From an uncultured Coriobacteriaceae bacterium (GTDB taxonomy: Bacteria > Actinomycetota > Coriobacteriia > Coriobacteriales > Coriobacteriaceae), in assembly GCA_944319885.1 (NCBI GenBank), contig CALUFC010000009.1:1-64000 (forward strand): a stretch of DNA of 64,000 nucleotides. Direction: 5' to 3'. This document shows positions 1-64,000 of the stretch, piece after piece; positions within the stretch are counted from its first letter, which is position 1, and each line of letters begins with the position of its first letter. Below the pieces are notes generated by a model. That model made no database searches, was not told the DNA's origin, and saw nothing but the letters and a program-made list of their open reading frames with translations. Both the position numbers and the translations under genes were made by a program.

Positions 1-1
1 C

Positions 2-124
2 GAGGAGCTTTCAATCCCAGAGATCGCCGAGGCACTTTCGTGCACGCAGGTTGCGGTGCGCGTGCGGTTACGGCGGGCACGGGCGCGGCTCAGGCAGATG
101 ATGGTTGCGCAGCGTGAGCAATAG
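2..124 (+). CDS. ECF-type RNA polymerase sigma factor, C-terminal fragment
   Basis: An open frame enters from the left edge and stops with TAG at 122-124. Its 40 visible residues form a region-4 helix-turn-helix: EELSIPEIAEALS, then a recognition helix ending in RLRRARARLR. This is the usual end of an ECF sigma factor (GLSxxEIAxxLxxxxxTVxxRLxRAR). The family binds the -35 element of its regulon. The gene lies 44 bp before a single-pass membrane protein, the usual position of a cognate anti-sigma factor. The rest of the gene is outside the window, so the ECF subgroup cannot be assigned. Confidence 0.8.
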   Translation, partial: EELSIPEIAEALSCTQVAVRVRLRRARARLRQMMVAQREQ

Positions 125-168
125 AACGCGGATTTTCCGTCCTTTTCTCAGCAGACAGGAGTAATACG

Positions 169-1044
169 ATGAACCGACAAGGTTTTGCCTCGTATGTTAC
201 GCAGATGAAACAAGTGAGCCCAACATCACTGGGGCAAGAGCGACTGCAGGCAGCATTGCAGCGCGAGCGCTCGGCGGCAAGTGCTCGCGCGAGCGAGCAT
301 GTGGTGACGCATCGCCACGGGGTGCTTCCCTCCGCAGTCGTTGTGGCACGGCGCGCGGTGCTCGCAGCCGCTGCGGTTGCGGCGGTCGCACTCGTGACCG
401 GCGTGGTGGGCGCTAATCTCGTAGGGGTAGGTCAACGGGGTGGCGCTGCTGTGACTAACGGCCCGGTGTTGGCAGCCTATGCTCAAGGTGTCGAACAGCC
501 CAACGGTTCGGTGCTTCTGCCGGCGGAGTTTGGTTCGGTGGTGAGCTGGAGCCAGGGCGACGATGGTGCCTATACGGTGAACATGAACATGGACCTCTCC
601 TTGTCCGATGGCAGCTATCGCGATGTTACCTATTCGATCATCGAAGGTGATGCGACGTTTACGTTCATGCAGAGCCGCGCGGGCGTAAAGACGGGAGACA
701 TGCTCGCTGACTACCAGGGTGTTACCACCTTCACGCTTAGCGATTCTTCAATCGAAGGCACATATAGCCTTGATATCGTGATACCGGCCGACGAGGTCGA
801 TGCTGCAACGGACGACCCCTTACGCGACCTCTATGTGATTAACGCGCTTGCCGCGCAAAAGATCGCCAGTACGCGCATCAAGATCGCAGCAACCGATGCG
901 CAGGGCAACACCAGCTCACATACGTATGAGATCCAACCGGTCGAGAACGTTGCCGAGCGGTATAGGGAGCTCCTGGAGCAGAAAGAGTCGGATGAAGAGC
1001 AGCAGCTCGGGGAGCCGCTCTTTACCATGCGCGAAGTTGTATAG
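169..1044 (+). CDS. Single-pass membrane protein, putative anti-sigma factor
   Basis: A 291-residue protein with ATG start and an AGGAG Shine-Dalgarno about 8 bases upstream. The first ~60 residues are charged and probably cytoplasmic. One transmembrane segment lies at about 60-85 (Ala/Val rich, preceded by ARR). A ~200-residue exported domain follows, rich in beta-prone Ser/Thr/Asp stretches, and the C-terminus is acidic and polar. I see no zinc-binding HxxxCxxC anti-sigma motif. The position immediately after an ECF sigma gene and the N-in topology suggest an anti-sigma factor or an envelope protein controlled by that sigma. The function is inferred from context only; the exported domain resembles no family I can name with confidence. 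Confidence 0.6.
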   Translation: MNRQGFASYVTQMKQVSPTSLGQERLQAALQRERSAASARASEHVVTHRHGVLPSAVVVARRAVLAAAAVAAVALVTGVVGANLVGVGQRGGAAVTNGPVLAAYAQGVEQPNGSVLLPAEFGSVVSWSQGDDGAYTVNMNMDLSLSDGSYRDVTYSIIEGDATFTFMQSRAGVKTGDMLADYQGVTTFTLSDSSIEGTYSLDIVIPADEVDAATDDPLRDLYVINALAAQKIASTRIKIAATDAQGNTSSHTYEIQPVENVAERYRELLEQKESDEEQQLGEPLFTMREVV

Positions 1045-1126
1045 CGCTACACGAAGGTCTAGGCGGTTTCATGCGTGCGTCGACTCATCGCGTGCATGAT
1101 GCATACCGTGTACTCCGGCGGCTGTC

Positions 1127-1174
1127 GTGCGCACTGGCCCGCGGCAGCCGCTTTGCAGCGGAGTGCGCACTTTT
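1127..1174 (+). terminator. Rho-independent terminator of the sigma/anti-sigma operon
   Basis: Nested hairpin: the self-complementary octamer GTGCGCAC occurs at 1127-1134 and again at 1163-1170. An inner CCGC/GCGG stem (1148-1151 with 1158-1161) closes a TTTGCA loop, and TTTT follows at 1171-1174. It lies between the stop of the putative anti-sigma gene and the next start. Confidence 0.7.
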
Positions 1175-1177
1175 GGG

Positions 1178-1183
1178 TATCAT
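1178..1183 (+). promoter_or_regulatory. -10 element candidate for the NYN gene
   Basis: TATCAT directly follows the preceding terminator and lies 32 bases before the chosen ATG at 1215. No good -35 hexamer is visible at 16-18 bases, where the sequence belongs to the terminator stem. The same hexamer precedes several other genes in this window (13993, 42582). Confidence 0.4.
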
Positions 1184-1214
1184 GAGGGCATACGTTTCGA
1201 GTAGAAAGGCCCTT

Positions 1215-2213
1215 ATGCCAGCTCAGACCAGCTCCGAGCCCAGGTTCGCCATCCTCATCGACGCGGACAACATCTCGGAGAAGTACATCAAAATCATCCT
1301 CGACGAGGTTTCGAACGCAGGCGTTGCCACGTACAAGCGCATCTACGGCGATTGGACGAGTCAACGCCTCGTTTCGTGGAAGAACTGCCTGCTCGAGAAT
1401 TCGATCATTCCCATCCAACAGTACAGCTACACCTACGGCAAGAGCGCGACCGATTCCGCGATGATCATCGACGCGATGGACATCCTCTACAGCGGCAACG
1501 TGGACGGATTCGCCATCGTGAGCTCCGACTCGGACTTCACGCGACTCGCCGCGCGCCTGCGCGAAAGCGGCATGCAGGTGATCGGCATGGGCGAGCAGAA
1601 GACGCCCGAGCCGTTCATCAGCGCATGCAACCAGTTCAAGTACCTTGATTTGCTCTACGCCTCGCGCAAGGCGGAGGAAGCCGTTGAAGAGGCGGGCGAC
1701 GAAGATGATGCGGCAGACGCACCCCGTTCGCGCCGTCGGCGGCGCAGTGGCGCGAGCAGGCGCGCAAAAGCCACGAGGATAGACGATGCGGCACTTGTGC
1801 ACGATGAGCCCGATGCATCCAGCGATGAGCCTTCCGCTCAAGGCGTGCGTCGGCATCCTGGCGACGCGGGCGGTGCGCGCGCGGCGGCGACCAACGATGC
1901 AGAAGGTGCGCAAGAACCCGAGGAGCAGATCGAATTCGCCGAGATGAGTCGTGCGGCGCGTCGCAACCACATGAAGAAGATCCGCTCAACCATCAATGCT
2001 ATTGTCGATAAGTTCTCGGATGACGAAGGAAGCGTGCCGCTCGATCGCGTGGGCGACGAGCTCTCCAAGCGCCTTCCTGATTTCGACGTGCGTAACTACG
2101 GATTCAAGAAGCTGCGCCCGTTCCTGAAGTCGCTCGGTGTCTATGACATCGTCGAGCCAGAGGATGCGTCTGGTCAGCGGCAGATCTTCCTGCGCCTGCG
2201 CGATCAGGATTGA
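1215..2213 (+). CDS. NYN-domain (LabA/DUF88-like) protein with C-terminal OST-HTH/LOTUS domain
   Basis: 332 residues from the ATG at 1215. An in-frame upstream start at 1071 would run through the terminator and promoter region, so it is not used. Residues ~10-150 match the NYN/PIN-like nuclease fold: FAILIDADNIS at the start and SSDSDFTRLAARLRESG with acidic metal-ligand positions, then GMGEQKTPEPF. A low-complexity Arg/Ala/Asp linker covers ~160-240. Residues ~250-330 form an OST-HTH/LOTUS module (INAIVDKFSDDEGSVPLDRVGDEL ends near YGFKKLRPFLKSLG). NYN proteins are generally metal-dependent RNA nucleases, and LOTUS domains bind RNA or G-quadruplexes. A role in RNA processing or decay is therefore likely, but the substrate is unknown. 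Confidence 0.85.
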   Translation: MPAQTSSEPRFAILIDADNISEKYIKIILDEVSNAGVATYKRIYGDWTSQRLVSWKNCLLENSIIPIQQYSYTYGKSATDSAMIIDAMDILYSGNVDGFAIVSSDSDFTRLAARLRESGMQVIGMGEQKTPEPFISACNQFKYLDLLYASRKAEEAVEEAGDEDDAADAPRSRRRRRSGASRRAKATRIDDAALVHDEPDASSDEPSAQGVRRHPGDAGGARAAATNDAEGAQEPEEQIEFAEMSRAARRNHMKKIRSTINAIVDKFSDDEGSVPLDRVGDELSKRLPDFDVRNYGFKKLRPFLKSLGVYDIVEPEDASGQRQIFLRLRDQD

Positions 2214-2214
2214 T

Positions 2215-2652
2215 ATGCGTGTGGCGGTCAGTGCGTGCCTGTTGGGTGCGGCGTGTAAGTACAACGGTGGCGACAACCTCAACGAGGACCTGGTTCGCGC
2301 TCTCGATGGTCATGAGGTGATTCCGGTGTGCCCCGAGCAGCTCGGCGGCCTGCCCACACCGCGTCTATGTTCTGAGATTCGTGATGGTGAGGTTGTCAAC
2401 GATCGTGGTGAGAGCGTTGACGCTGCGTTTCGTGCCGGCGCGCTGCGCGCATGGGAGCTCATGAAGGACGCCGGTGGCTGCGATGTCGCGGTGCTGCAGC
2501 CGCGCAGTCCGTCATGCGGTGTCGGCCTTGTGTACGATGGTTCCTTTTCCGGCACGCTCGTTGCGGGCGACGGCGTATTCGTTCAGCTCTTGCACGCCCA
2601 TGATGTCCCCGTGTGTACGCAGGATCAGTTTTTAGGCATATACGGGCAGTAG
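2215..2652 (+). CDS. DUF523 family protein
   Basis: 145 residues from the ATG at 2215, which starts 1 base after the stop of the NYN gene, so the two are probably co-transcribed and translationally coupled. Family motifs visible in order: SACLLGAACKYNGG near the N-terminus, VCPEQLGGLPTPR at ~38-50, and LQPRSPSCGVG with a conserved Cys at ~95. Conserved cysteines and the absence of a signal peptide suggest a cytoplasmic metal- or thiol-dependent protein. No biochemical function is established for DUF523 to my knowledge. Confidence 0.85.
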   Translation: MRVAVSACLLGAACKYNGGDNLNEDLVRALDGHEVIPVCPEQLGGLPTPRLCSEIRDGEVVNDRGESVDAAFRAGALRAWELMKDAGGCDVAVLQPRSPSCGVGLVYDGSFSGTLVAGDGVFVQLLHAHDVPVCTQDQFLGIYGQ

Positions 2653-2653
2653 G

Positions 2654-2686
2654 CCATTGCGTGTTTTTCAGCTGGGCAATGGTTTT
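2654..2686 (+). terminator. Terminator after the DUF523 gene
   Basis: CCATTGC (2654-2660) pairs perfectly with GCAATGG (2676-2682) around a 15-base T-rich loop, followed by TTTT at 2683-2686. Confidence 0.6.
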
Positions 2687-2908
2687 GAACGGATCCATCG
2701 AGTAGAGCGGGGATATCAAAAGATACGCACGGCAACGACCTGCGAACTTATTATTTCCAAGTATTGGCTACATTAAGGTTGGTCATAAATCCATTGCATG
2801 GCTGAAAAACGCTTGCGTAGAAAATGGGTTCGATCATGTTTGTGCATCTGATTCCGTGAGTTTCCGTACTTTCCCATTTGGTGTTTCAATGTGAGGTAGC
2901 TTGCATGC
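2687..2908 (+). other. AT-richer non-coding stretch with no recognised feature
   Basis: About 220 bases visibly richer in A and T than the coding DNA on both sides. I find no open frame with a ribosome binding site, no tRNA and no clear hairpin. It probably supplies only upstream promoter sequence for the ileS T-box transcript. Confidence 0.4.
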
Positions 2909-2914
2909 TACAAT
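2909..2914 (+). promoter_or_regulatory. -10 element for the ileS T-box transcript
   Basis: TACAAT, with a weak -35 candidate TTCAAT at 2885-2890 (18-base spacing). A start about 7 bases downstream would fall just before the first conserved T-box stem. Confidence 0.5.
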
Positions 2915-2920
2915 ACCGCG

Positions 2921-3231
2921 CAATGGCTGTGATGGGGACGAGTAGCCGGTCTCCGCGCAGATGAGAGAGCGAACCCAAGGAGCGCCGTTTGCGGTCTGGC
3001 CTTGGCTGAGAGGTTTGCCTGCGCACCCGTGTGAAGATCACCCCGGAGCTGCGACCCGAACGGAAGATGCTGCTTCCCAGTAGACGTCGCCGGGACGACC
3101 GCCGTCATGTGGTCGGCCGAGTACGGGTGCTCAAGGCACCTAAGCTGGGTGGTAGAGCGAAGGGCTTTCGCGGGTGCCAGATCCCGCTGCGTCGGCGCTT
3201 CGTCCCAGCTTTGAGGGACGGGCGCTTTTTT
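2921..3231 (+). ncRNA. T-box riboswitch (Ile specifier) controlling ileS
   Basis: The leader carries the conserved T-box landmarks in order. These are GGGACGAGTAG near 2935, the AGAGAGCGAACCC element near 2964, and a specifier loop GTGAAGATCACC in which the codon ATC (Ile) lies at 3037-3039. The GGAGCTGC side of Stem I follows. The antiterminator pairs AAGCTGGG (3142-3149) perfectly with CCCAGCTT (3204-3211), and GCG (3157-3159) with CGT (3201-3203). It frames the bulge TGGTAGA (3150-3156), whose TGGT complements an ACCA tRNA end. The alternative terminator at 3195-3231 uses the same CGTCCC. Uncharged tRNA-Ile should therefore raise ileS transcription. The bulge differs from the usual TGGNACC at its last two bases. 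Confidence 0.9.
3195..3231 (+). terminator. T-box intrinsic terminator (alternative fold)
   Basis: GCGC (3195-3198) pairs with GCGC (3222-3225) and CGTCCC (3201-3206) with GGGACG (3215-3220) around AGCTTTGA; TTTTTT follows at 3226-3231. It excludes the antiterminator because both need 3201-3206. Confidence 0.85.
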
Positions 3232-3314
3232 GCGCCCGATGGGTGGCGGCAATGCCGTTGCTCACGAAACCGGGGCGCTTCGCCAGGTGCTCCGGCACAT
3301 GAGAAGGAGGGCAC

Positions 3315-6143
3315 ATGGCGAAGAAAGAGAAGAGCATCTACCAGGAGACCATGAACCTGCCGAAGACGGGGTTCCCCATGCGCGCAGGTCTCTCGAAGAG
3401 CGAGCCGAAGCGTTTGGCCGACTGGAACGAGAATCACCTCTACGAACAGCTGCAGAAGAAAAACGAGGGCCACGATAAGTTCGTCTTGCATGACGGTCCT
3501 CCGTATGCGAACGGCCCGATCCATATCGGCCATGCGATGAACAAGATCGCGAAGGACATGATCGACCGCTACCAGATGATGCAGGGCAAAGAGGTCGTTT
3601 ACGTGCCCGGTTGGGACTGTCACGGCCAGCCCATCGAGCATAAGGTGGAGGAGAAGCTCGGCACCAAGAAGTTCAACGAGACTGACCCCGCCGAGATTCG
3701 CGCGCTCTGCCGACAGTTTGCGGTCGAGAACATCGAGCTGCAAAAGACGGGCTTCCGTCGTCTGGGCGTGCTCGGCGACTGGGACCATCCGTACCTCACC
3801 CTCTACAACCAGCACGACGCCGCGGACATCGAGGTCTTTAAGCAGATGTTCGACAAGGGCATGATCTACCGCGGCCACAAGCCCGTGCACTGGTGCAAGC
3901 ACTGCCACACAGCGCTCGCCGAGGCTGAGATTGAGTACGCTGACGAGGTCAGCCCCTCCATCTATGTGCGTTTTGAGCTCATCGATGTGCCCGAGGCCCT
4001 TGTTGCGGCGGGCAAGCCCGTTGACGTGGTCATCTGGACCACGACCCCGTGGACGCTCCCGGCCAACGCCGGCGTGGCACTCGCGGAGGACGCGGACTAC
4101 GTGGCGGTCGAGAGCGCCGGCCGTCTGGGAATCATGGCTAAGGCCCTGTGGGAGAAGGTCTTCCACGAGGTCGCGCATGACGAGGACGCCCGCCTCTATA
4201 CGCCGGCCGGCGCGTCCGAGCCCTGGTGCGTACACGGCGCCGAGCTCGTGGGCGTCACCTACAAGCACCCCATCTTTGAGGGCGTTACCTGCCCGATCGT
4301 GACCGCCGACTACGTGACGCTCGACGACGGCACCGGCTGCGTCCACACCGCTCCCGGCCACGGCGTCGACGACTACTACACCGGCCAGCGCTGCGGACTC
4401 CCCACGATCATGCCGGTCGACGACGACGGCAAGTTCTATGCGGGCGAGGAGTACGGCACGGGCGGCCCCTTTAGCGGGCTCGACACCGACGAGGCCAACC
4501 CCGTCATCATCCAATGGCTCCAGGAGCGCGGCACGCTTGTGGCCGAGAAGAAGATCAACCACAGCTATCCGCACTGCTGGCGCTGCAAGAACCCGACCAT
4601 CTTCCGCGCGACCGACCAGTGGTTCGTCTCGATGGACGAGACCGACCTGCGCGGCCAGGCGCTCGACCAGATTCACAACCATGTGAAGTGGTACCCGGCG
4701 CGCGCGGCCAACCGCATCGGTGCCATGGTGGAGGGCCGCCCCGACTGGTGTATTAGCCGCCAGCGCAACTGGGGCGTGCCGATCCCCAGCTACACCTGCG
4801 CGGACTGCGGCGAGAAGGTCATGAACGACAGCACACTCGATGCCGTGATCAAGCTCTTCAACGAGAAGGGCTCTGACGCCTGGTTTACCGATGCGCCTGA
4901 GAGCTACCTGGGCGATGCCTGCGTGTGCCCCAAGTGCGGCGGGCACCATCTCAAGGCCGATCGCGACATCCTCGACGTGTGGTGGGACTCCGGCGTGTCC
5001 TGGAAGGCCGTGTGCGAGAAGCGCCCCGAACTCAAGTACCCCGCGGACGTGTACCTCGAGGGTTCCGACCAACACCGCGGCTGGTTCCAGAGCTCGCTCC
5101 TCACGAGCGTGGGCGCCAACGGCATCGCACCGTACAAGGCGGTCGTCTCCCAGGGCTTCACGCTCGACGGCCAGGGCCGCAAGATGTCCAAGTCGCTCGG
5201 CAACGTGATCGACCCCAACAAGGTCTGCGACGAGATGGGCGCCGACATCATCCGTCTGTGGGTGGCAAGCGTCGACACCTCGTCCGATGTGGCCATCGAC
5301 CATGAGATCCTGGCACGCACCTCGGATGCATACCGCCGTTTCCGCAACACGTTCCGCTTCCTGTTGGGCGAGCTCGAGGGCCAGTTTGAGCCCGAGACCG
5401 ATGCCGTGCCCTTCGGCGACCTGCTGCCGCTCGACAAGCTCATGGTCGCGCGCTTGACGCAGGTGCAGGCCGAGGTGGACGAGGCCTACGCCGCCTACGA
5501 GTTCAACCGCGCCTACCGCGCGCTCTATGACTTTGTGGTCACGGAACTCTCGAACGTCTATCTCGATGCGCTCAAGGACCGCCTGTACTGCGAGAAGGAT
5601 GGCTCGCTCGCGCGCCGGAGCGCCCAGACGGTGCTCGCGGAGCTGCTCAGCATGCTGCTGCGCGATCTGCAGCCGATTCTTGCCTACACAACCGACGAGG
5701 TCATGGCCTATGCGCCTGCGGGATGCCGTGACGGGCAGTCCTATGCTGCGCTGCTTGATTGGTATCGCGCCCCGATTACGCTTGAGGTCGCCAACGAGTA
5801 TGGCGCGGTGCTCGATGCCTCGCTTGAGCTTCGCGCGGTGGTGACCAAGGCGCTCGAGGATGCGCGCGCCGATGGTACCTTTACCAAGAGCCAGATGGCA
5901 CGCATCGTCGCGACCGCGCCCGAGGAGGCCTACCAGCTGCTCACGGGCGAGCGAGGTTGCGATTTGGCCGAGTTCTTCATCGTCTCAGACGTTGAGCTTG
6001 CCTGTGGCGATGAGTTTGCCGCGCGGGTTGAAGCGGCGCATGGTGAGCGCTGCGACCGCTGCTGGAATTATCGTGAAAGCACGGGCGTCCATGGTGAGCA
6101 TGCGCATGTCTGCGACCGCTGCGCTGAAGCGCTCAAGGCCTAA
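3315..6143 (+). CDS. ileS: Isoleucyl-tRNA synthetase
   Basis: 942 residues, the usual bacterial IleRS length, with AAGGAGG seven bases before the ATG. It charges tRNA-Ile with isoleucine in the cytosol. The class I signatures are HIGH at 70-73 (within NGPIHIGHAMNK) and KMSKS at 623-627. The editing domain lies between them (TTTPWTLPAN, then the GTGCVHTAPGHG region). The C-terminal zinc knuckle CDRCWNY...CDRC occupies the last ~25 residues, as in the bacterial-type enzyme. Expression is controlled by the Ile-specific T-box immediately upstream. A hairpin separates it from lspA. Confidence 0.98.
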   Translation: MAKKEKSIYQETMNLPKTGFPMRAGLSKSEPKRLADWNENHLYEQLQKKNEGHDKFVLHDGPPYANGPIHIGHAMNKIAKDMIDRYQMMQGKEVVYVPGWDCHGQPIEHKVEEKLGTKKFNETDPAEIRALCRQFAVENIELQKTGFRRLGVLGDWDHPYLTLYNQHDAADIEVFKQMFDKGMIYRGHKPVHWCKHCHTALAEAEIEYADEVSPSIYVRFELIDVPEALVAAGKPVDVVIWTTTPWTLPANAGVALAEDADYVAVESAGRLGIMAKALWEKVFHEVAHDEDARLYTPAGASEPWCVHGAELVGVTYKHPIFEGVTCPIVTADYVTLDDGTGCVHTAPGHGVDDYYTGQRCGLPTIMPVDDDGKFYAGEEYGTGGPFSGLDTDEANPVIIQWLQERGTLVAEKKINHSYPHCWRCKNPTIFRATDQWFVSMDETDLRGQALDQIHNHVKWYPARAANRIGAMVEGRPDWCISRQRNWGVPIPSYTCADCGEKVMNDSTLDAVIKLFNEKGSDAWFTDAPESYLGDACVCPKCGGHHLKADRDILDVWWDSGVSWKAVCEKRPELKYPADVYLEGSDQHRGWFQSSLLTSVGANGIAPYKAVVSQGFTLDGQGRKMSKSLGNVIDPNKVCDEMGADIIRLWVASVDTSSDVAIDHEILARTSDAYRRFRNTFRFLLGELEGQFEPETDAVPFGDLLPLDKLMVARLTQVQAEVDEAYAAYEFNRAYRALYDFVVTELSNVYLDALKDRLYCEKDGSLARRSAQTVLAELLSMLLRDLQPILAYTTDEVMAYAPAGCRDGQSYAALLDWYRAPITLEVANEYGAVLDASLELRAVVTKALEDARADGTFTKSQMARIVATAPEEAYQLLTGERGCDLAEFFIVSDVELACGDEFAARVEAAHGERCDRCWNYRESTGVHGEHAHVCDRCAEALKA

Positions 6144-6156
6144 ACGGTATCATTTG

Positions 6157-6180
6157 GGGCACCCGCGTTGTCGGGTGCCC
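6157..6180 (+). terminator. GC-rich hairpin between ileS and lspA
   Basis: Perfect 9-bp stem, GGGCACCCG (6157-6165) with CGGGTGCCC (6172-6180), loop CGTTGT. No T-tract follows, so it may terminate weakly, pause polymerase, or protect an mRNA end. TATCAT at 6148-6153 just before it could be a -10 element for lspA. Confidence 0.45.
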
Positions 6181-6200
6181 ATCGCATGAAAGGGGAGCTG

Positions 6201-6752
6201 GTGACAGAGACGGCATACACGCCCACAAGGACCTGGCGCTTGATCGTTGGTGCTGCCTTCGCGCTGGTGTTTCTGGTTGCAGACCAGCTCAGCAAAGAGG
6301 TCGTGCGCGGCTGGGTTGCCGAGCACGGTCTCTTCTTCATGCACGTCATCCCGGGTGTGGTGCATCTCGAATACGTTGAGAACACCGGCGTCGCCTTTGG
6401 GTTGGCAAGCGGCTTTGGGTATGCGTTCGTGTTACTCGCCGCGGTGGTTGTCGCTGCTGTCGTGATCTATCTGCTGCGCGCCCCGCGCATTTCGCGCTGC
6501 GAGGTCGTGGGGCTCGCCATGCTTGCGGGCGGCGCGGTGGGCAATGCGATCGACCGCGCGGTCCATGGTTTCGTAACCGATTTCATCGCCACGACCTTCA
6601 TCGACTTTCCCGTGTTCAACATTGCGGACATCGGTATCACCGTGGGCGTGGTGATCGCCCTTATCGGGTTCATATTCCTCTCGCCGGCGGCGCACGAGCA
6701 CGGCGCCACCGATGCGCCCGAAGCGGGGAGGGAACACGATCATGGCCGCTGA
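6201..6752 (+). CDS. lspA: Lipoprotein signal peptidase (signal peptidase II)
   Basis: 183 residues from the GTG at 6201, which has AGGGGAG four bases upstream. An in-frame ATG at 6186 is possible but lacks a spaced ribosome site. The enzyme cleaves signal peptides of diacylglyceryl-modified prolipoproteins in the membrane. Four hydrophobic segments are visible. The two catalytic aspartates are D118 in GNAIDR and D143 in FNIADIGI, and ADQLSK and VENTGVAFGL are family motifs. The short His/Glu-rich tail is a lineage extra. Its end overlaps the next start by 11 bases, so it is probably coupled to the pseudouridine synthase. Confidence 0.96.
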   Translation: MTETAYTPTRTWRLIVGAAFALVFLVADQLSKEVVRGWVAEHGLFFMHVIPGVVHLEYVENTGVAFGLASGFGYAFVLLAAVVVAAVVIYLLRAPRISRCEVVGLAMLAGGAVGNAIDRAVHGFVTDFIATTFIDFPVFNIADIGITVGVVIALIGFIFLSPAAHEHGATDAPEAGREHDHGR

Positions 6753-7764
6753 CCTGCATATACTGGTTGACGATGCGTGTGCCGGCACGCGGCTCGATGC
6801 GTATTTGGGCGCTCAGGACGCGTGTCCCTCGCGCTCTGCGTGCGCGCACCTCATCGATGCGGGGGCTGTCGCGGTGAACGGCGAGACGTGCGGATCGAAG
6901 AAATACCTCGTTCGTGCCGGTGATCGCATCTCGGTGGAGCTGCCCGAGCCGCGTGAAAGCGGAGCCGTGTTGCCGGAGCCCATCCAGCTTGATATTCGCT
7001 TCGAGGACGAGTACCTCATCGTGCTCTCCAAGCAGCGCGGCCTTGTGTGCCATCCGGCGCATGGGCACGATTCCGGCACGCTCGCTAACGCGCTCGTCTA
7101 CCATTGCGGCATCGATCACCTGGGCACGCTGCAGGGCGAGGATCGCCCGGGCATCGTCCATCGGCTCGACCGCGATACCTCGGGGCTCATGCTCGCTGCG
7201 AAAGACGACGAGACGCAGCGCGCGCTGCAGGACCTCATTCGCCTGCGCACGCTCGACCGTCGCTACATCACGCTCGTTCATGGCGAGGTCACCCAGGACC
7301 AGGGAACCATCAACACCGGCATCGCGCGCTCAGCGAAAGATCGCGTGAAGATGGCGGTGTCAAACGATCCGTTTGCCCGGCAGGCCATCACGGAGTTCCG
7401 CGTGCTCGAGCGTTTCGAGGCCACGCGCGGCAATGACGGCTACACGCTGCTCGAGTGCCATCTGTATACGGGGCGCACCCATCAGATTCGCGTGCATATG
7501 CGCCATATCAACCACCCCTGTGTGGGCGATCCGCTCTATGGCAAGGGGAAGGGTGCCGAGCGCGCCGATTGCGGGCTGACGAGGCAGTTTCTGCATTCGT
7601 GGCATGTGAGCTTTACGCATCCGGTGACGGGTGAGCACATCGAGCTCGCCGATGAGCTGCCGTGGGATCTAGCGGCTGTGCTCGATGAGCTCGCTCCGCG
7701 TTCGCTCGGGCGCACCGAGGCGGGGGATGCCATCATCCCGCAGCTCGGGCTCATGGATGAATAG
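6742..7764 (+). CDS. RluA/RluD-family 23S rRNA pseudouridine synthase
   Basis: 340 residues from the ATG at 6742, with GGAGGG upstream inside the lspA reading frame. Residues ~10-75 form an S4 RNA-binding domain (TRLDAYLGAQ, then VNGETCGSKKYLVRAGDRISV). The catalytic domain has the family signature HRLDRDTSGLML, with nucleophile D143, and a C-terminal GRTHQIRVHMRHINHPCVGDPLYG block. This architecture matches RluD, which modifies helix 69 of 23S rRNA; other RluA-family targets cannot be excluded. The pairing lspA-rluD is common in Gram-positive genomes. Confidence 0.93.
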   Translation: MAADLHILVDDACAGTRLDAYLGAQDACPSRSACAHLIDAGAVAVNGETCGSKKYLVRAGDRISVELPEPRESGAVLPEPIQLDIRFEDEYLIVLSKQRGLVCHPAHGHDSGTLANALVYHCGIDHLGTLQGEDRPGIVHRLDRDTSGLMLAAKDDETQRALQDLIRLRTLDRRYITLVHGEVTQDQGTINTGIARSAKDRVKMAVSNDPFARQAITEFRVLERFEATRGNDGYTLLECHLYTGRTHQIRVHMRHINHPCVGDPLYGKGKGAERADCGLTRQFLHSWHVSFTHPVTGEHIELADELPWDLAAVLDELAPRSLGRTEAGDAIIPQLGLMDE

Positions 7765-7776
7765 GGGTAGGGGGCT

Positions 7777-9102
7777 ATGAACGTGGACGCGGTCATCGAC
7801 TACATCATTGGCTATTTCAGTCAGGCGACGCCCATCGTGGTGTTCAACACCATCGTCATGGGGCTGTTCACCATCTGTTTCCTCTACCAGGTCGTCTTCT
7901 TCTTCATTGGTCTCGTGCGGGGCGAATGCAAGCTGCCGCCCGCCCGTACGCAGCATCGGTATGCGTTCTTCATCGCGGCGCACAACGAGGAGCCGGTGAT
8001 CGCGAATCTGGTCCGTTCGATCAAGGCGCAGGACTATCCGGCAGAGCTCATCGACGTCTTCGTGGTGGCCGACGCCTGCACCGACGAGACCGCGCGTGTG
8101 GCTCGCGAGGCCGGTGCCATCGTCTATGAGCGCAACGATTTGGCGCGCAAAGGGAAAAGCTGGGTCATGGACTACGGCTTCGAGCGCATCCTCAAGGAAT
8201 ATCCTGATACCTACGAGGGCTTCTTCATCTTCGATGCCGACAACCTGGTGTCGCCCAATTATGTGTCGATCATGAACGATGCGTTCGACCAGGGATTCAT
8301 GGCGCTCACGAGCTACCGCAACTCGAAGAACTTCGGGAGCTCGTGGATTTCGTCGGGATATGCCACCTGGTTCTTGCGCGAGGCGCGGTTCCTCAACAAC
8401 GCGCGCATGCTCTGCGGCACCTCGTGCGCCGTATCGGGTTCGGGGTACCTGATCTCCTCCAAGATCGTGGAGGGCATGCATGGATGGCAGTTTCATACGC
8501 TCACCGAGGACATTCAGTTCTCCACCTTCTGCGCTATTCACGGTGTGCGCATCGGGTACGCGCCAGCCGAGTTCTTCGACGAGCAGCCGGTTACCTTCGC
8601 AGCGTCGTGGAAGCAGCGCATGCGGTGGACCAAAGGGTTCTACCAGGTCTTCTTTACGTATGGCAGGCATCTGGTAACGTCGATTGCCAAATATCGACGC
8701 TTCGCGGCCTACGATTTGCTCATGACCATCGCGCCGGGCATGCTGCTGACGCTGCTGTCGATCCTCGCCAACGGTACGTTCCTCATTGTCTCGATGCTGA
8801 GCCATGGGTTTCTCGCTACCGACGCCGAGATGGAGATGTGCGTGGCATCACTGGTGATGACCTTCGTTTCGATGTATATGACGTTTTTCGTGATGGGTCT
8901 GCTCACCACGCTCGTGGAGCGCTCGCATATCCATTGCGCCAAACGCTGGCGTCTCGTGACGAACCTCTTCACCTTCCCGCTGTTTATGTTCACCTACATA
9001 CCCATCACGGTGGCGGCGCTCTTCCTCAAGGTGGATTGGGTTCCCACGCCGCACAGCGTCTCGGTAACGCTCGATGATGTTGTGGGGGGCGATGCTGCCT
9101 AG
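7777..9102 (+). CDS. Membrane glycosyltransferase, GT2 (cellulose/hyaluronan synthase-like)
   Basis: 441 residues starting 12 bases after the pseudouridine synthase, with a GGGGG-type ribosome site. An N-terminal membrane helix (about 18-45) precedes the GT-A domain. That domain shows FFIAAHNEEPVI, the nucleotide-sugar motif FDADN at ~150, the acceptor/catalytic LTEDIQFS near 245, and QRMRWTKG (Q/RxxRW) at ~280. These motifs are typical of processive GT2 enzymes. Three or four membrane helices fill residues 310-425. It probably transfers sugars to an envelope glycan or lipid; the product cannot be read from the sequence. The stop overlaps that of a small convergent gene. Confidence 0.88.
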   Translation: MNVDAVIDYIIGYFSQATPIVVFNTIVMGLFTICFLYQVVFFFIGLVRGECKLPPARTQHRYAFFIAAHNEEPVIANLVRSIKAQDYPAELIDVFVVADACTDETARVAREAGAIVYERNDLARKGKSWVMDYGFERILKEYPDTYEGFFIFDADNLVSPNYVSIMNDAFDQGFMALTSYRNSKNFGSSWISSGYATWFLREARFLNNARMLCGTSCAVSGSGYLISSKIVEGMHGWQFHTLTEDIQFSTFCAIHGVRIGYAPAEFFDEQPVTFAASWKQRMRWTKGFYQVFFTYGRHLVTSIAKYRRFAAYDLLMTIAPGMLLTLLSILANGTFLIVSMLSHGFLATDAEMEMCVASLVMTFVSMYMTFFVMGLLTTLVERSHIHCAKRWRLVTNLFTFPLFMFTYIPITVAALFLKVDWVPTPHSVSVTLDDVVGGDAA

Positions 9103-9332
9103 GCGTCGTGCGCGGGCGCGTGGAGCTGTGCGCGCTCAGCGGCGGGAGCGCCGAGCATGCCGGTTGTTCCCAGCGACCAGCCGAAGGCGGCGAACACGAA
9201 GAGCGTGATGGCGATGCCCAGCAGCGCGATGAATCCGAGTACCGCGGCAGTGAGTATGTATGCGATATTCGATTGGCTGGTTTGGCAGGCGGTCGATGCG
9301 CTCGCGCTTTCAATGGGGCGGTGCTGCTCCAT
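9099..9332 (-). CDS. Small membrane protein of unknown function
   Basis: 77 residues from the ATG at 9332, with GGAGGG seven bases upstream on the minus strand (9340-9345) and a TATAAT -10 at 9365-9370. A GTG one codon earlier is less likely. The N-terminal ~23 residues are polar. One long hydrophobic segment lies at ~24-55 (AYILTAAVLGFIALLG, then ITLFVFAAFGW), followed by a polar Ala/His tail. It converges on the glycosyltransferase, and both genes stop within the palindrome CTAG at 9099-9102. Good promoter and ribosome site support a real gene. No family is recognised. Confidence 0.6.
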   Translation of the reverse strand: MEQHRPIESASASTACQTSQSNIAYILTAAVLGFIALLGIAITLFVFAAFGWSLGTTGMLGAPAAERAQLHAPAHDA

Positions 9333-9364
9333 CACGGGTCCCTCCGTATCCTCTCATGCGCTCT

Positions 9365-9370
9365 ATTATA
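9365..9370 (-). promoter_or_regulatory. -10 element for the small membrane protein
   Basis: Perfect TATAAT on the minus strand, 32 bases before the ATG at 9332. No clear -35 is seen. On the plus strand a divergent TACACT at 9376-9381 may serve the ATP-grasp gene. Confidence 0.5.
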
Positions 9371-9416
9371 TCGATTACACTTAAAGACGCAGACCCTACG
9401 TTGCCGAGGAGGCCAC

Positions 9417-10823
9417 ATGGACGCCATGATGTCGCTCGAGACGCTGAACCCCCTTGACTGCGAGCGCCGTGCCGCGCCGGCCGCGCCGCTCGACGCCGTT
9501 GCGCTTGAGGACGAGTACCTCGGCATCGTGCGCGACCTTGACGGCGATGCAGGCTCGCATGATGCGGGTGACGCCTATCTTGCGGGCACCAATGCGCTCT
9601 ACCACGGCGGTCCGGTGCAATGGAGCTTCGTGCCCAAGGTGTTCTCGCAGCGCGATGTGGGGTACCTCGCGTGGATTGCCGAGACCATGGGCACCATCAT
9701 GGAGAAGGTCACCCGTCGTTTTGCCGAAGATGCCGAGTTTCGTCGCATGTTCGGCCTCGACCCGTGCATCGAGCAGCTCGCGGCGCTGCGTGTGCCGTAT
9801 GAGTCGATCATCCCTATCGCGCGCGTTGACATCTTCCTCGATGAGCAAACGGGTGATTTCAAGTTCTGCGAGCTCAACACCGATGGTTCCTCAGGCATGC
9901 TCGTGACCGAGGAGGTCACGAGGACGAATCTGCTCACCCGTACGGGCGCCGCCTTCGCTGCGCGACATCATGTTCGCGTCTTCGACGTCTACGGTGCCTG
10001 CGCCGAGGCGGTGCTGGGTTGCTATCGCGAGGCGGGTGGTGCCGCCGAGGCACCTGCGGTGGTTGCCGTCGATTACGCGGAGAGTATCGTTGCCGAGGAG
10101 ATTCGCGAGTTCTCGCGCGTGTTTGAAGAGCATGGGGCGCGCCTGCGCTTTGCGGATATTCGCGATCTGCGCTACGAGCACGGCGTGCTTTTCGATGCGC
10201 ACGGCCCCATCGATTGCGTGTGGCGGCGTGTGGTGATTTCCGAGATGCTCGAGAAGCCCTGTTCGGGTGCCACGGCGCTCATGGATTGTGCGGCAGACGG
10301 TGCCGTTCCTGTTGTCGGCGGGTTCTGCACCTGGCCGTGCGCCACGAAGACGGTGTTCTCGGTGCTGCATGATCCTGTGGTGGAAGATTTCCTCACACCC
10401 GATGAAATCGCATTCGTACGGGCGCACGTTCCGGCAACCTACCTGCTCGATGAAACGACCGATTTGACTCGCTTTACGGAGCGTGAGCGCTGGATCGCCA
10501 AGCCGCGCGACGGCTACAACAGCATGGGCGTGCGCGCCGGCAGGGATTGCACGGAACGCGAGTGGGCGGAGGTCCTGCGCGAGATGGCGGCGACATCCGG
10601 CACCGTGCAGGAGTACGTGGTGCCCTATGCGAGCCCGAACATGGAGGGCGGCATCGCTGGACGCAATGAAGCGCCTCGTCCCTACATGAACATGGAAGGG
10701 TTGTTCTTGTTCCGCAATCACTTTGGCGGCGTCTTCACACGTTGCGGCCGCGCATCGGTGATTGGTGAATTTGCAGGACGGCTCAACATGGGCTGCCTGG
10801 TCGTGGAAGACGAGGGATTGTGA
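9417..10823 (+). CDS. Circularly permuted ATP-grasp enzyme (glutathionylspermidine synthase-like)
   Basis: 468 residues from the ATG at 9417, with GAGGAGG six bases upstream. An upstream extension of the frame to 9108 lies opposite the small membrane protein gene and is rejected. Recognisable blocks are a central FKFCELNTDGSSGM (substrate/metal loop), VDYAESIVAEE, and the late ATP-grasp lysine/glycine loop ERWIAKPRDGYNSMGVRAG at ~360-378, then a VQEYVVPY segment. Such enzymes join a carboxylate to an amine through an acyl-phosphate. The amidase half of bifunctional GspSA is absent, so this is a stand-alone ligase with unknown substrates. Its stop overlaps the start of the A24 peptidase gene. 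Confidence 0.75.
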   Translation: MDAMMSLETLNPLDCERRAAPAAPLDAVALEDEYLGIVRDLDGDAGSHDAGDAYLAGTNALYHGGPVQWSFVPKVFSQRDVGYLAWIAETMGTIMEKVTRRFAEDAEFRRMFGLDPCIEQLAALRVPYESIIPIARVDIFLDEQTGDFKFCELNTDGSSGMLVTEEVTRTNLLTRTGAAFAARHHVRVFDVYGACAEAVLGCYREAGGAAEAPAVVAVDYAESIVAEEIREFSRVFEEHGARLRFADIRDLRYEHGVLFDAHGPIDCVWRRVVISEMLEKPCSGATALMDCAADGAVPVVGGFCTWPCATKTVFSVLHDPVVEDFLTPDEIAFVRAHVPATYLLDETTDLTRFTERERWIAKPRDGYNSMGVRAGRDCTEREWAEVLREMAATSGTVQEYVVPYASPNMEGGIAGRNEAPRPYMNMEGLFLFRNHFGGVFTRCGRASVIGEFAGRLNMGCLVVEDEGL

Positions 10824-11272
10824 TGGATGCGGCCGTGGGCGCAGGCATTGCGGTGCTCGCAGGAGCTTTTGCTGCCGCTGCCGTTATCGATGCGCGCACC
10901 AAACGGCTGCCTAACGGATTGGCCGTGCTGCTTGCTGCATGCGCAGCGGCCGTTGCCGTTATGCGCGGCGGTATGCCCACGCTCGCAGCCCATGCATGCG
11001 CGGCGCTCGTGACGATGGGGCTCCTCGTGATCTTCGAGCTGGCATGGCGCCGTGCCCGCGGCGGCTTCGGGCAGGGGATGGGGGACATCAAGGCGCTGGG
11101 CGCCGCGATGCTTGCCGATCCCGCGCTGGCTCTTACGGCCTATGCGGCGGGCATGGTGATGCTCGCTCTCGCTGGTATGGTGACGCGTCGAAACGCTCTG
11201 CCGTTCTTGCCGTTTTTCGCGGTCGTCTTGAACGTCGGGCTCGTGGGGGATTGCATTGTCCGCGTGCTGTGA
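10823..11272 (+). CDS. A24-family (prepilin peptidase-like) membrane aspartic protease
   Basis: 149 residues from the ATG at 10823; a GTG one codon earlier is the alternative. The start overlaps the ATP-grasp stop, indicating translational coupling. Four or five hydrophobic helices are present. Both catalytic aspartates of the A24 domain are seen: D23 in VIDARTKRLPN and D88 in GMGDIK. The N-terminal methyltransferase domain of full-length PilD/GspO enzymes is missing, so this is the short form found in many Gram-positives. It may process prepilin-like signal sequences, but no pilin or secretion genes are in the window. Confidence 0.8.
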   Translation: MDAAVGAGIAVLAGAFAAAAVIDARTKRLPNGLAVLLAACAAAVAVMRGGMPTLAAHACAALVTMGLLVIFELAWRRARGGFGQGMGDIKALGAAMLADPALALTAYAAGMVMLALAGMVTRRNALPFLPFFAVVLNVGLVGDCIVRVL

Positions 11273-11310
11273 GATGATGGGCGCAACGAGCTTCGTGAGG
11301 AGGGGACGGC

Positions 11311-12561
11311 ATGCAAGATCAACGATATGAGGACGCGTCATCGGTTCGTGCGCGCTTGGATCGGATTCCCAACGTGCTCTCCGACGAGCTCATCGAGCGC
11401 ATGCGCGAGGATCGCGCTCGGGGATGGGTGAACCCGCATCGCACCAACGATGCCGATGCGCTTCGTCGCGAGCATCGGGCGAGCGACGAGGCGAGCATCT
11501 GGCGGCCCGCGTTCGTGCGCGATGTGGAGAAGATCATCCATACGCCCGCATACAACCGCTATGCGGGCAAGACCCAGGTGTTCTCCTTCCGCAGCAACGA
11601 CGATCTCTCGCGGCGCGGGCTTCACGTGCAGCTCGTGGCGCGCATCGCGCGCGATATCGGGTTCGCGCTCGGTCTCAACTGCGACCTTATCGAGGCCATT
11701 GGCCTCGGGCACGATCTGGGCCATACCCCCTTCGGCCATGCCGGCGAGCGTTGTTTGAACGACGTGTACCATGCACGCACCGGCCGTTGGTTCTTCCATA
11801 ACGTGCACTCGGTGCGCGTGCTCGATCGGCTCTACGGGCGCAATCTCACATTGCAAACGCTCGACGGGGCGCTCTGCCACAACGGCGAGTACGAGCAGCG
11901 CGTCTTCAAGCTGTCGGATCTCTCCAGCTTCGATGAGTTCGATTGCATCGTCGAGCGCTGCTGTGTCGAGGGGGGCCTTGCCATCGGCCACCTGCGGCCC
12001 ATGACGCTCGAGGGCTGCGTGGTGCGCATCTCGGATATCATCGCCTATGTGGGACGCGACCGTCAGGATGCGATCGCCGCCGGCTTGCTCGATGAGGACG
12101 CATTCGAAGACGGCTTGGGCGGCGGGTACAATTCGTGGATCTTGGAGCACGCCTCGGCCGACATCATCGAGCACAGCTACGGGCGCGACCGCATCGAGAT
12201 GAGTGAAGATCTCTTTTTGGAGATCCGTCGCGCCAAGGCCGAGAACTACGCTAAGATCTACCGTTCGAGCGGTATCGAGGGGGAGCGCGCCGAGGAGCTT
12301 GCCCGCGCGTTCAAGCTTGTCTATCTCAAGTGCCTCGACGATCTTGTCGCGCGCGACGAGGCAAGCTTCATCTATCGGCATCATATCCTGCGCATCGAGC
12401 AGGCGCTCGCGCACTACGGTCGCTCGTATGCGTGGGAGCGCGATCTAGAGCAGACGGTGGTCGACTATATCGCCAGCATGACCGATGGCTACTTCGCCGA
12501 GCTCGCTCAGCGGCTGTTCCCGGAGATTCGCTTCCCGCAGCGCACCTACATCGCAACATAG
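11311..12561 (+). CDS. dgt: Deoxyguanosinetriphosphate triphosphohydrolase-like HD protein
   Basis: 416 residues; ATG at 11311 with GAGGAGGGG nearby. Hydrolyses dNTPs (classically dGTP) to the nucleoside and tripolyphosphate. The N-terminal RANDPGR-like substrate region is represented by PHRTNDADALRREHRASD. The metal site includes HVQLVARIARDIG and the HD pair H134-D135 in GLGHDLGHTPFGHAGE. The RFSLQTLDGALCHNGEYE-like region and a late helical domain match the bacterial dGTPase-like family. It lies 13 bases before rarA, which suggests joint expression of a nucleotide-pool gene with a replication-repair gene. Confidence 0.93.
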   Translation: MQDQRYEDASSVRARLDRIPNVLSDELIERMREDRARGWVNPHRTNDADALRREHRASDEASIWRPAFVRDVEKIIHTPAYNRYAGKTQVFSFRSNDDLSRRGLHVQLVARIARDIGFALGLNCDLIEAIGLGHDLGHTPFGHAGERCLNDVYHARTGRWFFHNVHSVRVLDRLYGRNLTLQTLDGALCHNGEYEQRVFKLSDLSSFDEFDCIVERCCVEGGLAIGHLRPMTLEGCVVRISDIIAYVGRDRQDAIAAGLLDEDAFEDGLGGGYNSWILEHASADIIEHSYGRDRIEMSEDLFLEIRRAKAENYAKIYRSSGIEGERAEELARAFKLVYLKCLDDLVARDEASFIYRHHILRIEQALAHYGRSYAWERDLEQTVVDYIASMTDGYFAELAQRLFPEIRFPQRTYIAT

Positions 12562-12574
12562 AAATAGAGGGCCC

Positions 12575-13939
12575 ATGGAAACGCTCTTTACCAGCAATGA
12601 TAACGCGCGTGCGCTGAAGCACGCGCCGCTTGCCGTGCGCATGAGGCCCGAGAGTCTCGATGAGTACGTCGGGCAGCAAAAGGCCGTAGGTCCAGGCTCG
12701 TGGCTGCGTTCGGCGATTGAGCACGACGTGCTCTCGAGCGTGATTTTCTACGGGCCGGCAGGTACCGGCAAGACCACGCTCGCGCATATCATCGCGGCGC
12801 ATACGCGCAGCGAGTTCGTCGAGGTGTCTGCGGTCACGGGAACCGTGAAGGATCTGCGCCGCGAGATCGACGAGGCGCGCCGTCGCCTCATGGCGTATGA
12901 CCGCCGCACGATTCTGTTCATCGACGAGATCCACCGCTTCTCACGCTCCCAGCAAGATGCGCTGCTGCATGCCGTGGAGAACCGCACGGTCATCATGATC
13001 GGCGCCACGACCGAGAACCCCTATTTCGAGGTGAACTCGGCGCTGCTCTCCCGTGCGCGCGTGGTCGAGCTCGAGCATCTCACGAACGACGACATCCGCG
13101 TGCTCATTCGCCGTGCGCTCGAGGTACCACAGGGGCTTGACGGACGCTATGCTGCAAGCGACGAGGTTATCGATGCGATCGCCATGCTTGCCGCGGGCGA
13201 TGGCCGTTCGGCGCTCACCACGCTCGAGCTGGCGAGTGAGATGGCGCTTGTGCGCAGCGGTGACGGTCCTACGGGCGATGTGCCGATTGAGATCACGCTC
13301 GACGATGTGAAGATGGCCAATCCGCGACGCGGGCTCAGCTACGATAAGTCGGGCGACATGCACTACGACATCATCTCGGCGTTCATCAAGTCGATGCGCG
13401 GCAGCGATCCCGATGCCGCGGTGTACTGGCTCGCGCGGATGATCGACGCGGGGGAGGACCCGAAGTTCATCGCACGGCGCATCATGATCGCCGCGTCGGA
13501 GGACATCGGCAACGCCGATCCGCAGGCGCTGCTCGTCGCGGAGGCGGCGTTCAAGGCGGCGGAGGTCATCGGCTATCCCGAATGTCGCATCAACCTGGCG
13601 CAGGCCGCCATCTACAATGCGCTCGCGCCCAAATCGAACGCTTGCGAGGCCTCGATCGATGCGGCGCTTGCCGACGTGCGCACGAGCGGCATGCGTGAAG
13701 TGCCCGCGCACCTGCGCGATCGGCATCGCCCCGGATCGAACGAGTACGGCCCCTACCTGTATCCCCACGATTACCCTGAGGGCTGGGTTGAGCAGCGTTA
13801 TTTGCCCGAGGGGCTCGAGCGCGGGGCGTTCTGGAAACCCTCGGGCCGCGGCTGGGAGGAATGGCGCGTAGAGCAGAGCGCGCGCGACCGCTCGGGCAGG
13901 GCTCCGAAGAAGAATGGCGACACGTCGGCTGCTCGGTGA
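12575..13939 (+). CDS. rarA: Replication-associated recombination protein A (RarA/MgsA AAA+ ATPase)
   Basis: 454 residues from the ATG at 12575. The upstream frame to 12485 overlaps dgt and is not used. N-terminal RPESLDEYVGQQ precedes Walker A GPAGTGKT at 60-67. Walker B with sensor is ILFIDEIHRFSRSQQDALL near 110, and GATTENPYFEVNSALLSR is the sensor/arginine-finger region. The C-terminal tetramerisation domain contains DPDAAVYWLARMIDAGEDP and the LAPKSNA block. RarA acts on single-stranded DNA and SSB at stalled forks. The Arg/Lys-rich ~25-residue tail is not conserved. Confidence 0.95.
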   Translation: METLFTSNDNARALKHAPLAVRMRPESLDEYVGQQKAVGPGSWLRSAIEHDVLSSVIFYGPAGTGKTTLAHIIAAHTRSEFVEVSAVTGTVKDLRREIDEARRRLMAYDRRTILFIDEIHRFSRSQQDALLHAVENRTVIMIGATTENPYFEVNSALLSRARVVELEHLTNDDIRVLIRRALEVPQGLDGRYAASDEVIDAIAMLAAGDGRSALTTLELASEMALVRSGDGPTGDVPIEITLDDVKMANPRRGLSYDKSGDMHYDIISAFIKSMRGSDPDAAVYWLARMIDAGEDPKFIARRIMIAASEDIGNADPQALLVAEAAFKAAEVIGYPECRINLAQAAIYNALAPKSNACEASIDAALADVRTSGMREVPAHLRDRHRPGSNEYGPYLYPHDYPEGWVEQRYLPEGLERGAFWKPSGRGWEEWRVEQSARDRSGRAPKKNGDTSAAR

Positions 13940-13955
13940 TGCATCCGGCATGGTC

Positions 13956-13989
13956 GTTTGCGGGGCGCGCGGTAGAATCGCGCGCAAAC
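13956..13989 (+). terminator. Hairpin after rarA
   Basis: GTTTGCG (13956-13962) pairs with CGCAAAC (13983-13989), extended by an inner CGCG pairing across a GG bulge. There is no T-tract. Placed just before the next promoter, it is a probable terminator or mRNA 3' end. Confidence 0.45.
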
Positions 13990-13992
13990 GGG

Positions 13993-13998
13993 TATCAT
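13993..13998 (+). promoter_or_regulatory. -10 element candidate for the DUF948/sigma operon
   Basis: TATCAT, 57 bases before the ATG at 14055. The -35 position holds part of the preceding hairpin and gives no good match. The leader contains a 7-bp hairpin (14020-14036) just before the AGGAGG. Confidence 0.4.
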
Positions 13999-14054
13999 TG
14001 ATGCCTGTATAGGAACCGCGCGGCAGCCTCTGCCGCAAACAATCAGGAGGCACT

Positions 14055-14645
14055 ATGGAACCCCTCCAGATCATTCTCATCGTGCTCGCCGTTGCTGGCA
14101 TCTGGGCGCTCGTTGAGCTTGCGGTGTCGTTGCGCCGCGCGCGCACGACGATGGGCTCGCTCGATAAGACGGTTGACGAGCTCAATGAGACCATTGCCGA
14201 GGCCAAGCCCGTTATCTCGAAGCTCGACGGTGCGCTCGACGAGCTGCAGCCCGCGCTCACGCGCGTCGATCCGCTGCTTGAGAGCGCGACGGTCGCCGTC
14301 GATGCGCTCTCTGCCAACCTCGTGGAGGTCGAGGCTGTTGTGCGCGACGTCTCTGCGGTGACCGGTGCCGCCGCGACCGCCGGCAATGCCGTGAGCGGCA
14401 TCACCGATTCCGCGACCGAGGCCGTACATCGGTTCCTTGGTCGCCGCAAGGGCGCTCCCGCCGAGCCCGAGCGCACGCTCGAGGCGCCGGATGCCGCCGA
14501 TGGTGCGGGCGAGCCTGCTCACGACGATGCTGCACAGCAGGATGCGGCTCCCGAGGCCGACGCCGCTCCGTCACGGTACTACACCTACGATGCAACCGAG
14601 GCGACGGAAACGTCTGAGCAGGCAGGGGAGGGCGATCATGAGTAA
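14055..14645 (+). CDS. DUF948-like single-pass membrane protein
   Basis: 196 residues with CAGGAGG seven bases before the ATG. A transmembrane segment lies at ~5-23 (IILIVLAVAGIWALVELAV), followed by a long helical, coiled-coil-like region. There leucine, valine and acidic residues recur (TVDELNETIAEAKPVISKLDGALDELQ...), the pattern of DUF948 proteins. The last ~60 residues are acidic and low complexity. DUF948 proteins are often annotated as general stress proteins. It overlaps the RsbW-like gene by 8 bases and leads a stress-sigma operon, which supports an envelope or stress connection. Molecular function unknown. Confidence 0.75.
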   Translation: MEPLQIILIVLAVAGIWALVELAVSLRRARTTMGSLDKTVDELNETIAEAKPVISKLDGALDELQPALTRVDPLLESATVAVDALSANLVEVEAVVRDVSAVTGAAATAGNAVSGITDSATEAVHRFLGRRKGAPAEPERTLEAPDAADGAGEPAHDDAAQQDAAPEADAAPSRYYTYDATEATETSEQAGEGDHE

Positions 14646-15012
14646 CCAGGCTCCCATCACGCTCGCCGTCACGGCCGATCCGCGCTATGCGCGTCTTGTG
14701 CGCATGACCGCCGCCAACGTGGCCATGCTCTCGCAGATGTCGGTCGATCGGGTTGAGGATGTTCGCATGGCCGCCGAAGAGGCCTTTATCTATGCGTGCT
14801 CCGTAGTGCCCGATACGGCGCTTTCCATCTCGTTCGAGGTCGACGAGTCCCATGTCTCGCTTTCGCTTGCAAGCGCGGTCGACGAGTTTCCGTCTGCGGC
14901 AGACGGCGAGCCGGCGGCCTATGCCGATCTCATCCTCTCCGCCGTGTGCGATGCCTACGATAAGGCGACATCACCTGCGGCGCTCAACCTCTACCTCAAG
15001 GCGGACGTCTGA
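14638..15012 (+). CDS. RsbW-like anti-sigma factor lacking the ATP-binding motifs
   Basis: 124 residues from the ATG at 14638, overlapping the previous gene. The N-terminal half follows RsbW: a beta strand, then YARLVRMTAANVAMLSQMSVDRVEDVRMAAEEA. In RsbW the next residues give the N-box asparagine (EACTNA); here they read EEAFIYA, with Tyr in its place. The DxGxG and second glycine-rich loops are not recognisable, since the region reads ASAVDEFPS. The fold and the position one base before a SigB/SigF-like gene support an anti-sigma role. Kinase activity is unlikely. No STAS-domain antagonist is encoded nearby. Assignment rests on partial similarity and context. Confidence 0.65.
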   Translation: MSNQAPITLAVTADPRYARLVRMTAANVAMLSQMSVDRVEDVRMAAEEAFIYACSVVPDTALSISFEVDESHVSLSLASAVDEFPSAADGEPAAYADLILSAVCDAYDKATSPAALNLYLKADV

Positions 15013-15013
15013 T

Positions 15014-15805
15014 ATGCCGGATAGATCTACCAACGGCAAGACCGCATGGGACAAGGAGAAGACGCACGAGCTCTTCCGCCGCTATAAGGAGGAGGGCGAT
15101 ACCGACGCCCGCGAGAAGCTCGTCATGTCGCATCTGAACCTCGTGCGCTTCCTTGCGAACAAGTTCAAAAACCGCGGCGAGCCGCTCGATGATCTCATGC
15201 AGGTGGGATATCTCGGCCTGCTCAAGGCAATCGATGGCTTCGATCCCTCGCGCGGGCTCGAGTTCACCACCTATGCCACGCCCACCATCTTGGGCGAGAT
15301 CAAGCGCCATTTTCGCGATAAGGGGTGGAGCGTGCGCGTGCCGCGCCGTCTGCAGGAGCTCTCCGCCAAGGTGAATCAGGCGACCGATACGCTCACCACC
15401 ACGCTGCAGCGTTCACCGCGCATTGAGGAGATCGCCGATTATCTCGGTGCCTCCGTCGACGATGTGCTCGAGGCGATGGAGTCTTCCTCTGCCTATAGCT
15501 CGGTGCCGCTCGAGGGCACGGGTTCGGCCGATAGCGACGACGCGCCCTCAATCATCGATCGCTACGCCACCGAGGATGCTGATCTCAACCTCACCGACGA
15601 TCGCGTGCTCATCGAAGACGCGCTCGAGACGCTGTCGCCACGTGAGCGTGAGGTCATCGAGCTGCGATTCCGTGAGGGCATGACGCAGATCGAGATGGCC
15701 GAGCGTCTCGGTATCTCCCAGGTACAGGTTTCACGTCTCTTGCGGCGCACGCTCAAGAAGATCCAGGACAAGATCGATCCTTCCGGAACGATGATGCGCT
15801 CATGA
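15014..15805 (+). CDS. SigB/SigF-family alternative sigma factor
   Basis: 263 residues from the ATG at 15014, one base after the RsbW-like stop. Region 2 is clear: DLMQVGYLGLLKAIDGFDP, then LEFTTYATPTILGEIKRHFRDKGWSVRVPRR. Region 3 (LSAKVNQATDTLTTTLQRSPRIEEIADYLG) and region 4 (LSPREREVIELRFREGMTQIEMAERLGISQVQVSRLLRR) follow. This is the group 3 stress/sporulation type and directs RNA polymerase to general stress promoters. It sits directly behind a probable anti-sigma factor, as in the sigB and sigF operons. Its stop overlaps the permease start (ATGA). Confidence 0.93.
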   Translation: MPDRSTNGKTAWDKEKTHELFRRYKEEGDTDAREKLVMSHLNLVRFLANKFKNRGEPLDDLMQVGYLGLLKAIDGFDPSRGLEFTTYATPTILGEIKRHFRDKGWSVRVPRRLQELSAKVNQATDTLTTTLQRSPRIEEIADYLGASVDDVLEAMESSSAYSSVPLEGTGSADSDDAPSIIDRYATEDADLNLTDDRVLIEDALETLSPREREVIELRFREGMTQIEMAERLGISQVQVSRLLRRTLKKIQDKIDPSGTMMRS

Positions 15806-17199
15806 CGTCGGAAAAGCTTCGCTCGACGCAGCTTATAGCGCTCCGCGTTTGGATCGCCGTGGGTGCGATCATCATCGGCTCGGCGGTGCTCAATGTCTTC
15901 GATGTGCTCGCCCCGGTGGTGGAGTTTTTGGCGGTCGGTTCGCTCGTTGCCTTTGTCGCCGCCCCCATCGTCAATGCGCTTGAGCATCGCGGTATCCCGC
16001 GCGCGGTTGGTGCGCTTGCGGGCATCTTCGTGGTGGTCGCTGTGATCGTGTGCCTGGTCATGGTGGTGGTACCGATGATCATCGAGCAGATGGCCGAGCT
16101 CTTCAGCCGTCTGCCCGCGCAACTCCGCAGTTTGGGCGACTGGCTCGTGGGCCTTACAGACGAGTTCAAGGTGTTCTCGGGGTCGAATATCGCCAGCGAT
16201 GTCGATGACGCGTTCTCCTCGCTTGCCGATTTCGCCTCGACCTACGTTATGCCGCTCGCGAGCGATCTCGGGCGCGGCGTCGTGCCGTTCATCTCGGACG
16301 TGGGTTCTCAGCTCTTCATCATCTTCTTGTCGCTCGTGCTGGGCTACTGGCTTGCCTGCGATTATCCGCGCATTCATCGCGAGATCGGCACTATCGTGGG
16401 CGAGGGGCGTGAGACGAGCTATCGCTTCATGGTCGCCATTCTCTCGCGCTCGGTGGGTGGCTATATGCGCGGGCAGATCATCACCTCGGTGATCGCCGGC
16501 GCGCTCGCGTTTGTGGGCTTCATGCTCGTCGGGCATCCCTACGCCGGCCTCATGGGTGTGCTCACCGGCATTTTTCATCTCATTCCCGTTGTTGGCCCGG
16601 TGATATCGTCGGCGCTTGCCACCGTGGTGGCGCTGTTTTCCGACCCGGTGCTCGCCATCTGGACGCTCGTGGTGACGATGATCGCGCAGAACGTGACCGA
16701 TAACGTGTTGTCGCCCAAGATCATGCAATCGGCGGTTTCGGTGCATCCGGCGATGAGCCTCGCCGCCATCGTGGTGGGGTCTGCCCTCTTGGGGCCGCTG
16801 GGCATGGTCATCGCCATCCCGCTGTGCGCTGCGCTCAAGGGCCTGTTCATCTTCTATTTCGAGAAGCAGACGAAGCGCCAGCTCGTTTCCTACGAGGGCG
16901 CCATCTTCCAGGGCACGCCCTTCCACGATGAGGCCGGCGACCCCGTGCCCGCCTACGATGCGCTCGGCGACGACCGCTTCGTGAGCGAGTCTGAGCTCAT
17001 CGCCAATGACGCCGCCCCCGCTGCCGAGGCCGCGCCCCGACCCGAGCTCGAGAACCCATGGAGCAAGCTCGCCTCGCTTCAGCCCTCCGCCACCGGTGTG
17101 TTCCGCAACCCGTTCGCCGCCGACGGGCGCGCGGGGAAGGTGGATGCCGCCTCTCGCGATTCGCGTGAAGCGGACGAGCGCGAGGATGACGGGCGCTGA
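15802..17199 (+). CDS. AI-2E/PerM-family membrane transporter
   Basis: 465 residues, ATG at 15802 overlapping the sigma factor stop. About eight membrane helices are visible: two near the N-terminus, a helical soluble stretch at ~90-150, then helices from ~165 to 355. The family hallmark GIFHLIPVVGPVISSALATVVAL is present at ~255-275, and NVLSPKIMQSAVSVHPAMSLAAIVVG follows. AI-2E (formerly UPF0118) members export small molecules or exchange cations; some have Na+/H+ antiport activity. The last ~110 residues form a soluble Ala/Glu/Asp-rich tail. Co-transcription with the stress sigma factor is likely. Confidence 0.88.
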   Translation: MTSEKLRSTQLIALRVWIAVGAIIIGSAVLNVFDVLAPVVEFLAVGSLVAFVAAPIVNALEHRGIPRAVGALAGIFVVVAVIVCLVMVVVPMIIEQMAELFSRLPAQLRSLGDWLVGLTDEFKVFSGSNIASDVDDAFSSLADFASTYVMPLASDLGRGVVPFISDVGSQLFIIFLSLVLGYWLACDYPRIHREIGTIVGEGRETSYRFMVAILSRSVGGYMRGQIITSVIAGALAFVGFMLVGHPYAGLMGVLTGIFHLIPVVGPVISSALATVVALFSDPVLAIWTLVVTMIAQNVTDNVLSPKIMQSAVSVHPAMSLAAIVVGSALLGPLGMVIAIPLCAALKGLFIFYFEKQTKRQLVSYEGAIFQGTPFHDEAGDPVPAYDALGDDRFVSESELIANDAAPAAEAAPRPELENPWSKLASLQPSATGVFRNPFAADGRAGKVDAASRDSREADEREDDGR

Positions 17200-17213
17200 G
17201 CATTCGCTATAAT
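17186..17213 (+). promoter_or_regulatory. Promoter of alaS-ruvX
   Basis: -35 ATGACG (17186-17191, 4 of 6 consensus), 16-base spacer, perfect -10 TATAAT (17208-17213). It overlaps the end of the transporter gene. A start near 17220 gives a leader of about 75 bases. Confidence 0.65.
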
Positions 17214-17228
17214 CAATGAGTTCAGAAG

Positions 17229-17254
17229 GGGCGCTTCCGTATGCGGAAGCGCCC
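17229..17254 (+). promoter_or_regulatory. Leader hairpin upstream of alaS
   Basis: Perfect 11-bp stem GGGCGCTTCCG (17229-17239) / CGGAAGCGCCC (17244-17254) with loop TATG. No T-tract follows. It lies between the TATAAT promoter and the AAGGAG ribosome site, so it would be inside the alaS leader. It could also serve as the terminator of the preceding operon. Confidence 0.5.
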
Positions 17255-17295
17255 GATATCGCGTAGGTAACGCAGGCTTAAAAGGAGATGCCTTC

Positions 17296-19956
17296 ATGGC
17301 GCACGCAGACATTCCCTCTATGACGACCGCAGAGATCCGCTCCGCCTTCCTGTCGTTTTTCGAACAGCGCGGCTGCAAGGTCTTTCCCTCGTCCTCGCTC
17401 ATTCCCGATGATCCGTCGCTTCTGCTCGCCAATGCCGGCATGAATCAGTTCAAGCAGTATTACCAGGGCAAGAAGACGATGAAGGAGATTGGTGCCACCT
17501 CGTGCCAGAAGTGCGTGCGCACGAACGACATCGACATCATCGGATCCGATGGCCGCCATGCATCGTTTTTCGAGATGCTCGGCAACTTCTCGTTCGGCGG
17601 CGTCTCCAAGCGCCAGGCGTGCGCCTGGGCGCTCGAGCTTTCCACCGAAGTCTTTAAGCTCCCCATTGAGCGCCTTTACTTCACGGTCTTCACCGATGAC
17701 GACGAGACGTACGATATCTGGCGCTCGCTCGGTATCGAGGAGAGCCATATCTCACGGCTTGGCGAGGATGACAACTTCTGGGCGGCCGGCCCCACCGGCC
17801 CCTGCGGCCCGTGCTCCGAGATCTACTACGATATGGGCGAGGACGTGGGTTGCGGGCGTCCGGATTGCGCTCCGGGATGCGACTGCGATCGATTCCTCGA
17901 GTACTGGAACCTCGTGTTCACCCAGTTCGATCGTCAGGAAGACGGCTCGATGCCCGAGCTTCCGCATCGCAACCTCGATACCGGCATGGGCCTTGAGCGC
18001 ATGAGCGCCATCATGCAGGGCAAGACGTCGTTCTTCGATAGTGATATCATGCGCGAGCTCATCAAGCTTGGCGAGGACGTGTGCGGCGCGACCTATGTGA
18101 GCGATGATTACACCGGCCCCAGCCGCAGCCTGCGTATCATCGCAGACCATGCGCGCTCGGTGGACTTCATGATCTCGGACGGCGTGCTGCCGGGCAATGA
18201 GGGCCGTGGCTACGTGCTCCGTCGCTTGCTCCGCCGCGCGGTGTTCCATGGTCGTTTGCTGGGCGTCGAGGGAGCCTTCCTCACCCGTTTCATCGACCGC
18301 GTGAACGAGCTCATGGGTGACGCCTACCCGGAGCTCCGTAAGAACGCAACGCTGGTGCGCGGCATCGTGGCGGCGGAGGAGGAGCGCTTCTCCCGCACGC
18401 TCGACAACGGCCGCGTGTACCTCGACGAGGCGCTTTCTAAGCTCGAGGCGGGCGCGGTGCTCGACGGTGCGGCCGCGTTCATGCTGCACGATACCTTTGG
18501 GTTCCCCATCGATCTTACGGTCGAGATCGCCGAGGGGGCGGGTCATGCGGTCGATATCGACGGCTTCAATCGCGAGATGGAGCTGCAGCGCGAACGAGCC
18601 CGCGCCAATGTGAAAGGCGACGCATGGGGCTCGTTCAACGATGTCTGGGTCGAGCTTTCCGACGCTCTCCCGGCAACCTCGTTTACCGGCTATGATGGGT
18701 GCGAGCTTGCCGATGCGCACGTGATCGCGCTCGTTCAGGATGGCGCGCGCGTGGCGGCGGCGAATGCGGGCGAGACGGTCGATATCGTGCTCGACCAGAC
18801 GCCGTTCTATGCCGAGATGGGCGGCCAGGTTGGCGATACCGGCGTGCTCACAGGTGAGGGCATCGTGCTGCGCGTGACCGATACGAAAAACCATAACGGG
18901 CTCTATGCGCACACCGCGACGGTCGAGGAGGGCGCCCTCCATGAGGGGGCGGTCCTTACGGCCGCGGTCGATGCGCAGCGCCGGGAGCTCATCCAGCGCA
19001 ACCACACCGCGACGCACCTGCTCGATGCCGCCCTCAAAGAGGTACTGGGCGCGCATGTGAACCAGGCGGGCTCGCTGGTTTCCCCCGAGCACCTTCGATT
19101 CGATTTCACGCATTTCGAGGCGCTGACATCCGAGCAGCTCCACGAGGTCGAGCAGATCGTGAATCGCGAGATCTTCGCTGCCAAGCCCGTGGTCACGCGC
19201 GTCATGGGCATCGACGAGGCGCGCGCCTCGGGCGCGGTGGCGCTCTTCGGCGAGAAGTACGGCGACGTGGTTCGCGTCGTGTCGGTGGGCGAGGAGGAGC
19301 AGCCCTTCTCCCGCGAGCTCTGCGGCGGCACGCATGCGCGCAACAGCGCCGAGATCGGGCTGTTCCGCATCGTGTCCGAGTCGTCCACGGGCTCCAACGT
19401 GCGTCGCATCGAAGCGGTCACGAGTTTGGGTGCCGTGCGCTATCTCGAGGAGCGCGAGCAGACCTTGGCGTGTGTCGCCCAGGCCATGAAGTGCCGTATC
19501 GACGAGGTGCCGGCGCGCGTTGAGGGGCTTCAGAAGCAGCTTCGCGAGACCGAGCAAAAGCTCAAGGCGGCGCTTACGGGCGGGTCGTCGGACGCGATGG
19601 GTCGCGCCATCGACGCCGCCGTCGACGCGGGCGGTTACAAGCTCGTTATCGCGCAGCTTGAGGGTCTTGAGGCAGCGGACTTGAGGAACGCGTGGGATAC
19701 CGTGCGCCAGAAGGTGGATGGTCCCGTTGCGTGCGTTCTCGCCTCGGTCACGTCGAAGGGCCAGCCCGCGCTTATCGCCGGTGCCACCGACGAGGCCGTT
19801 GCTGCGGGATTCAAGGCCGGTGACATCATCAAGAAGATCGCACCGGTGGTCGGCGGCGGCGGCGGTGGTCGTCCCACGATGGCGCAGGCCGGCGGCAAGG
19901 ATGCTTCCGCCATCCCCGCCGCGCTCGATGCGGCGCGCGCCGAGCTCGGTCTCTAG
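17296..19956 (+). CDS. alaS: Alanyl-tRNA synthetase
   Basis: 886 residues, the usual length, with AAAAGGAG ten bases before the ATG. Charges tRNA-Ala. The N-terminal class II catalytic core begins EIRSAFLSFFEQRGCKVFPSSSL and contains GRHASFFEMLGNFSFG and the NTGMGLERM-like DTGMGLERM. The editing domain has the zinc motif HTATHLLDAAL (near residue 575) with the distal Cys/His in RELCGGTHARN (near 680). A C-Ala domain with a Gly-rich linker (VVGGGGGGRPTMAQAGG) ends the protein. It forms an operon with ruvX, whose start is two bases downstream. Confidence 0.98.
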   Translation: MAHADIPSMTTAEIRSAFLSFFEQRGCKVFPSSSLIPDDPSLLLANAGMNQFKQYYQGKKTMKEIGATSCQKCVRTNDIDIIGSDGRHASFFEMLGNFSFGGVSKRQACAWALELSTEVFKLPIERLYFTVFTDDDETYDIWRSLGIEESHISRLGEDDNFWAAGPTGPCGPCSEIYYDMGEDVGCGRPDCAPGCDCDRFLEYWNLVFTQFDRQEDGSMPELPHRNLDTGMGLERMSAIMQGKTSFFDSDIMRELIKLGEDVCGATYVSDDYTGPSRSLRIIADHARSVDFMISDGVLPGNEGRGYVLRRLLRRAVFHGRLLGVEGAFLTRFIDRVNELMGDAYPELRKNATLVRGIVAAEEERFSRTLDNGRVYLDEALSKLEAGAVLDGAAAFMLHDTFGFPIDLTVEIAEGAGHAVDIDGFNREMELQRERARANVKGDAWGSFNDVWVELSDALPATSFTGYDGCELADAHVIALVQDGARVAAANAGETVDIVLDQTPFYAEMGGQVGDTGVLTGEGIVLRVTDTKNHNGLYAHTATVEEGALHEGAVLTAAVDAQRRELIQRNHTATHLLDAALKEVLGAHVNQAGSLVSPEHLRFDFTHFEALTSEQLHEVEQIVNREIFAAKPVVTRVMGIDEARASGAVALFGEKYGDVVRVVSVGEEEQPFSRELCGGTHARNSAEIGLFRIVSESSTGSNVRRIEAVTSLGAVRYLEEREQTLACVAQAMKCRIDEVPARVEGLQKQLRETEQKLKAALTGGSSDAMGRAIDAAVDAGGYKLVIAQLEGLEAADLRNAWDTVRQKVDGPVACVLASVTSKGQPALIAGATDEAVAAGFKAGDIIKKIAPVVGGGGGGRPTMAQAGGKDASAIPAALDAARAELGL

Positions 19957-19958
19957 CG

Positions 19959-20375
19959 ATGGTTGCGCTTGCGCTGGATATCGGTGAGAAGCGCGTGGGC
20001 ATCGCGGTGAGCGATGCCACGGGCACGGTCGCCATGCCGGTCAAGGTGATGCCGGCGCAGGAGGTGGCTGCGCTGAGCAAGAGCTTTCGCTACCTTGTTG
20101 AAGATTACGAGCCAGATGTTCTGGTCTGCGGACGCCCCGTCTCGCTTTCAGGTGAGACGGGACCGCAGGCGGCACGCGTCGAAACGGTAGCGCAGCGCAT
20201 CGCCGCATCACTCGATATACCGCTTGCGTTCGTCGATGAGCGCCTCTCATCTGCCGAGGCAAAGCGTATCCTGCGCGAGCAGGGCCTAACCGAGCGTGAG
20301 ATGCGCGGTAAGGTTGACAGCATCGCCGCGAGTCTCTTTTTGCAGTCTTGGCTTGATGCACAGGGCGCTCATTGA
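19959..20375 (+). CDS. ruvX: Holliday junction resolvase-like protein RuvX/YqgF
   Basis: 138 residues starting two bases after alaS. The RNase H-like fold is shown by ALDIGEKRVGIAVSDATGTVAMP at the start, VCGRPVSLSGETG in the middle, and FVDERLSSAEAKRIL with the acidic DER at ~90. YqgF proteins are implicated in pre-16S rRNA 5' end maturation as well as possible junction resolution. The alaS-ruvX pair is conserved in many bacteria and is normally followed by mltG. Here a PTS operon intervenes. Confidence 0.95.
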   Translation: MVALALDIGEKRVGIAVSDATGTVAMPVKVMPAQEVAALSKSFRYLVEDYEPDVLVCGRPVSLSGETGPQAARVETVAQRIAASLDIPLAFVDERLSSAEAKRILREQGLTEREMRGKVDSIAASLFLQSWLDAQGAH

Positions 20376-20458
20376 CCATATAGTATGCAACTCCCATGCC
20401 AAACTATGAGGAAAATGTAAGATAATATACATAGATATCACCCAGTCTATGTGGTTTC

Positions 20459-20489
20459 ATCGGGCGTGGCGTACGAAGCCGCGCCCGAT
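20459..20489 (+). terminator. Hairpin downstream of alaS-ruvX
   Basis: ATCGGGCG-T-GGC (20459-20470) pairs with GCC-G-CGCCCGAT (20478-20489) around GTACGAA, with a single T/G mismatch. It is a strong stem of about 11 pairs with no long T-tract. Probably ends the alaS-ruvX transcript. Confidence 0.5.
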
Positions 20490-20567
20490 GCATTTCGATG
20501 CCTAGCAGGAAAATGAACGATAGCTTCACGGCCTGATTGCTTGCATCCAAGATGTCAAGATACGAAC

Positions 20568-20616
20568 CTACCGTTCACCGAAACGTCTGTACCTGCGGAA
20601 ACTACCGTTCACGGAA
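20568..20616 (+). repeat. Direct repeat upstream of the PTS promoter, probable activator site
   Basis: CTACCGTTCAC followed by CGAA occurs at 20568-20582, and CTACCGTTCAC followed by GGAA at 20602-20616. The two copies are 34 bp apart start to start, close to three helical turns. The first copy also contains an inverted CGTT...AACG. The repeats lie at about -90 to -40 relative to the start expected from the -10 at 20645, which is typical for an activator in a promoter without a good -35. Confidence 0.55.
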
Positions 20617-20644
20617 TGTATCAAAGACAACTTCACCATTTCTC

Positions 20645-20650
20645 TATACT
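20645..20650 (+). promoter_or_regulatory. -10 element for the mannose-type PTS operon
   Basis: TATACT, about 72 bases before the IIAB start. The -35 region (around CAAAGA at 20622) does not match TTGACA, consistent with activator dependence. The rest of 20376-20720 holds the alaS-ruvX hairpin and the direct repeats, and I see no credible gene in it. Confidence 0.5.
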
Positions 20651-20721
20651 ATTTTGCTTGGCGAACACAGTATCTCCATGTGCGCGCCAAAGGAAAACCT
20701 CTCAAGGTTAAGGAGGTAGGT

Positions 20722-21714
20722 ATGGTAGGTATTGTCCTAGCAAGTCATGGCGACCTTGCTGCGGGCATCAAGCAGACGGCCTCGATGGTCTTCGGCGATC
20801 AGCCGGACGTCGTGACCGTGAGCTTGCAGCCTAGCATGGGTCCTGATGACCTCAGGGCGGAGATTGAGAAGGAGGTGGCAACACTTTCTGATCAGGAGCA
20901 GGTTCTCTTCCTGGTTGATCTGTGGGGCGGCACGCCGTTCAATCAGATCAACGGGCTGCTCGACAGCCATCCCACGTGGGTGGCGGTCACGGGCATGAAC
21001 CTTCCCATGGTGATCACGGCATACACGCTGCGCATGAATCCCGATGCGACGGCTCACGAGATCGCGAGCGGCCTCATCGCCGAGTCCCGCGGCGGTGTGC
21101 GCGTGAAGCCCGAGGAACTTGAACCGGCTGAGGAGAAGCCGGCGGCCGCGGCGGCACCCGTCGCAGCTGGCGCGATCCCCGAGGGCACCGTGCTTGGCGA
21201 TGGCCACATCAAGTTCGTCTTGTGCCGCGTCGACACGCGTCTGCTCCATGGTCAGGTGGCGACCACGTGGACCAAGATGACCGGTCCCGACCGCATCATC
21301 GTGGTTTCCGATGCCGTCGCGCACGACGACCTTCGCAAGACGATGATTCAGCAGGCTGCTCCTCCGGGAGTCAAGGCGCACGTCATCCCGATCAAGAAGA
21401 TGATCGAGGTCGCGAAGGATCCGCGGTTCGGCGCCACCAAGGCGATGCTTCTGTTCGAGACTCCGCAGGATCTGCTCAAGTGCATCGAGGGTGGTGTCGA
21501 CATCAAGAAGGTCAACCTTGGTTCCATGGCTCACTCTGTGGGCAAGGTTGTCGTCACGAACGCGATCGCTATGGATCAGGCCGACGTCGAGTGCCTCGAG
21601 ACGCTCGCAGCCAAGGGCGTCGAGTTCGACGTCCGCAAGGTTCCGGCGGACTCGCCCGAGAGCTTCGACGGCATGATGAAGAAGGCCAAGGCCGAGCTAG
21701 CCGCACAGGCATAA
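20722..21714 (+). CDS. manX: PTS mannose-family transporter subunit IIAB
   Basis: 330 residues from the ATG at 20722, with AAGGAGG five bases upstream; an in-frame start at 20680 precedes that ribosome site and is rejected. The IIA domain (1-~130) carries the phosphorylated H9 in LASHGDLA and LVDLWGGTPFNQ. A Pro/Ala/Glu linker (~135-155) joins it to IIB, whose phospho-His is H176 in RVDTRLLHGQV. It relays phosphate from HPr to sugar entering through IIC/IID. Family members carry mannose, glucose, fructose, or amino sugars. First gene of the IIAB-IIC-IID-DUF956 operon. Confidence 0.95.
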   Translation: MVGIVLASHGDLAAGIKQTASMVFGDQPDVVTVSLQPSMGPDDLRAEIEKEVATLSDQEQVLFLVDLWGGTPFNQINGLLDSHPTWVAVTGMNLPMVITAYTLRMNPDATAHEIASGLIAESRGGVRVKPEELEPAEEKPAAAAAPVAAGAIPEGTVLGDGHIKFVLCRVDTRLLHGQVATTWTKMTGPDRIIVVSDAVAHDDLRKTMIQQAAPPGVKAHVIPIKKMIEVAKDPRFGATKAMLLFETPQDLLKCIEGGVDIKKVNLGSMAHSVGKVVVTNAIAMDQADVECLETLAAKGVEFDVRKVPADSPESFDGMMKKAKAELAAQA

Positions 21715-21727
21715 GAAGGAGGGAAAC

Positions 21728-22540
21728 ATGTCGGTATTCACAATCATCCTGATTGTTATCGTTGCCTTCCTCGCCGGCATGGAAGGCATTCTTGACCAGT
21801 GGCAGTTCCATCAGCCGCTCGTCGCGTGCACGCTCATCGGTTTGGTGAGCGGCCACTTCGAGGCTGGCATCATCTTGGGCGGTACGCTCCAGATGATGGC
21901 TCTCGGTTGGGCAAATGTTGGTGCCGCTGTTGCCCCTGACGCGGCCCTTGCATCGGTGGCATCCGCGATTCTGATGGTTATCGCAATGAACGGCGGTGCC
22001 GATCAGGGCGAGGCCATCTCCACTGCTATCGCCGTCGCCGTGCCGCTTTCCGTGGCAGGCCTCTTCCTCACGATGATCGTTCGTACGCTCGCCATCCCCG
22101 TCGTCCACATCATGGATGGCGCTGCGGCGCGCGGTGACTTCATGGCCATCGACGTGTGGTCCATCATCGCCATCTGCATGCAGGGCGTCCGTATCGCCAT
22201 CCCGGCAGCGGCGCTTTGCTTCATTCCGTCCGACGCCGTGATGTCGGTCCTCAACATGATGCCTGCATGGCTCAACGAGGGCATGACCATCGGCGGCGGC
22301 ATGGTTGCTGCTGTTGGTTACGCGATGGTCATCAACATGATGGCTACCAACGAGGTTTGGCCGTTCTTCGCGCTCGGCTTCTGCCTCGCTGCCATCTCCC
22401 AGCTCACCCTCATCGCCCTCGGTGTCATCGGCATCTCCTTCGCCCTGATCTACCTGGGTCTCAAGGACGTTGCTAAGTCTGGCGCCGGTGCTGCCGGCTC
22501 GGGCGACCCGCTGGGCGACATCCTGGACGACTACGAGTAA
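21728..22540 (+). CDS. manY: PTS mannose-family transporter subunit IIC
   Basis: 270 residues with AAGGAGGG six bases before the ATG. An integral membrane protein with roughly eight to nine hydrophobic stretches. The family signature is in the N-terminal half (EGILDQWQFHQPLVACTLIGLVSGHFEAGIILGGTLQMMALGWA region) with the GAAVAPDAALASV block. Together with IID it forms the sugar channel; the ManY/ManZ pair is also the docking site for some class II bacteriocins in other bacteria. The acidic tail GDPLGDILDDYE is typical. Confidence 0.95.
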   Translation: MSVFTIILIVIVAFLAGMEGILDQWQFHQPLVACTLIGLVSGHFEAGIILGGTLQMMALGWANVGAAVAPDAALASVASAILMVIAMNGGADQGEAISTAIAVAVPLSVAGLFLTMIVRTLAIPVVHIMDGAAARGDFMAIDVWSIIAICMQGVRIAIPAAALCFIPSDAVMSVLNMMPAWLNEGMTIGGGMVAAVGYAMVINMMATNEVWPFFALGFCLAAISQLTLIALGVIGISFALIYLGLKDVAKSGAGAAGSGDPLGDILDDYE

Positions 22541-22557
22541 GGAAAGGGGGAGATATC

Positions 22558-23502
22558 ATGGCAGAGAATAAGGTTACGCTGTCTAAGAACGACCGCCTTG
22601 CCGTTTGGTTCCGTCATCAGTACCTCCAGGGTTCTTGGAACTACGAGCGTATGCAGAACGGCGGCTGGTGCTTCTCGATGATTCCCGCCATCAAGAAGCT
22701 GTACACCAACAAGGAAGACCAGATCGCAGCGCTGAAGCGCCACATGGAGTTCTACAACACGCATCCGTACGTGTCGTCTCCTGTCATCGGCGTCACCCTC
22801 GCACTCGAGGAGGATCGCGCGAACGGTGCTCCCGTCGAGGACGCGGCTATTCAGGGCGTTAAGGTTGGTATGATGGGCCCGCTCGCCGGTGTCGGCGACC
22901 CCGTCTTCTGGTTCACCCTTCGTCCGCTGCTCGGTGCTCTCGGTGCCTCCCTCGCGATGGGCGGCTCCATCATGGGTCCGATCCTGTTCTTCGTGGCGTG
23001 GAACGTTATCCGTCTCGCGTTCGAGTGGTACACGCAGGAGTTCGGTTACAACCTCGGTACCTCCATCACCAAGGACCTCTCCGGCGGTCTGATGGGCAAG
23101 ATCACCGAGGGCGCTTCCATCCTCGGTATGTTCGTCATCGGCGCGCTCGTTGAGCGCTGGGTGTCGATCTCCTTCGCGCCGACGGTCTCCACCGTCACGC
23201 AGTCCGAGGGCGCCTACATCGACTGGAATGCCATCGCCGAAACCGCCAATGGCGGCGGCCAGGGTGTTGCCGACGCGATCCACAGCGCGCTTTCGCAGTA
23301 CGCTTCGCTCGGCGCGACCGGCCTTGAGGTCGAGAAGGTCACGACCCTTCAGGCCAACCTCGACAGCCTCATCCCCGGCCTTGCGGCCGTGGGCGTGACG
23401 CTGCTGTGCTGCTGGCTGCTGAAGAAGAAGGTTTCCCCGATCGTCATCATCATCGGCATGTTTGCTGTCGGCATCGTGGGTCACCTCATCGGCCTGCTCT
23501 AA
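22558..23502 (+). CDS. manZ: PTS mannose-family transporter subunit IID
   Basis: 314 residues; GGAAAGGGGGAG precedes the ATG. The long soluble N-terminal helical part (RHQYLQGSWNYERMQNGGW..., LKRHMEFYNTHPYVSSPVIGVTLALEE) and the GPLAGVGDPVFWFTLRPLLGALGASLA segment are characteristic of IID. Membrane segments lie at ~120-165, ~190-205 and at the extreme C-terminus (~275-312). Works as a complex with IIC. Confidence 0.95.
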   Translation: MAENKVTLSKNDRLAVWFRHQYLQGSWNYERMQNGGWCFSMIPAIKKLYTNKEDQIAALKRHMEFYNTHPYVSSPVIGVTLALEEDRANGAPVEDAAIQGVKVGMMGPLAGVGDPVFWFTLRPLLGALGASLAMGGSIMGPILFFVAWNVIRLAFEWYTQEFGYNLGTSITKDLSGGLMGKITEGASILGMFVIGALVERWVSISFAPTVSTVTQSEGAYIDWNAIAETANGGGQGVADAIHSALSQYASLGATGLEVEKVTTLQANLDSLIPGLAAVGVTLLCCWLLKKKVSPIVIIIGMFAVGIVGHLIGLL

Positions 23503-23527
23503 CCTGCGCAGATACGCAACGGTGTGC

Positions 23528-23567
23528 GGGGTCGCGCCTTGGCAGGACTGCCTGCCTGCGCGGCCCC
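23528..23567 (+). terminator. Hairpin between manZ and the DUF956 gene
   Basis: GGGGTCGCGC (23528-23537) pairs with GCGCGGCCCC (23558-23567) with one G-U pair, and an inner GGCAG/CTGCC stem fills the loop. No T-tract. It could attenuate transcription into the DUF956 gene or stabilise the upstream mRNA. Confidence 0.4.
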
Positions 23568-23602
23568 GCGCTTTGTATCATGAAGAGAGGATCGTTCGTC
23601 TC

Positions 23603-23995
23603 ATGGCTCAATCGCAGAACACGAAGGTGGACCTCACCATTCCGGCATCTTCGTTTTCGGGACTCTCGTCGACGGGTAAGATCATGATCGGCGATCGCGC
23701 GTTCGAGTACTACAACGATCGCAACGTGGAAGACTACATTCAGATTCCCTGGTCTGAGGTCGATCACGTCGCGGCATCGGTCATGTTCGGCGGGCGCCTC
23801 ATTCCGCGCTTCGCGGTGTTCACGAAGCAGAACGGGCGCTATGCATTCTCGGCCCGCGATAACAAGAAAACGCTGCGTGCCATGCGCAGCTATGTAGGTG
23901 GGGAGAAGCTCCTGCGCTCGCCCAACTTCTTCGATGTGCTGCGCCTGGGGGTGCGCGGGGCAGTTCGTTGTATCACGGGCTTGTTCCGGAAGTGA
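23603..23995 (+). CDS. manO: DUF956 protein (ManO-like)
   Basis: 130 residues from the ATG at 23603. The ribosome site is weak and distant (AGAGAGG about 14 bases upstream). Family features: SSTGKIMIGDRAFEYYNDRNVEDYIQIPW near 23-50, then GGRLIPRFAVFTKQNGRYAFSARDNKKTLRAMR. DUF956 genes almost always close mannose-family PTS operons, and a product named ManO has been linked to control of that PTS in lactobacilli. It is soluble and has no signal peptide. Assignment to the family is firm; the regulatory role is inferred from the family's context. Confidence 0.88.
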   Translation: MAQSQNTKVDLTIPASSFSGLSSTGKIMIGDRAFEYYNDRNVEDYIQIPWSEVDHVAASVMFGGRLIPRFAVFTKQNGRYAFSARDNKKTLRAMRSYVGGEKLLRSPNFFDVLRLGVRGAVRCITGLFRK

Positions 23996-24087
23996 GATTC
24001 CAGAAGTGAGATGGAGGTCTTGTAGCGAGCGCGGTCTCTCAACCTTCAAGTTTAGATGGAATCTTTAATGTCCCGCACGTCCTGAGC

Positions 24088-24093
24088 TACACT
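24088..24093 (+). promoter_or_regulatory. -10 candidate for the mltG operon
   Basis: TACACT, 57 bases before the GTG start of mltG. Only a poor -35 (TTAATG at 24065-24070) is seen at 17 bases. A short tandem duplication AAGTGAGAT lies upstream at 23990-23998 and 24004-24012 across the DUF956 stop. Confidence 0.3.
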
Positions 24094-24144
24094 ATCAATC
24101 GTTTATGACGATTATGATGCAGGCAAACGATGCGGAGGGACCTC

Positions 24145-25407
24145 GTGGCGACGAGACAATCCAACGACCACTTCATTTCGCGGCGCGCGACCCAGGGTCC
24201 TTCGGGTGCGCGCCCGGCGGGTACTCGATTCAAAGATCAGTCCACACCGAGAAAACGGGTATCTCAGAGCTCCTATACGACGCGTTCGCACGCTGCCGCG
24301 TCCTCGCGTCCTCGAACGGGCGTCCAGGCGGCCTATACACGCCGTTCGCCCAAGAAGCAGAGCAAGGCCTCGGCGCTTCCCGTCATCATCGCGATCGTGG
24401 TCGTCGTGGGCGTTGTTGCCGGGTTTGTGACGTTCGGGCTGCCCGCGATCGCCAACCTGTTGACACCGGGGGAGCAGCAAACGGTCGAGGCGGGCGTCGA
24501 GGTCCAGATCAACATCCCCGAGGGTGCTTCAGGCGATATCATCGCCTCGACGTTGTCCGAAAACCATATCATCGAGGATCCCCAGGTATATTACGCAACC
24601 GTGCGCGAGATGCGCGCGGATTCCTCGCTCAAGCCGGGTGACTATGTGTTCACCACGCTGCAGGATCCCAAGGAGGTCGTGCAGCAGCTCATCGACGGTC
24701 CGAATGTCGACACGATCAAGGTGACCGTGGCCGAGGGCTTGACCGTCGATCAGACTGCGGCCCAGGTCGAGCAGGCCTTCGGTATTCCAGCCGATGAGTT
24801 CCTCGCGCAGGCGAAGGCGTCTAACTACGCGGCCGATTACCCCTTCCTCGAGGGCGCCTACAACGACTCGCTCGAGGGATATCTGTATCCCAAGACCTAC
24901 TCGTTCACCCATACCCCCTCGGCCGATGAGGTCATTCGCGTCATGCTCGATCAGTTCGAGATCGAGACAGCCGACCTTTCCCTCTCCGATGGCGCAAACG
25001 GCCTTTCCGAGCAGGAGATCGTGACCATGGCCTCGCTCATCGAGCGCGAGACGCGCGTGGAGGATGAGCGTCCGCTGGTGGCGGGCGTCATCTACAACCG
25101 CCTTGATGAGGGCATGCCCCTGCAGATCGATGCCGCCATCGTGTATGCGCGCGGCGGTGGCAACGAAGCCGTGACCTACGACGATCTTGAGATCGATTCT
25201 CCCTACAACGTCTACGAGAACACCGGCCTCACTCCCGGGCCCATCTGCAGCCCCTCGGTCTCGTCCATCAAGGCGGCGATGTCGCCGGAGAAATCCGATT
25301 ATCTCTACTACGTGCTTTCCGCCAAAAACGATGGGACGCATGTGTTCAGCGAGTCCTATGACGAGTTCCTTGAGAACCGCAAAGCCTACCAGGATGCCCG
25401 CTCATGA
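24145..25407 (+). CDS. mltG: Endolytic murein transglycosylase MltG (YceG-like)
   Basis: 420 residues from the GTG at 24145, which has GGAGGGA four to five bases upstream; an ATG at 24130 lies ahead of that site. The basic N-terminal region (~75 residues) is followed by one transmembrane helix (LPVIIAIVVVVGVVAGFVTFGLP). A LysM-like YceG subdomain (INIPEGASGDIIASTL) and the catalytic region come next. The active-site Glu is in MASLIERETRVEDERPLVAGVIYNRL, with the LTPGPICSPSVSSIKAA motif near the end. It cleaves nascent glycan strands and sets their length. Its stop overlaps yqeG. Confidence 0.95.
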   Translation: MATRQSNDHFISRRATQGPSGARPAGTRFKDQSTPRKRVSQSSYTTRSHAAASSRPRTGVQAAYTRRSPKKQSKASALPVIIAIVVVVGVVAGFVTFGLPAIANLLTPGEQQTVEAGVEVQINIPEGASGDIIASTLSENHIIEDPQVYYATVREMRADSSLKPGDYVFTTLQDPKEVVQQLIDGPNVDTIKVTVAEGLTVDQTAAQVEQAFGIPADEFLAQAKASNYAADYPFLEGAYNDSLEGYLYPKTYSFTHTPSADEVIRVMLDQFEIETADLSLSDGANGLSEQEIVTMASLIERETRVEDERPLVAGVIYNRLDEGMPLQIDAAIVYARGGGNEAVTYDDLEIDSPYNVYENTGLTPGPICSPSVSSIKAAMSPEKSDYLYYVLSAKNDGTHVFSESYDEFLENRKAYQDARS

Positions 25408-25901
25408 GCATATTCACCCCGGGACGCTACGTAGCTTCGGTTGAGCGCATCGACCTCGATGGGCTCTGGCGGGCGGGAAAACGCACCCTGCTGCTCGATC
25501 GCGATAACACGCTCGTGCCGCGCGACCGCACGACAGCCCCCGAGTCCGTTTCGGCTTGGCTTGATCATGCGCGCAAGCTGGGGTTTGAGCTCTACATGGT
25601 TTCGAACAACTGGCATCGTTCTCAGGTTATGGCTTCGGCGGGGCAGCTCGGGCTCGGCGCGATCAGCCACGCCATGAAGCCCGCGCCGTTCGCGTTGCGC
25701 GCCGCGCTTACACGCTTGGGCGCGCGACCCGCGCAAGCGGTGATGATCGGTGATCAGCTCTATACCGACGTCGCCGCGGGCAATCTCGCCGGAATCGATA
25801 CGATCCTCGTCAAACCGCAGGCTACGGCCGATCTGTGGTATACGCACATCTTCCGCATCTTCGAGCGGCGCGCGCTGCGCGGGGTGCCCTGCGAGGAGTA
25901 G
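25404..25901 (+). CDS. yqeG: YqeG-family HAD phosphatase
   Basis: 165 residues, ATG overlapping the mltG stop (ATGA). HAD motif I is LLLDRDNTLVPRD at ~30-42 with the nucleophile Asp. Motif II is MVSNNWHRSQV, the conserved Lys lies in AMKPAPFALR, and motif III/IV is MIGDQLYTDVAAGNLAG. The family (TIGR01668) is a small cap-less HAD phosphatase; a relative in yeast is the mitochondrial phosphatidylglycerophosphate phosphatase GEP4. A phospholipid role is therefore possible but unproven here. Confidence 0.92.
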   Translation: MSIFTPGRYVASVERIDLDGLWRAGKRTLLLDRDNTLVPRDRTTAPESVSAWLDHARKLGFELYMVSNNWHRSQVMASAGQLGLGAISHAMKPAPFALRAALTRLGARPAQAVMIGDQLYTDVAAGNLAGIDTILVKPQATADLWYTHIFRIFERRALRGVPCEE

Positions 25902-25906
25902 CCGCA

Positions 25907-26440
25907 ATGGCTGGATGCGTGAAGCGCGGGTGCGACCATATCTTTTTCATCGGCTTTCTGGGTACGGGCAAGTCCACGCTCGCCCGCAATCTGGGCAGGC
26001 TTTTCAATCGGCGGTATACCGATACCGATCGCATGGTGGAGCGCCTGAGCGGAAAGCGCGTTGGTGCGCTGTTCGCCTCTATGGGCGAGGCGGGCTTTCG
26101 GCAGCTCGAGACCAGGGCCCTCAAGCGCTTGCGTGCCGAACGGAGCCTGTTGGTTTCGTGCGGTGGCGGCATCGTCGAGACGTCCGAGAACATCGAGCTC
26201 ATGCATGAGATGGGGTATTGCGTGTATCTCGATGGCGATCTGGAGGACTCCATCCGTCAGATTCGCTCGTTTGCGGCGCGCCCCGATTTTCAGTCTCCCG
26301 AGCATGCGCGCGAGCTCCTTGCCGCTCGACGGCCGCTTTATGAACAGGCAGCCGATTTCACCATCGATATCAGGGGTCGCACCTTTGAAGAGGTTTCATA
26401 TGGGTGCGCAGAGGTACTTTTGGAGCGTGGTTTACTATGA
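25907..26440 (+). CDS. aroK: Shikimate kinase, free-standing copy
   Basis: 177 residues from the ATG at 25907, five bases after yqeG. Phosphorylates shikimate with ATP. The P-loop is GFLGTGKS at 16-23, the shikimate-binding Asp lies in TDTD (39-41 region), GEAGFRQLE carries the conserved Arg, and CGGGIV is the substrate glycine loop. An ARRPLYEQ motif matches the C-terminal Arg site. All key residues look intact. The window also carries a second shikimate kinase fused to AroE at 34323. The stop overlaps the next start (ATGA). Confidence 0.88.
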   Translation: MAGCVKRGCDHIFFIGFLGTGKSTLARNLGRLFNRRYTDTDRMVERLSGKRVGALFASMGEAGFRQLETRALKRLRAERSLLVSCGGGIVETSENIELMHEMGYCVYLDGDLEDSIRQIRSFAARPDFQSPEHARELLAARRPLYEQAADFTIDIRGRTFEEVSYGCAEVLLERGLL

Positions 26441-27537
26441 CGGTCAGGCGTCAGCTGTTGAGCTTTGCGGGAAGAAACGTCGATTTTCGCGTGGGGGCCG
26501 GCGCGCTCGAGTCGTTTGAGAGCATGGCGCGCCGTGCGGTCGGCAAGCCCGTTCGTGCGCTCATGATCTCGGATGGCAGCATCGGCGAGGAGCGCGAGGT
26601 GTATCTCGAGCGCTGCCTGATCGATGCGGGATTCCATGTTGAGCGCTGTGCGTTCGAGGATGCGTCCGCACCTGCTTCGTTTGTAGACATCGCCACCATG
26701 ACCGATGCGATGGGACGCGCCCATATCACTGTCGACGATCTCGTGCTCGCGGCGGGAAGCGCCCGCACCTGCTCCACTGCAGCCTTCGCTGCGCGTCTCT
26801 GGCAGGGCGGAACCCCGTGCGCGCTCATTCCGGTGACGCTTGCGGGGATGGCGCTGTGCCCGACAACCATGCAACCCCTTGCGACCTTGGCTACAACGGG
26901 CATGGTTGCGCTGCGCTGCGAGCCCGCGCTCGTGGTGTGCGATCTCGAGCTCGTCCGCAACGCATCCGACGATGTCTTCTGCGCGGGTCTCGTCGAGGTG
27001 GTTGCAGCCGCCATGGCCGACAGCAAGCGGTCATGGGAGCGCCTGGGAACTCAGATCGACGCCCTTGCCGCGCACGATGAGCTTGCGCTCACCGATGCGC
27101 TCTGCATGGTGCAGACCGCCCGCCGCTCGGTGATGATGGCAGCCAACCCCTCGTCCCGTCATGCGTTGAGCTATGGCCATATCACCGCAGAGGCGCTTCG
27201 CACGTGCCTGGGGGATGCGATTCCTGCATGGCAGCTTCTTGCCGAGGGCATGCGTTTCGAGGCGCGCCTTGCCGTCGATGCGTGCGGCTTCTCGGTTGAT
27301 GATGTCTTTGAACAGGATGATCGTCTCGATGACCTTGGTATCCCCGAGCTTCCGTTCGAGCTTGATCCCGCGCGCTTTATCGAGGCGTTCCGCGCTCAGC
27401 AGGCGCTGCGTTCGAATCGCCTGCTTGTTGCGCTGCCGCGTACGCCGGGCTCGATTCGCCTCGCCAGCGTTGAGGACGATGTTCTCGAGCGCCATGCACG
27501 CGCCTACACCGCATCACGCGCCGACCTGCTGGCGTAG
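26437..27537 (+). CDS. AroB-fold paralogue with a lost active site
   Basis: 366 residues from the ATG at 26437, overlapping aroK (ATGA). The overall course follows 3-dehydroquinate synthase, for example SDGSIGEEREVYLERCLIDAG, then DDLVLAAG, and SYGHITAEAL. Comparison with the intact AroB at 39230 shows the NAD loop GGGVTGD replaced by GSARTCS (107-113). The GGKT lysine loop is gone, and the lysine of GEVIK has become Ala. Of the zinc ligands, E187 and H248 remain but the third His aligns with A264. The DKK motif near the C-terminus is also missing. Dehydroquinate synthesis is therefore unlikely. The open frame is intact, so a different role is probable. Confidence 0.8.
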   Translation: MTVRRQLLSFAGRNVDFRVGAGALESFESMARRAVGKPVRALMISDGSIGEEREVYLERCLIDAGFHVERCAFEDASAPASFVDIATMTDAMGRAHITVDDLVLAAGSARTCSTAAFAARLWQGGTPCALIPVTLAGMALCPTTMQPLATLATTGMVALRCEPALVVCDLELVRNASDDVFCAGLVEVVAAAMADSKRSWERLGTQIDALAAHDELALTDALCMVQTARRSVMMAANPSSRHALSYGHITAEALRTCLGDAIPAWQLLAEGMRFEARLAVDACGFSVDDVFEQDDRLDDLGIPELPFELDPARFIEAFRAQQALRSNRLLVALPRTPGSIRLASVEDDVLERHARAYTASRADLLA

Positions 27538-27544
27538 CAAGGTG

Positions 27545-27550
27545 TATAGT
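27545..27550 (+). promoter_or_regulatory. -10 candidate for the proline peptidase gene
   Basis: TATAGT, 40 bases before the ATG at 27590, with a weak -35 CCGACC at 27521-27526 (18-base spacer). Confidence 0.4.
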
Positions 27551-27589
27551 TGCTTTGCCCTATATCGACAACCGAGAGGATGATCATAT

Positions 27590-28720
27590 ATGACAGGAGC
27601 CGTTGCCGGCCCGCGTGGCCGTATCGCCCGCGTTCGTGCGCTCATGGAGGAGCGCGGTTACGATGCCGTCGTCGTGCGCGATGAGGCAAATCTGCGCTGG
27701 CTCACCGGCGCCGAAGGCGTCTTCGATTTCACCGGCGAGCTGCCGCACGCGGCGTTCATCACGCAGCAGGAGACGCTGCTTCATACCGATTCTAGGTATT
27801 TCAACAGTTTCCAGGAGCATCTCGAAGCCGAGACGCCGTGGATGCTCGACATGGATGTCATCGACATACCGCGCTGGGTAGGGGAGAAGGCGCGTGCGCA
27901 TCGCTGCCATGTGGTCGCGGTCGAGGACACGATGGAGCTCTCCTTCTATTTCGGTATGCTTCGTGCGTTCGAGGATCTCTCGATCTCGGTTACGGTGCCG
28001 CAGATGCATGGCGACCTCCGGCTCATGCGCGCGATCAAAGATGACGAGGAGCTCGCGCTCATGCGCCATGCGCAATCGATCACCGATGCGGCGTTTCAGC
28101 ATATGCTGGGCGAGATTCGCCCGGGTCGCACCGAGAAGGAGCTCAAGCTCGAGCTCGAGCGCTTCATGTTCGAGCATGGGGCGGATTCGCTCGCGTTCGG
28201 AACGATCGTGGCGTCGGGTCCCAACACGGCCAATCCGCATGCCATCCCCAGCGACCGCGTTGTCGAGCGCGGCGACTTCGTCCTCATGGATTACGGCGCG
28301 GGCTTCCATGACTACTGCTCCGATATGACGCGCACCGTGGTGGTGGGCGAGCCCACGGCCAAGCAGCGCGAGATCTACGACATCGTGCAGCGCACCCATG
28401 AAACGTGCGTCGAGGCGATTCATGCCGGCGTTGACGGGCGCGACATCCACATGCTTTCCGTCAAGCTCATCGGCGACGCGGGCTATGGCGACTACTATGG
28501 CCATGGCCTGGGGCATGGCGTGGGCATCGACATCCATGAGCTGCCCAACTTCGGCCGGAAGAGCAATATCGTCGAAGAGGGCGCCGTCATAACGGTTGAG
28601 CCCGGCATCTACCTGCCCGGTGTTGGCGGCGTGCGCCTTGAGGACTACGGCGTCGTCACGCGCGAGGGCTTCGCGCCCTTCACCACCTCGCCCCACGAGC
28701 TCCAGATCATCGACTGCTAG
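27590..28720 (+). CDS. Xaa-Pro aminopeptidase / Xaa-Pro dipeptidase (M24B)
   Basis: 376 residues; GAGAGGA precedes the ATG. The N-terminal creatinase-type domain (1-~130) is followed by the pita-bread metallopeptidase. Metal ligands are visible in order: Asp in LMDYGAGF, Asp in CSDMTRT, His in YGHGLGHGVGIDIHE, Glu in VITVEPGIYLPG, and Glu in VRLEDYGVV. It removes N-terminal residues preceding proline, or splits Xaa-Pro dipeptides, in the cytosol. The neighbourhood aroK-aroB-pepQ-efp-nusB is a conserved actinobacterial order. Distinguishing PepP from PepQ needs phylogeny. Confidence 0.93.
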   Translation: MTGAVAGPRGRIARVRALMEERGYDAVVVRDEANLRWLTGAEGVFDFTGELPHAAFITQQETLLHTDSRYFNSFQEHLEAETPWMLDMDVIDIPRWVGEKARAHRCHVVAVEDTMELSFYFGMLRAFEDLSISVTVPQMHGDLRLMRAIKDDEELALMRHAQSITDAAFQHMLGEIRPGRTEKELKLELERFMFEHGADSLAFGTIVASGPNTANPHAIPSDRVVERGDFVLMDYGAGFHDYCSDMTRTVVVGEPTAKQREIYDIVQRTHETCVEAIHAGVDGRDIHMLSVKLIGDAGYGDYYGHGLGHGVGIDIHELPNFGRKSNIVEEGAVITVEPGIYLPGVGGVRLEDYGVVTREGFAPFTTSPHELQIIDC

Positions 28721-28779
28721 ACCCGGCGCACATCGCTGTGGTTTTCTCGCTCGGCAGCCAGCATAGGGCGTAAGCAGAG

Positions 28780-28785
28780 TATACT
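28780..28785 (+). promoter_or_regulatory. -10 element for efp
   Basis: TATACT, 52 bases before the efp ATG. No clear -35 at 16-18 bases. Confidence 0.45.
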
Positions 28786-28836
28786 GATACAGATTGATCG
28801 TCATCGCGCTCAGCGCAAGGTATAGAAAGGTTAGGC

Positions 28837-29403
28837 ATGGCAAGCATCACCACCGCTGATTTCAAGAACGGCATCGGTTTGCGCATCAAGGACAAGGTCT
28901 GCACCATCGTCGAGTTCCAGCATGTGAAGCCCGGCAAGGGCGGTGCATTCGTCCGCTATAAGACCAAGGACATCAAGACGGGCCGCGTGGTCGAGCAGAC
29001 CTGCAACGCCGGCACCAAGTTCGAAAGCGTTACCCTTACTACCACCGAGATGCAGTATCTCTACAACGATGGCGACAACTATGTCTTCATGAACATGGAG
29101 ACCTATGATCAGGTGCCCGTGCCGGAGGACTTCATCGGCGATAACGCCAAGTGGCTCAAGGAGAACGACATCTGCCAGCTGCTCTACGCCGATGACGAGC
29201 TCATGGGCGTGAACCCTCCGATGTTCATCGAGGTCGAGATCACGCAGACCGATCCCGGCTTCAAGGGCGACACCGTTCAGGGTTCCACCAAGCCCGCCAC
29301 GATCGAGACCGGCGCCACCATCCAGGTACCCATGTATCTCAACCAGGGCGAGCGCATCAAGGTCGACACGCGCGACGGCAAGTTCGTTGGCCGCGTCTCG
29401 TAG
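28837..29403 (+). CDS. efp: Elongation factor P
   Basis: 188 residues, typical length, with AAAGG before the ATG. It relieves ribosome stalling at polyproline stretches. The N-terminal KOW-like domain carries the loop VKPGKGGAF, with K34 at the position modified in some bacteria. The central OB domain and C-terminal GDTVQGSTKPATIETGATIQVPMYLNQGERIKVDTRDGKF signature are intact. No epmA/epmB or other modification gene is seen in the window. Placed between the proline peptidase and nusB genes as in many Gram-positives. Confidence 0.97.
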   Translation: MASITTADFKNGIGLRIKDKVCTIVEFQHVKPGKGGAFVRYKTKDIKTGRVVEQTCNAGTKFESVTLTTTEMQYLYNDGDNYVFMNMETYDQVPVPEDFIGDNAKWLKENDICQLLYADDELMGVNPPMFIEVEITQTDPGFKGDTVQGSTKPATIETGATIQVPMYLNQGERIKVDTRDGKFVGRVS

Positions 29404-29443
29404 TAAACTGGGGTCATCCATCTGCGAGGGAATGAGGAAACCC

Positions 29444-29803
29444 ATGTCACAGGAGATCACCATCGCCGGCATCGGCATCGCCCCTGAGGTTCTGGCCGCG
29501 GTCGTTACGCGTGCGGTCGAAGAGGTCGAAGGCGTTGCATCGGTTGGCGTCAAGGATCTGGCTACCAATCTCGTTTCGATGTTCTCTGCACGCACCACGG
29601 CTGCGGCACCGTCGGTCGAAGCCGAGGTCGTTGACGACAAGCTTGCCATCACCGTGCATCTCGTTGTCTTCTTCGGCTATCCCTTCAAGAAGCTTGCCGA
29701 GGCGGTTCGCCAGGCGGTGGTGGGTGTTGTCGACGCCCAGGTGGGCGTGGAGATCGAGCGCGTCGACGTTTGCATCGACGGCTTGGTGTTTCCCAAGGAG
29801 TAG
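29444..29803 (+). CDS. Asp23/Gls24-family envelope stress protein
   Basis: 119 residues from the ATG at 29444, with GAGG six bases upstream; the ATG at 29432 has almost no spacer to its ribosome site. DUF322 (Asp23) features: ITIAGIGIAPEVLAAVVTRAVEEVEGVASV at the start, then DDKLAITVHLVVFFGYPFKKLAEAVRQAV and IERVDVCIDGLVF at the end. Family members are abundant alkaline-shock or envelope-associated proteins of Gram-positives; this gene commonly precedes nusB. Confidence 0.9.
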   Translation: MSQEITIAGIGIAPEVLAAVVTRAVEEVEGVASVGVKDLATNLVSMFSARTTAAAPSVEAEVVDDKLAITVHLVVFFGYPFKKLAEAVRQAVVGVVDAQVGVEIERVDVCIDGLVFPKE

Positions 29804-29806
29804 CGC

Positions 29807-30286
29807 GTGAGTCTCAAAGTTGAACGCGGGCGCACCCGTTCCCGCAGCCAAGCGCTCCAGCTTCTATTTCAGGCTGAGGCGCTCGATTGTCCGCTTGACG
29901 ATGTGCTGGAGGGCGATTACCTCATCTCCAAAGGCCCGCTTGATGACTACGCGGTAACGCTTGCGCGTGGTTGCTACCAGCATCTCGGTCGCATCGATGC
30001 AGCGCTGCGCTCGGTGCTGCGCAATTGGGACCTTGACCGTTTGCCCGGTGCGGATCGCGCGCTATTGCGCATCGCGGTATACGAGCTCCGCTTGGCAGAT
30101 GAACCCATCGAAGATGCTGTCGTGATCAACGAGGCGGTCGAGATCGCCAAGGCATACGGTACCGATGAATCGGCGAGCTTTGTGAACGGCGTGCTCGGTC
30201 GTCTTGCCCGCATGCCCGAGCTGCCTGTGGACGATGGCAGCACCTCGGAAGCATGCGAGCATGTCGCTGAAGAGGATGAGTTGTAA
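29807..30286 (+). CDS. nusB: Transcription antitermination factor NusB
   Basis: 159 residues starting with GTG three bases after the Asp23 gene (AAGGAG upstream). All-helical: RTRSRSQALQLLFQAEA at the N-terminus binds boxA RNA, and DRALLRIAVYEL and EDAVVINEAVEIAKAYGTDESASFVNGVLGRLA are the C-terminal family blocks. With S10/NusE it assembles on rRNA operon boxA sites. The last ~25 residues are an acidic extension. Its TAA shares the A of the xseB ATG. Confidence 0.96.
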   Translation: MSLKVERGRTRSRSQALQLLFQAEALDCPLDDVLEGDYLISKGPLDDYAVTLARGCYQHLGRIDAALRSVLRNWDLDRLPGADRALLRIAVYELRLADEPIEDAVVINEAVEIAKAYGTDESASFVNGVLGRLARMPELPVDDGSTSEACEHVAEEDEL

Positions 30287-30540
30287 TGGCCACCGCCGCG
30301 CCGCATTCGTTTGAGGATATCACCGCACGCCTCGATGAGATCATCACCACGGTTCGTTCGAAAGACACCTCGCTCGAGCGGAGCCTCGATCTGTTTGATG
30401 AGGCGATCTCATTGGGCTCGAAGGCGGTTGAGTTGGTTGACAGCTTCGATATGAGTCCTGCCGAGGCCGAGATGCTGGCCGAGGGGGTAGGCGAGGACGC
30501 TGCAGGCGATCATGATAACGAGGCGGCATCGACGCAATGA
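30286..30540 (+). CDS. xseB: Exodeoxyribonuclease VII small subunit
   Basis: 84 residues starting within the nusB stop (TAATG). The XseB core is FEDITARLDEIITTVRSKDTSLERSLDLFDEAISLGSKAVEL, a two-helix hairpin. It binds the large nuclease subunit XseA, which is not in the window. The acidic C-terminal tail is variable. Overlaps tlyA by four bases. Confidence 0.93.
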   Translation: MATAAPHSFEDITARLDEIITTVRSKDTSLERSLDLFDEAISLGSKAVELVDSFDMSPAEAEMLAEGVGEDAAGDHDNEAASTQ

Positions 30541-31331
30541 GGCGCGTCAGACTCGATGAAGAACTTGTTGAACAGGGCATCTGCGCTGATCGCGCAGATG
30601 CCCAGCGCATTTTGATGGCGGGTTTGGTGTCATCAGGCGGTGAGCGACTCACATCGCCGGGCATGAAGGTGGCACCGGGTATCTCGTTGCACGTGAAAGG
30701 GCGCAAACCCTATGTCGGTCGGGGCGGCATCAAGCTCGCGGGCGCACTCGATGCGTTCGGCGTTGACCCCAACGGCGCACGCTGTTTGGATGTGGGCTGT
30801 TCGACCGGCGGCTTTACCGATTGCTTGCTCAAGCGCGGTGCAGCGAGCGTGCTCGCGGTCGATGTGGGGCGCGCGCAATTCGACTGGTCGCTTCGATGCG
30901 ATGAACGCGTGACGCTCCTCGAGAAGACGAACGCCTGCGATCTGCCGCGCCTAGGGTATCGCGCCTGCTGCGATCTTGCGGTCTGCGACGTCTCGTTTAC
31001 GAGCGTTCGCAACGTGCTACCCGCCATGCTCGAGGTGCTTACCGACGCCGGTTCTGTGCTCACGTTGGTGAAGCCTCAGTTCGAGGCAGCTCCGAGCGAG
31101 GTGGATGAGGGCGGCATCGTGCGCGACACGGCTGTTCGGCGTGCGGTGCTCGTCGATATGGTGCGCCATGTTGCTTCATGCGGGCTGACGCCGATGGATG
31201 TGTGTCGATCTCCCATTACGGGTACGAAGGGCAATATCGAGTTCTTTTTGCTGGGACGCCGCGTGCCTGATGACGACGAGGCTCGTGCGGCGGCTGCGGA
31301 TCGAGTGTGCGCAAAGGCGAGGCAGCTATGA
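30537..31331 (+). CDS. tlyA: TlyA-family rRNA 2'-O-methyltransferase
   Basis: 264 residues overlapping xseB (ATGA). The N-terminal S4 domain (RLDEELVEQGICADRADAQRILMAGLV) binds RNA. The FtsJ-like methyltransferase domain has YVGRGGIKLAGALDAFG, the SAM loop CLDVGCSTGGFTDCLL, and a catalytic tetrad-like K/D/K set including VKPQFEA. In mycobacteria TlyA methylates C1409 of 16S and C1920 of 23S rRNA and confers capreomycin sensitivity; older annotations call the family haemolysins. It is coupled to nadK by overlap. Confidence 0.95.
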   Translation: MRRVRLDEELVEQGICADRADAQRILMAGLVSSGGERLTSPGMKVAPGISLHVKGRKPYVGRGGIKLAGALDAFGVDPNGARCLDVGCSTGGFTDCLLKRGAASVLAVDVGRAQFDWSLRCDERVTLLEKTNACDLPRLGYRACCDLAVCDVSFTSVRNVLPAMLEVLTDAGSVLTLVKPQFEAAPSEVDEGGIVRDTAVRRAVLVDMVRHVASCGLTPMDVCRSPITGTKGNIEFFLLGRRVPDDDEARAAAADRVCAKARQL

Positions 31332-32173
31332 AGATCTATCTGGTTCCCAACTATTCAAAGCCAGAGGCGGTCGAGGGATCGCTCACGCTCGAGCTGTGGT
31401 TAACAAGGCAGGGGATCGAGGTCGCCTGCGCACAGGATGCACGCTCCGGTATCGCGGAGCAACCTGCGGTCGACGGAAGCGACTTGGTGATTTCGCTCGG
31501 CGGCGACGGAACGCTGTTGCGCGCGGCGCGCCTGGTGGGTTACCGGGAGATACCTATCCTGGGCCTTTCCTATGGCCATGTGGGATTTCTCACGGCGGCG
31601 CGGCCGGATGAGACGAACATGATCCGCGTAGTGAGCGATGCGCTTGCTGGTGAGCTTCACGTGAGCCGGCGCGCGACGCTCTCGTGCACCGTCCACACCG
31701 ATGACGGTGCCTCCTGCTCGTCGTTTGCCCTCAACGACCTCGCGCTTACCCGCGGTCCGCTTTCTGACATGGTCGAGTTCGACATCACGGTCTCTGGTCA
31801 TCATATCGACCGGCTGCGCGGCGACGGCGTCGTGGTGTCCACCGCGACGGGCTCCACCGGCTATGCGCTCTCCGCGGGCGGGCCCATCGTGAGCCCCGAT
31901 TACACGGGTATGGTCTGCGTGCCCATCGCGCCGCACACCATTCAAGCCCGCGCGTTTCTCACCTCGCCGTCCGATGTCGTCGAGATCAGCATGTCCCATG
32001 ATCGACCGTCGATACCGGCGATTGCGATCGACGGCCAGTTCTATACCGGAGCGGGCACCCCTGAGCGCGTCACGGTCTGTCGCGGTGAGGGCGACGTGCT
32101 GTTGCTCGATTACGGACCGGAGAGCTTCTACAATTCGGTTTCGAGGGTGTTTTACGGGGTGCGCCATGATTGA
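31328..32173 (+). CDS. nadK: NAD kinase
   Basis: 281 residues from the ATG at 31328, overlapping the tlyA stop; the frame upstream to 31307 is rejected. ATP-dependent phosphorylation of NAD to NADP. The signature GGDG is at 58-61 (SLGGDGTLLRAAR), with the distal NE/D-like LNDLAL and the GDGVVVSTATGSTGYALSAGGPIV block, in which the conserved Asp and the Gly-rich loop bind NAD. The order tlyA-nadK-recN is widely conserved in Gram-positives. Confidence 0.97.
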   Translation: MKIYLVPNYSKPEAVEGSLTLELWLTRQGIEVACAQDARSGIAEQPAVDGSDLVISLGGDGTLLRAARLVGYREIPILGLSYGHVGFLTAARPDETNMIRVVSDALAGELHVSRRATLSCTVHTDDGASCSSFALNDLALTRGPLSDMVEFDITVSGHHIDRLRGDGVVVSTATGSTGYALSAGGPIVSPDYTGMVCVPIAPHTIQARAFLTSPSDVVEISMSHDRPSIPAIAIDGQFYTGAGTPERVTVCRGEGDVLLLDYGPESFYNSVSRVFYGVRHD

Positions 32174-33797
32174 TGAGATCCACGTATCGAACATCGCCCT
32201 GATTGAAGATGCCACGCTGGTGCCCTCGCCGCGCCTTACCGTGCTGACGGGCGAGACGGGTGCCGGCAAGACGGCGCTGCTCTCCGCCTTCAAACTGCTC
32301 ATGGGCGAGCGGGCCGATGCCTCGATGGTGCGCGAGGGAGCGCGCACGGCGAGCGTCGAGGGCAGGATCTTCGATGGGCCGCACGATGTCGACGGATGCT
32401 GCGTCGAGCGCTCGCTCGCTTCCGGTGGGCGCAGTAGGGTGCGTATCGATGGCAAGATCGCGAGCGTCGGCGAGCTTGCCGCCAAGGTGGCACCGCATAT
32501 CGATCTGTGCGGTCAGCATGAGCATCAGCGCCTCCTCGATGCATCCTCCCATGTTTCGATGGTTGATGCCTGGGCTGGTGAACCCGTGCAGGAGGCGCTT
32601 GCTGCATACCGCGATGCGCTGCATGACGCCGCCCGCGCCCAGCGCGAGCTCGAGCGCGTTCAGGAGGCGGCGCGAGCGCAGGGATCGCGCGTCGAAGAGG
32701 CGCGCTTCGCCGTCGATCGCATCGACGAGGTCGCTCCGCAACCAGATGAATACGAGCAACTCGAAGAGCTGTTGCCGCGCACCGAGCACGCTGAGTCGCT
32801 TGCGCAGACGGCGCACGAGGCGCTCGAAGCGCTCTCAGGTGAAGGCGGTGCCCTCGATCCGCTCAATGCGGCGATCGCCGAGCTCGCACGCATGGGCGCC
32901 GTCGACGGGAAGCTTTCCGAATTTGCCGATCTGCTTGCCGGGGCTGCGATCACGATCGAGGATGCGGCCTCAGAGCTGAGACGGTACCGTGATGCCGTCG
33001 ACTTCGACCCCGCCGAGCTCGAGCGCATGCACGAGCGGATGAGTCAGCTGAAGGGCCTGATGCGCCAGTTCGGTCCAACGATGGACGATGTCGCGCGTCG
33101 CCGTGAGGAGGCGGGCGAGTTGTTGAGCCTCGTCGACGACGGCGCCGCGCGCATTGCAGCGGCGGAGCGCGCGCGTGCAGCGTGCGAGGAGCGTCTTGCG
33201 GCTGCCGCTCGCACGCTGCGGAAGCGACGGAGCGAGGCGGGACCTCGATTCTGCCGCGAGGTGATCAAGCAGATGGCTCGGCTTGAGATGGGTCGTGCCG
33301 AGGTGGTATGGGAGGCACGCCATCTGCCGCGCGAGCGGTGGAGTGAGGCGGGGCCCGATGCCTGCGAGCTGCTGTATCGCAGCGGTCCCGGCTTAACGCC
33401 TCGTCCGCTCAGGCGCATCGCTTCTGGTGGCGAGCTCTCGCGCGTCATGCTCGCGTGCAAAGTGGTGCTCGGTGAAGCGGACGGTGTCGATACGCTCGTC
33501 TTCGATGAGGTCGATGCCGGTGTGGGCGGTGCGGTTGCTCGTTCGCTCGCGGCGGTGCTCGCGGATCTTGGACGCACGCATCAGGTCATCGTCGTCACGC
33601 ACGTGGCGCAGGTGGCGGTTGTCGCCGATGAGCACTACGTGGTCGAGAAAGACGATGGCGATGTGCCGGTCACGCGCCTTGTGCAGGTGCGTGGCGACGC
33701 GCGTGTAAGCGAGATCGCGCGCATGCTTTCGGGTGACGCAAGCGATGCGTCGCTTGCGCATGCTCGGCAGATGCTCGAGGAGGCGGGAACGCTCTAA
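32166..33797 (+). CDS. recN: DNA repair protein RecN
   Basis: 543 residues from the ATG at 32166, overlapping nadK by 8 bases. SMC-like ATPase acting in double-strand break repair. Walker A GETGAGKT at 29-36, QHEHQRLLD at ~118 (the Q-loop motif), and coiled-coil arms at ~150-370. The signature LRRIASGGELSRVMLACK and the Walker B VFDEVDAGVGG follow, then the VTHVAQVA switch. Slightly shorter arms than the E. coli protein. Only about 20 bases separate its stop from the convergent aroQ. Confidence 0.97.
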   Translation: MIDEIHVSNIALIEDATLVPSPRLTVLTGETGAGKTALLSAFKLLMGERADASMVREGARTASVEGRIFDGPHDVDGCCVERSLASGGRSRVRIDGKIASVGELAAKVAPHIDLCGQHEHQRLLDASSHVSMVDAWAGEPVQEALAAYRDALHDAARAQRELERVQEAARAQGSRVEEARFAVDRIDEVAPQPDEYEQLEELLPRTEHAESLAQTAHEALEALSGEGGALDPLNAAIAELARMGAVDGKLSEFADLLAGAAITIEDAASELRRYRDAVDFDPAELERMHERMSQLKGLMRQFGPTMDDVARRREEAGELLSLVDDGAARIAAAERARAACEERLAAAARTLRKRRSEAGPRFCREVIKQMARLEMGRAEVVWEARHLPRERWSEAGPDACELLYRSGPGLTPRPLRRIASGGELSRVMLACKVVLGEADGVDTLVFDEVDAGVGGAVARSLAAVLADLGRTHQVIVVTHVAQVAVVADEHYVVEKDDGDVPVTRLVQVRGDARVSEIARMLSGDASDASLAHARQMLEEAGTL

Positions 33798-33818
33798 GCG
33801 CGCGACATCGTGCCGTTT

Positions 33819-34268
33819 CTAGGTATTCGCGTTCGGTTTGAGATGTTCGGCGAGAAGCGCGAGCGCGTGATCGTACCCGGCGAGCCCCTCGCCCGTGATG
33901 GTGGCAAAGCAGGCAAGCCGGGCATAGGAGACCTGGCGGAAGTCTTCACGCTCCTCGACAGCCGAGATATGCACCTCCACAGCTGGGATGCTCACGGCTT
34001 TCAAGGCATCGAGTATACCGATGCTCGTGTGCGTATAGGCGGCGGGGTTGATGACGATGCCATCGAAGACCCCGTAGGCTTCTTGGATCTTGTCGATAAT
34101 CGCACCCTCATGGTTCGATTGAAAGCACGCGATCTCATCGAAGCCCAGTTCTGCTCCCGCTTGCTTGCAGCGCGCTACGAGGTCGCGATATGACGCGGCG
34201 CCATAGATGCCCGGTTCGCGAATACCGAGCATGTTGATGTTTGGACCGTTGATGACCAGCGCTTTCAT
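33819..34268 (-). CDS. aroQ: 3-Dehydroquinate dehydratase, type II
   Basis: 149 residues, last gene of the minus-strand aro operon. Dodecameric type II enzyme converting dehydroquinate to dehydroshikimate. Visible are LVINGPNINMLG at the N-terminus, the catalytic Tyr Y22 (EPGIYG), FQSNHEGAIIDKI, NPAAYTHTSI, and the catalytic His in VEVHIS. No terminator is evident in the 21 bases before the convergent recN stop, so transcripts may run antisense into recN. Confidence 0.97.
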   Translation of the reverse strand: MKALVINGPNINMLGIREPGIYGAASYRDLVARCKQAGAELGFDEIACFQSNHEGAIIDKIQEAYGVFDGIVINPAAYTHTSIGILDALKAVSIPAVEVHISAVEEREDFRQVSYARLACFATITGEGLAGYDHALALLAEHLKPNANT

Positions 34269-34322
34269 ACCCTGCTCCTTCGATTATGCCCATGATGCCA
34301 TGATTGCATCGATATTCCGTGG

Positions 34323-35609
34323 TCAACGAGACGGATGCGCCGCGCAACCAAGCAGGTTCTGAATCGAGGCTGCGGTCTCCATGGGAGATCCGAGCACCGG
34401 AGCGATCGCATCGGCCCAGGCGCGGTAAACGGGCATGCGCTGTTCGGCGAGGCGCGCGATGCCCTCGCGTTGCGAGAGGGGGCGGCCCGCGCTCGACAGC
34501 TCTTCGAGCGCACGGTCGAGCATCACGATCTGGCTATTCTGGTGGAGGAGCGGATAATTGCGCTCGCGGGTCACCACGCCGCCGCCGCATGAGATCACGA
34601 GCCCGCTGCGCGCCGCAACATCTGCGAGCGCTCGGGTCTCCTCATTGCGAAACGCGGCTTCTCCGAAGGCGGTGATATAGTCGCCGCAGCTCATCTGCAA
34701 GCGCTCCTCGAGCACGTGATCGATGTCGACATGGTCGCGACCCAGAAGCCGGGCGAGCTCTGCGCCCACGCGCGTCTTGCCCGATCCTGGCATACCGATG
34801 AGCGCGATGTTGAGCTCCTGCCGGGATAGGCTATCGGTGACCGCCATGATGCGCTCGAGCGAGATATCCTCGCCGGTATAGCGCTTCACTGCGCCCGCTG
34901 CCTGCGCGACGAGCATGATGAGGCCGCCGACCGCGGGGATCCCGCGCCGCTGTGCGTCCATCATGATGCCGGTGCGCGCCGGGTTGTATACGATATCGAC
35001 GACCGCTTCGAGCTGTGTGAAGCCCTCGAGATCATGGACTTGCGCCGGGCAGTGGGGGAACATGCCCACGGGTGTGGCGTTCACGATGAGCGCGGCATCG
35101 CGCACGCGGTCAAGGTCATCGTAGGTGACGCTGGGCGCGTGCGCAGCGGCGCCGGCGGCGTGACCGTCGCTGCGCGATCGACATACGGCAACCGGCTGCA
35201 TGCCGAGATCCTCGAGCACCACCATCGACGTCGAGCCCGCGCCGCCATGTCCGCCGAACACGAGCGCGCGCTTGCCGGCGAGATCAAGGCCAAGCGATTC
35301 AACAAGCACCTTGAAGCCGTAGTAATCGGTGTTATCTCCTATCAAGCGCCCTGCGGCATCGCGAGTCACGGTGTTCACGTTGCCAAGGCGGCGCGCCACC
35401 GGCGTGAGCTCGTCCATCATCGTTGCAACGAGCTTCTTATAGGGGATGGTGACGTTCACGCCTTCCCAGGCGTCGCCATGGATGAACGCGTCGACATCTG
35501 CCTCATCGCGTTCAAACCGAACGTAGTCAAGTCCGGCAAGTTCACGATAGATGACAGGGGTATAGCTGTGTCCGAGCGTTTTGCCCAGCACGCCGTAGGG
35601 GCGAGCCAT
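34323..35609 (-). CDS. aroE: AroE-AroK fusion: shikimate dehydrogenase plus shikimate kinase
   Basis: 428 residues. Residues 1-~260 are shikimate dehydrogenase. Visible there are LGHSYTP for substrate, the catalytic Lys in NVTIPYKK (~58), GDNTDYYG, and the NADP site VFGGHGGAGSTSM. Residues ~266-428 are a complete shikimate kinase: P-loop GMPGSGKT (272-279), DIDH for shikimate, FGEAAFRNEE and CGGGVV, then a GRPL lid. One polypeptide thus performs steps 4 and 5 of the pathway. The order resembles part of the fungal AROM logic but in a two-domain bacterial form. The pheA start codon neighbours this gene's 5' side (35609/35610), so translation is likely coupled. Confidence 0.95.
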   Translation of the reverse strand: MARPYGVLGKTLGHSYTPVIYRELAGLDYVRFERDEADVDAFIHGDAWEGVNVTIPYKKLVATMMDELTPVARRLGNVNTVTRDAAGRLIGDNTDYYGFKVLVESLGLDLAGKRALVFGGHGGAGSTSMVVLEDLGMQPVAVCRSRSDGHAAGAAAHAPSVTYDDLDRVRDAALIVNATPVGMFPHCPAQVHDLEGFTQLEAVVDIVYNPARTGIMMDAQRRGIPAVGGLIMLVAQAAGAVKRYTGEDISLERIMAVTDSLSRQELNIALIGMPGSGKTRVGAELARLLGRDHVDIDHVLEERLQMSCGDYITAFGEAAFRNEETRALADVAARSGLVISCGGGVVTRERNYPLLHQNSQIVMLDRALEELSSAGRPLSQREGIARLAEQRMPVYRAWADAIAPVLGSPMETAASIQNLLGCAAHPSR

Positions 35610-36755
35610 CTACATCACCTCCGTATAGCTACCGAAGTACCAGTACCGCTCGCATATGTCGTCGAGTGCGTCGAGCAGCGTGGCGAGCGATTGCGATCCA
35701 ACGGGGCAATCAAGATCGAAGTAGAAGATGAATTCGAAGTCGCGTCCCGGAATCGGTCGGCTCTCCAGCTTCACGATGTTGATATCGAGGGCAAAGAAAC
35801 GTTCGAGCACGCGGTAGAGCGAGCCGGGCTCATGCGGCAGCGTGAGCATGAGCGAGGTGCGCGTGGCACCGGGGAAGATGCACGGTTGGGCGGAGACGAC
35901 AACGAACCGCGTATAGTTGTTGTCGGAATCCTGAACGTCCTCATCGAGGATGTCCAGTCCATAGAGCTCCGCGCAGCGACGAGAGGACAGGGCCGCGATG
36001 TCGGGTCTGCCTGTCTCAGCAACAAAGGATGCGGCCTGTGCCGTGTTCTCGCAAACATGGACCTGCGCATCCAAGCCATCGAGATATGACGCGCACTGTG
36101 CGATCGCTTGCTCGTGCGACCACACCTCGCGAATCGCTGAGCGCGTGGTTCCGGGACAGGCGAGGAGGTTATGGTCGATTTTCAGACGGCACGACCTCAC
36201 GATGCTGAATCGGTATTCGGCAAGCAGGTCGTACACGGCGTTCACCGAACCCGCCGTCGAGTTTTCGATCGGCAGGACGCCGTATTCGCAGAAGCCGTCG
36301 CGCACCGCGCGGCACACGCCCTCAAACGTGGCGAAATAGGAGATGGCTGGCACGCGGAACAGGCGCGTGGCGGCTATCTGGCTGTAAGCGCCCTCGACAC
36401 CCTGGCATGCAACCGATGCGACCTCGGGAAACGGTTCGTCCACCGCCTTGAGCGAGCGACGCGCCACCGCGGAGGTCGCCTGTACGTCATCGGAGGCGAG
36501 CACACGTTGCTGCTCGGCCTTGTTCATGCTCATGAGAAGCGAGAACAGGGCAATGGCTTGGGGACGATAGAGGTCCGGGGTGCGAGCAGCCACCTCAGAG
36601 AGCTTCTCGCGCTCGCGCACGGGATCGAACACGGCCTTTTTGGTGCCGCGCTTCGCTTCGGCAACCTGGCGCGCGATTTCCATGCGCTGCGTGAAGAGAT
36701 CGAGGAGCTCGCCGTCGATCTCATCGATGCGGGAGCGTATCTGTCCGAGGTCCAT
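35610..36755 (-). CDS. pheA: Bifunctional chorismate mutase / prephenate dehydratase (P-protein)
   Basis: 381 residues with AAAGGAG before the ATG. Residues 1-~88 are an AroQ-type chorismate mutase (LGQIRSRIDEIDGELLDLF, then RMEIARQVAEAKRG). Residues ~110-285 are prephenate dehydratase with GVEGAYSQIA, PIENSTAGSV and the NNYTRF motif. Residues ~290-375 are an ACT domain (LPHEPGSLYRVLERF and the phenylalanine-binding ESRP). Phenylalanine feedback inhibition is therefore expected. Confidence 0.97.
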   Translation of the reverse strand: MDLGQIRSRIDEIDGELLDLFTQRMEIARQVAEAKRGTKKAVFDPVREREKLSEVAARTPDLYRPQAIALFSLLMSMNKAEQQRVLASDDVQATSAVARRSLKAVDEPFPEVASVACQGVEGAYSQIAATRLFRVPAISYFATFEGVCRAVRDGFCEYGVLPIENSTAGSVNAVYDLLAEYRFSIVRSCRLKIDHNLLACPGTTRSAIREVWSHEQAIAQCASYLDGLDAQVHVCENTAQAASFVAETGRPDIAALSSRRCAELYGLDILDEDVQDSDNNYTRFVVVSAQPCIFPGATRTSLMLTLPHEPGSLYRVLERFFALDINIVKLESRPIPGRDFEFIFYFDLDCPVGSQSLATLLDALDDICERYWYFGSYTEVM

Positions 36756-36767
36756 AGGTTATCTCCT

Positions 36768-37922
36768 TTATTGGGCGCGCTGCTCGTGCGAGCGGTGCGT
36801 ATGCTGCGCATCGTTGGGGGCGGGCGGCATGAACAGATTGTCATCGAGCAGGGCATCGAGCAGCGCGAGCGCGCAGGCGGCCTCGGCAACGGGAACGGCG
36901 CGCGGCACGATGCACGGATCGTGGCGGCCCCGGACGGTCAGGGACGCGTCTTCGCCGGAATCCATATCGACGGTGCGCTGCTCGCGCGCAATCGAGGGCG
37001 TGGGCTTCACCGCCATCTGCCAGATGATGGGCGCGCCGGTGGTGATACCGCCCAAGATGCCGCCGGCGTTGTTCGTTTGAGGTCGGATAGCCGCGCCGTC
37101 CATGCGATACGGGTCGTTATGCTTGCTTCCCGTAAGATAGGCGGCGGCGAAGCCGGCTCCGAAATCGACGCCCTTGACGGCCGGGATGCCGAAGGCGATC
37201 TGCGCGATGCGGTTCTCGATGCCGTCGAACATGGGGTCGCCGGCGCCCACCGGCATGCCGTAGGCAGCGCATTCGATAACGCCGCCGATGCTGTCTCGTG
37301 CGGCCTTCGCGTCGAGGATGGCCTGCTCCATGCGTGCTGCGGCATCCGTTGAGATGCAGGGGAATGCGTGCGTGCGCAGGGCTGCGATCTGGGCCTCATC
37401 GAGGTGCAGGTCATCGAGGCTTTCGTCGGCGATGCCCTCAGGGCCAAGCGCGGCGATATGCGCAACGATCTCCACGCCCATCGTGGCCAGGGCTTGGAGC
37501 GCGATGGCGCCCGCGATGCACAGCGGGGCGGTAAGTCTGCCGGAAAAGTGGCCGCCACCAGCCACGTCATGCCAGTTGCCGTATTTCATGCGCGCGGGAA
37601 AGTCCGCATGGCCGGGACGCGGCTTGGCGCGCAGCTCGCGATAGTCCCCGCTTCGCGTGTTCGTGTTGCGGATAACGGCTGCGATCGGCGCGCCGTTGGT
37701 GTGTCCTTCGGTGATGCCGGAGAGGAGCTCGGGGACATCCGCTTCGGCGCGTGTGGTCGCCGTCTTCGAGCGGCCGGGCGCGCGGCGATCGAGGAAGCGC
37801 TGCAGCGCATCGAAGTCGATGGGAATGCCGGCGGGCAGGCCCTCCAGCGTGCAGCCGATGGCGGGGGAATGCGATTGTCCGAAGATGCTCACGCGCAATG
37901 CATGTCCATACGATGAAGCCAT
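36768..37922 (-). CDS. aroC: Chorismate synthase
   Basis: 384 residues. Converts EPSP to chorismate with reduced FMN. Family blocks: an N-terminal SIFGQSHSPAIGCTLEGLPAG (usual GESHG reads GQSHS here), RRAPGRSKTATTRAE, SGRLTAPLCIAGAIA, and a late HDPCIVPRAVPVAEA segment. The length is within the family range. The start abuts the aroA stop (37922/37923), indicating tight coupling. Confidence 0.96.
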   Translation of the reverse strand: MASSYGHALRVSIFGQSHSPAIGCTLEGLPAGIPIDFDALQRFLDRRAPGRSKTATTRAEADVPELLSGITEGHTNGAPIAAVIRNTNTRSGDYRELRAKPRPGHADFPARMKYGNWHDVAGGGHFSGRLTAPLCIAGAIALQALATMGVEIVAHIAALGPEGIADESLDDLHLDEAQIAALRTHAFPCISTDAAARMEQAILDAKAARDSIGGVIECAAYGMPVGAGDPMFDGIENRIAQIAFGIPAVKGVDFGAGFAAAYLTGSKHNDPYRMDGAAIRPQTNNAGGILGGITTGAPIIWQMAVKPTPSIAREQRTVDMDSGEDASLTVRGRHDPCIVPRAVPVAEAACALALLDALLDDNLFMPPAPNDAQHTHRSHEQRAQ

Positions 37923-39233
37923 CTAGCACTCCTTCTCAAGATCGACCAGACCGCCCAGCTGGCGATAGTGCAAAAAGAAATCGGGATATGATTTGGCAAC
38001 CGCCTCGGCACCGTGGATGACAACCGGTCCGGTGCAGCGCGTGGCGGCGATGGCGGCCATCATGGCGATGCGATGGTCGTTGTGCGCATCGACGACGCCG
38101 CCGTCAAGTGAGTCCACGCCCTCGATGACCAGGTCGTCGCCCTCGATGCGGATGTTCGCGCCAAGGTGCGCAAGCTCCGAGGCGCAGGTTTCCAGGCGGT
38201 CGGACTCCTTGAGGCGTAATCGCGCGCAGTCGCGAATGCGCGTCGTTCCCTCGGCGACGGCGGCGACGGCCGAGATGATGGGAACAAGATCGGGTATGTC
38301 GCGCGCACTCATCTCGTAGCCGCGCAGCCGATCGGGGCGTACGGTGGCCATGTCCGTGGCGCGTCCGATGCGCGCGCCGAAGAGCGAAAGGGCGGCAAGG
38401 ATGTTGCGATCTCCCTGTGCCGAGGTCATCGACAGGCCCCTCACCGTGATAGGGTTTGCGCCCATCGCGCCTGCGCAGAGCCAAAACGCCGCGTTCGACC
38501 AATCGCCTTCGACGGTGATCGCACTCGGGGTGCGATAGCCCTCGCAGCCAACGCGATAGACGGTCACATCGCGCGTGCGGTCGCGGTCGCAGCGCACCGG
38601 CACACCGAAGGCGGCGAGCGCCTGGATGGTGAGATCGATATAGGGCTTGCTTTCGATGGCGCCGTGCACGTGGATCTCGCTGGGGCGTCCCAGCAGCGGG
38701 CAGGCGAGCAAGAGCCCCGAGATGTATTGCGAGCTCACGTTGCCGGGGAGTTCGAATCTACCGGGGCGCAGGCGGCCGGTTGCGGTGAGCGGGAGCCCTC
38801 CTTCAAGCGGCATATCGCAGCCAGCGGCAACGAGCTCATCGGTGAGCGGGGAGAGCGGTCGATCTTTCAGGCGGCCGGCACCGATGAAGGTGGCATCGGC
38901 GCCGAGCGCGCATGCGACGGGCAGCATGAAGCGCAACGTCGATCCAGATTCACCGCAATCGAGCGTGGCACCTGCAAGCGCGCGCAGGATGCCGTGCTCT
39001 TGGCTTTTTGGGATCGGGCGAACGGTGTAGACGCCGTCGCGTCGCGTGATCGCGGCGCCGAGTGCGGTGAGGCAGCGCACCGTGGCATCGATATCGGCGC
39101 ACGTGGTATCGCATGACACCTTGGTCTCACCGTTGGCGAGGGCGGCGGCGATGATGAGGCGATGTGCCATCGATTTCGATGAGATCGCCGTGAGCGATCC
39201 TGTGAGCTGAGATGGTGTGATGCGGGCGATCAT
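37923..39233 (-). CDS. aroA: EPSP synthase (3-phosphoshikimate 1-carboxyvinyltransferase)
   Basis: 436 residues from the ATG at 39233, which overlaps the aroB stop as ATGA; a GTG two codons earlier is less likely. Joins shikimate-3-phosphate and PEP. Signatures: LTGSLTAISSKSMAHRLIIAAALANG (substrate Lys-Ser), DCGESGSTLRFMLPVACALG (LxxGNSGT-like), RPLSPLTDELVAAG, and late RLKESDRLETCASEL and DGGVVDAHNDHRIAMM. The GESGST loop has Glu in place of the usual Asn, and the sensitivity class to glyphosate cannot be assigned by eye. Confidence 0.96.
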   Translation of the reverse strand: MIARITPSQLTGSLTAISSKSMAHRLIIAAALANGETKVSCDTTCADIDATVRCLTALGAAITRRDGVYTVRPIPKSQEHGILRALAGATLDCGESGSTLRFMLPVACALGADATFIGAGRLKDRPLSPLTDELVAAGCDMPLEGGLPLTATGRLRPGRFELPGNVSSQYISGLLLACPLLGRPSEIHVHGAIESKPYIDLTIQALAAFGVPVRCDRDRTRDVTVYRVGCEGYRTPSAITVEGDWSNAAFWLCAGAMGANPITVRGLSMTSAQGDRNILAALSLFGARIGRATDMATVRPDRLRGYEMSARDIPDLVPIISAVAAVAEGTTRIRDCARLRLKESDRLETCASELAHLGANIRIEGDDLVIEGVDSLDGGVVDAHNDHRIAMMAAIAATRCTGPVVIHGAEAVAKSYPDFFLHYRQLGGLVDLEKEC

Positions 39234-40324
39234 GCGCACGCTCCCGTCTGGATGCCGTCTTCGATAAGGTGTTTGAACTCAGCGAGCGAGACGCGTTCGA
39301 TGTTGCAGGCACCGATGCGATGGGGCAGCACGATATCGATCGAATCGCCCGTGCGCTTCTTGTCATGGAGCGCCGCGGCGAAGATCTCATCGGTGGTGAA
39401 CGAGGTGCGCGTCGCAAGGCCGTGCGCCCGGCATGTCGCCTCGATGCGCTCGGGAACATCGTTCCCGCACACGCCGCGCGCCGCTGCGGCGCGCGCGATG
39501 GCCACCATGCCCATCGCCACGCAGGTTCCGTGCCCAAGCTGGTACTCGGCGCATGCCTCGATGGCGTGGCCGATGCTATGGCCGAAATTGAGCAGCTTGC
39601 GCAGGTTCGACTCCCGCTCATCGGCAACAACGACATCGCGTTTTATCTCGATGTTGCGGGCGATCAGGCGCTCGACGTGCGCAAGGTCCCGATGGATGAG
39701 ATCGGCGTTGAGCGGCGTTTGCTCGAGCGTGGCGAACAGATCCTCATCGGCGATGACGCCGTGCTTGATCACCTCGCCGCATCCATCGGCGACGCGCTCC
39801 TCGTCGAGCGTGCCCAAACAACCGATATCGGCGATCACCACATCGGGCTGCCAGAATGCGCCGGCGAGATTCTTGCCCGCCTTGAGGTCGATGGCCGTCT
39901 TGCCGCCCACGGAGGAATCGACCATGGCGAGCAGGCTCGTAGGCATTTGCACGAACCGGCAGCCGCGCATGTAGGTTGCGGCAGCAAAACCAGCGAGGTC
40001 GCCCGTGACGCCGCCACCAAGCGCAACAACGCAATCGGAACGGCTCAACTGCGCCTCGGCGCAGAACTCGAGTGCGTCGATGAGCGTCGCGGCGCACTTG
40101 TGCTCCTCGCCGGCGGGGAAGGTGAAGACGCTCACCGCGTAGCCGGCGTGTTCGAGGCTCTCGCGCACGATGTGCGCATAGAGCGGACCGACGTTGGAGT
40201 CGGTGATGATGACGGCGTGCTCGCCGCCGCAGACGCCGCGAACAATTTCGCCGGTGCGCTCGAGCAGCATCGTGCCGATGACGACCTGGTAGGGTTTGTG
40301 CGTAGTGACATCGATGACGTGCAT
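39230..40324 (-). CDS. aroB: 3-Dehydroquinate synthase
   Basis: 364 residues. NAD- and metal-dependent cyclisation of DAHP. The complete active site is visible: GGGVTGDLAGF (103-113) for NAD, SSVGGKTAID (137-146), metal ligands E184 in GEVIKHG, H249 in NFGHSIGH, and H265 in LGHGTCV, plus DKKRTGD near the C-terminus. This is the functional AroB of the window, in contrast to the degraded paralogue at 26437. Its start lies five bases from the tyrA stop. Confidence 0.97.
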   Translation of the reverse strand: MHVIDVTTHKPYQVVIGTMLLERTGEIVRGVCGGEHAVIITDSNVGPLYAHIVRESLEHAGYAVSVFTFPAGEEHKCAATLIDALEFCAEAQLSRSDCVVALGGGVTGDLAGFAAATYMRGCRFVQMPTSLLAMVDSSVGGKTAIDLKAGKNLAGAFWQPDVVIADIGCLGTLDEERVADGCGEVIKHGVIADEDLFATLEQTPLNADLIHRDLAHVERLIARNIEIKRDVVVADERESNLRKLLNFGHSIGHAIEACAEYQLGHGTCVAMGMVAIARAAAARGVCGNDVPERIEATCRAHGLATRTSFTTDEIFAAALHDKKRTGDSIDIVLPHRIGACNIERVSLAEFKHLIEDGIQTGACA

Positions 40325-40329
40325 AGGCT

Positions 40330-41238
40330 TTATCCTTTGTTCTCGGTCGAAGCGTCTGCTGCGGTATCGTCGAGCGCGCGCTTGATGCGGTCGCCTTCGG
40401 CAAGAAGCATCCGCAGCCGTTCGCGATCGTGTGCGTTGAGGGCGTCGCGGTAGGCGGCGAGCGCATCGATGATGCCATCGATCTCGTACGCGAGGTTCTC
40501 GGCGTTATCGCACATGAGCTCCGACCACATGGAGGGATTGAGGTGCGCCACGCGGGTAAGGTCTTTGTAGCTTCCCGCGGAGAATCCGTGATGCTTGCGC
40601 GCGGTCGGGCTCTTGACATAGGCGTTGGACACCACGTGCGCAAGCTGGCTCGTGAACGCGATGACCTCATCATGCGTCGCGGGATCGCAGACGCTGAAGC
40701 TGCCGAATCCCACAGGCGCAAGCAGGGTGAGCGCGCGATCGAGCAGCGCCAGGCGCTGGGGATCGGGGAGCGTCGGCGGCACGAGGACCATCGGGGCGCC
40801 GACGAAGAGGTCGCGGCGGGCATACGCGAAGCCGGAGTGCTCGGTACCCGCCATGGGGTGCGTGCCCAAGAACGCAAAGCCCCAGCGTTCGGCAAGTGCG
40901 AATGCGCGTGAGCACACCGATGCCTTGACGCCGGCCGTGTCGATAACGAGCGGACCCGATTCAGCCCCCGAGGAAACCGCACCAAGCGCGGTGGCGTGTT
41001 GTTCAAGCCAGCCGAGGCATGCCTCGGGATAGGCTGCGAGCACGATGAGGTCGCATGCGGCCAAGCTCTCGTCGTTCAGCGGCCCGGCAACCGTTTCGAT
41101 CGATGCTGCCTCATAGGTTTCCTCGTCAACATCGTAGGCAAGGACCCGGGCGCCGGCTGCGCGATAGGCGCGTGCGAAGCTGCCGCCAATCAGCCCCAGG
41201 CCCACCACGCCCACAGTGAGGGTGTTGTTGTCGGTCAT
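40330..41238 (-). CDS. tyrA: Prephenate dehydrogenase
   Basis: 302 residues. NAD(P)-dependent oxidative decarboxylation of prephenate towards tyrosine. N-terminal Rossmann loop VVGLGLIGGSFARAYRAAG, substrate motif GTHPMAGTEHSGF with the catalytic His, and the helical dimerisation domain (AHLNPSMWSELMCDNAENL...). No ACT domain follows, so tyrosine feedback through ACT is not expected. The start overlaps the end of the DAHP synthase gene. Confidence 0.95.
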   Translation of the reverse strand: MTDNNTLTVGVVGLGLIGGSFARAYRAAGARVLAYDVDEETYEAASIETVAGPLNDESLAACDLIVLAAYPEACLGWLEQHATALGAVSSGAESGPLVIDTAGVKASVCSRAFALAERWGFAFLGTHPMAGTEHSGFAYARRDLFVGAPMVLVPPTLPDPQRLALLDRALTLLAPVGFGSFSVCDPATHDEVIAFTSQLAHVVSNAYVKSPTARKHHGFSAGSYKDLTRVAHLNPSMWSELMCDNAENLAYEIDGIIDALAAYRDALNAHDRERLRMLLAEGDRIKRALDDTAADASTENKG

Positions 41239-42263
41239 GCCCTCACCGCCGGGTTCTCGGTCACGGCAGCGCGAATGAGCTCGATGCGACGCATGAGATC
41301 ATCGAACATGTCGGGCGTGAGCGCCTGCGCGCCGTCGGACCACGCGTGGCTCGGGTCATCGTGCACCTCGACCTCGAGGCCGTCGGCGCCGGCGGCAACG
41401 GCGGCAAGTGCCATGGGCTCGACGTAGCGGGTGTAGCCGGTGGCGTGGCTGGGATCCGCCACGACAGGAAGATGCGAAAGGTAATGGAGCACGGGCACCG
41501 CGTTGAGGTCGAAGGTGTTGCGCGTGCGCGTCTCGAAGGTGCGGATGCCGCGCTCGCACAAGATCACGTTGTCGTTGCCCTCGCTCATGATGTACTCAGC
41601 TGCCATGAGCAGCTCGTCGATGGTGCCCGACATGCCGCGTTTGAGCAGCACAGGGACGCGCGTCTTGCCCACCTCGCGCAGCAGCGGAAAGTTCTGCGCG
41701 TTGCGAGCGCCGATCTGCATGACGTCGATCTGCTTCTCAAGGAACACGGGGATGTCGCGCGGATCCATGATCTCGGTGACGATGGGCATGCCGAGCTCTG
41801 CGCGGGCTTCGCAGAGCAGGTCAAGCCCGGCCACGCCCATGCCCTGATAGGCATAGGGGCTCGTGCGCGGCTTGTAGGCGCCGCCGCGCAGCATCGTGGC
41901 GCCCGCGGCTTTCACGCGGCGGGCGATCTTGATGAGGTTCTCGCCCTCCACAGAACAGGGGCCGGCGATGACCTGGAATTGACCGCCGCCAAGCGCAATG
42001 CCGGGAGCGATCTCGATCACGCTGTCTTGGGGATGGAACTTCCGGTTCGCCTTCTTAAAGGGTTCGGAGACGCGTTGCACGCGCTCGACGATATCCATCG
42101 ATTCGAGGAGGAAGGGATCGATCTTCGTGGTGTCTCCCACCAACCCGATGATGATCTCGTCCGAACCGCGGCTCACATGCGCCGCGAGCCCCTTCCGTTC
42201 GATCCAAGAAATGAGGTGAGATACGGCGTTTTCGTCGGCGTCCTTCTTGAGAATGGCGATCAT
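41235..42263 (-). CDS. aroF: DAHP synthase (type I-beta, AroF/KDO8P-like)
   Basis: 342 residues from the ATG at 42263, with GGAG seven bases upstream; a longer frame to 42314 would run through the -10 element. First shikimate pathway enzyme, condensing PEP and erythrose-4-phosphate. The N-terminal ~70 residues form a ferredoxin-like regulatory domain, as in Thermotoga DAHPS. The barrel shows VIAGPCSVEGENLI, LRGGAYKPRTSPYAYQG, VPVLLKRGMS, CERGIRTFE, and VVADPSHATG. First gene of the aro operon. Confidence 0.97.
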   Translation of the reverse strand: MIAILKKDADENAVSHLISWIERKGLAAHVSRGSDEIIIGLVGDTTKIDPFLLESMDIVERVQRVSEPFKKANRKFHPQDSVIEIAPGIALGGGQFQVIAGPCSVEGENLIKIARRVKAAGATMLRGGAYKPRTSPYAYQGMGVAGLDLLCEARAELGMPIVTEIMDPRDIPVFLEKQIDVMQIGARNAQNFPLLREVGKTRVPVLLKRGMSGTIDELLMAAEYIMSEGNDNVILCERGIRTFETRTRNTFDLNAVPVLHYLSHLPVVADPSHATGYTRYVEPMALAAVAAGADGLEVEVHDDPSHAWSDGAQALTPDMFDDLMRRIELIRAAVTENPAVRA

Positions 42264-42302
42264 CGGTGTCTCCAGATTCGTTGCGTGCGCATAAGTTGGA
42301 CC

Positions 42303-42308
42303 ATTGTA
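42303..42308 (-). promoter_or_regulatory. -10 element for the aro operon
   Basis: TACAAT on the minus strand, 39 bases before the aroF ATG. No good -35 at 16-18 bases. It lies between the tRNA-Arg terminator and aroF, so the operon can have its own start besides read-through from the tRNA. Confidence 0.45.
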
Positions 42309-42347
42309 TACCACGCCGCTTTCACATCGCCGCGCACCGCGGTATGG

Positions 42348-42378
42348 AAAACGCCCGGCAACATGAAGCTGCCGGGCG
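42348..42378 (-). terminator. Intrinsic terminator of tRNA-Arg
   Basis: Perfect 9-bp stem CGCCCGGCA/TGCCGGGCG (42378-42370 with 42360-42352 on the minus strand) followed by TTTT. Confidence 0.8.
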
Positions 42379-42387
42379 ATGCAAGAC

Positions 42388-42464
42388 TGGTGTCCCTTAC
42401 AGGGTTCGAACCTGCGGCCTTCTGCTCCGGAGGCAGACGCTCTAATCCGCTGAGCTAAAGGGAC
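42388..42464 (-). tRNA. tRNA-Arg (anticodon CCG)
   Basis: A full cloverleaf with encoded CCA. Acceptor stem GTCCCTT/AAGGGAC, D stem GCTC/GAGC, anticodon stem TCTGC/GCAGA with loop CTCCGGA (anticodon CCG, reading CGG), T stem GCAGG/CCTGT with loop TTCGAAC. Discriminator A. Confidence 0.97.
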
Positions 42465-42476
42465 GAAGCGCTACAC

Positions 42477-42505
42477 ATTATACTCAAATGGCGGCGCGAT
42501 GCCAG
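42477..42505 (-). promoter_or_regulatory. Promoter of tRNA-Arg
   Basis: On the minus strand, -35 CTGGCA (42505-42500, 4 of 6), 17-base spacer, -10 TATAAT (42482-42477), 13 bases before the tRNA 5' end. Confidence 0.65.
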
Positions 42506-42581
42506 CCTCGGCTTCGATGCAAAGAATTGATGGCCGCGTGCAGCGCGGATGGCCGCCGGGGTATAGGGAGACCGTGTGCGA

Positions 42582-42587
42582 TATCAT
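42582..42587 (+). promoter_or_regulatory. -10 candidate for the P-type ATPase gene
   Basis: TATCAT, 55 bases before the ATG at 42642; no clear -35. A short GACGC/GCGTC stem lies at the expected transcript start. Confidence 0.35.
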
Positions 42588-42641
42588 ACAGAGACGCATC
42601 GGGGGCGTCCCGCGACCCGTATCGATGATTGGGAGATACTC

Positions 42642-45386
42642 ATGACGCAACGCGCCGAGCAGAACGGAGGCATATCGGTCGAGGGCCTCACCAGCGAAGA
42701 AGTTCGTGAGCGCATCGCCGCCGGCAAGGTCAACGAAAACATGGAGCTCAAGACCAAGACGGTGCGCGAGCTGTTGATCGAGAATCTCTGTACGCTGTTC
42801 AACCTTATCAACGTGGTGCTGGCCGTTCTGGTTATCATGGCGGGTTCGTTCAAGAACCTCACGTTCTTGCTCATCGTCGTTTTGAACACGATGATCGGGC
42901 TCGTGCAGTCGATTCGCTCGAAGCGCATGGTCGATAAGCTCACGCTGCTCGCCACCAAGAAGGCCGTCTGCGTGCGCGATGGCGTCGAGTGCGACCTCGA
43001 CCTCGACCAGATTGTGCTCGACGACGTGGTCAGGCTTGGTCGCGGCGACCAAATTCCCGCCGACGCCGTGGTGATCAAGGGCACGGCGCAGGTGAACGAG
43101 AGCCTGCTCACCGGTGAGAGCAACCTCATCAAGAAAGATCCCGGCTCTGAGCTCATGAGCGGCAGCTTTCTCGATTCCGGCTTGGTATATGCCCGCGTGA
43201 TCCATGTTGGCGCCGAGAACTACGTGGCGAAGATCAACAACGAGGCCAAGTACGTCAAGAAGGTCAACTCCGAGATCATGAACGCGCTCAACGCGATCGT
43301 GCGTTTTGCCAGCGTCATCATGGTCCCGCTGGGTCTCGCGCTGTTCTTTTCCAGCTGGCATGAGTCCTATGAGCTGGTGGCGACCTCGAGCGACACGTTC
43401 ACGTCGTGGATGCTCGCCGAGATCGCAGCGGGTCATGTGCCCGCGTCCGAGCTCTTGAGCACCGTGGGCGCGCTTCTGGGCATGATCCCCCAGGGGCTCG
43501 TGCTGCTGACCTCCTCGGTGCTCGCGATCGCTACGATGCGCCTGGCGCGGCGCAAGGTGCTCGCGCAGCAGCTCTACTGCATCGAGACGCTGGCGCGTGT
43601 CGACGTGCTGTGTCTCGATAAGACCGGCACCATCACCTCGGGGCGCATGGAGGTCGAGGGGACCTATCCGCTTGCGATCGAGGGTGCTTCGGGCGAGGCG
43701 GAGCCCGGTGTTCCCGATGCCACCACCGTGCTCGACTTTGCGCTCATGAACATAGCGCGCGCCACGGCCGAAGATGCGAACGAGACGTGCAAGGCGCTGC
43801 TCGATCACTACGAGGGATGTGCACTGCCGGTTGCTGCCGTCGAGCGCGTGGTGCCGTTCTCCTCGGCGAAGAAGTGGAGCGGCGCTACGTTTTCTGAGGG
43901 CAGTTTCGTGATGGGCGCGGCGCAGTTCGTGCTCGATGACGAGACGTTCGCCGCGGTCGAGGGAACGGTTGCAGACCTCGCCGATACCTGCCGCGTGCTC
44001 GTTGCGGCCGAGGTCGATGGCTTCACCGAGGACGGAGACATGATCGGTTCCGCGCGTCCGGTGGGGTTCGTTACCATTCGCGATGAGATCCGTGCTTCCG
44101 CGGCCGAGACGATCGGGTATTTCAACGAGCAGGGCGTGAGCCTCAACGTCATCTCGGGCGACGATCCCCGCACGGTGTCCTCGATCGCGCGCGTGGTGGG
44201 CGTTCCCGGAGCCGATGCGTACGTGGACGCCACGACGCTCGACACATCTGCCAAGATCGATGCGGCGGTCGATCGCTACCATGTGTTCGGTCGCGTGACG
44301 CCGCAGCAGAAGCGCGAGCTCGTGCAGGCGCTCAAGCGTCGCGGGCACACGGTCGCCATGACCGGCGACGGCGTGAACGACGTGCTGGCGCTCAAGGAGG
44401 CGGATTGCTCGGTCGCTATGGCAGCCGGTTCGGACGCTGCGCGCAACGTTGCCGAGATCGTGCTCGTGAACAACGATTTCGCCTCGATGCCCGCGGTCGT
44501 TGCCGAAGGGCGTCGTTCCATCAACAACCTGCAGCGTTCTGCTGCGCTGTTTCTCACCAAAACGCTCTTCTCGATGGGGCTCGCCGCCATCTGCATCGCG
44601 TTCCCGCCCTATCCGTTCCAGCCCATCCAGATGACGCTCATCAACTTCTTCTGCATCGGCTACCCGGGCTTCGTGCTCGGCCTTGAGGCGAACAAGGCGC
44701 TCGTTCGCGGAAGCTTCTTGACGAATGTCGTCAAGCGCGCGCTGCCGGCGTCATGCGCGGTCATCCTTGCAGCATGCCTCAATATGGCGGTCGCCGCGCT
44801 TGCCGGGTTCGATAACGTGACGCTCTCCACGATGTGCCTCGTCACGTCGAGCACCATCGGGTGCTGCCTCATCTGGCGCATCTCCCAGCCTTTCACGCCG
44901 GTTCGCATCGCCTTGCTCGTGTCGATTATCGCAGGGCTCTGCATCGGCATCCTCGGTTTCCAGGAGCTGTTCTCGATCGCGCGCCTCACCATTCCCGTCG
45001 CCGTTATCCTGCTTGTGATCGACCTGGCGTGCTGCGCGGTGTTCTTCACGTTCGCCGATCTCTTCGATCGCGAGGCGGCGCATATGACGCGCCCGGCAAC
45101 GGGTTTCGGCAGGGGTGTGCGCGTGCGTCTGGGGAAGCGCGGGGCAAAGACGGTGTCATCCACCGGCTCCTCGGCGCGCCGTTTCGTGACCAAGGTGAGC
45201 GAGCGCGTGACGCGCTCTCGTGATGAGCATGCCCGCGAGCAGGCTCGGCAGCACGCCGCGGAGGCGCTTGCATCGCGCGAGGGCTCGACGGGCGCCGTGC
45301 ATCCGCCCGCGCGCCCCCGTGTTACAAAATCTGCTCAGGGCATCAAGGTGCGGATGCCGCACGGCAAACGCGATAGGATGAAGTGA
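42642..45386 (+). CDS. Cation-transporting P-type ATPase (CtpE-like)
   Basis: 914 residues from the ATG at 42642 with GGGAG upstream. E1-E2 ATPase: actuator TGES (LLTGESNLI), membrane motif GMIPQGLVLLTS in helix 4, phosphorylation site CLDKTGTIT, and hinge TGDGVNDVLALKEADCSVAMAAGSDAAR. Ten membrane helices are plausible (pairs near 50-90, 230-300, then six after ~640). The PQGL helix-4 motif resembles mycobacterial CtpE, reported to act in calcium uptake, but the ion here is not proven. A basic, low-complexity tail of ~95 residues after the last helix is unusual. Followed closely by acnA. Confidence 0.9.
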   Translation: MTQRAEQNGGISVEGLTSEEVRERIAAGKVNENMELKTKTVRELLIENLCTLFNLINVVLAVLVIMAGSFKNLTFLLIVVLNTMIGLVQSIRSKRMVDKLTLLATKKAVCVRDGVECDLDLDQIVLDDVVRLGRGDQIPADAVVIKGTAQVNESLLTGESNLIKKDPGSELMSGSFLDSGLVYARVIHVGAENYVAKINNEAKYVKKVNSEIMNALNAIVRFASVIMVPLGLALFFSSWHESYELVATSSDTFTSWMLAEIAAGHVPASELLSTVGALLGMIPQGLVLLTSSVLAIATMRLARRKVLAQQLYCIETLARVDVLCLDKTGTITSGRMEVEGTYPLAIEGASGEAEPGVPDATTVLDFALMNIARATAEDANETCKALLDHYEGCALPVAAVERVVPFSSAKKWSGATFSEGSFVMGAAQFVLDDETFAAVEGTVADLADTCRVLVAAEVDGFTEDGDMIGSARPVGFVTIRDEIRASAAETIGYFNEQGVSLNVISGDDPRTVSSIARVVGVPGADAYVDATTLDTSAKIDAAVDRYHVFGRVTPQQKRELVQALKRRGHTVAMTGDGVNDVLALKEADCSVAMAAGSDAARNVAEIVLVNNDFASMPAVVAEGRRSINNLQRSAALFLTKTLFSMGLAAICIAFPPYPFQPIQMTLINFFCIGYPGFVLGLEANKALVRGSFLTNVVKRALPASCAVILAACLNMAVAALAGFDNVTLSTMCLVTSSTIGCCLIWRISQPFTPVRIALLVSIIAGLCIGILGFQELFSIARLTIPVAVILLVIDLACCAVFFTFADLFDREAAHMTRPATGFGRGVRVRLGKRGAKTVSSTGSSARRFVTKVSERVTRSRDEHAREQARQHAAEALASREGSTGAVHPPARPRVTKSAQGIKVRMPHGKRDRMK

Positions 45387-45416
45387 CCTGTTTCCTCCGT
45401 GGAAGGTTTGACGGCC

Positions 45417-48080
45417 ATGAGCAACACGCGTCCCAGCTTCTCATACGAGCGTTTTCTCGATGTCGACGGTAGGCGGTACCGCTATGTCGCGCTTGCCGCG
45501 GTAGACGGTATCGATCGCGCGCCGATAGCGATGCGCATTCTGGTTGAAAATGTGATGCGCTGCGCCCGCACGGAAGAGGAGGGCATGGCGCTCGCCCGTG
45601 CCATGCTCGACGCGGCGTCGGGCGAGCGGGAGACCGGCGAGATTCCCTTCATGCCGGCGCGCGTGCTCTTTCAAGATTTCACCGGGGTTCCGGTGTTCGT
45701 CGATTTCGCTGCCATGCGCGATGCCGCCCATGCGCGCGGTGAAGATCCCGCCGTGGTGAATCCGCAGATTCCCTGCACCCTCGTTATCGACCATTCCGTG
45801 GCGGCAGATGTCACATCCTGTCCCGAGGCCGCGCGCGAAAACGCCCGGATCGAGTCGGAACGAAATCGCGAGCGCTTCTCATTTCTCAAGTGGAGTTCGT
45901 TGAGCTTCGAGAACGTTGAGATTGTTCCGCCGGGTCGCGGCATCTGCCACCAGCTGAACGTTGAGCGGTTCTGCAAGGTGGTGTGGTCGCGTGCCACGGC
46001 CGAGGGCGATGAAGCGTATTTCGATACGCTCGTGGGAACCGATTCGCATACCACGACAGCCAACGGCGTCGGTGTGCTGGGATGGGGCGTGGGCGGCATC
46101 GAGGCCGAAGCGGCATCGCTGGGCCAGCCCATCACCATGGTGGTCCCGCCGGTGGTGGGCATGCGCATCACCGGCTCGCTGCGGCCGGGTGTGAGCGGCA
46201 TGGATGTCGCCCTGGCGTTCGCCAGCCGCTTGCGCAGCGAAGGCGTCGTCGGTTCAATCGTGGAGTGCTTTGGTCCCGGCGTTGCAAACCTCACCGTCAC
46301 CCAGCGTGCCACGATTGCGAACATGACGCCCGAATATGGCTGCACCGCCACGTATTTTCCGCCCGATGAGGCGGTGCTCAAGCAGCTCGAGCTTTACGGC
46401 CGCGATCCGGCCGATATCGCGCTTGCGCGGGCGTATCTCACGGCGCAGGGCATCATGGATGTCGCGGACGAGCTCGATTACCAGCGCGTCATAGCATTCG
46501 ATCTCGGGCTGGTCGAGCCGTGCGTCGCCGGTCCCTCGCGTCCGCACGACCGCGTTTTGCTCGGCGATGTGCCAGAGCATGTGCACGCAGCGCTCCGCGA
46601 CCATGGGCGCGCGCCCGGTCATGAGGTCTTTTCCGTCGAGATGGACGGGAAGAGGGGGACGGTCACGCACGGTGCCATCGCGCTCGCGGCGATCACGAGC
46701 TGCACGACCGCGACTGACCCTGCGATGATGGTCGCCGCCGGTCTCGTTGCCCGTCGCGCCTGCGAGCTGGGCTGTGCGCCCATCCCCTGGATCAAGAAGG
46801 TGCTTGCACCCGGTTCGCATGCCACGACCGACATGCTTGCGCGCGCGGGCCTCATCGAGCCGCTTGCGCAGATGGGGTTCGCGGTCTGCGGATGGGGCTG
46901 CATGAGCTGCATTGGCAACTCCGGTCCGCTTACGGCACCCATGACCTCGATCGCGGAGGATTGCGAGCTCGTGAGCGTGCTCTCGGGCAACCGCAACTTC
47001 GAGGGACGCATCTCACCGCTCGTCTCGCAGAACTATCTCTGCGCACCGGCGCTTGTCGTGGCGTATTCGCTCGCAGGGACGATCGATGTCAACCTGATGG
47101 AGGAACCGGTGTGCGAAGGCGCCAACGGCCCGGTGTGGCTGCGCGACCTCATGCCGAGCGATGAGGAGGTCGCCCAGATCGTTGCCCGCGCACTCGATCG
47201 CGACGTCTTCGATCGCGCGGCCCTCGAGCTGGGGTGCGGTACGAAGGCATGGAACGAACTCGACCCTACGCCCAGTGCCACCTACGCCTGGGATGAGGGC
47301 TCGACCTATGTACGGCGGCCCCCGTTTCTCGATGTCGAGGGCGCGGGCGCGCGCTTTGAGCTGAACGGCGCACGCGCGCTTGCATATCTCGGCGATTTCG
47401 TCACCACCGACCACATCTCTCCGGCAGGTTCCATCGCAAGCGACTCGCCGGCTGCCCGTTATCTCAGCGGGCACGGCATCGAGGAGGCGGCCTTCAACAC
47501 CTACGGTGCGCGGCGCGGCAACCACGAGGTGATGATGCGCGGCACGTTTGCGAACGTGAAGCTCTGCAATCGGCTTACGCCTGAATATCGCGGAGGATGG
47601 ACGCGCGATCCGGTAACCGGCGAGCTCACGACGATCTTCGAGGCGTCCCAATCGGCGGCGGCAGCCCGCGTGCCGCTCATCGTGCTCGCGGGGAAGTTGT
47701 ACGGATCGGGCTCGTCGCGCGACTGGGCGGCCAAGGGTCCCGCGTTGCTTGGCGTGCGCGCCGTGATCGCCGAGAGCTTCGAGCGCATTCATCGCTCGAA
47801 CCTGATTGGCATGGGCATCGTGCCGCTTGAGTTCGAGCCCGGGACAAGTGCCGAGGCGCTTGGCCTGACGGGGGAGGAGACGTACCGCATCGAGCCCTTC
47901 TCGATCAGCGATGCGTGCGAGCCGGACGCGCGGGCGCACATCACTGCGACGCGCGCTTCTGGAGAGGTTGTCGATTTCTCGACGATCGTGCGCATTGACA
48001 CGCAAACCGAGGCGGCCTATGTTGCGCGCGGTGGTATCCTGCCATATGTACTCGATCGACTTCTCTCAGCCCCGCGCTGA
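45417..48080 (+). CDS. acnA: Aconitate hydratase
   Basis: 887 residues from the ATG at 45417 (GGAAGG upstream). Isomerises citrate and isocitrate with a 4Fe-4S cluster. The AcnA/IRP-type order is seen: DFTGVPVFVDFAAMRD, VGTDSHTTTANGVGVLGWGVGGIEAEAA, the first cluster Cys in AITSCTTATDP, and the other two in GWGCMSCIGNSGPL. The C-terminal swivel domain has YLGDFVTTDHISPAG, GRR-like RRGNHEVMMRGTF, and YGSGSSRDWAAKGP. No other TCA cycle genes lie in the window. It may supply 2-oxoglutarate for glutamate synthesis. Confidence 0.96.
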   Translation: MSNTRPSFSYERFLDVDGRRYRYVALAAVDGIDRAPIAMRILVENVMRCARTEEEGMALARAMLDAASGERETGEIPFMPARVLFQDFTGVPVFVDFAAMRDAAHARGEDPAVVNPQIPCTLVIDHSVAADVTSCPEAARENARIESERNRERFSFLKWSSLSFENVEIVPPGRGICHQLNVERFCKVVWSRATAEGDEAYFDTLVGTDSHTTTANGVGVLGWGVGGIEAEAASLGQPITMVVPPVVGMRITGSLRPGVSGMDVALAFASRLRSEGVVGSIVECFGPGVANLTVTQRATIANMTPEYGCTATYFPPDEAVLKQLELYGRDPADIALARAYLTAQGIMDVADELDYQRVIAFDLGLVEPCVAGPSRPHDRVLLGDVPEHVHAALRDHGRAPGHEVFSVEMDGKRGTVTHGAIALAAITSCTTATDPAMMVAAGLVARRACELGCAPIPWIKKVLAPGSHATTDMLARAGLIEPLAQMGFAVCGWGCMSCIGNSGPLTAPMTSIAEDCELVSVLSGNRNFEGRISPLVSQNYLCAPALVVAYSLAGTIDVNLMEEPVCEGANGPVWLRDLMPSDEEVAQIVARALDRDVFDRAALELGCGTKAWNELDPTPSATYAWDEGSTYVRRPPFLDVEGAGARFELNGARALAYLGDFVTTDHISPAGSIASDSPAARYLSGHGIEEAAFNTYGARRGNHEVMMRGTFANVKLCNRLTPEYRGGWTRDPVTGELTTIFEASQSAAAARVPLIVLAGKLYGSGSSRDWAAKGPALLGVRAVIAESFERIHRSNLIGMGIVPLEFEPGTSAEALGLTGEETYRIEPFSISDACEPDARAHITATRASGEVVDFSTIVRIDTQTEAAYVARGGILPYVLDRLLSAPR

Positions 48081-48103
48081 TCGCTAGAAACCGAGGTTGC
48101 GCT

Positions 48104-49252
48104 GTGATTTGCCCGCATTGTCATGCGCCTGTCGACGAAACGGATACGACCTGCCCGAGTTGCGGCGCCGAGCTCGCAGCGCCCGTGCGAGCGCATCACG
48201 AGTTCGTGTTCTGCGAGGGATGCGGCGCGCGCCTGTCCTCACGCGATCGAACCTGTCCAAAATGCGGGCGTCCGGCGCCGGGCATTCTTTCAGAGCACGC
48301 GTCGGCGAGCGACCTCGCCGCCGGTAAGACCGCAAGCTTTCCGAGGCTCAGCGTTGAGACGCATGAGGTGGAGGAGATGCGCGAGCGGCGCTCGGCAGCC
48401 GAGGTTCTTGAGAGCAGTCTCGATCCCGAGGCCACCAACATGCTCGATCTCTCCGAAATCGAGCAACGCGATGAGAAGCGCCCCAAGAAGACGCCCGAGG
48501 ATCCCTATCACACGCGCCGTCGGGTGAACGGCAAGCTGGTGACCGCGCTCGTCGCGGTCCTCATTATCGCTGCGGGTGCCGGCTTTATCGTCTACGACCC
48601 CTTTGGCGTGATGCCGGGGTTCTACGCCTCCGTCGAGCAGGCCGCTGCCGAGATGTTCCCCAGCCGCACGGGCAAGCGCGAGTCGCTCGAGGATCTCCTC
48701 GCAGCAGGGTTATCGGGTGAGGATGCAGATCATGCCGATGACCAAACGGCTGGGGAATCCGAGCCGACCGAGATCGAAGACGAGCACGTGTTAAGCGAGG
48801 ACGAGGCGTACCAGACGCTGAGTGCCATCTACGATGAGATCGGTGCCTACCAGGACACGATCAGCGATGTCATCGACGATTACAACGGGTATTACATCGC
48901 GAGCGATCGTGCCCGCCGCGAGGAGGCGGCCTCGAGCGCCTATGCGATGCGCGATGCCGTCCAGGCCACGATCGACGAGATCGATGGCTTGCGCTTGCAC
49001 GATGATTCCGCATACCTCGGTGACGTCGAGCATATGCGGAGCCTTGCGACGTGGATGTACGGCCGCGTCGACGTGCTCTGCCGTTCTTGGGACATCTCCC
49101 TGGGTATCCCCGAAGGCGAGTCCCCGTCAAGCCGTAGCTCGGAGATCTCACAGCCCTTGCGCGAGGCGCTCGACGAGAACGGCCGCAACCGCGATCTCGT
49201 GCAATTCGAGGAGAACTACGCTGCCTGGCGCCCCGTGGAGCATGAGTCGTAA
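48104..49252 (+). CDS. Double zinc-ribbon membrane protein of unknown function
   Basis: 382 residues from a GTG at 48104. Two zinc ribbons open the protein: CPHC...CPSC at ~3-24 and CEGC...CPKC at ~37-58. A charged linker with Glu/Arg clusters follows, then one transmembrane segment at ~145-163 (LVTALVAVLIIAAGAGFIVY). The C-terminal part is about 215 exterior residues, mostly acidic and helical (ESLEDLLAAGL, DEIGAYQDTISDVIDDY). The cytosolic zinc ribbon plus exported helical domain suggests a scaffold or sensor, but no named family is recognised beyond the zinc-ribbon module. Confidence 0.7.
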   Translation: MICPHCHAPVDETDTTCPSCGAELAAPVRAHHEFVFCEGCGARLSSRDRTCPKCGRPAPGILSEHASASDLAAGKTASFPRLSVETHEVEEMRERRSAAEVLESSLDPEATNMLDLSEIEQRDEKRPKKTPEDPYHTRRRVNGKLVTALVAVLIIAAGAGFIVYDPFGVMPGFYASVEQAAAEMFPSRTGKRESLEDLLAAGLSGEDADHADDQTAGESEPTEIEDEHVLSEDEAYQTLSAIYDEIGAYQDTISDVIDDYNGYYIASDRARREEAASSAYAMRDAVQATIDEIDGLRLHDDSAYLGDVEHMRSLATWMYGRVDVLCRSWDISLGIPEGESPSSRSSEISQPLREALDENGRNRDLVQFEENYAAWRPVEHES

Positions 49253-49317
49253 CGGACGTTGCATTCCCTGCTTCGGCTCGATGCCGACTTCATGAAAGCT
49301 CGCTTTTGCTGCTAAAA

Positions 49318-49323
49318 TACAAT
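49318..49323 (+). promoter_or_regulatory. -10 element for the cyclophilin gene
   Basis: TACAAT, 32 bases before the ATG at 49355. No convincing -35. Sequence 49253-49317 holds only a weak TCGGC/GCCGA hairpin. Confidence 0.45.
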
Positions 49324-49354
49324 CAGTATGTGCATTCGGCGAGGAAGGTAGTGC

Positions 49355-49909
49355 ATGTTCGGCTTCGGAAGAGAGCTCTATACCCCCGAATATCAGGTCA
49401 CCGGCCATGAGGTCGCGGTGATCGAAACGACGCAGGGCACGATTCGCGTGCAGCTCGACGGTGACGGCGCGCCCATTCACGTTGCGAATTTCTGCGAGTT
49501 GTCGTTGATGGGCTTCTACGATGGATTGAAATTCCATCGCTATGTTCCCGGTTTCGTGATTCAGGGCGGCGACCCCAACACGCGCGACATGACTGCCGAG
49601 GATGTCGCCGCGGGGCGCATGGGGCCGGATGGCGCTCCCGGTACGGGCGGTCCTGGATACTGCATTAAGGCCGAGTACGCCACCAACCCGCGCAACAGCC
49701 ATGTGGACGGTGCGCTCGCCATGGCGCGCTCCCAGCATCCCGATTCAGCCGGATCGCAATTCTATTTCTGCCTCGGTCCGCAGCATGCGCTCGATTCGGG
49801 TTACACCGTATTCGGCACCACCATCGATGGCCTCGATGTGATCGCCAAGCTCCGCGCGGGCGATGAGATCGTCCATGTTGCCATCGAGAACGCGAATGTG
49901 AAGGAGTAG
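49355..49909 (+). CDS. Cyclophilin-type peptidyl-prolyl cis-trans isomerase
   Basis: 184 residues with GAGGAAGG before the ATG. The active-site set is present: Arg in FHRYVPGFVIQGGD, Gln/Phe in AGSQFYFCLG, and TVFGTTIDGLDVIAKL at the end. An insert around AEDVAAGRMGPDGAPGTGGPGYCIKAEY is usual for bacterial PpiB-like proteins. There is no signal peptide, so it is cytosolic. The next gene starts three bases after its stop. Confidence 0.95.
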   Translation: MFGFGRELYTPEYQVTGHEVAVIETTQGTIRVQLDGDGAPIHVANFCELSLMGFYDGLKFHRYVPGFVIQGGDPNTRDMTAEDVAAGRMGPDGAPGTGGPGYCIKAEYATNPRNSHVDGALAMARSQHPDSAGSQFYFCLGPQHALDSGYTVFGTTIDGLDVIAKLRAGDEIVHVAIENANVKE

Positions 49910-49911
49910 AC

Positions 49912-51270
49912 GTGAACGCCCAGTTATTCGATCAGGCCCGTGCGGCGTACCGTTCGGGGAACTTCTCTGCTGCTGCCCAGATGTTCGCCTCGGTGAAAGA
50001 TCCCGGCGAGGTGTGCGGCGAGGTCGATCACCTGCGTGGCAATGCGCTCATGCGTTTGGGCATGTGGGGTGAGGCGGCTGCAGCCTATGCACTTGCCCTC
50101 GAGGATGCTGCCTACGGCAAGCGCGGCGCGCTGCTCACCAACCAGGGAAAAGCCTACGCGGCCGCCGGAAACCTTGACGCCGCCCGCGCTGCATTCACCG
50201 AGGCGACCGGGGACACCACCTACGCCACACCGTTCAAGGCCTATCTCGGGCTGGGCGGCGTGCTGCTCAAGCAGGGCGAGGTGGCATCGGCCGGAACCGC
50301 GTTTCGCCAGGCCGCGATCGATGGCGCCAACCCCGCTCCTGCAGGCGCCTTGGCCCAGCTTGCCGAGTGCTTCGTGAAGCTCGGGCGTCCGGGAGACGCT
50401 ATCGAGTCGTATCGCACCGCGCTCGATTTCGCCGGGCCGCGCGATGATACGCGCGCCATCAACGCTGGTTTAGGGCAGGCGTATCTTGCGGCGAACCGCC
50501 CCGCCGATGCTGTCGATGCGTTCACGACGGCAACCTCTGACGGCATCTATCAGCTCACGGCCGAGCAGCGCGATGATTTCGCCCGCGCCCAAGATGCGCT
50601 CGATGCCATCTCGGCGCAAAACGCCATCTCCGCCACCGAGCAGGGCGCGCCCGCGCAACCGGTGGCCGATCCGCTCGATCCTCTGGGCAAGTCCGGTGCC
50701 TTCATGCCCGACCCCTCCGATACGGGGTTCTTCACCCTCACGGAGTCCGAGCTGATCCAGCAGGACAAGCAGGCCATGAAGGTGCGCCGCAAGCATCGCC
50801 ATACGGGCCTCAAGCTCTTCATCGTGCTGTTTGTGCTGCTTGTGCTCGCTGCCGGCGGCCTGGGCTTTGCCTATACGCGCGGCTTCGGTTTCCCCTCCCA
50901 GCAGGACACCCTGAATGGCCTGTTCCAGGCGGTGACCGATGGCGGCGATACCAACTCCTACCTCGATCCGAATCTTTCCGACAGCGCCAAGTCGCTGCTC
51001 GTCTCGGCGATTCCCGAGGGCGCTACGCCCACCATCGAGGCCATGGATCAGTCGATGACCGAGTCCACCGCCCAGGTGATGGTCGAGCTCTCGATGGGCG
51101 GTACCCAGCAGTACGTGGTGCACTTCGCGCGTTCTGCCAATCACATCGGCTGGGTGGTGAGCACCATCGAGATCTCGTTCGGGTCGACCGACGAAGCGTC
51201 GAGCGATACGGCGCAAGCGGATGGCGCCGCCACCGAGGAGCCCGCGACGGATGCGCAGGCAACCGAGTAG
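49912..51270 (+). CDS. TPR-repeat membrane protein
   Basis: 452 residues from a GTG with AAGGAG six bases upstream. Residues ~1-235 form several TPR-like helix pairs (AYRSGNFSAAAQMFASV; YALALEDAAYGKRGALLTNQGKAYAAAGNLDAARAAF and on). A transmembrane segment lies at ~300-320 (LKLFIVLFVLLVLAAGGLGFAY) after a basic KVRRKHRHTG stop-transfer region. An exported domain of ~115 residues ends in an acidic Ala/Thr-rich tail. A scaffold role near the envelope is plausible, given the following mre genes, but no specific family is recognised. Confidence 0.7.
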   Translation: MNAQLFDQARAAYRSGNFSAAAQMFASVKDPGEVCGEVDHLRGNALMRLGMWGEAAAAYALALEDAAYGKRGALLTNQGKAYAAAGNLDAARAAFTEATGDTTYATPFKAYLGLGGVLLKQGEVASAGTAFRQAAIDGANPAPAGALAQLAECFVKLGRPGDAIESYRTALDFAGPRDDTRAINAGLGQAYLAANRPADAVDAFTTATSDGIYQLTAEQRDDFARAQDALDAISAQNAISATEQGAPAQPVADPLDPLGKSGAFMPDPSDTGFFTLTESELIQQDKQAMKVRRKHRHTGLKLFIVLFVLLVLAAGGLGFAYTRGFGFPSQQDTLNGLFQAVTDGGDTNSYLDPNLSDSAKSLLVSAIPEGATPTIEAMDQSMTESTAQVMVELSMGGTQQYVVHFARSANHIGWVVSTIEISFGSTDEASSDTAQADGAATEEPATDAQATE

Positions 51271-51282
51271 GTATGAAGACTT

Positions 51283-51320
51283 GAAGCGTTGCGGCGTGCC
51301 TCGTGCTGCCGCAGCGCTTC
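51283..51320 (+). terminator. Hairpin after the TPR gene, before mreB
   Basis: GAAGCG and GCGGC (51283-51295) pair with GCCGC and CGCTTC (51308-51320) across a TT/AG internal loop. No T-tract follows. TACACT at 51327-51332 directly downstream is a -10 candidate for mreB. Confidence 0.5.
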
Positions 51321-51408
51321 ATCTACTACACTTACCCAAGCGGTGCAGCCCTCTATGCCCGCTGCTTTTCAAGTTTCGAGCTTCTTTGGAGCAGATTTGT
51401 TTTCTTTG

Positions 51409-52440
51409 ATGGACATGCTGTTTGGTCAGTATGACGGGGACCTCGCCATCGATCTGGGCACGGCGAACACGCTGGTCTCGGTTCGCGGCAAAGGCATTGT
51501 CATCCGCGAGCCCTCCGTCGTTGCGATCGATAAGAACGATGATCGCATCCTCGCGGTCGGCATCGAAGCGAAGCGCATGCTTGGGCGCACGCCCGGCAAC
51601 ATCGTCGCGGTTCGCCCGCTCAAGGATGGCGTGATCGCCGATTTCGATGTGACCGAGGCGATGCTGCGCTATTTCATCGATAAGGCGTCCGAGAAGCGCT
51701 ATCCGTGGACGCCGCGCCCGCGGGTCGTGGTGTGCGTGCCCTCTGGCGTCACATCGGTCGAGAAGCGCGCCGTCTTTGAGGCCACGATCTCTGCCGGCGC
51801 TCGTCAGGCCTACCTCATCGAGGAGCCCATGGCCGCTGCGATCGGTGCTGATCTCCCCGTTGAGGAACCCACCGGCTCGATGGTGATCGATATCGGCGGC
51901 GGCACCACCGAGGTCGCCGTGATCGCCATGGGCGGCATCGTGGTCTCGCAGTCGATCCGCGTTGCCGGTGATGAGTTCGACCAGGCGATTCTCTCGCACG
52001 TTCGCGATGCGTACAACCTTGCTATCGGCGAGCGCACGGCCGAGGACATCAAGATCAAGGTCGGTTCCGCCGTGCCGCTCAAAGACGAGCTCGACGTCGA
52101 GGTCAACGGGCGCGATGTCATCACGGGCCTGCCCAAGACGGTGCGCATCGAGAGCGAGGAGATTCGCCGTGCGCTCCAAAAACCGCTTGACGAGATGACG
52201 AAGGCTGTGAAAGACGCGCTCGACGCGACGCCGCCCGATCTCGCGTCCGATCTGATGTACTACGGCATCTTGCTTACCGGCGGCGGCGCCCTGCTGCGCG
52301 GACTCGATGTGCGCCTGCGCGATGAGACGGGTGTTTCCGTGAACGTGAGCCCCACCGCGCTCGATAACGTTGTGAACGGCTGCGCCCGTGTGCTCGAGGC
52401 CAACGCCTTCGATGGCGGCTTCGTGCAGAGCAACGCGTAA
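51409..52440 (+). CDS. mreB: Rod shape-determining protein MreB
   Basis: 343 residues from the ATG at 51409, typical length. Longer in-frame starts run into the upstream hairpin region. The ribosome site is poor, and a TTG at 51406 or ATG at 51415 are alternatives. Actin-fold ATPase: DLAIDLGTANTLV (phosphate 1), MVIDIGGGTTEVAVIAMGG (phosphate 2), ILLTGGGALLRGLD (adenosine site), with VPSGVTSVEKRAV and IEEPMAAAIGADLPV between. It forms membrane filaments that direct lateral wall synthesis, and begins the elongasome operon mreB-mreC-mreD-mrdA-rodA. Confidence 0.97.
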   Translation: MDMLFGQYDGDLAIDLGTANTLVSVRGKGIVIREPSVVAIDKNDDRILAVGIEAKRMLGRTPGNIVAVRPLKDGVIADFDVTEAMLRYFIDKASEKRYPWTPRPRVVVCVPSGVTSVEKRAVFEATISAGARQAYLIEEPMAAAIGADLPVEEPTGSMVIDIGGGTTEVAVIAMGGIVVSQSIRVAGDEFDQAILSHVRDAYNLAIGERTAEDIKIKVGSAVPLKDELDVEVNGRDVITGLPKTVRIESEEIRRALQKPLDEMTKAVKDALDATPPDLASDLMYYGILLTGGGALLRGLDVRLRDETGVSVNVSPTALDNVVNGCARVLEANAFDGGFVQSNA

Positions 52441-52463
52441 TCTCTTTAAAGGGGGCTTGTCTC

Positions 52464-53465
52464 TTGCCGAAGAACAAGAGGTATACGTCCAATCTGAATA
52501 ACCGAAAGCAATCAACGGGTGGCGGCCCGTTGATTGTTTTCTGCATCATCTCCGTGCTGCTGCTCACGTTCTACATCCGTGAGGGGGAGACCGGGCCCAT
52601 TCATGCGGTTCGCTCGGGTGTCACGACCATCACGAGCCCGATACGCTTCCTGGGCGGCGCGCTCGCCACGCCGTTCGATGCCTTGGGCAACGCGTTTACC
52701 AATCTGACCGCATCGCAGGAAAGCCTCGATGAGCTCAAGGAGCAAAACGCCGAGCTCACCGCGCGTGTCGCTGAGCTCTCCGAGGCCGAGGCCTCTGCCA
52801 AGCGCCTTGAGGAGCTGCTCGGCCTTCGCTCGACCTACAACCTGCAATCAACCGCGGCGCGCATCGTGGGCGCATCCTCGGATGCGTGGTCGCAGACGGT
52901 TACGATCGACAAGGGTTCGGCGGATGGGATGGAGCCCAACATGCCGGTGTGCAACTCCGCCGGCGTGATCGGACAGATCATCGAAGTGGGCGCTAACACC
53001 TCGACGGTGCGCCTCATCACCGATGAGAATTCCGGTGTCTCGGCGATGGTGCAGGCAACGCGTGCCCAGGGCATGCTCCAAGGCCAGCCCGACGGCACCC
53101 TGCGCCTTGAATACATCACGACCGATTCCGATGTGCAGGAGGGCGACATCATCGTCACGTCGGGCATCGGCGGCGTGTACCCCAAGGGCCTTCCCCTGGG
53201 CACGGTGACGTCGGTGACCAGCGCTTCGAATGACATCTACTACACGGTTATGGTGAGCGCTGCGGCATCGGCGGAGAATAACGAGGAGGTCATCGTGATC
53301 ACGTCGCTCACCGACGAGCAGGTTGCCTCGGATGACGACGTGGCTGCAGCGAACGATGCCCCGCAGGGGAGCGCGCGCGATGCGCAGGCGCAAGACGGCT
53401 CATCGGACGATACGTCCGATGGGGAGGCGGGGGACCAAACCGATGACACCGGAGAGGAGGAGTAA
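52464..53465 (+). CDS. mreC: Rod shape-determining protein MreC
   Basis: 333 residues from a TTG at 52464 with AAAGGGGG eight bases upstream; no ATG or GTG suits better. N-terminal basic stretch, one transmembrane helix (PLIVFCIISVLLLTFYI), then a coiled coil at ~85-120 (ESLDELKEQNAELTARVAELSEAEASAKRLEELL). The beta-barrel MreC core follows (ARIVGASSDAWSQTVTIDKGSADG, ... VQEGDIIVTSGIGGVYPKGLPLGTV). The ~60-residue acidic tail is a lineage extension. It links MreB to PBP2. Confidence 0.95.
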   Translation: MPKNKRYTSNLNNRKQSTGGGPLIVFCIISVLLLTFYIREGETGPIHAVRSGVTTITSPIRFLGGALATPFDALGNAFTNLTASQESLDELKEQNAELTARVAELSEAEASAKRLEELLGLRSTYNLQSTAARIVGASSDAWSQTVTIDKGSADGMEPNMPVCNSAGVIGQIIEVGANTSTVRLITDENSGVSAMVQATRAQGMLQGQPDGTLRLEYITTDSDVQEGDIIVTSGIGGVYPKGLPLGTVTSVTSASNDIYYTVMVSAAASAENNEEVIVITSLTDEQVASDDDVAAANDAPQGSARDAQAQDGSSDDTSDGEAGDQTDDTGEEE

Positions 53466-53470
53466 GCACG

Positions 53471-54016
53471 ATGGCCTACCATGACGCACCCCAGACCACG
53501 CGCTCGCTCGCGATCCTCGCGATTATCTGCTGCGTGCTGCAGGTGGCGCTGGCACCTCAGATCTCGGTGTTCGGCGGCCGCATCAACTTCATGCTGATCC
53601 TTGCCGGTGTCGCGGCGCTTTCCGAAGAGCCGCAGACCGCAGTTATCACCGCGTTTTTTGCCGGACTCTTCTACGACCTCACGGCATCGGTCCCGGTGGG
53701 GCTCATGTCGCTGCTCCTCTCGGCGGGAGCCTTCGTGCTCGCCCACGCCTCGGGCTCGGCGGGCGGCGGACTCACGCCGCTTTCGATCCAGTTCTTCAGC
53801 ATCTTCGCGCTCGCGGTATCGCTCGCGAACGGGGTTGCGCTCATGATCCTGGGCGTCGAGGGATCCATCGTGGCAGCGCTGCTCTCACATGGCCTTACCT
53901 CGGCGATCATCACCGCGATCGTCGCGATTCCCTTCATGATGATCTATCGCGGGTCCGAGGCGTCGCATCGCAGCTTCTCATCGCGCGGCGGGTCGCGTTT
54001 CAAGGGCATACGTTAG
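53471..54016 (+). CDS. mreD: Rod shape-determining protein MreD
   Basis: 181 residues; GAGGAGGAG precedes the ATG, five bases after the mreC stop. Five hydrophobic helices with the early polar motif APQISVFGGRINFMLILAGVAALSEE and GLFYDLTASVPVGLMSLLLSAGAF, typical of MreD. An integral membrane partner of MreC, its exact role in the elongasome is still uncertain in general. Confidence 0.92.
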   Translation: MAYHDAPQTTRSLAILAIICCVLQVALAPQISVFGGRINFMLILAGVAALSEEPQTAVITAFFAGLFYDLTASVPVGLMSLLLSAGAFVLAHASGSAGGGLTPLSIQFFSIFALAVSLANGVALMILGVEGSIVAALLSHGLTSAIITAIVAIPFMMIYRGSEASHRSFSSRGGSRFKGIR

Positions 54017-54026
54017 GAGGCGCGCG

Positions 54027-56087
54027 TTGGACGCACAATTGGTCGTCGTCGTCGCGGGAATCCTTCTAGCAGCCGTCATCGTTGGCTCGGTCTTGTTCCT
54101 CCGCGGCTATTCCGGAAAATTCACATTCGATACGTCCGGCGGTACGGCGCCGCGCGCCTCCGAGGGCGAGGGCAACACCGCCGGCGTCGCCTTCAAGGGC
54201 CGCTTCACCCTGCTGACCTTAGGCGTTGGCGCCATGTTCACGGCGCTTGTGGCGAAGCTCTGGAGCATGCAGATGGTGAGCTCCGATTACTACGATTCGC
54301 TCGCCACGAAAAACCAGACGCGCACCGTGACGACGCCTGCTCCGCGCGGCAGGATCCTCGACCGCAACGGAACGCCGCTCGTGACCAATCGCGCTTCGCT
54401 GGCGGTAACCGCCTACCGCGATCTGGCCGATGACACCGTGATGGTGCGCCATCTCGCTAACGTGCTGGGCATGCCGTACGTGGCATGCCGGCGCAACATC
54501 CAGGACAACACCGAAGGCGCGCAGGCGCAGCACACCATCGCCACGGACGTGCGTCGCTCTGCGATCGCGTACATCCAAGAGCATGCCGGCGACTTCGTGG
54601 GCGTGCAGATTGCCGAGCGCACCGAGCGCGTGTACCCGTACGGCACCACGGCGGCGCATGTACTCGGCTACACCGGAACCATCACGCAAGAGCAGCTCGA
54701 AGCGCAGAAGGAGGCCGAGGCCCAGGGGAGCGATGCGAGCCGCATCGAGTACCAGTCGGGCGATATCGTGGGTCAGGCCGGCGTCGAGATCGAGTACGAG
54801 AAGCTGCTCCAGGGTATTCGCGGCGAGCAGACGGTTACGGTTGATGCCGGCGGCAACGTGACGGGGCAGGAGGGCGCGGTACCCGCGCGCGCGGGCTCGG
54901 ACATACGCCTCACCCTCGATCTCACGATCCAGCAGGGCTGCGAGCAGGGCTTGGCCCATGCGATCGAGGTCGCTAAGGAAGAGGGGTACGAGCACGCCGG
55001 TGCCGGTGCCTGCGTGTGCCTCGACTGCACGAACGGCGAGATCTTGGGCTTGGCGAGCCTGCCCACGTTCGACCCCACCGTGTTCGTGGGCGGCATCTCG
55101 TCCGACCTGTGGTCGCAGTTCAACAGCGACGATGGCGGGCAGCCCCTCATCAACCGCGCCGTAAGCGGCCAGTATATGTCGGCATCCACCATCAAGGCGC
55201 TCTCTGCGCTTGCGGGCCTTGAATATGGAATCTACTCCTCCAGCAGATCGACGACCTGCACCGGTTGGTGGACGGGGAACGGCGAGGCCAACGGCAAATG
55301 GTGCTGGCTCCATTCGGGTCATGGTCCGATGAACTTGCAAAGCGGCATCGCCAATTCCTGCGACCCGGTGTTCTATGATATCGGGCGCGATTTCTTCTAC
55401 GATGACAAGAACCCCGAGGGCCTGCAGGAGATGTTCCGACGCTGGGGCCTGGGAACCAAGACGGGCGTCGATCTGCCGAGCGAGGGCGAGGGCCGGGTGC
55501 CCGATGCCGCCTGGAAGGAATCGTTTTTCAAGGATTGGTCGGCCGAGGAGCGCGCTTGGAACGCCGGCGACATGACCAACATCGTGATCGGCCAGGGCGA
55601 CATCCTTGTCACGCCGTTGCAGATGGCGACGGTTTATGCCGGCATCGCGATGAACGGCGTGGAGTACACGCCCCATGTGTTTTTGTCGGCCGTCGCGCGC
55701 GACGGCGACGGCGATGCCTACCTCTATAACGAGACGGGCAAGAAGGAGCACTTAGCGCCGCATATCAACTCTGACGATGATCTCGAGCTCGTCAAGGCCG
55801 GTCTGCACGACGTCATCTACAGCACGAACGCTTCCACCGCGTCGCATTTCAATAATCTTTCGGTGCAGGTTGCGGGTAAGTCGGGAACGGGCGAGAAGGC
55901 GGGCGAGGACGAGTACGCATGGTTTGTGGCGTACGCTCCCGCTGACGATCCAAAATACGTCGTTGCATGCGTGCTCGAACAGGGCGGCGGCGGTTCGGCG
56001 ACCGCGCTGCGGGCGGTCCGCGATGTCTTCGGTGTCATCTATAACGAGCCCGATACGTCCGATTCGGTCGATACCGCAACGAGATAG
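54027..56087 (+). CDS. mrdA: Penicillin-binding protein 2 (elongation transpeptidase)
   Basis: 686 residues from a TTG with AGGAGG seven bases upstream. Two hydrophobic stretches lie at ~5-22 and ~65-80; the second is probably the main anchor. The dimerisation domain contains RGRILDRNGTPLVTNR. The transpeptidase has the nucleophile S387 in STIK (387-390), S-C-D at 444-446, and K-S-G-T from 618. It crosslinks lateral wall peptidoglycan with the glycosyltransferase RodA, encoded next. An unusual Cys/Trp-rich loop (TCTGWWTGNGEANGKWCW) before the SCD motif may form a disulphide. Confidence 0.95.
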   Translation: MDAQLVVVVAGILLAAVIVGSVLFLRGYSGKFTFDTSGGTAPRASEGEGNTAGVAFKGRFTLLTLGVGAMFTALVAKLWSMQMVSSDYYDSLATKNQTRTVTTPAPRGRILDRNGTPLVTNRASLAVTAYRDLADDTVMVRHLANVLGMPYVACRRNIQDNTEGAQAQHTIATDVRRSAIAYIQEHAGDFVGVQIAERTERVYPYGTTAAHVLGYTGTITQEQLEAQKEAEAQGSDASRIEYQSGDIVGQAGVEIEYEKLLQGIRGEQTVTVDAGGNVTGQEGAVPARAGSDIRLTLDLTIQQGCEQGLAHAIEVAKEEGYEHAGAGACVCLDCTNGEILGLASLPTFDPTVFVGGISSDLWSQFNSDDGGQPLINRAVSGQYMSASTIKALSALAGLEYGIYSSSRSTTCTGWWTGNGEANGKWCWLHSGHGPMNLQSGIANSCDPVFYDIGRDFFYDDKNPEGLQEMFRRWGLGTKTGVDLPSEGEGRVPDAAWKESFFKDWSAEERAWNAGDMTNIVIGQGDILVTPLQMATVYAGIAMNGVEYTPHVFLSAVARDGDGDAYLYNETGKKEHLAPHINSDDDLELVKAGLHDVIYSTNASTASHFNNLSVQVAGKSGTGEKAGEDEYAWFVAYAPADDPKYVVACVLEQGGGGSATALRAVRDVFGVIYNEPDTSDSVDTATR

Positions 56088-56096
56088 GGGTGCATC

Positions 56097-57305
56097 ATGG
56101 CAGCAAAAGCTCCGGCGCGCTCCTCGGCGAGCAGCTTGAATCGGGTCAACAAGAAGATCAGCACGCAGCGCAGCTCATTTCGCCAGCTCGTGAATCCCGG
56201 CGTCCTCGTGGCATGGGTGCTGCTCATGGCATATGGGGCGGTCATCATCTGGTCTGCCTCGCTCACCAATGCCGAGGCATCGTTTCCGCGCCATCTGCTC
56301 GGCATCGGCATCGGTGTCGTGGTGGCTGTCGTGATCTGGCATATCGATCTCAGGAACCTTGCGAATATATCAAACGTGCTGCTGGTGGTCGATATCGCGC
56401 TCGTCTTTCTGCCCTATGTTCCGGGCCTCTCGGTCACCGCGCAGGGTATGACGGGATGGATCCGCGTGCCGCTCATCGGGCTCAATTTCCAGCCCGTCGA
56501 GATCGTGAAGCTCGTGACGATCTTCTTCATTGCGGCACTCGGTGCGCAGTATAACGGCAAGATCGATACGGTCCGCGACTACGTGCGCCTCTGCGGCATG
56601 CTCGCCGTGCCCTTCTGCTGCGTCATCGTTCAGGGCGATCTGGGAAGCGCGCTCGTGGTCTTCTTCGGTGGCGCCGTGGTGATCATGATGAGCGGCGCCA
56701 AGAAAGAGTGGGTGCTCTCGACCATCGCGATCCTCATCGGGCTCGTGTCGTTGCTGCTCGCTACCGATTCGATCATCGACGGCATCTTTGGTGACAGCAA
56801 CTCCATCATCAAGAACTATCAGATGAATCGTCTGCTCGTGTTCATCGATCCCTCATCGGATACGTCGAGCTCGGGATATAATCTCCAGCAATCGCTCATC
56901 GCGGTGGGATCGGGCGGATTCTTTGGCAAGGGTATCGGTAACGCCACGCAGGCCACCTCGGGCTTTCTGCCCGAGGCGCACACGGACTTCGTGTTTGCGC
57001 TTACGTCTGAGACCTTTGGATTTGTAGGAGCCATCGTGTTGCTGGCCCTGTTCGCCCTGCTCATGTTCTCGACGATCCGTGTTGCCGCGAAGACCGAGAA
57101 CCTCTTCTTGCGGCTTGCGTGCGTCGGCATCGTGGGATTATGGATGTTCCAGATCTTCGAGAACATCGGCATGTGCATCGGGCTCATGCCCATCACGGGC
57201 ATCCCGCTCCCGTTCATCAGCTTTGGATCGTCGTCGATGATCGCGCAGTGCGCTGCGGTGGGCATCGTGCAATCGATCTGGCGGCATCGCGCGAAGGCCG
57301 CGTAA
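56097..57305 (+). CDS. rodA: SEDS-family peptidoglycan glycosyltransferase RodA
   Basis: 402 residues, nine bases after mrdA. Ten membrane helices. SEDS landmarks: QGMTGWIRVPLIGLNFQPVEIVKL, VIVQGDLGSALVVFFGG (the conserved Asp is in QGDLGSA), and GSGGFFGKGIGNATQATSGFLPEAHTDFVFALTSETFGFVGA, then MPITGIPLPFISFGSSSM near the C-terminus. Genomic pairing with PBP2 supports RodA rather than FtsW. The N-terminal ~40 residues are basic and cytoplasmic. Confidence 0.95.
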   Translation: MAAKAPARSSASSLNRVNKKISTQRSSFRQLVNPGVLVAWVLLMAYGAVIIWSASLTNAEASFPRHLLGIGIGVVVAVVIWHIDLRNLANISNVLLVVDIALVFLPYVPGLSVTAQGMTGWIRVPLIGLNFQPVEIVKLVTIFFIAALGAQYNGKIDTVRDYVRLCGMLAVPFCCVIVQGDLGSALVVFFGGAVVIMMSGAKKEWVLSTIAILIGLVSLLLATDSIIDGIFGDSNSIIKNYQMNRLLVFIDPSSDTSSSGYNLQQSLIAVGSGGFFGKGIGNATQATSGFLPEAHTDFVFALTSETFGFVGAIVLLALFALLMFSTIRVAAKTENLFLRLACVGIVGLWMFQIFENIGMCIGLMPITGIPLPFISFGSSSMIAQCAAVGIVQSIWRHRAKAA

Positions 57306-57320
57306 TACGAGGAGGCAGTT

Positions 57321-58238
57321 ATGCGCTTTGGATTTGACGCCCTCGCCGACCTGTTCAAGGTCGGCCTTTCCACCTCTCGCGAGACCGACGCTCCGGTGCG
57401 CGTCGCCGTGTATGTCGACGATACGGCAACGCCGTTTCTCATCGACAGCGTGCGCGAGGCCTTTGTGCCGCGTACCACCTCGGCGCTCGTGCGCGTGGCA
57501 CGTCTCGACGCGGTGCCGGTGACGCCCAAGTCCGACACCGACGTGGTACTGGTGCTTACCTGCGGATCCGACTATCTGCAAGAGGCCGTGCAGCAACTTG
57601 TGATTGCGGGCGCGCCGGTGTGCGTGATCGCCGAGTCGAGCGTCGAGGCGCCCTTTATCGAGGCGGATACGCCGTTGCTTGGTCTTATTGCCGCTACCGA
57701 GCGCACTCACCTGCTCGATGATCTCGCGCGATGGATTCTCGATCGCACGGAGAAGGATGCGGCCTTTTCGGCGAACTTCGATTTCATGCGCGCTGCCGCA
57801 TCTATGCGCGCCATCACCTCGTGCGCGATCACGAACATGGCAACCGGCGCGCTTTTCATCATCCCTGGAGCCGACTTCCCCGTGATGACCGCGGCCCAGA
57901 TCGGCATGGCGCTCAAGCTTGCCTCAATCTACGGTTACGGTATGAAGCCCGAGCGCGGCTACGAGATTGCTGCCGTGGTAGGTGCCGGTCTGGGGTTACG
58001 CGGGCTGTCGCGTGTTATCACGCGGCACACGCCGCATGTGGGCTTTTTGGTCAAAGCGCTCGTGGCAGGTTTTGGTACGTACGGCATGGGATGCGCGCTC
58101 GCCGCGGCCTATCGTCACGGCATCGACTACTCGCGTGCGAACGAGGTGCTTGGTCAGGTTGCAGACCGCGTAAAGGCCGCTGCCGGCACCGCATCCGCGC
58201 ATGCCGCCGAGGGCGCAGCCGCCCAGGATCATTGTTAA
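57321..58238 (+). CDS. DUF697-like protein
   Basis: 305 residues starting 15 bases after rodA with a GAGGAGG site. The N-terminal half looks like a small-GTPase-associated or Rossmann-like alpha/beta region (VRVAVYVDDTATPFLIDSVREAFV..., VVLVLTCGSD) without a P-loop. The C-terminal half resembles DUF697/YcjF-type domains: ITSCAITNMATGALFIIPGADFPVMTAAQIGMALKLASIYGYG, then AAVVGAGLGLRGLSRVI and a second hydrophobic pair. It could be peripheral or integral to the membrane. The genomic setting after rodA suggests a link to the envelope but gives no mechanism. Confidence 0.65.
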   Translation: MRFGFDALADLFKVGLSTSRETDAPVRVAVYVDDTATPFLIDSVREAFVPRTTSALVRVARLDAVPVTPKSDTDVVLVLTCGSDYLQEAVQQLVIAGAPVCVIAESSVEAPFIEADTPLLGLIAATERTHLLDDLARWILDRTEKDAAFSANFDFMRAAASMRAITSCAITNMATGALFIIPGADFPVMTAAQIGMALKLASIYGYGMKPERGYEIAAVVGAGLGLRGLSRVITRHTPHVGFLVKALVAGFGTYGMGCALAAAYRHGIDYSRANEVLGQVADRVKAAAGTASAHAAEGAAAQDHC

Positions 58239-58248
58239 GGAGGGCGCC

Positions 58249-60126
58249 GTGCGCCACGTATATGAGGATCGATTTGCCGAGATTGAGCCGCTGCTCAATC
58301 GCGTTGAAAAACCGAGCCGCTATATCGATCACGAATGGGGGACGCTTGCCAAGCCCGATGCTGCGTATCGCGTCTGCCTGATCTATCCAGATGTCTACGA
58401 GGTCGGTCTGCCTAATCAGGGCATCGCGATTCTGTATAACAACCTGAACAAGGCCGAGGGCATCTCGTGCGAGCGCGGGTACATCCCGTGGGTCGATATG
58501 GCCGATGAGATGCGCGCTGCCGGCGTGCCGCTGCTTTCGCTGGAGGGTGCCGCGCCTGTTGCCGCATTCGATGTGGTAGGTTTCCACATTCCGCATGAGC
58601 TTGCCGCAACCAACTACCTCGAGGCGCTCGACCTTGCCGATATTCCACTTATGGCGCAGGAGCGCGCAAACGATGACCCGCTTGTTGTTGCGGGCGGCCC
58701 TTCTGTGTACAACCCCGAACCGCTCCATGCCTTCTTCGACGCGTTCTTGGTGGGCGAGGGCGAAGATTTGATCGTCGAGTTTTGTGAGCGCCACCGCGAG
58801 CTCAAGGTGGCAGGCCTCACGCGCACCGAGCTGCTGCGCGAGCTTGCGAAGATTCCCGGCGTGTATGTGCCGAGTTTGTACGAGCTGGTGCACGATGAGG
58901 CGTCGACGCGCTGGGGCCACACGGTGCCTCAGGCCGGAGAAGACGTGCCCGAGGTCATCTACAAGCGCGTTGCCGCCGACTTCGGTGCCACCGATCCCGT
59001 TCCGCAATCGGTGGTGCCCTATGCGCAGCTCGTGCACGACCGCCTCTCCGTCGAGGTCTTGCGCGGGTGCGCGCGTGGATGCCGGTTCTGCCAGGCGGGC
59101 ATCACCTATCGTCCGGTGCGCGAGCGTTCGGCCGACCAGGTTGTTTCGGCGGTAGTGCACGGTCTTGAGAAAACCGGCTACGACGAGGTGTCGCTCACCT
59201 CGCTTTCCACGACCGACCATTCCTGCGTGAAAGAGATTCTCTCGCGTCTGAATCGACGTCTTGCAGATACCGGTATCTCTGTTTCTATTCCCTCTCAGCG
59301 TCTTGATTCCTTTGGTGTCGAGATGGCGCTCGAGGTAGCGGGGGAGAAGAAGGGCGGACTTACCTTTGCTCCTGAGGCTGGTAGCCAGCGCATGCGCGAC
59401 ATCATCAACAAGAATGTGACAGAGGAAGATCTTGATCGCGCGGTTCGAGCTGCCTTCCAGGCGGGATGGCGGCGCTGTAAGCTCTATTTCATGATGGGGC
59501 TTCCCGGCGAGCGCGATGAGGACATCGTGGCTATTGCACATCTGGCGGATCATGTCGTCGAGGTGGCACGTGAGGTTGTCTCGCCCGAGCAGCGCGGGGG
59601 CATTGGCGTTTCCATCTCGGTGGCGGTGTTTATCCCGAAGGCGTGGACGCCGTTTCAGTGGTGCGCGCAGCTCGACGATGCCGAGGTGAAGCGTCGTCAG
59701 CAGCTGTTGCTCGCAAGCGTGAAGAGCCGTGCGGTGCGCGTACATTACCACGATGCGGAAACTTCGCTCATCGAGGCGGTGCTCTCCCGTGGCGGCCGTG
59801 ATCTGGCCCCGGTGATTCTGGGTGCCTGGCAACGCGGCCAACGCTTCGATGCCTGGACCGAGCAGTTCGAGCTTTCACGTTGGCTCGAGGCGGCCGCGGC
59901 GTGCGACATCGATTTGCGCCAGGCGGTACAGGAGCCGTTCCCGCTCGATGCGCATCTGCCTTGGGAGCATGTGAGCCCAGGCGTGTCCCGGGGCTTTTTG
60001 GAGCGCGAATACCGTCGCGCGCTGGAAGGCAAGACGACACACGACTGCACGCGCGATACCTGCACGGGATGCGGCGTATGCCCCACGCTTGACGCACGGA
60101 ATGTATTGGTAGGTGAGCGGCTGTGA
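58249..60126 (+). CDS. B12-binding-like radical SAM protein (TIGR03960 type)
   Basis: 625 residues from the GTG at 58249 with AAGGAGG six bases upstream. An N-terminal cobalamin-binding-like domain (YRVCLIYPDVYEVGLPNQGIAILYNNLN...) precedes the radical SAM core, whose 4Fe-4S cysteines are C274, C278 and C281 in CARGCRFCQAG. Later blocks: TFAPEAGSQRMRDIINKNVTEED and LYFMMGLPGERDEDI. A C-terminal CTRDTCTGCGVCP cluster adds four cysteines. The family usually pairs with the DUF2344 protein that follows; the reaction is unknown, with rRNA or tRNA modification suspected from its association with ribosomal genes. Confidence 0.88.
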   Translation: MRHVYEDRFAEIEPLLNRVEKPSRYIDHEWGTLAKPDAAYRVCLIYPDVYEVGLPNQGIAILYNNLNKAEGISCERGYIPWVDMADEMRAAGVPLLSLEGAAPVAAFDVVGFHIPHELAATNYLEALDLADIPLMAQERANDDPLVVAGGPSVYNPEPLHAFFDAFLVGEGEDLIVEFCERHRELKVAGLTRTELLRELAKIPGVYVPSLYELVHDEASTRWGHTVPQAGEDVPEVIYKRVAADFGATDPVPQSVVPYAQLVHDRLSVEVLRGCARGCRFCQAGITYRPVRERSADQVVSAVVHGLEKTGYDEVSLTSLSTTDHSCVKEILSRLNRRLADTGISVSIPSQRLDSFGVEMALEVAGEKKGGLTFAPEAGSQRMRDIINKNVTEEDLDRAVRAAFQAGWRRCKLYFMMGLPGERDEDIVAIAHLADHVVEVAREVVSPEQRGGIGVSISVAVFIPKAWTPFQWCAQLDDAEVKRRQQLLLASVKSRAVRVHYHDAETSLIEAVLSRGGRDLAPVILGAWQRGQRFDAWTEQFELSRWLEAAAACDIDLRQAVQEPFPLDAHLPWEHVSPGVSRGFLEREYRRALEGKTTHDCTRDTCTGCGVCPTLDARNVLVGERL

Positions 60127-60866
60127 TGGAACCCACTCTGTTCAAGCTGCGCGTGCGTTACGTCAAGCGGGGCCGTTTGCGGTATCTGGGACATCTTGAG
60201 GTAGCGCATACCATCGAGCGCGTCGTGCGGCGCGCGGGGTTGCCCTACGCCGTCACGCAGGGTTTCTCCCCGCATATGCGCGTCGCATTCTCCTCGGCGC
60301 TGCCGGTGGGAACCTGCTCCGAGAGCGAATGGTACGACCTCGTCCTCACCGAGTACGTGCCCGCGCATCAGGCGCTGCAACGCCTTGTTGCGGCCACGCC
60401 GGCAGACCTCGCACCTGTCGAGGCCGCGTATGTCGACATTCGGGCGAAGGCGCTCACCGCCTATCTCACGCGCGCCGTGTATCGGATCGACCTTTCGTTG
60501 GCTGCAGGGCTCGCTATCCCGGCAAGCGCTATCGAAGGTGCCCTGGAGCGCATCCGCGAGCGCGGCAGCATCGCATATCTGCGCGGCAAGAAGACCAAGC
60601 AGCTCGATGTCGCGCGCACGCTCAAGAGCTTCCGCGTGGCGAGCGCGCCGTGTGGGGCGCTTCAGCTTGTGCTCGATACGCGACAGGATAACGACGGCTC
60701 GATGCGTCCCGAGATTCTGCTCGGTGCGCTCGATGCCGAGCTTGCGGCACAGTACCTGCCCGATGTCGCGCCGCGGCCACTCGAGACCGGGATCTCCTCG
60801 TTCGCCTGCTTTGCCTCATGCTCGATCGTTCGGGTGGAGCAGACGCCCGAGGCTGACGAAGCATGA
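60126..60866 (+). CDS. Radical SAM-linked DUF2344 protein (TIGR03936 type)
   Basis: 246 residues from the ATG at 60126; a GTG one codon earlier is possible. The start overlaps the stop of the radical SAM gene, so the two are coupled. Family opening LRVRYVKRGRLRYLGHLEVAHTIERVVRRAGLPYAVTQGFSPHMRVAFSSALPVG, then an acidic-aromatic SEWYDLVL stretch. In some bacteria this domain is fused to the radical SAM partner. Function unknown. Confidence 0.88.
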   Translation: MEPTLFKLRVRYVKRGRLRYLGHLEVAHTIERVVRRAGLPYAVTQGFSPHMRVAFSSALPVGTCSESEWYDLVLTEYVPAHQALQRLVAATPADLAPVEAAYVDIRAKALTAYLTRAVYRIDLSLAAGLAIPASAIEGALERIRERGSIAYLRGKKTKQLDVARTLKSFRVASAPCGALQLVLDTRQDNDGSMRPEILLGALDAELAAQYLPDVAPRPLETGISSFACFASCSIVRVEQTPEADEA

Positions 60867-60920
60867 CGTTGAAAGTATCGACATATTGTGAGGGACGGAC
60901 GCCCGCGACCAGATACTTTG

Positions 60921-60952
60921 TTGACGCGCCGTGTTTGGCCTGCTACTATAAT
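60921..60952 (+). promoter_or_regulatory. Promoter of rplU-rpmA
   Basis: -35 TTGACG (60921-60926) with TACTAT at 60944-60949 (17-base spacer) as the best -10; an overlapping TATAAT at 60947-60952 would need a 20-base spacer. The leader to the ATG at 60991 is about 35 bases. Confidence 0.7.
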
Positions 60953-60990
60953 CGGCTGTTGCACTACCAGATGCATGAAGGGTAAAGGAC

Positions 60991-61362
60991 ATGTACGCAA
61001 TCGTATCCACTGGCGGCAAGCAGTACAAGGTTGCCACCGATGACATCGTTACCGTCGAGAAGCTCGAGGGCAACGTGGGCGACAAGGTCGAGCTTCCCGT
61101 CATCTTCCTGAACGATGGCAAGAAGATCGTGACCGACGCCGCCAAGCTGGCCAAGGCCAAGGTCACCGCCGAGATCCTCGACCAGTTCAAGGGCGAGAAG
61201 CAGCTCGTCTTCAAGTTCAAGAAGCGCAAGCGTTATCGTCGTCTGAAGGGCCATCGCCAGCAGCTCACCAAGCTGAAGATCACGAAGGTTCAGGCAACCT
61301 CGCGCGCGGCGAAGAAGACCACCAAGGCCGACGAGGCTGCAACCGAAGCTGCTGCCGAGTAG
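60991..61362 (+). CDS. rplU: 50S ribosomal protein L21
   Basis: 123 residues; L21 is usually about 103, and the excess is a Lys/Ala/Glu-rich tail after residue ~103. Core motifs MYAIVSTGGKQYKVATDDIVTVEKLEG and FKKRKRYRRLKGHRQQLTKLKI are intact. AAAGGA lies four bases before the ATG. Forms an operon with rpmA under a strong promoter. Confidence 0.98.
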   Translation: MYAIVSTGGKQYKVATDDIVTVEKLEGNVGDKVELPVIFLNDGKKIVTDAAKLAKAKVTAEILDQFKGEKQLVFKFKKRKRYRRLKGHRQQLTKLKITKVQATSRAAKKTTKADEAATEAAAE

Positions 61363-61395
61363 CACGCACAACACACGAAAGAGCAGGTAGAAGAC

Positions 61396-61653
61396 ATGGC
61401 ACACAAAAAAGGACTTGGTTCCTCCCGTAACGGCCGTGACTCCCGCGGCCAGCGCCTTGGCTGCAAGCGCTTTGGCGGTCAGGCTGTGACGACGGGCACG
61501 ATTCTCGTTCGTCAGCGCGGCACCCACATCCATCCTGGCGACAACGTTGGCCGCGGTAAGGATGACACGCTGTTCGCGCTCGTCGACGGCACCGTCGAAT
61601 ACACCCGCGGTGTGAAGCACAGGGTCAATGTTCGTCCGTTCGCAAACGCGTAA
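61396..61653 (+). CDS. rpmA: 50S ribosomal protein L27
   Basis: 85 residues. Starts [22 protein letters not shown], with no cleavable N-terminal extension like that of Firmicutes L27, so the flexible tail reaches the peptidyl transferase centre directly. [35 protein letters not shown] is the family core. Followed by an intrinsic terminator. Confidence 0.98.
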
Positions 61654-61682
61654 CGCACTACCCTTCATAGCGTGAATATGTG

Positions 61683-61715
61683 GGAGACCCTCTGCTTGGG
61701 CAGGGGTCTCCTTTT
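61683..61715 (+). terminator. Terminator of rplU-rpmA
   Basis: GGAGACCC and CTGC (61683-61695, one bulged T) pair with GCAG and GGGTCTCC (61700-61711), loop TTGG, followed by TTTT at 61712-61715. Confidence 0.85.
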
Positions 61716-61721
61716 GTTTGA

Positions 61722-63095
<1,374 letters not shown>

Positions 63096-63105
63096 GTGGT
63101 GTGCC

Positions 63106-63783
63106 ATGGTGGATGACGTTCGACAGCGCCTGCCTCGGCTTGGCGATGATCCCGCGCGTGAATATCGCCTTGGCATCATGGGCGGTACCTTCGATCCCAT
63201 CCATTACGGCCATCTCGTCACCGCCGAGCAAGCCCGTGAGGCGCTCGCGCTCGATCTGGTGCTCTTTATGCCCGCGGGCGCGCCGGCGTTCAAGCTTGGC
63301 AAGCACGTGAGTGCCCCTGAAGACCGCTACGCCATGTGCGTGCTCGCTACCGCGGCGAACCCCGCCTTCTATCCCAGCCGGTTCGAGATCGATCGCGATG
63401 GCGTCACCTACACGGTCGATACGCTGCGCGCGTTGCGCGCGGAGTATCCCGCAAACGTGAAACTCTACTTCATCACCGGCGCCGATGCCATTCTCGACAT
63501 CGTCTCGTGGCGCGATGCGGCGAGCATCGCGGAGCTCGCGACGTTGATTGCCGCGACGCGGCCTGGGTATGATATCCGGCAGGCGCAGGCGAGGATCGAG
63601 CGCTCGGGTTATCCGTTCGATGTGCGCTATATCGAGATTCCCGCGCTCGCCATCAGCTCAAGCAATATTCGCGATCGCGTGCGGATCGGCAAGAGCGTGC
63701 GCTACCTGACATCCGAGTCCGTGATCGGCTACATTCAGAAGAACGGGCTCTATCGCTTCGAAGGAGATGGACGCGATGCATGA
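63106..63783 (+). CDS. nadD: Nicotinate-nucleotide adenylyltransferase
   Basis: 225 residues from the ATG at 63106 (AGGTGG site); the longer frame to 62950 overlaps obg and is rejected. Adenylates nicotinate mononucleotide in NAD synthesis. Nucleotidyltransferase motifs: GIMGGTFDPIHYGHLVTAEQAR with the HxGH-like HYGH, FITGADAILDIVSWRDA, and the ISSSNIRDRVR end motif. Overlaps the start of yqeK by eight bases. Confidence 0.97.
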   Translation: MVDDVRQRLPRLGDDPAREYRLGIMGGTFDPIHYGHLVTAEQAREALALDLVLFMPAGAPAFKLGKHVSAPEDRYAMCVLATAANPAFYPSRFEIDRDGVTYTVDTLRALRAEYPANVKLYFITGADAILDIVSWRDAASIAELATLIAATRPGYDIRQAQARIERSGYPFDVRYIEIPALAISSSNIRDRVRIGKSVRYLTSESVIGYIQKNGLYRFEGDGRDA

Positions 63784-64000
63784 CAGATACGACGCCTTCG
63801 ATGAAGGGCAGCGCGCGGTCATCGAGCGCATCGAAGACCTGCTCGCGGTGCGGATGAAGGATGCCAGGAAGCGGCATGCCCATTCGCTGGGTGTGGCGCG
63901 TTGCGCCTGCTACCTCGCAAAGACCTACGGGGTCGACGCCTATCTCGCCTACACAGCCGGCCTCATTCACGATTGGGACAAGGTACTGCCCGAGGACGAG
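63776..64000 (+). CDS. yqeK: YqeK-like HD-domain hydrolase, N-terminal part
   Basis: 75 residues visible before the window ends. ATG at 63776 overlaps nadD. The HD signature begins with RKRHAHSLGVARCACYLAKTYG and continues AYTAGLIHDWDK, giving the first metal His and the His-Asp pair. YqeK enzymes hydrolyse diadenosine tetraphosphate symmetrically, and the gene typically follows nadD and precedes rsfS. The Asp-Trp-Asp-Lys after HD fits the family (HDxxK). Confidence 0.9.
   Translation, partial: MHDRYDAFDEGQRAVIERIEDLLAVRMKDARKRHAHSLGVARCACYLAKTYGVDAYLAYTAGLIHDWDKVLPEDE

Follow-up and report, generated by a model that had tools for sequence, protein, structure and literature searches.

Why would a bacterium with a complete set of shikimate pathway genes also keep, directly behind a shikimate kinase gene, a relative of AroB that lacks the dehydroquinate synthase (DHQS) active site? 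The question is raised by DEV, a gene in the window, i.e. the whole stretch of 64,000 nucleotides analysed here, from an uncultured member of the Coriobacteriaceae (contig CALUFC010000009.1). The main features of the locus are compiled in Table 1. The DEV frame is open, with an ATG start that overlaps the aroK1 stop in an ATGA motif; thus, the gene is intact and coupled to a shikimate kinase, as the original prediction had it. The canonical AroB, described there as standing side by side with DEV, does lie in the same window, but ~12 kb away. It is encoded by the sole PF01761 match in the genome and belongs to a second aro cluster made up of aroQ, an aroE-aroK fusion, pheA, aroC, aroA, aroB, tyrA and aroF. 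The fusion (window 34323-35609) is a second shikimate kinase besides AroK1 and is conserved in both DEV-bearing families. The proposed homology of DEV with AroB is real, though its profile matches remain far under the cut-offs: 45.8 bits (E 4.6e-12) against TIGR01357, with a cut-off of 305, and 22.9 bits against Pfam DHQS_C, with a cut-off of 27.6. Relatives of DEV score 20 to 68 bits against TIGR01357, one giving no match, and the score of DEV against TIGR04425 (an AroB-related putative sugar phosphate phospholyase) is 13 bits for a cut-off of 400.

Table 1. Features of the DEV locus and of the second aro cluster (positions in the window)
Feature	Position	Strand	Remarks
DEV	26437..27537	+	Intact 366-aa AroB-fold protein; DHQ synthase active site absent
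AroK1, native shikimate kinase	25907..26440	+	Kinase and substrate motifs complete; stop overlaps DEV start
yqeG-like HAD phosphatase gene	25404..25901	+	Constant upstream neighbour (synteny); name from sequence
pepQ-like Xaa-Pro peptidase gene	27590..28720	+	Constant downstream neighbour (synteny); name from sequence
efp-like gene	28837..29403	+	Part of the ancestral neighbourhood aroK-aroB-pepQ-efp; name from sequence
Canonical AroB, displacing lineage	39230..40324	-	15/15 catalytic residues
Complete second aro cluster	33819..42314	-	Conserved in relatives; names from sequence

Each of the active-site losses named at the outset is present in DEV. The NAD loop GGGVTGD reads GSARTCS, the lysine of GGKT is replaced by Gln146 and that of GEVIK by Ala190, the third zinc ligand has become Ala264 and the DKK motif is lost. 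These losses are more than chance, since a gene with the same losses is conserved family-wide. Among the 15 positions with a catalytic, metal or substrate role, 13 lack conservation in the 65 DEV sequences compared, which come from two families (numbers and roles of residues follow Aspergillus nidulans AroB). In the NAD loop GGGVxGD, the first Gly alone is kept, and the final Asp is changed to Ser in 51/53 and 11/12 sequences. The metal ligands Glu194, His271 and His287 are conserved nowhere across the family, and the position of H287 is occupied by A, W, D, P or Y. Within the substrate and catalytic set (D146, K152, K161, N162, K197, K250, R264, N268, H275 and K356), only R264 is kept, and K250 is replaced by Arg. 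The corresponding DEV residues, R229 at the K250 position and R241 at that of R264, are found in 62/64 and 61/64 sequences, counts that leave out the very divergent sequence of genome G244. Two metal ligands, E187 and H248, had been singled out as retained. Both are present in the DEV of the window, but relatives rarely keep them (E at 187 in 6/53 and H at 248 in 5/53 family members), so that they do not point to a surviving metal site. A leftover metal site is ruled out by this non-conservation, and the two residues are local accidents.

The claim that the AroB fold is retained is borne out by a structure model of DEV (pLDDT 95.5, pTM 0.93). The model superposes on the DHQS structure 5eks over 352 residues with Z 41.2 and rmsd 2.5, and on AroB-related sugar phosphate cyclases with Z 33-37; a control model of canonical AroB built from a single sequence had a pLDDT of 35. 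DEV is confidently predicted to fold fully as AroB.

DEV is present in 66 of the 67 genomes of the Coriobacteriaceae (f1), the family of the window, and every one of the six genera has it; the one genome lacking it is a draft, 72% complete, with the canonical gene only. At E<1e-40, it is also found in 137/140 genomes of f5, a family of the same order that we infer to be the Atopobiaceae, sister to the Coriobacteriaceae. The remaining three are G152, with its locus masked by Ns, a fragment of 0.6 Mb, and G244, whose DEV occupies the usual place but is very diverged. The search of relatives for homologues, proposed as a check, thus found an intact frame in essentially all genomes of both families. 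DEV seems to be lost in G152, and the aro cluster in G046, but both stretches are masked by Ns and say nothing about loss. In G057, the gene is seemingly split; the scaffold that bears it has single Ns and repeated pieces of mltG and yqeG, and the split was taken as an assembly artefact. In one draft from the genus of the window (L007 1501-3705), DEV is fused in frame to PepQ in a 734-aa protein that has lost the last DEV residues; this fusion could be real or an assembly error. Outside the order, where plasmid records only were searched, one weak match was found, to a gene annotated aroB.

DEV is retained under purifying selection, a requirement for membership of the pseudoenzyme class. Over 140 close pairs, median dN/dS values are 0.091 for DEV, 0.033 for AroK1, 0.048 for yqeG and 0.025 for pepQ. 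Between the window and its nearest relative, DEV has a dN/dS of 0.086 (dN 0.080, dS 0.925) and canonical AroB one of 0.088. The most constrained part of DEV is its C-terminal quarter, with dN of 0.03 versus 0.11 in the N-terminal part. It could be argued that DEV is slowly decaying or serves as a mere operon spacer: it is less conserved than yqeG, AroK1 and pepQ, with a dN/dS 2-4x theirs, and the PepQ fusion dispenses with its last residues. Such a fate is highly improbable for a gene with a dN/dS of 0.09, equal to that of canonical AroB, near-universal intact frames, a constrained C-terminal quarter and a place in a genome of only 1.0 Mb. A dN/dS near 1, accompanied by stops, had been named as the sign of decay; the value of ~0.09 and the frames intact in two families instead support the initial preference for a retained pseudoenzyme or a new activity.

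The origin of DEV is seen in its neighbourhood. In f2 (by our assignment the Eggerthellaceae), f6, f7 and f10, the native locus typically reads ruvX-mltG-yqeG-(aroE)-aroC-aroK-aroB-(aroQ)-pepQ-efp, with some members missing, and its aroB is canonical except for degenerate copies in the f2 genera g35 and g78. In the Coriobacteriaceae and f5, AroK1 and DEV remain at this locus, the other aro genes are gone and a second cluster elsewhere has the rest; DEV sits in the ancestral slot yqeG-aroK-aroB-pepQ-efp. A rooted AroB tree, computed without the catalytic columns, unites DEV and native AroB in one clade (100/100); cluster AroB stands apart, close to sequences from Lactococcus and Bacteroides and with less support (94/68). 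A topology grouping DEV with cluster AroB is rejected (p 0.015). Synteny and the rooted tree together rule out a recent duplicate of canonical aroB, and DEV is best read, from these sequence comparisons, as the native aroB of the order (Coriobacteriales sensu lato), which a separate AroB lineage has displaced. The label of AroB paralogue therefore stands as regards common descent (the native clade at 100/100, the same slot), but not in the sense of a side copy of the canonical gene. A mannose-type PTS IIB/IIC/IID set (window 20680-23502; L066 828-3619; L144 6019-8784) lies between ruvX and mltG in the window; the set adjoins pepQ in several f5 genomes and is elsewhere in G058, and these differing places suggest a mobile or rearranged block.

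The degenerate copies in g35 and g78 offer a parallel. In g35, the AroB in the native slot (L085 5053-6171; L131 6932-8050) has 0/15 catalytic residues; elsewhere, the genus has a cluster-type AroB with 53% identity to that of the window. The native-slot copy has a dN/dS of 0.20, compared with 0.19 for pepQ and 0.19 for the second AroB, and has lost catalytic columns preferentially, keeping 3/20 of them versus 49/82 of the other invariant columns (P 4e-4). In g78 (L128 5192-6583; L130 5799-7169), there are two native-type AroBs, and the copy in the native slot has 3/15 catalytic residues. The gene tree places g35 and g78 beside DEV (98/95 and 97/96), for which reason three independent conversions were dropped as a firm claim. 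This placement could be due to long-branch attraction, and the AU test does not reject trees that put g35 and g78 in with the native AroBs (p 0.36 and 0.40). It is tempting to propose that native AroB already had a second, non-catalytic job unrelated to the shikimate pathway, and that, once catalysis had passed to another AroB, the active site was lost and the job kept, separately in up to three lineages. We hold the second job only tentatively, as a possibility somewhat short of an even chance, and give the same standing to the count of lineages, which would be the common ancestor of the Coriobacteriaceae and f5, genus g35 and genus g78. R18, E270, R273, F274, D294 and mostly H353 are common to native AroB and DEV and absent from most cluster AroBs, a sharing that suggests a function predating the catalytic loss, with an enrichment that is not significant. 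Indeed, the bias of DEV to residues specific to the native lineage (6/35 versus 3/47) has a P of 0.16, and a statistical case for preferential keeping of a native non-catalytic patch fails on this value. Nor does DEV favour non-catalytic over catalytic residues among the ancestral ones that it keeps (9/82 versus 2/20, P 1.0). The nine non-catalytic columns that DEV retains are all retained in g35 as well (9/9, P 0.007), but g35 is less diverged, and structural constraint could account for this by itself.

Does DEV still act in the pathway from which it came? Four genomes without detected chorismate synthase or AroA (G058, G311, G234 and G244) keep it. G058 is a single contig of 2,115,681 bases, ~99% complete, in which aroF, aroQ, aroE, pheA, aroA, tyrA and aroC were not detected (masked stretches elsewhere could hide genes), and neither were canonical aroB and the second shikimate kinase. 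Its AroA-family match of 77 bits is comparable only to the second homologue, itself sub-threshold, of AroA-bearing genomes, and the place after recN, where the cluster is located in the window and in G039, holds housekeeping genes and no Ns. AroK1 and DEV are still side by side in G058. The other three genomes are drafts, and incompleteness weakens each taken singly: no AroC or AroA was found in G311 (86% complete), where AroK1 and DEV are kept, in G234 (86% complete), where AroK1 is lost from the locus and yqeG overlaps DEV directly, or in G244 (94% complete, 1.0 Mb), where AroK1 is lost and DEV, in place, is an extremely diverged protein of 411 aa, about 20-22% identical. At the position held by AroK1 in relatives, G244 has a 177-aa ORF resembling a membrane peptidase (L179 8621-10985). 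DEV persists where the pathway and AroK1 both appear lost, so its role cannot depend on AroK or the pathway alone; it seems to need neither.

These genomes bear on two further explanations. DEV might be only a partner or activator of AroK1, in a two-gene unit like the bacterial AroK-AroB fusions, for which bifunctional models exist in NCBIfam. The ATGA overlap in the window fits this idea, as does the joint retention of the two genes in G058 and G311, neither of which has a detected shikimate pathway, but G234 and G244 keep DEV in place with AroK1 lost from the locus, and AroK1 evolves far slower than DEV, making such an exclusive partnership very unlikely. AroK1 itself has lost none of the shikimate kinase motifs, and its evolution is slow (dN/dS 0.03); it persists in G058 (L140 6941-8718), though no other gene of the shikimate pathway was found there. 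A DEV that goes on producing dehydroquinate, through some unusual mechanism, is scarcely credible: the predicted fold is the same and the R264 equivalent is kept, but the NAD loop, the three zinc ligands and D146, K161, N162, K197, N268, H275 and K356 are lost family-wide, and DEV persists where no downstream enzyme was found.

What, then, is preserved? Near-invariant polar residues in both families are D101, S113, D169, R229, R241, E270, R273, D294, N327, R328, R341 and H353. They could form a new active site, which counts against a pseudoenzyme, and the main rival explanation is a new enzyme, with the AroB cleft rebuilt for a reaction that uses neither an NAD nor a zinc site. Several of these residues being near-invariant, a dN/dS typical of enzymes and the independence from AroK1 and the pathway would all suit a new enzyme. 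On the other hand, the conserved residues do not make up an evident catalytic constellation, variation is free at the cofactor and metal positions (as at H287), and the fold matches in the AroB superfamily are DHQS or known cyclases, mostly crystallised with NAD and/or metal. We consider a new enzyme unlikely, though well worth keeping in view. Our preferred explanation, which we regard as probable, is that DEV is a native AroB that lost DHQ synthase activity and has long been kept as a folded, non-catalytic protein outside the shikimate pathway. The loss would date from the common ancestor of the Coriobacteriaceae and f5, after the second aro cluster had taken over the pathway. DEV would be catalytically dead and act through binding: it would either associate with another protein, as an interaction or scaffold partner, or sense a small anionic ligand. 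The low identity of the G244 protein and the lack of a preference for non-catalytic ancestral residues weigh against this explanation. R229 and R241, at the former substrate site, are a candidate place for binding a small anion. DEV combines homology to AroB, the absence of conserved catalytic residues and maintenance under selection, as pseudoenzymes do, with a putative binding or regulatory role of a non-catalytic kind.

Few bacterial pseudoenzymes of primary metabolism are, to our knowledge, fixed across whole families. DEV is near-universal in two families of gut bacteria, stays under the Pfam and NCBIfam cut-offs and appears to outlive its own pathway. Catalytic and presumably non-catalytic copies share one genome, and some genomes keep what seems to be a dead copy only. 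The idea that a second function lies hidden in a housekeeping enzyme can therefore be tested cleanly here. Pseudoenzymes as such are familiar; in the open-licence literature, no report was found of an AroB pseudoenzyme, nor of AroB in Coriobacteriia in such a sense.

Among known systems, AroB itself (TIGR01357; PDB 5eks, 3okf and 3qbd) shares with DEV the full-length fold, the ancestral gene position and descent. It differs by the NAD loop, metal ligands and substrate residues that DEV has lost, and DEV is kept where the pathway was not found. The AroB-related cyclases (2-deoxy-scyllo-inosose synthase, ValA and TIGR04425) belong to the same fold superfamily (Z 33-37), but those with solved structures mostly carry NAD and/or a metal, whereas DEV has neither site. 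In eudicots, a TSB-like pseudoenzyme, a dead paralogue from the aromatic pathway, has an allosteric binding role with TSA as its partner (PMC12727527). Like DEV, it is a retained, dead relative of an aromatic-pathway enzyme; unlike DEV, where 13/15 positions are lost, it has two key residues changed, and its partner TSA is known. In Aro1 of Candida albicans, an inactive DHQase domain persists and contributes to dimerisation, the step being performed by a second enzyme (PMC9074039). There, as for DEV, a fold of the shikimate pathway has been left without catalytic residues and its step taken over by a second enzyme. However, the dead domain of Aro1 is a type I DHQase within a fused protein, in a fungus still running the pathway, whereas DEV is free-standing and persists without it.
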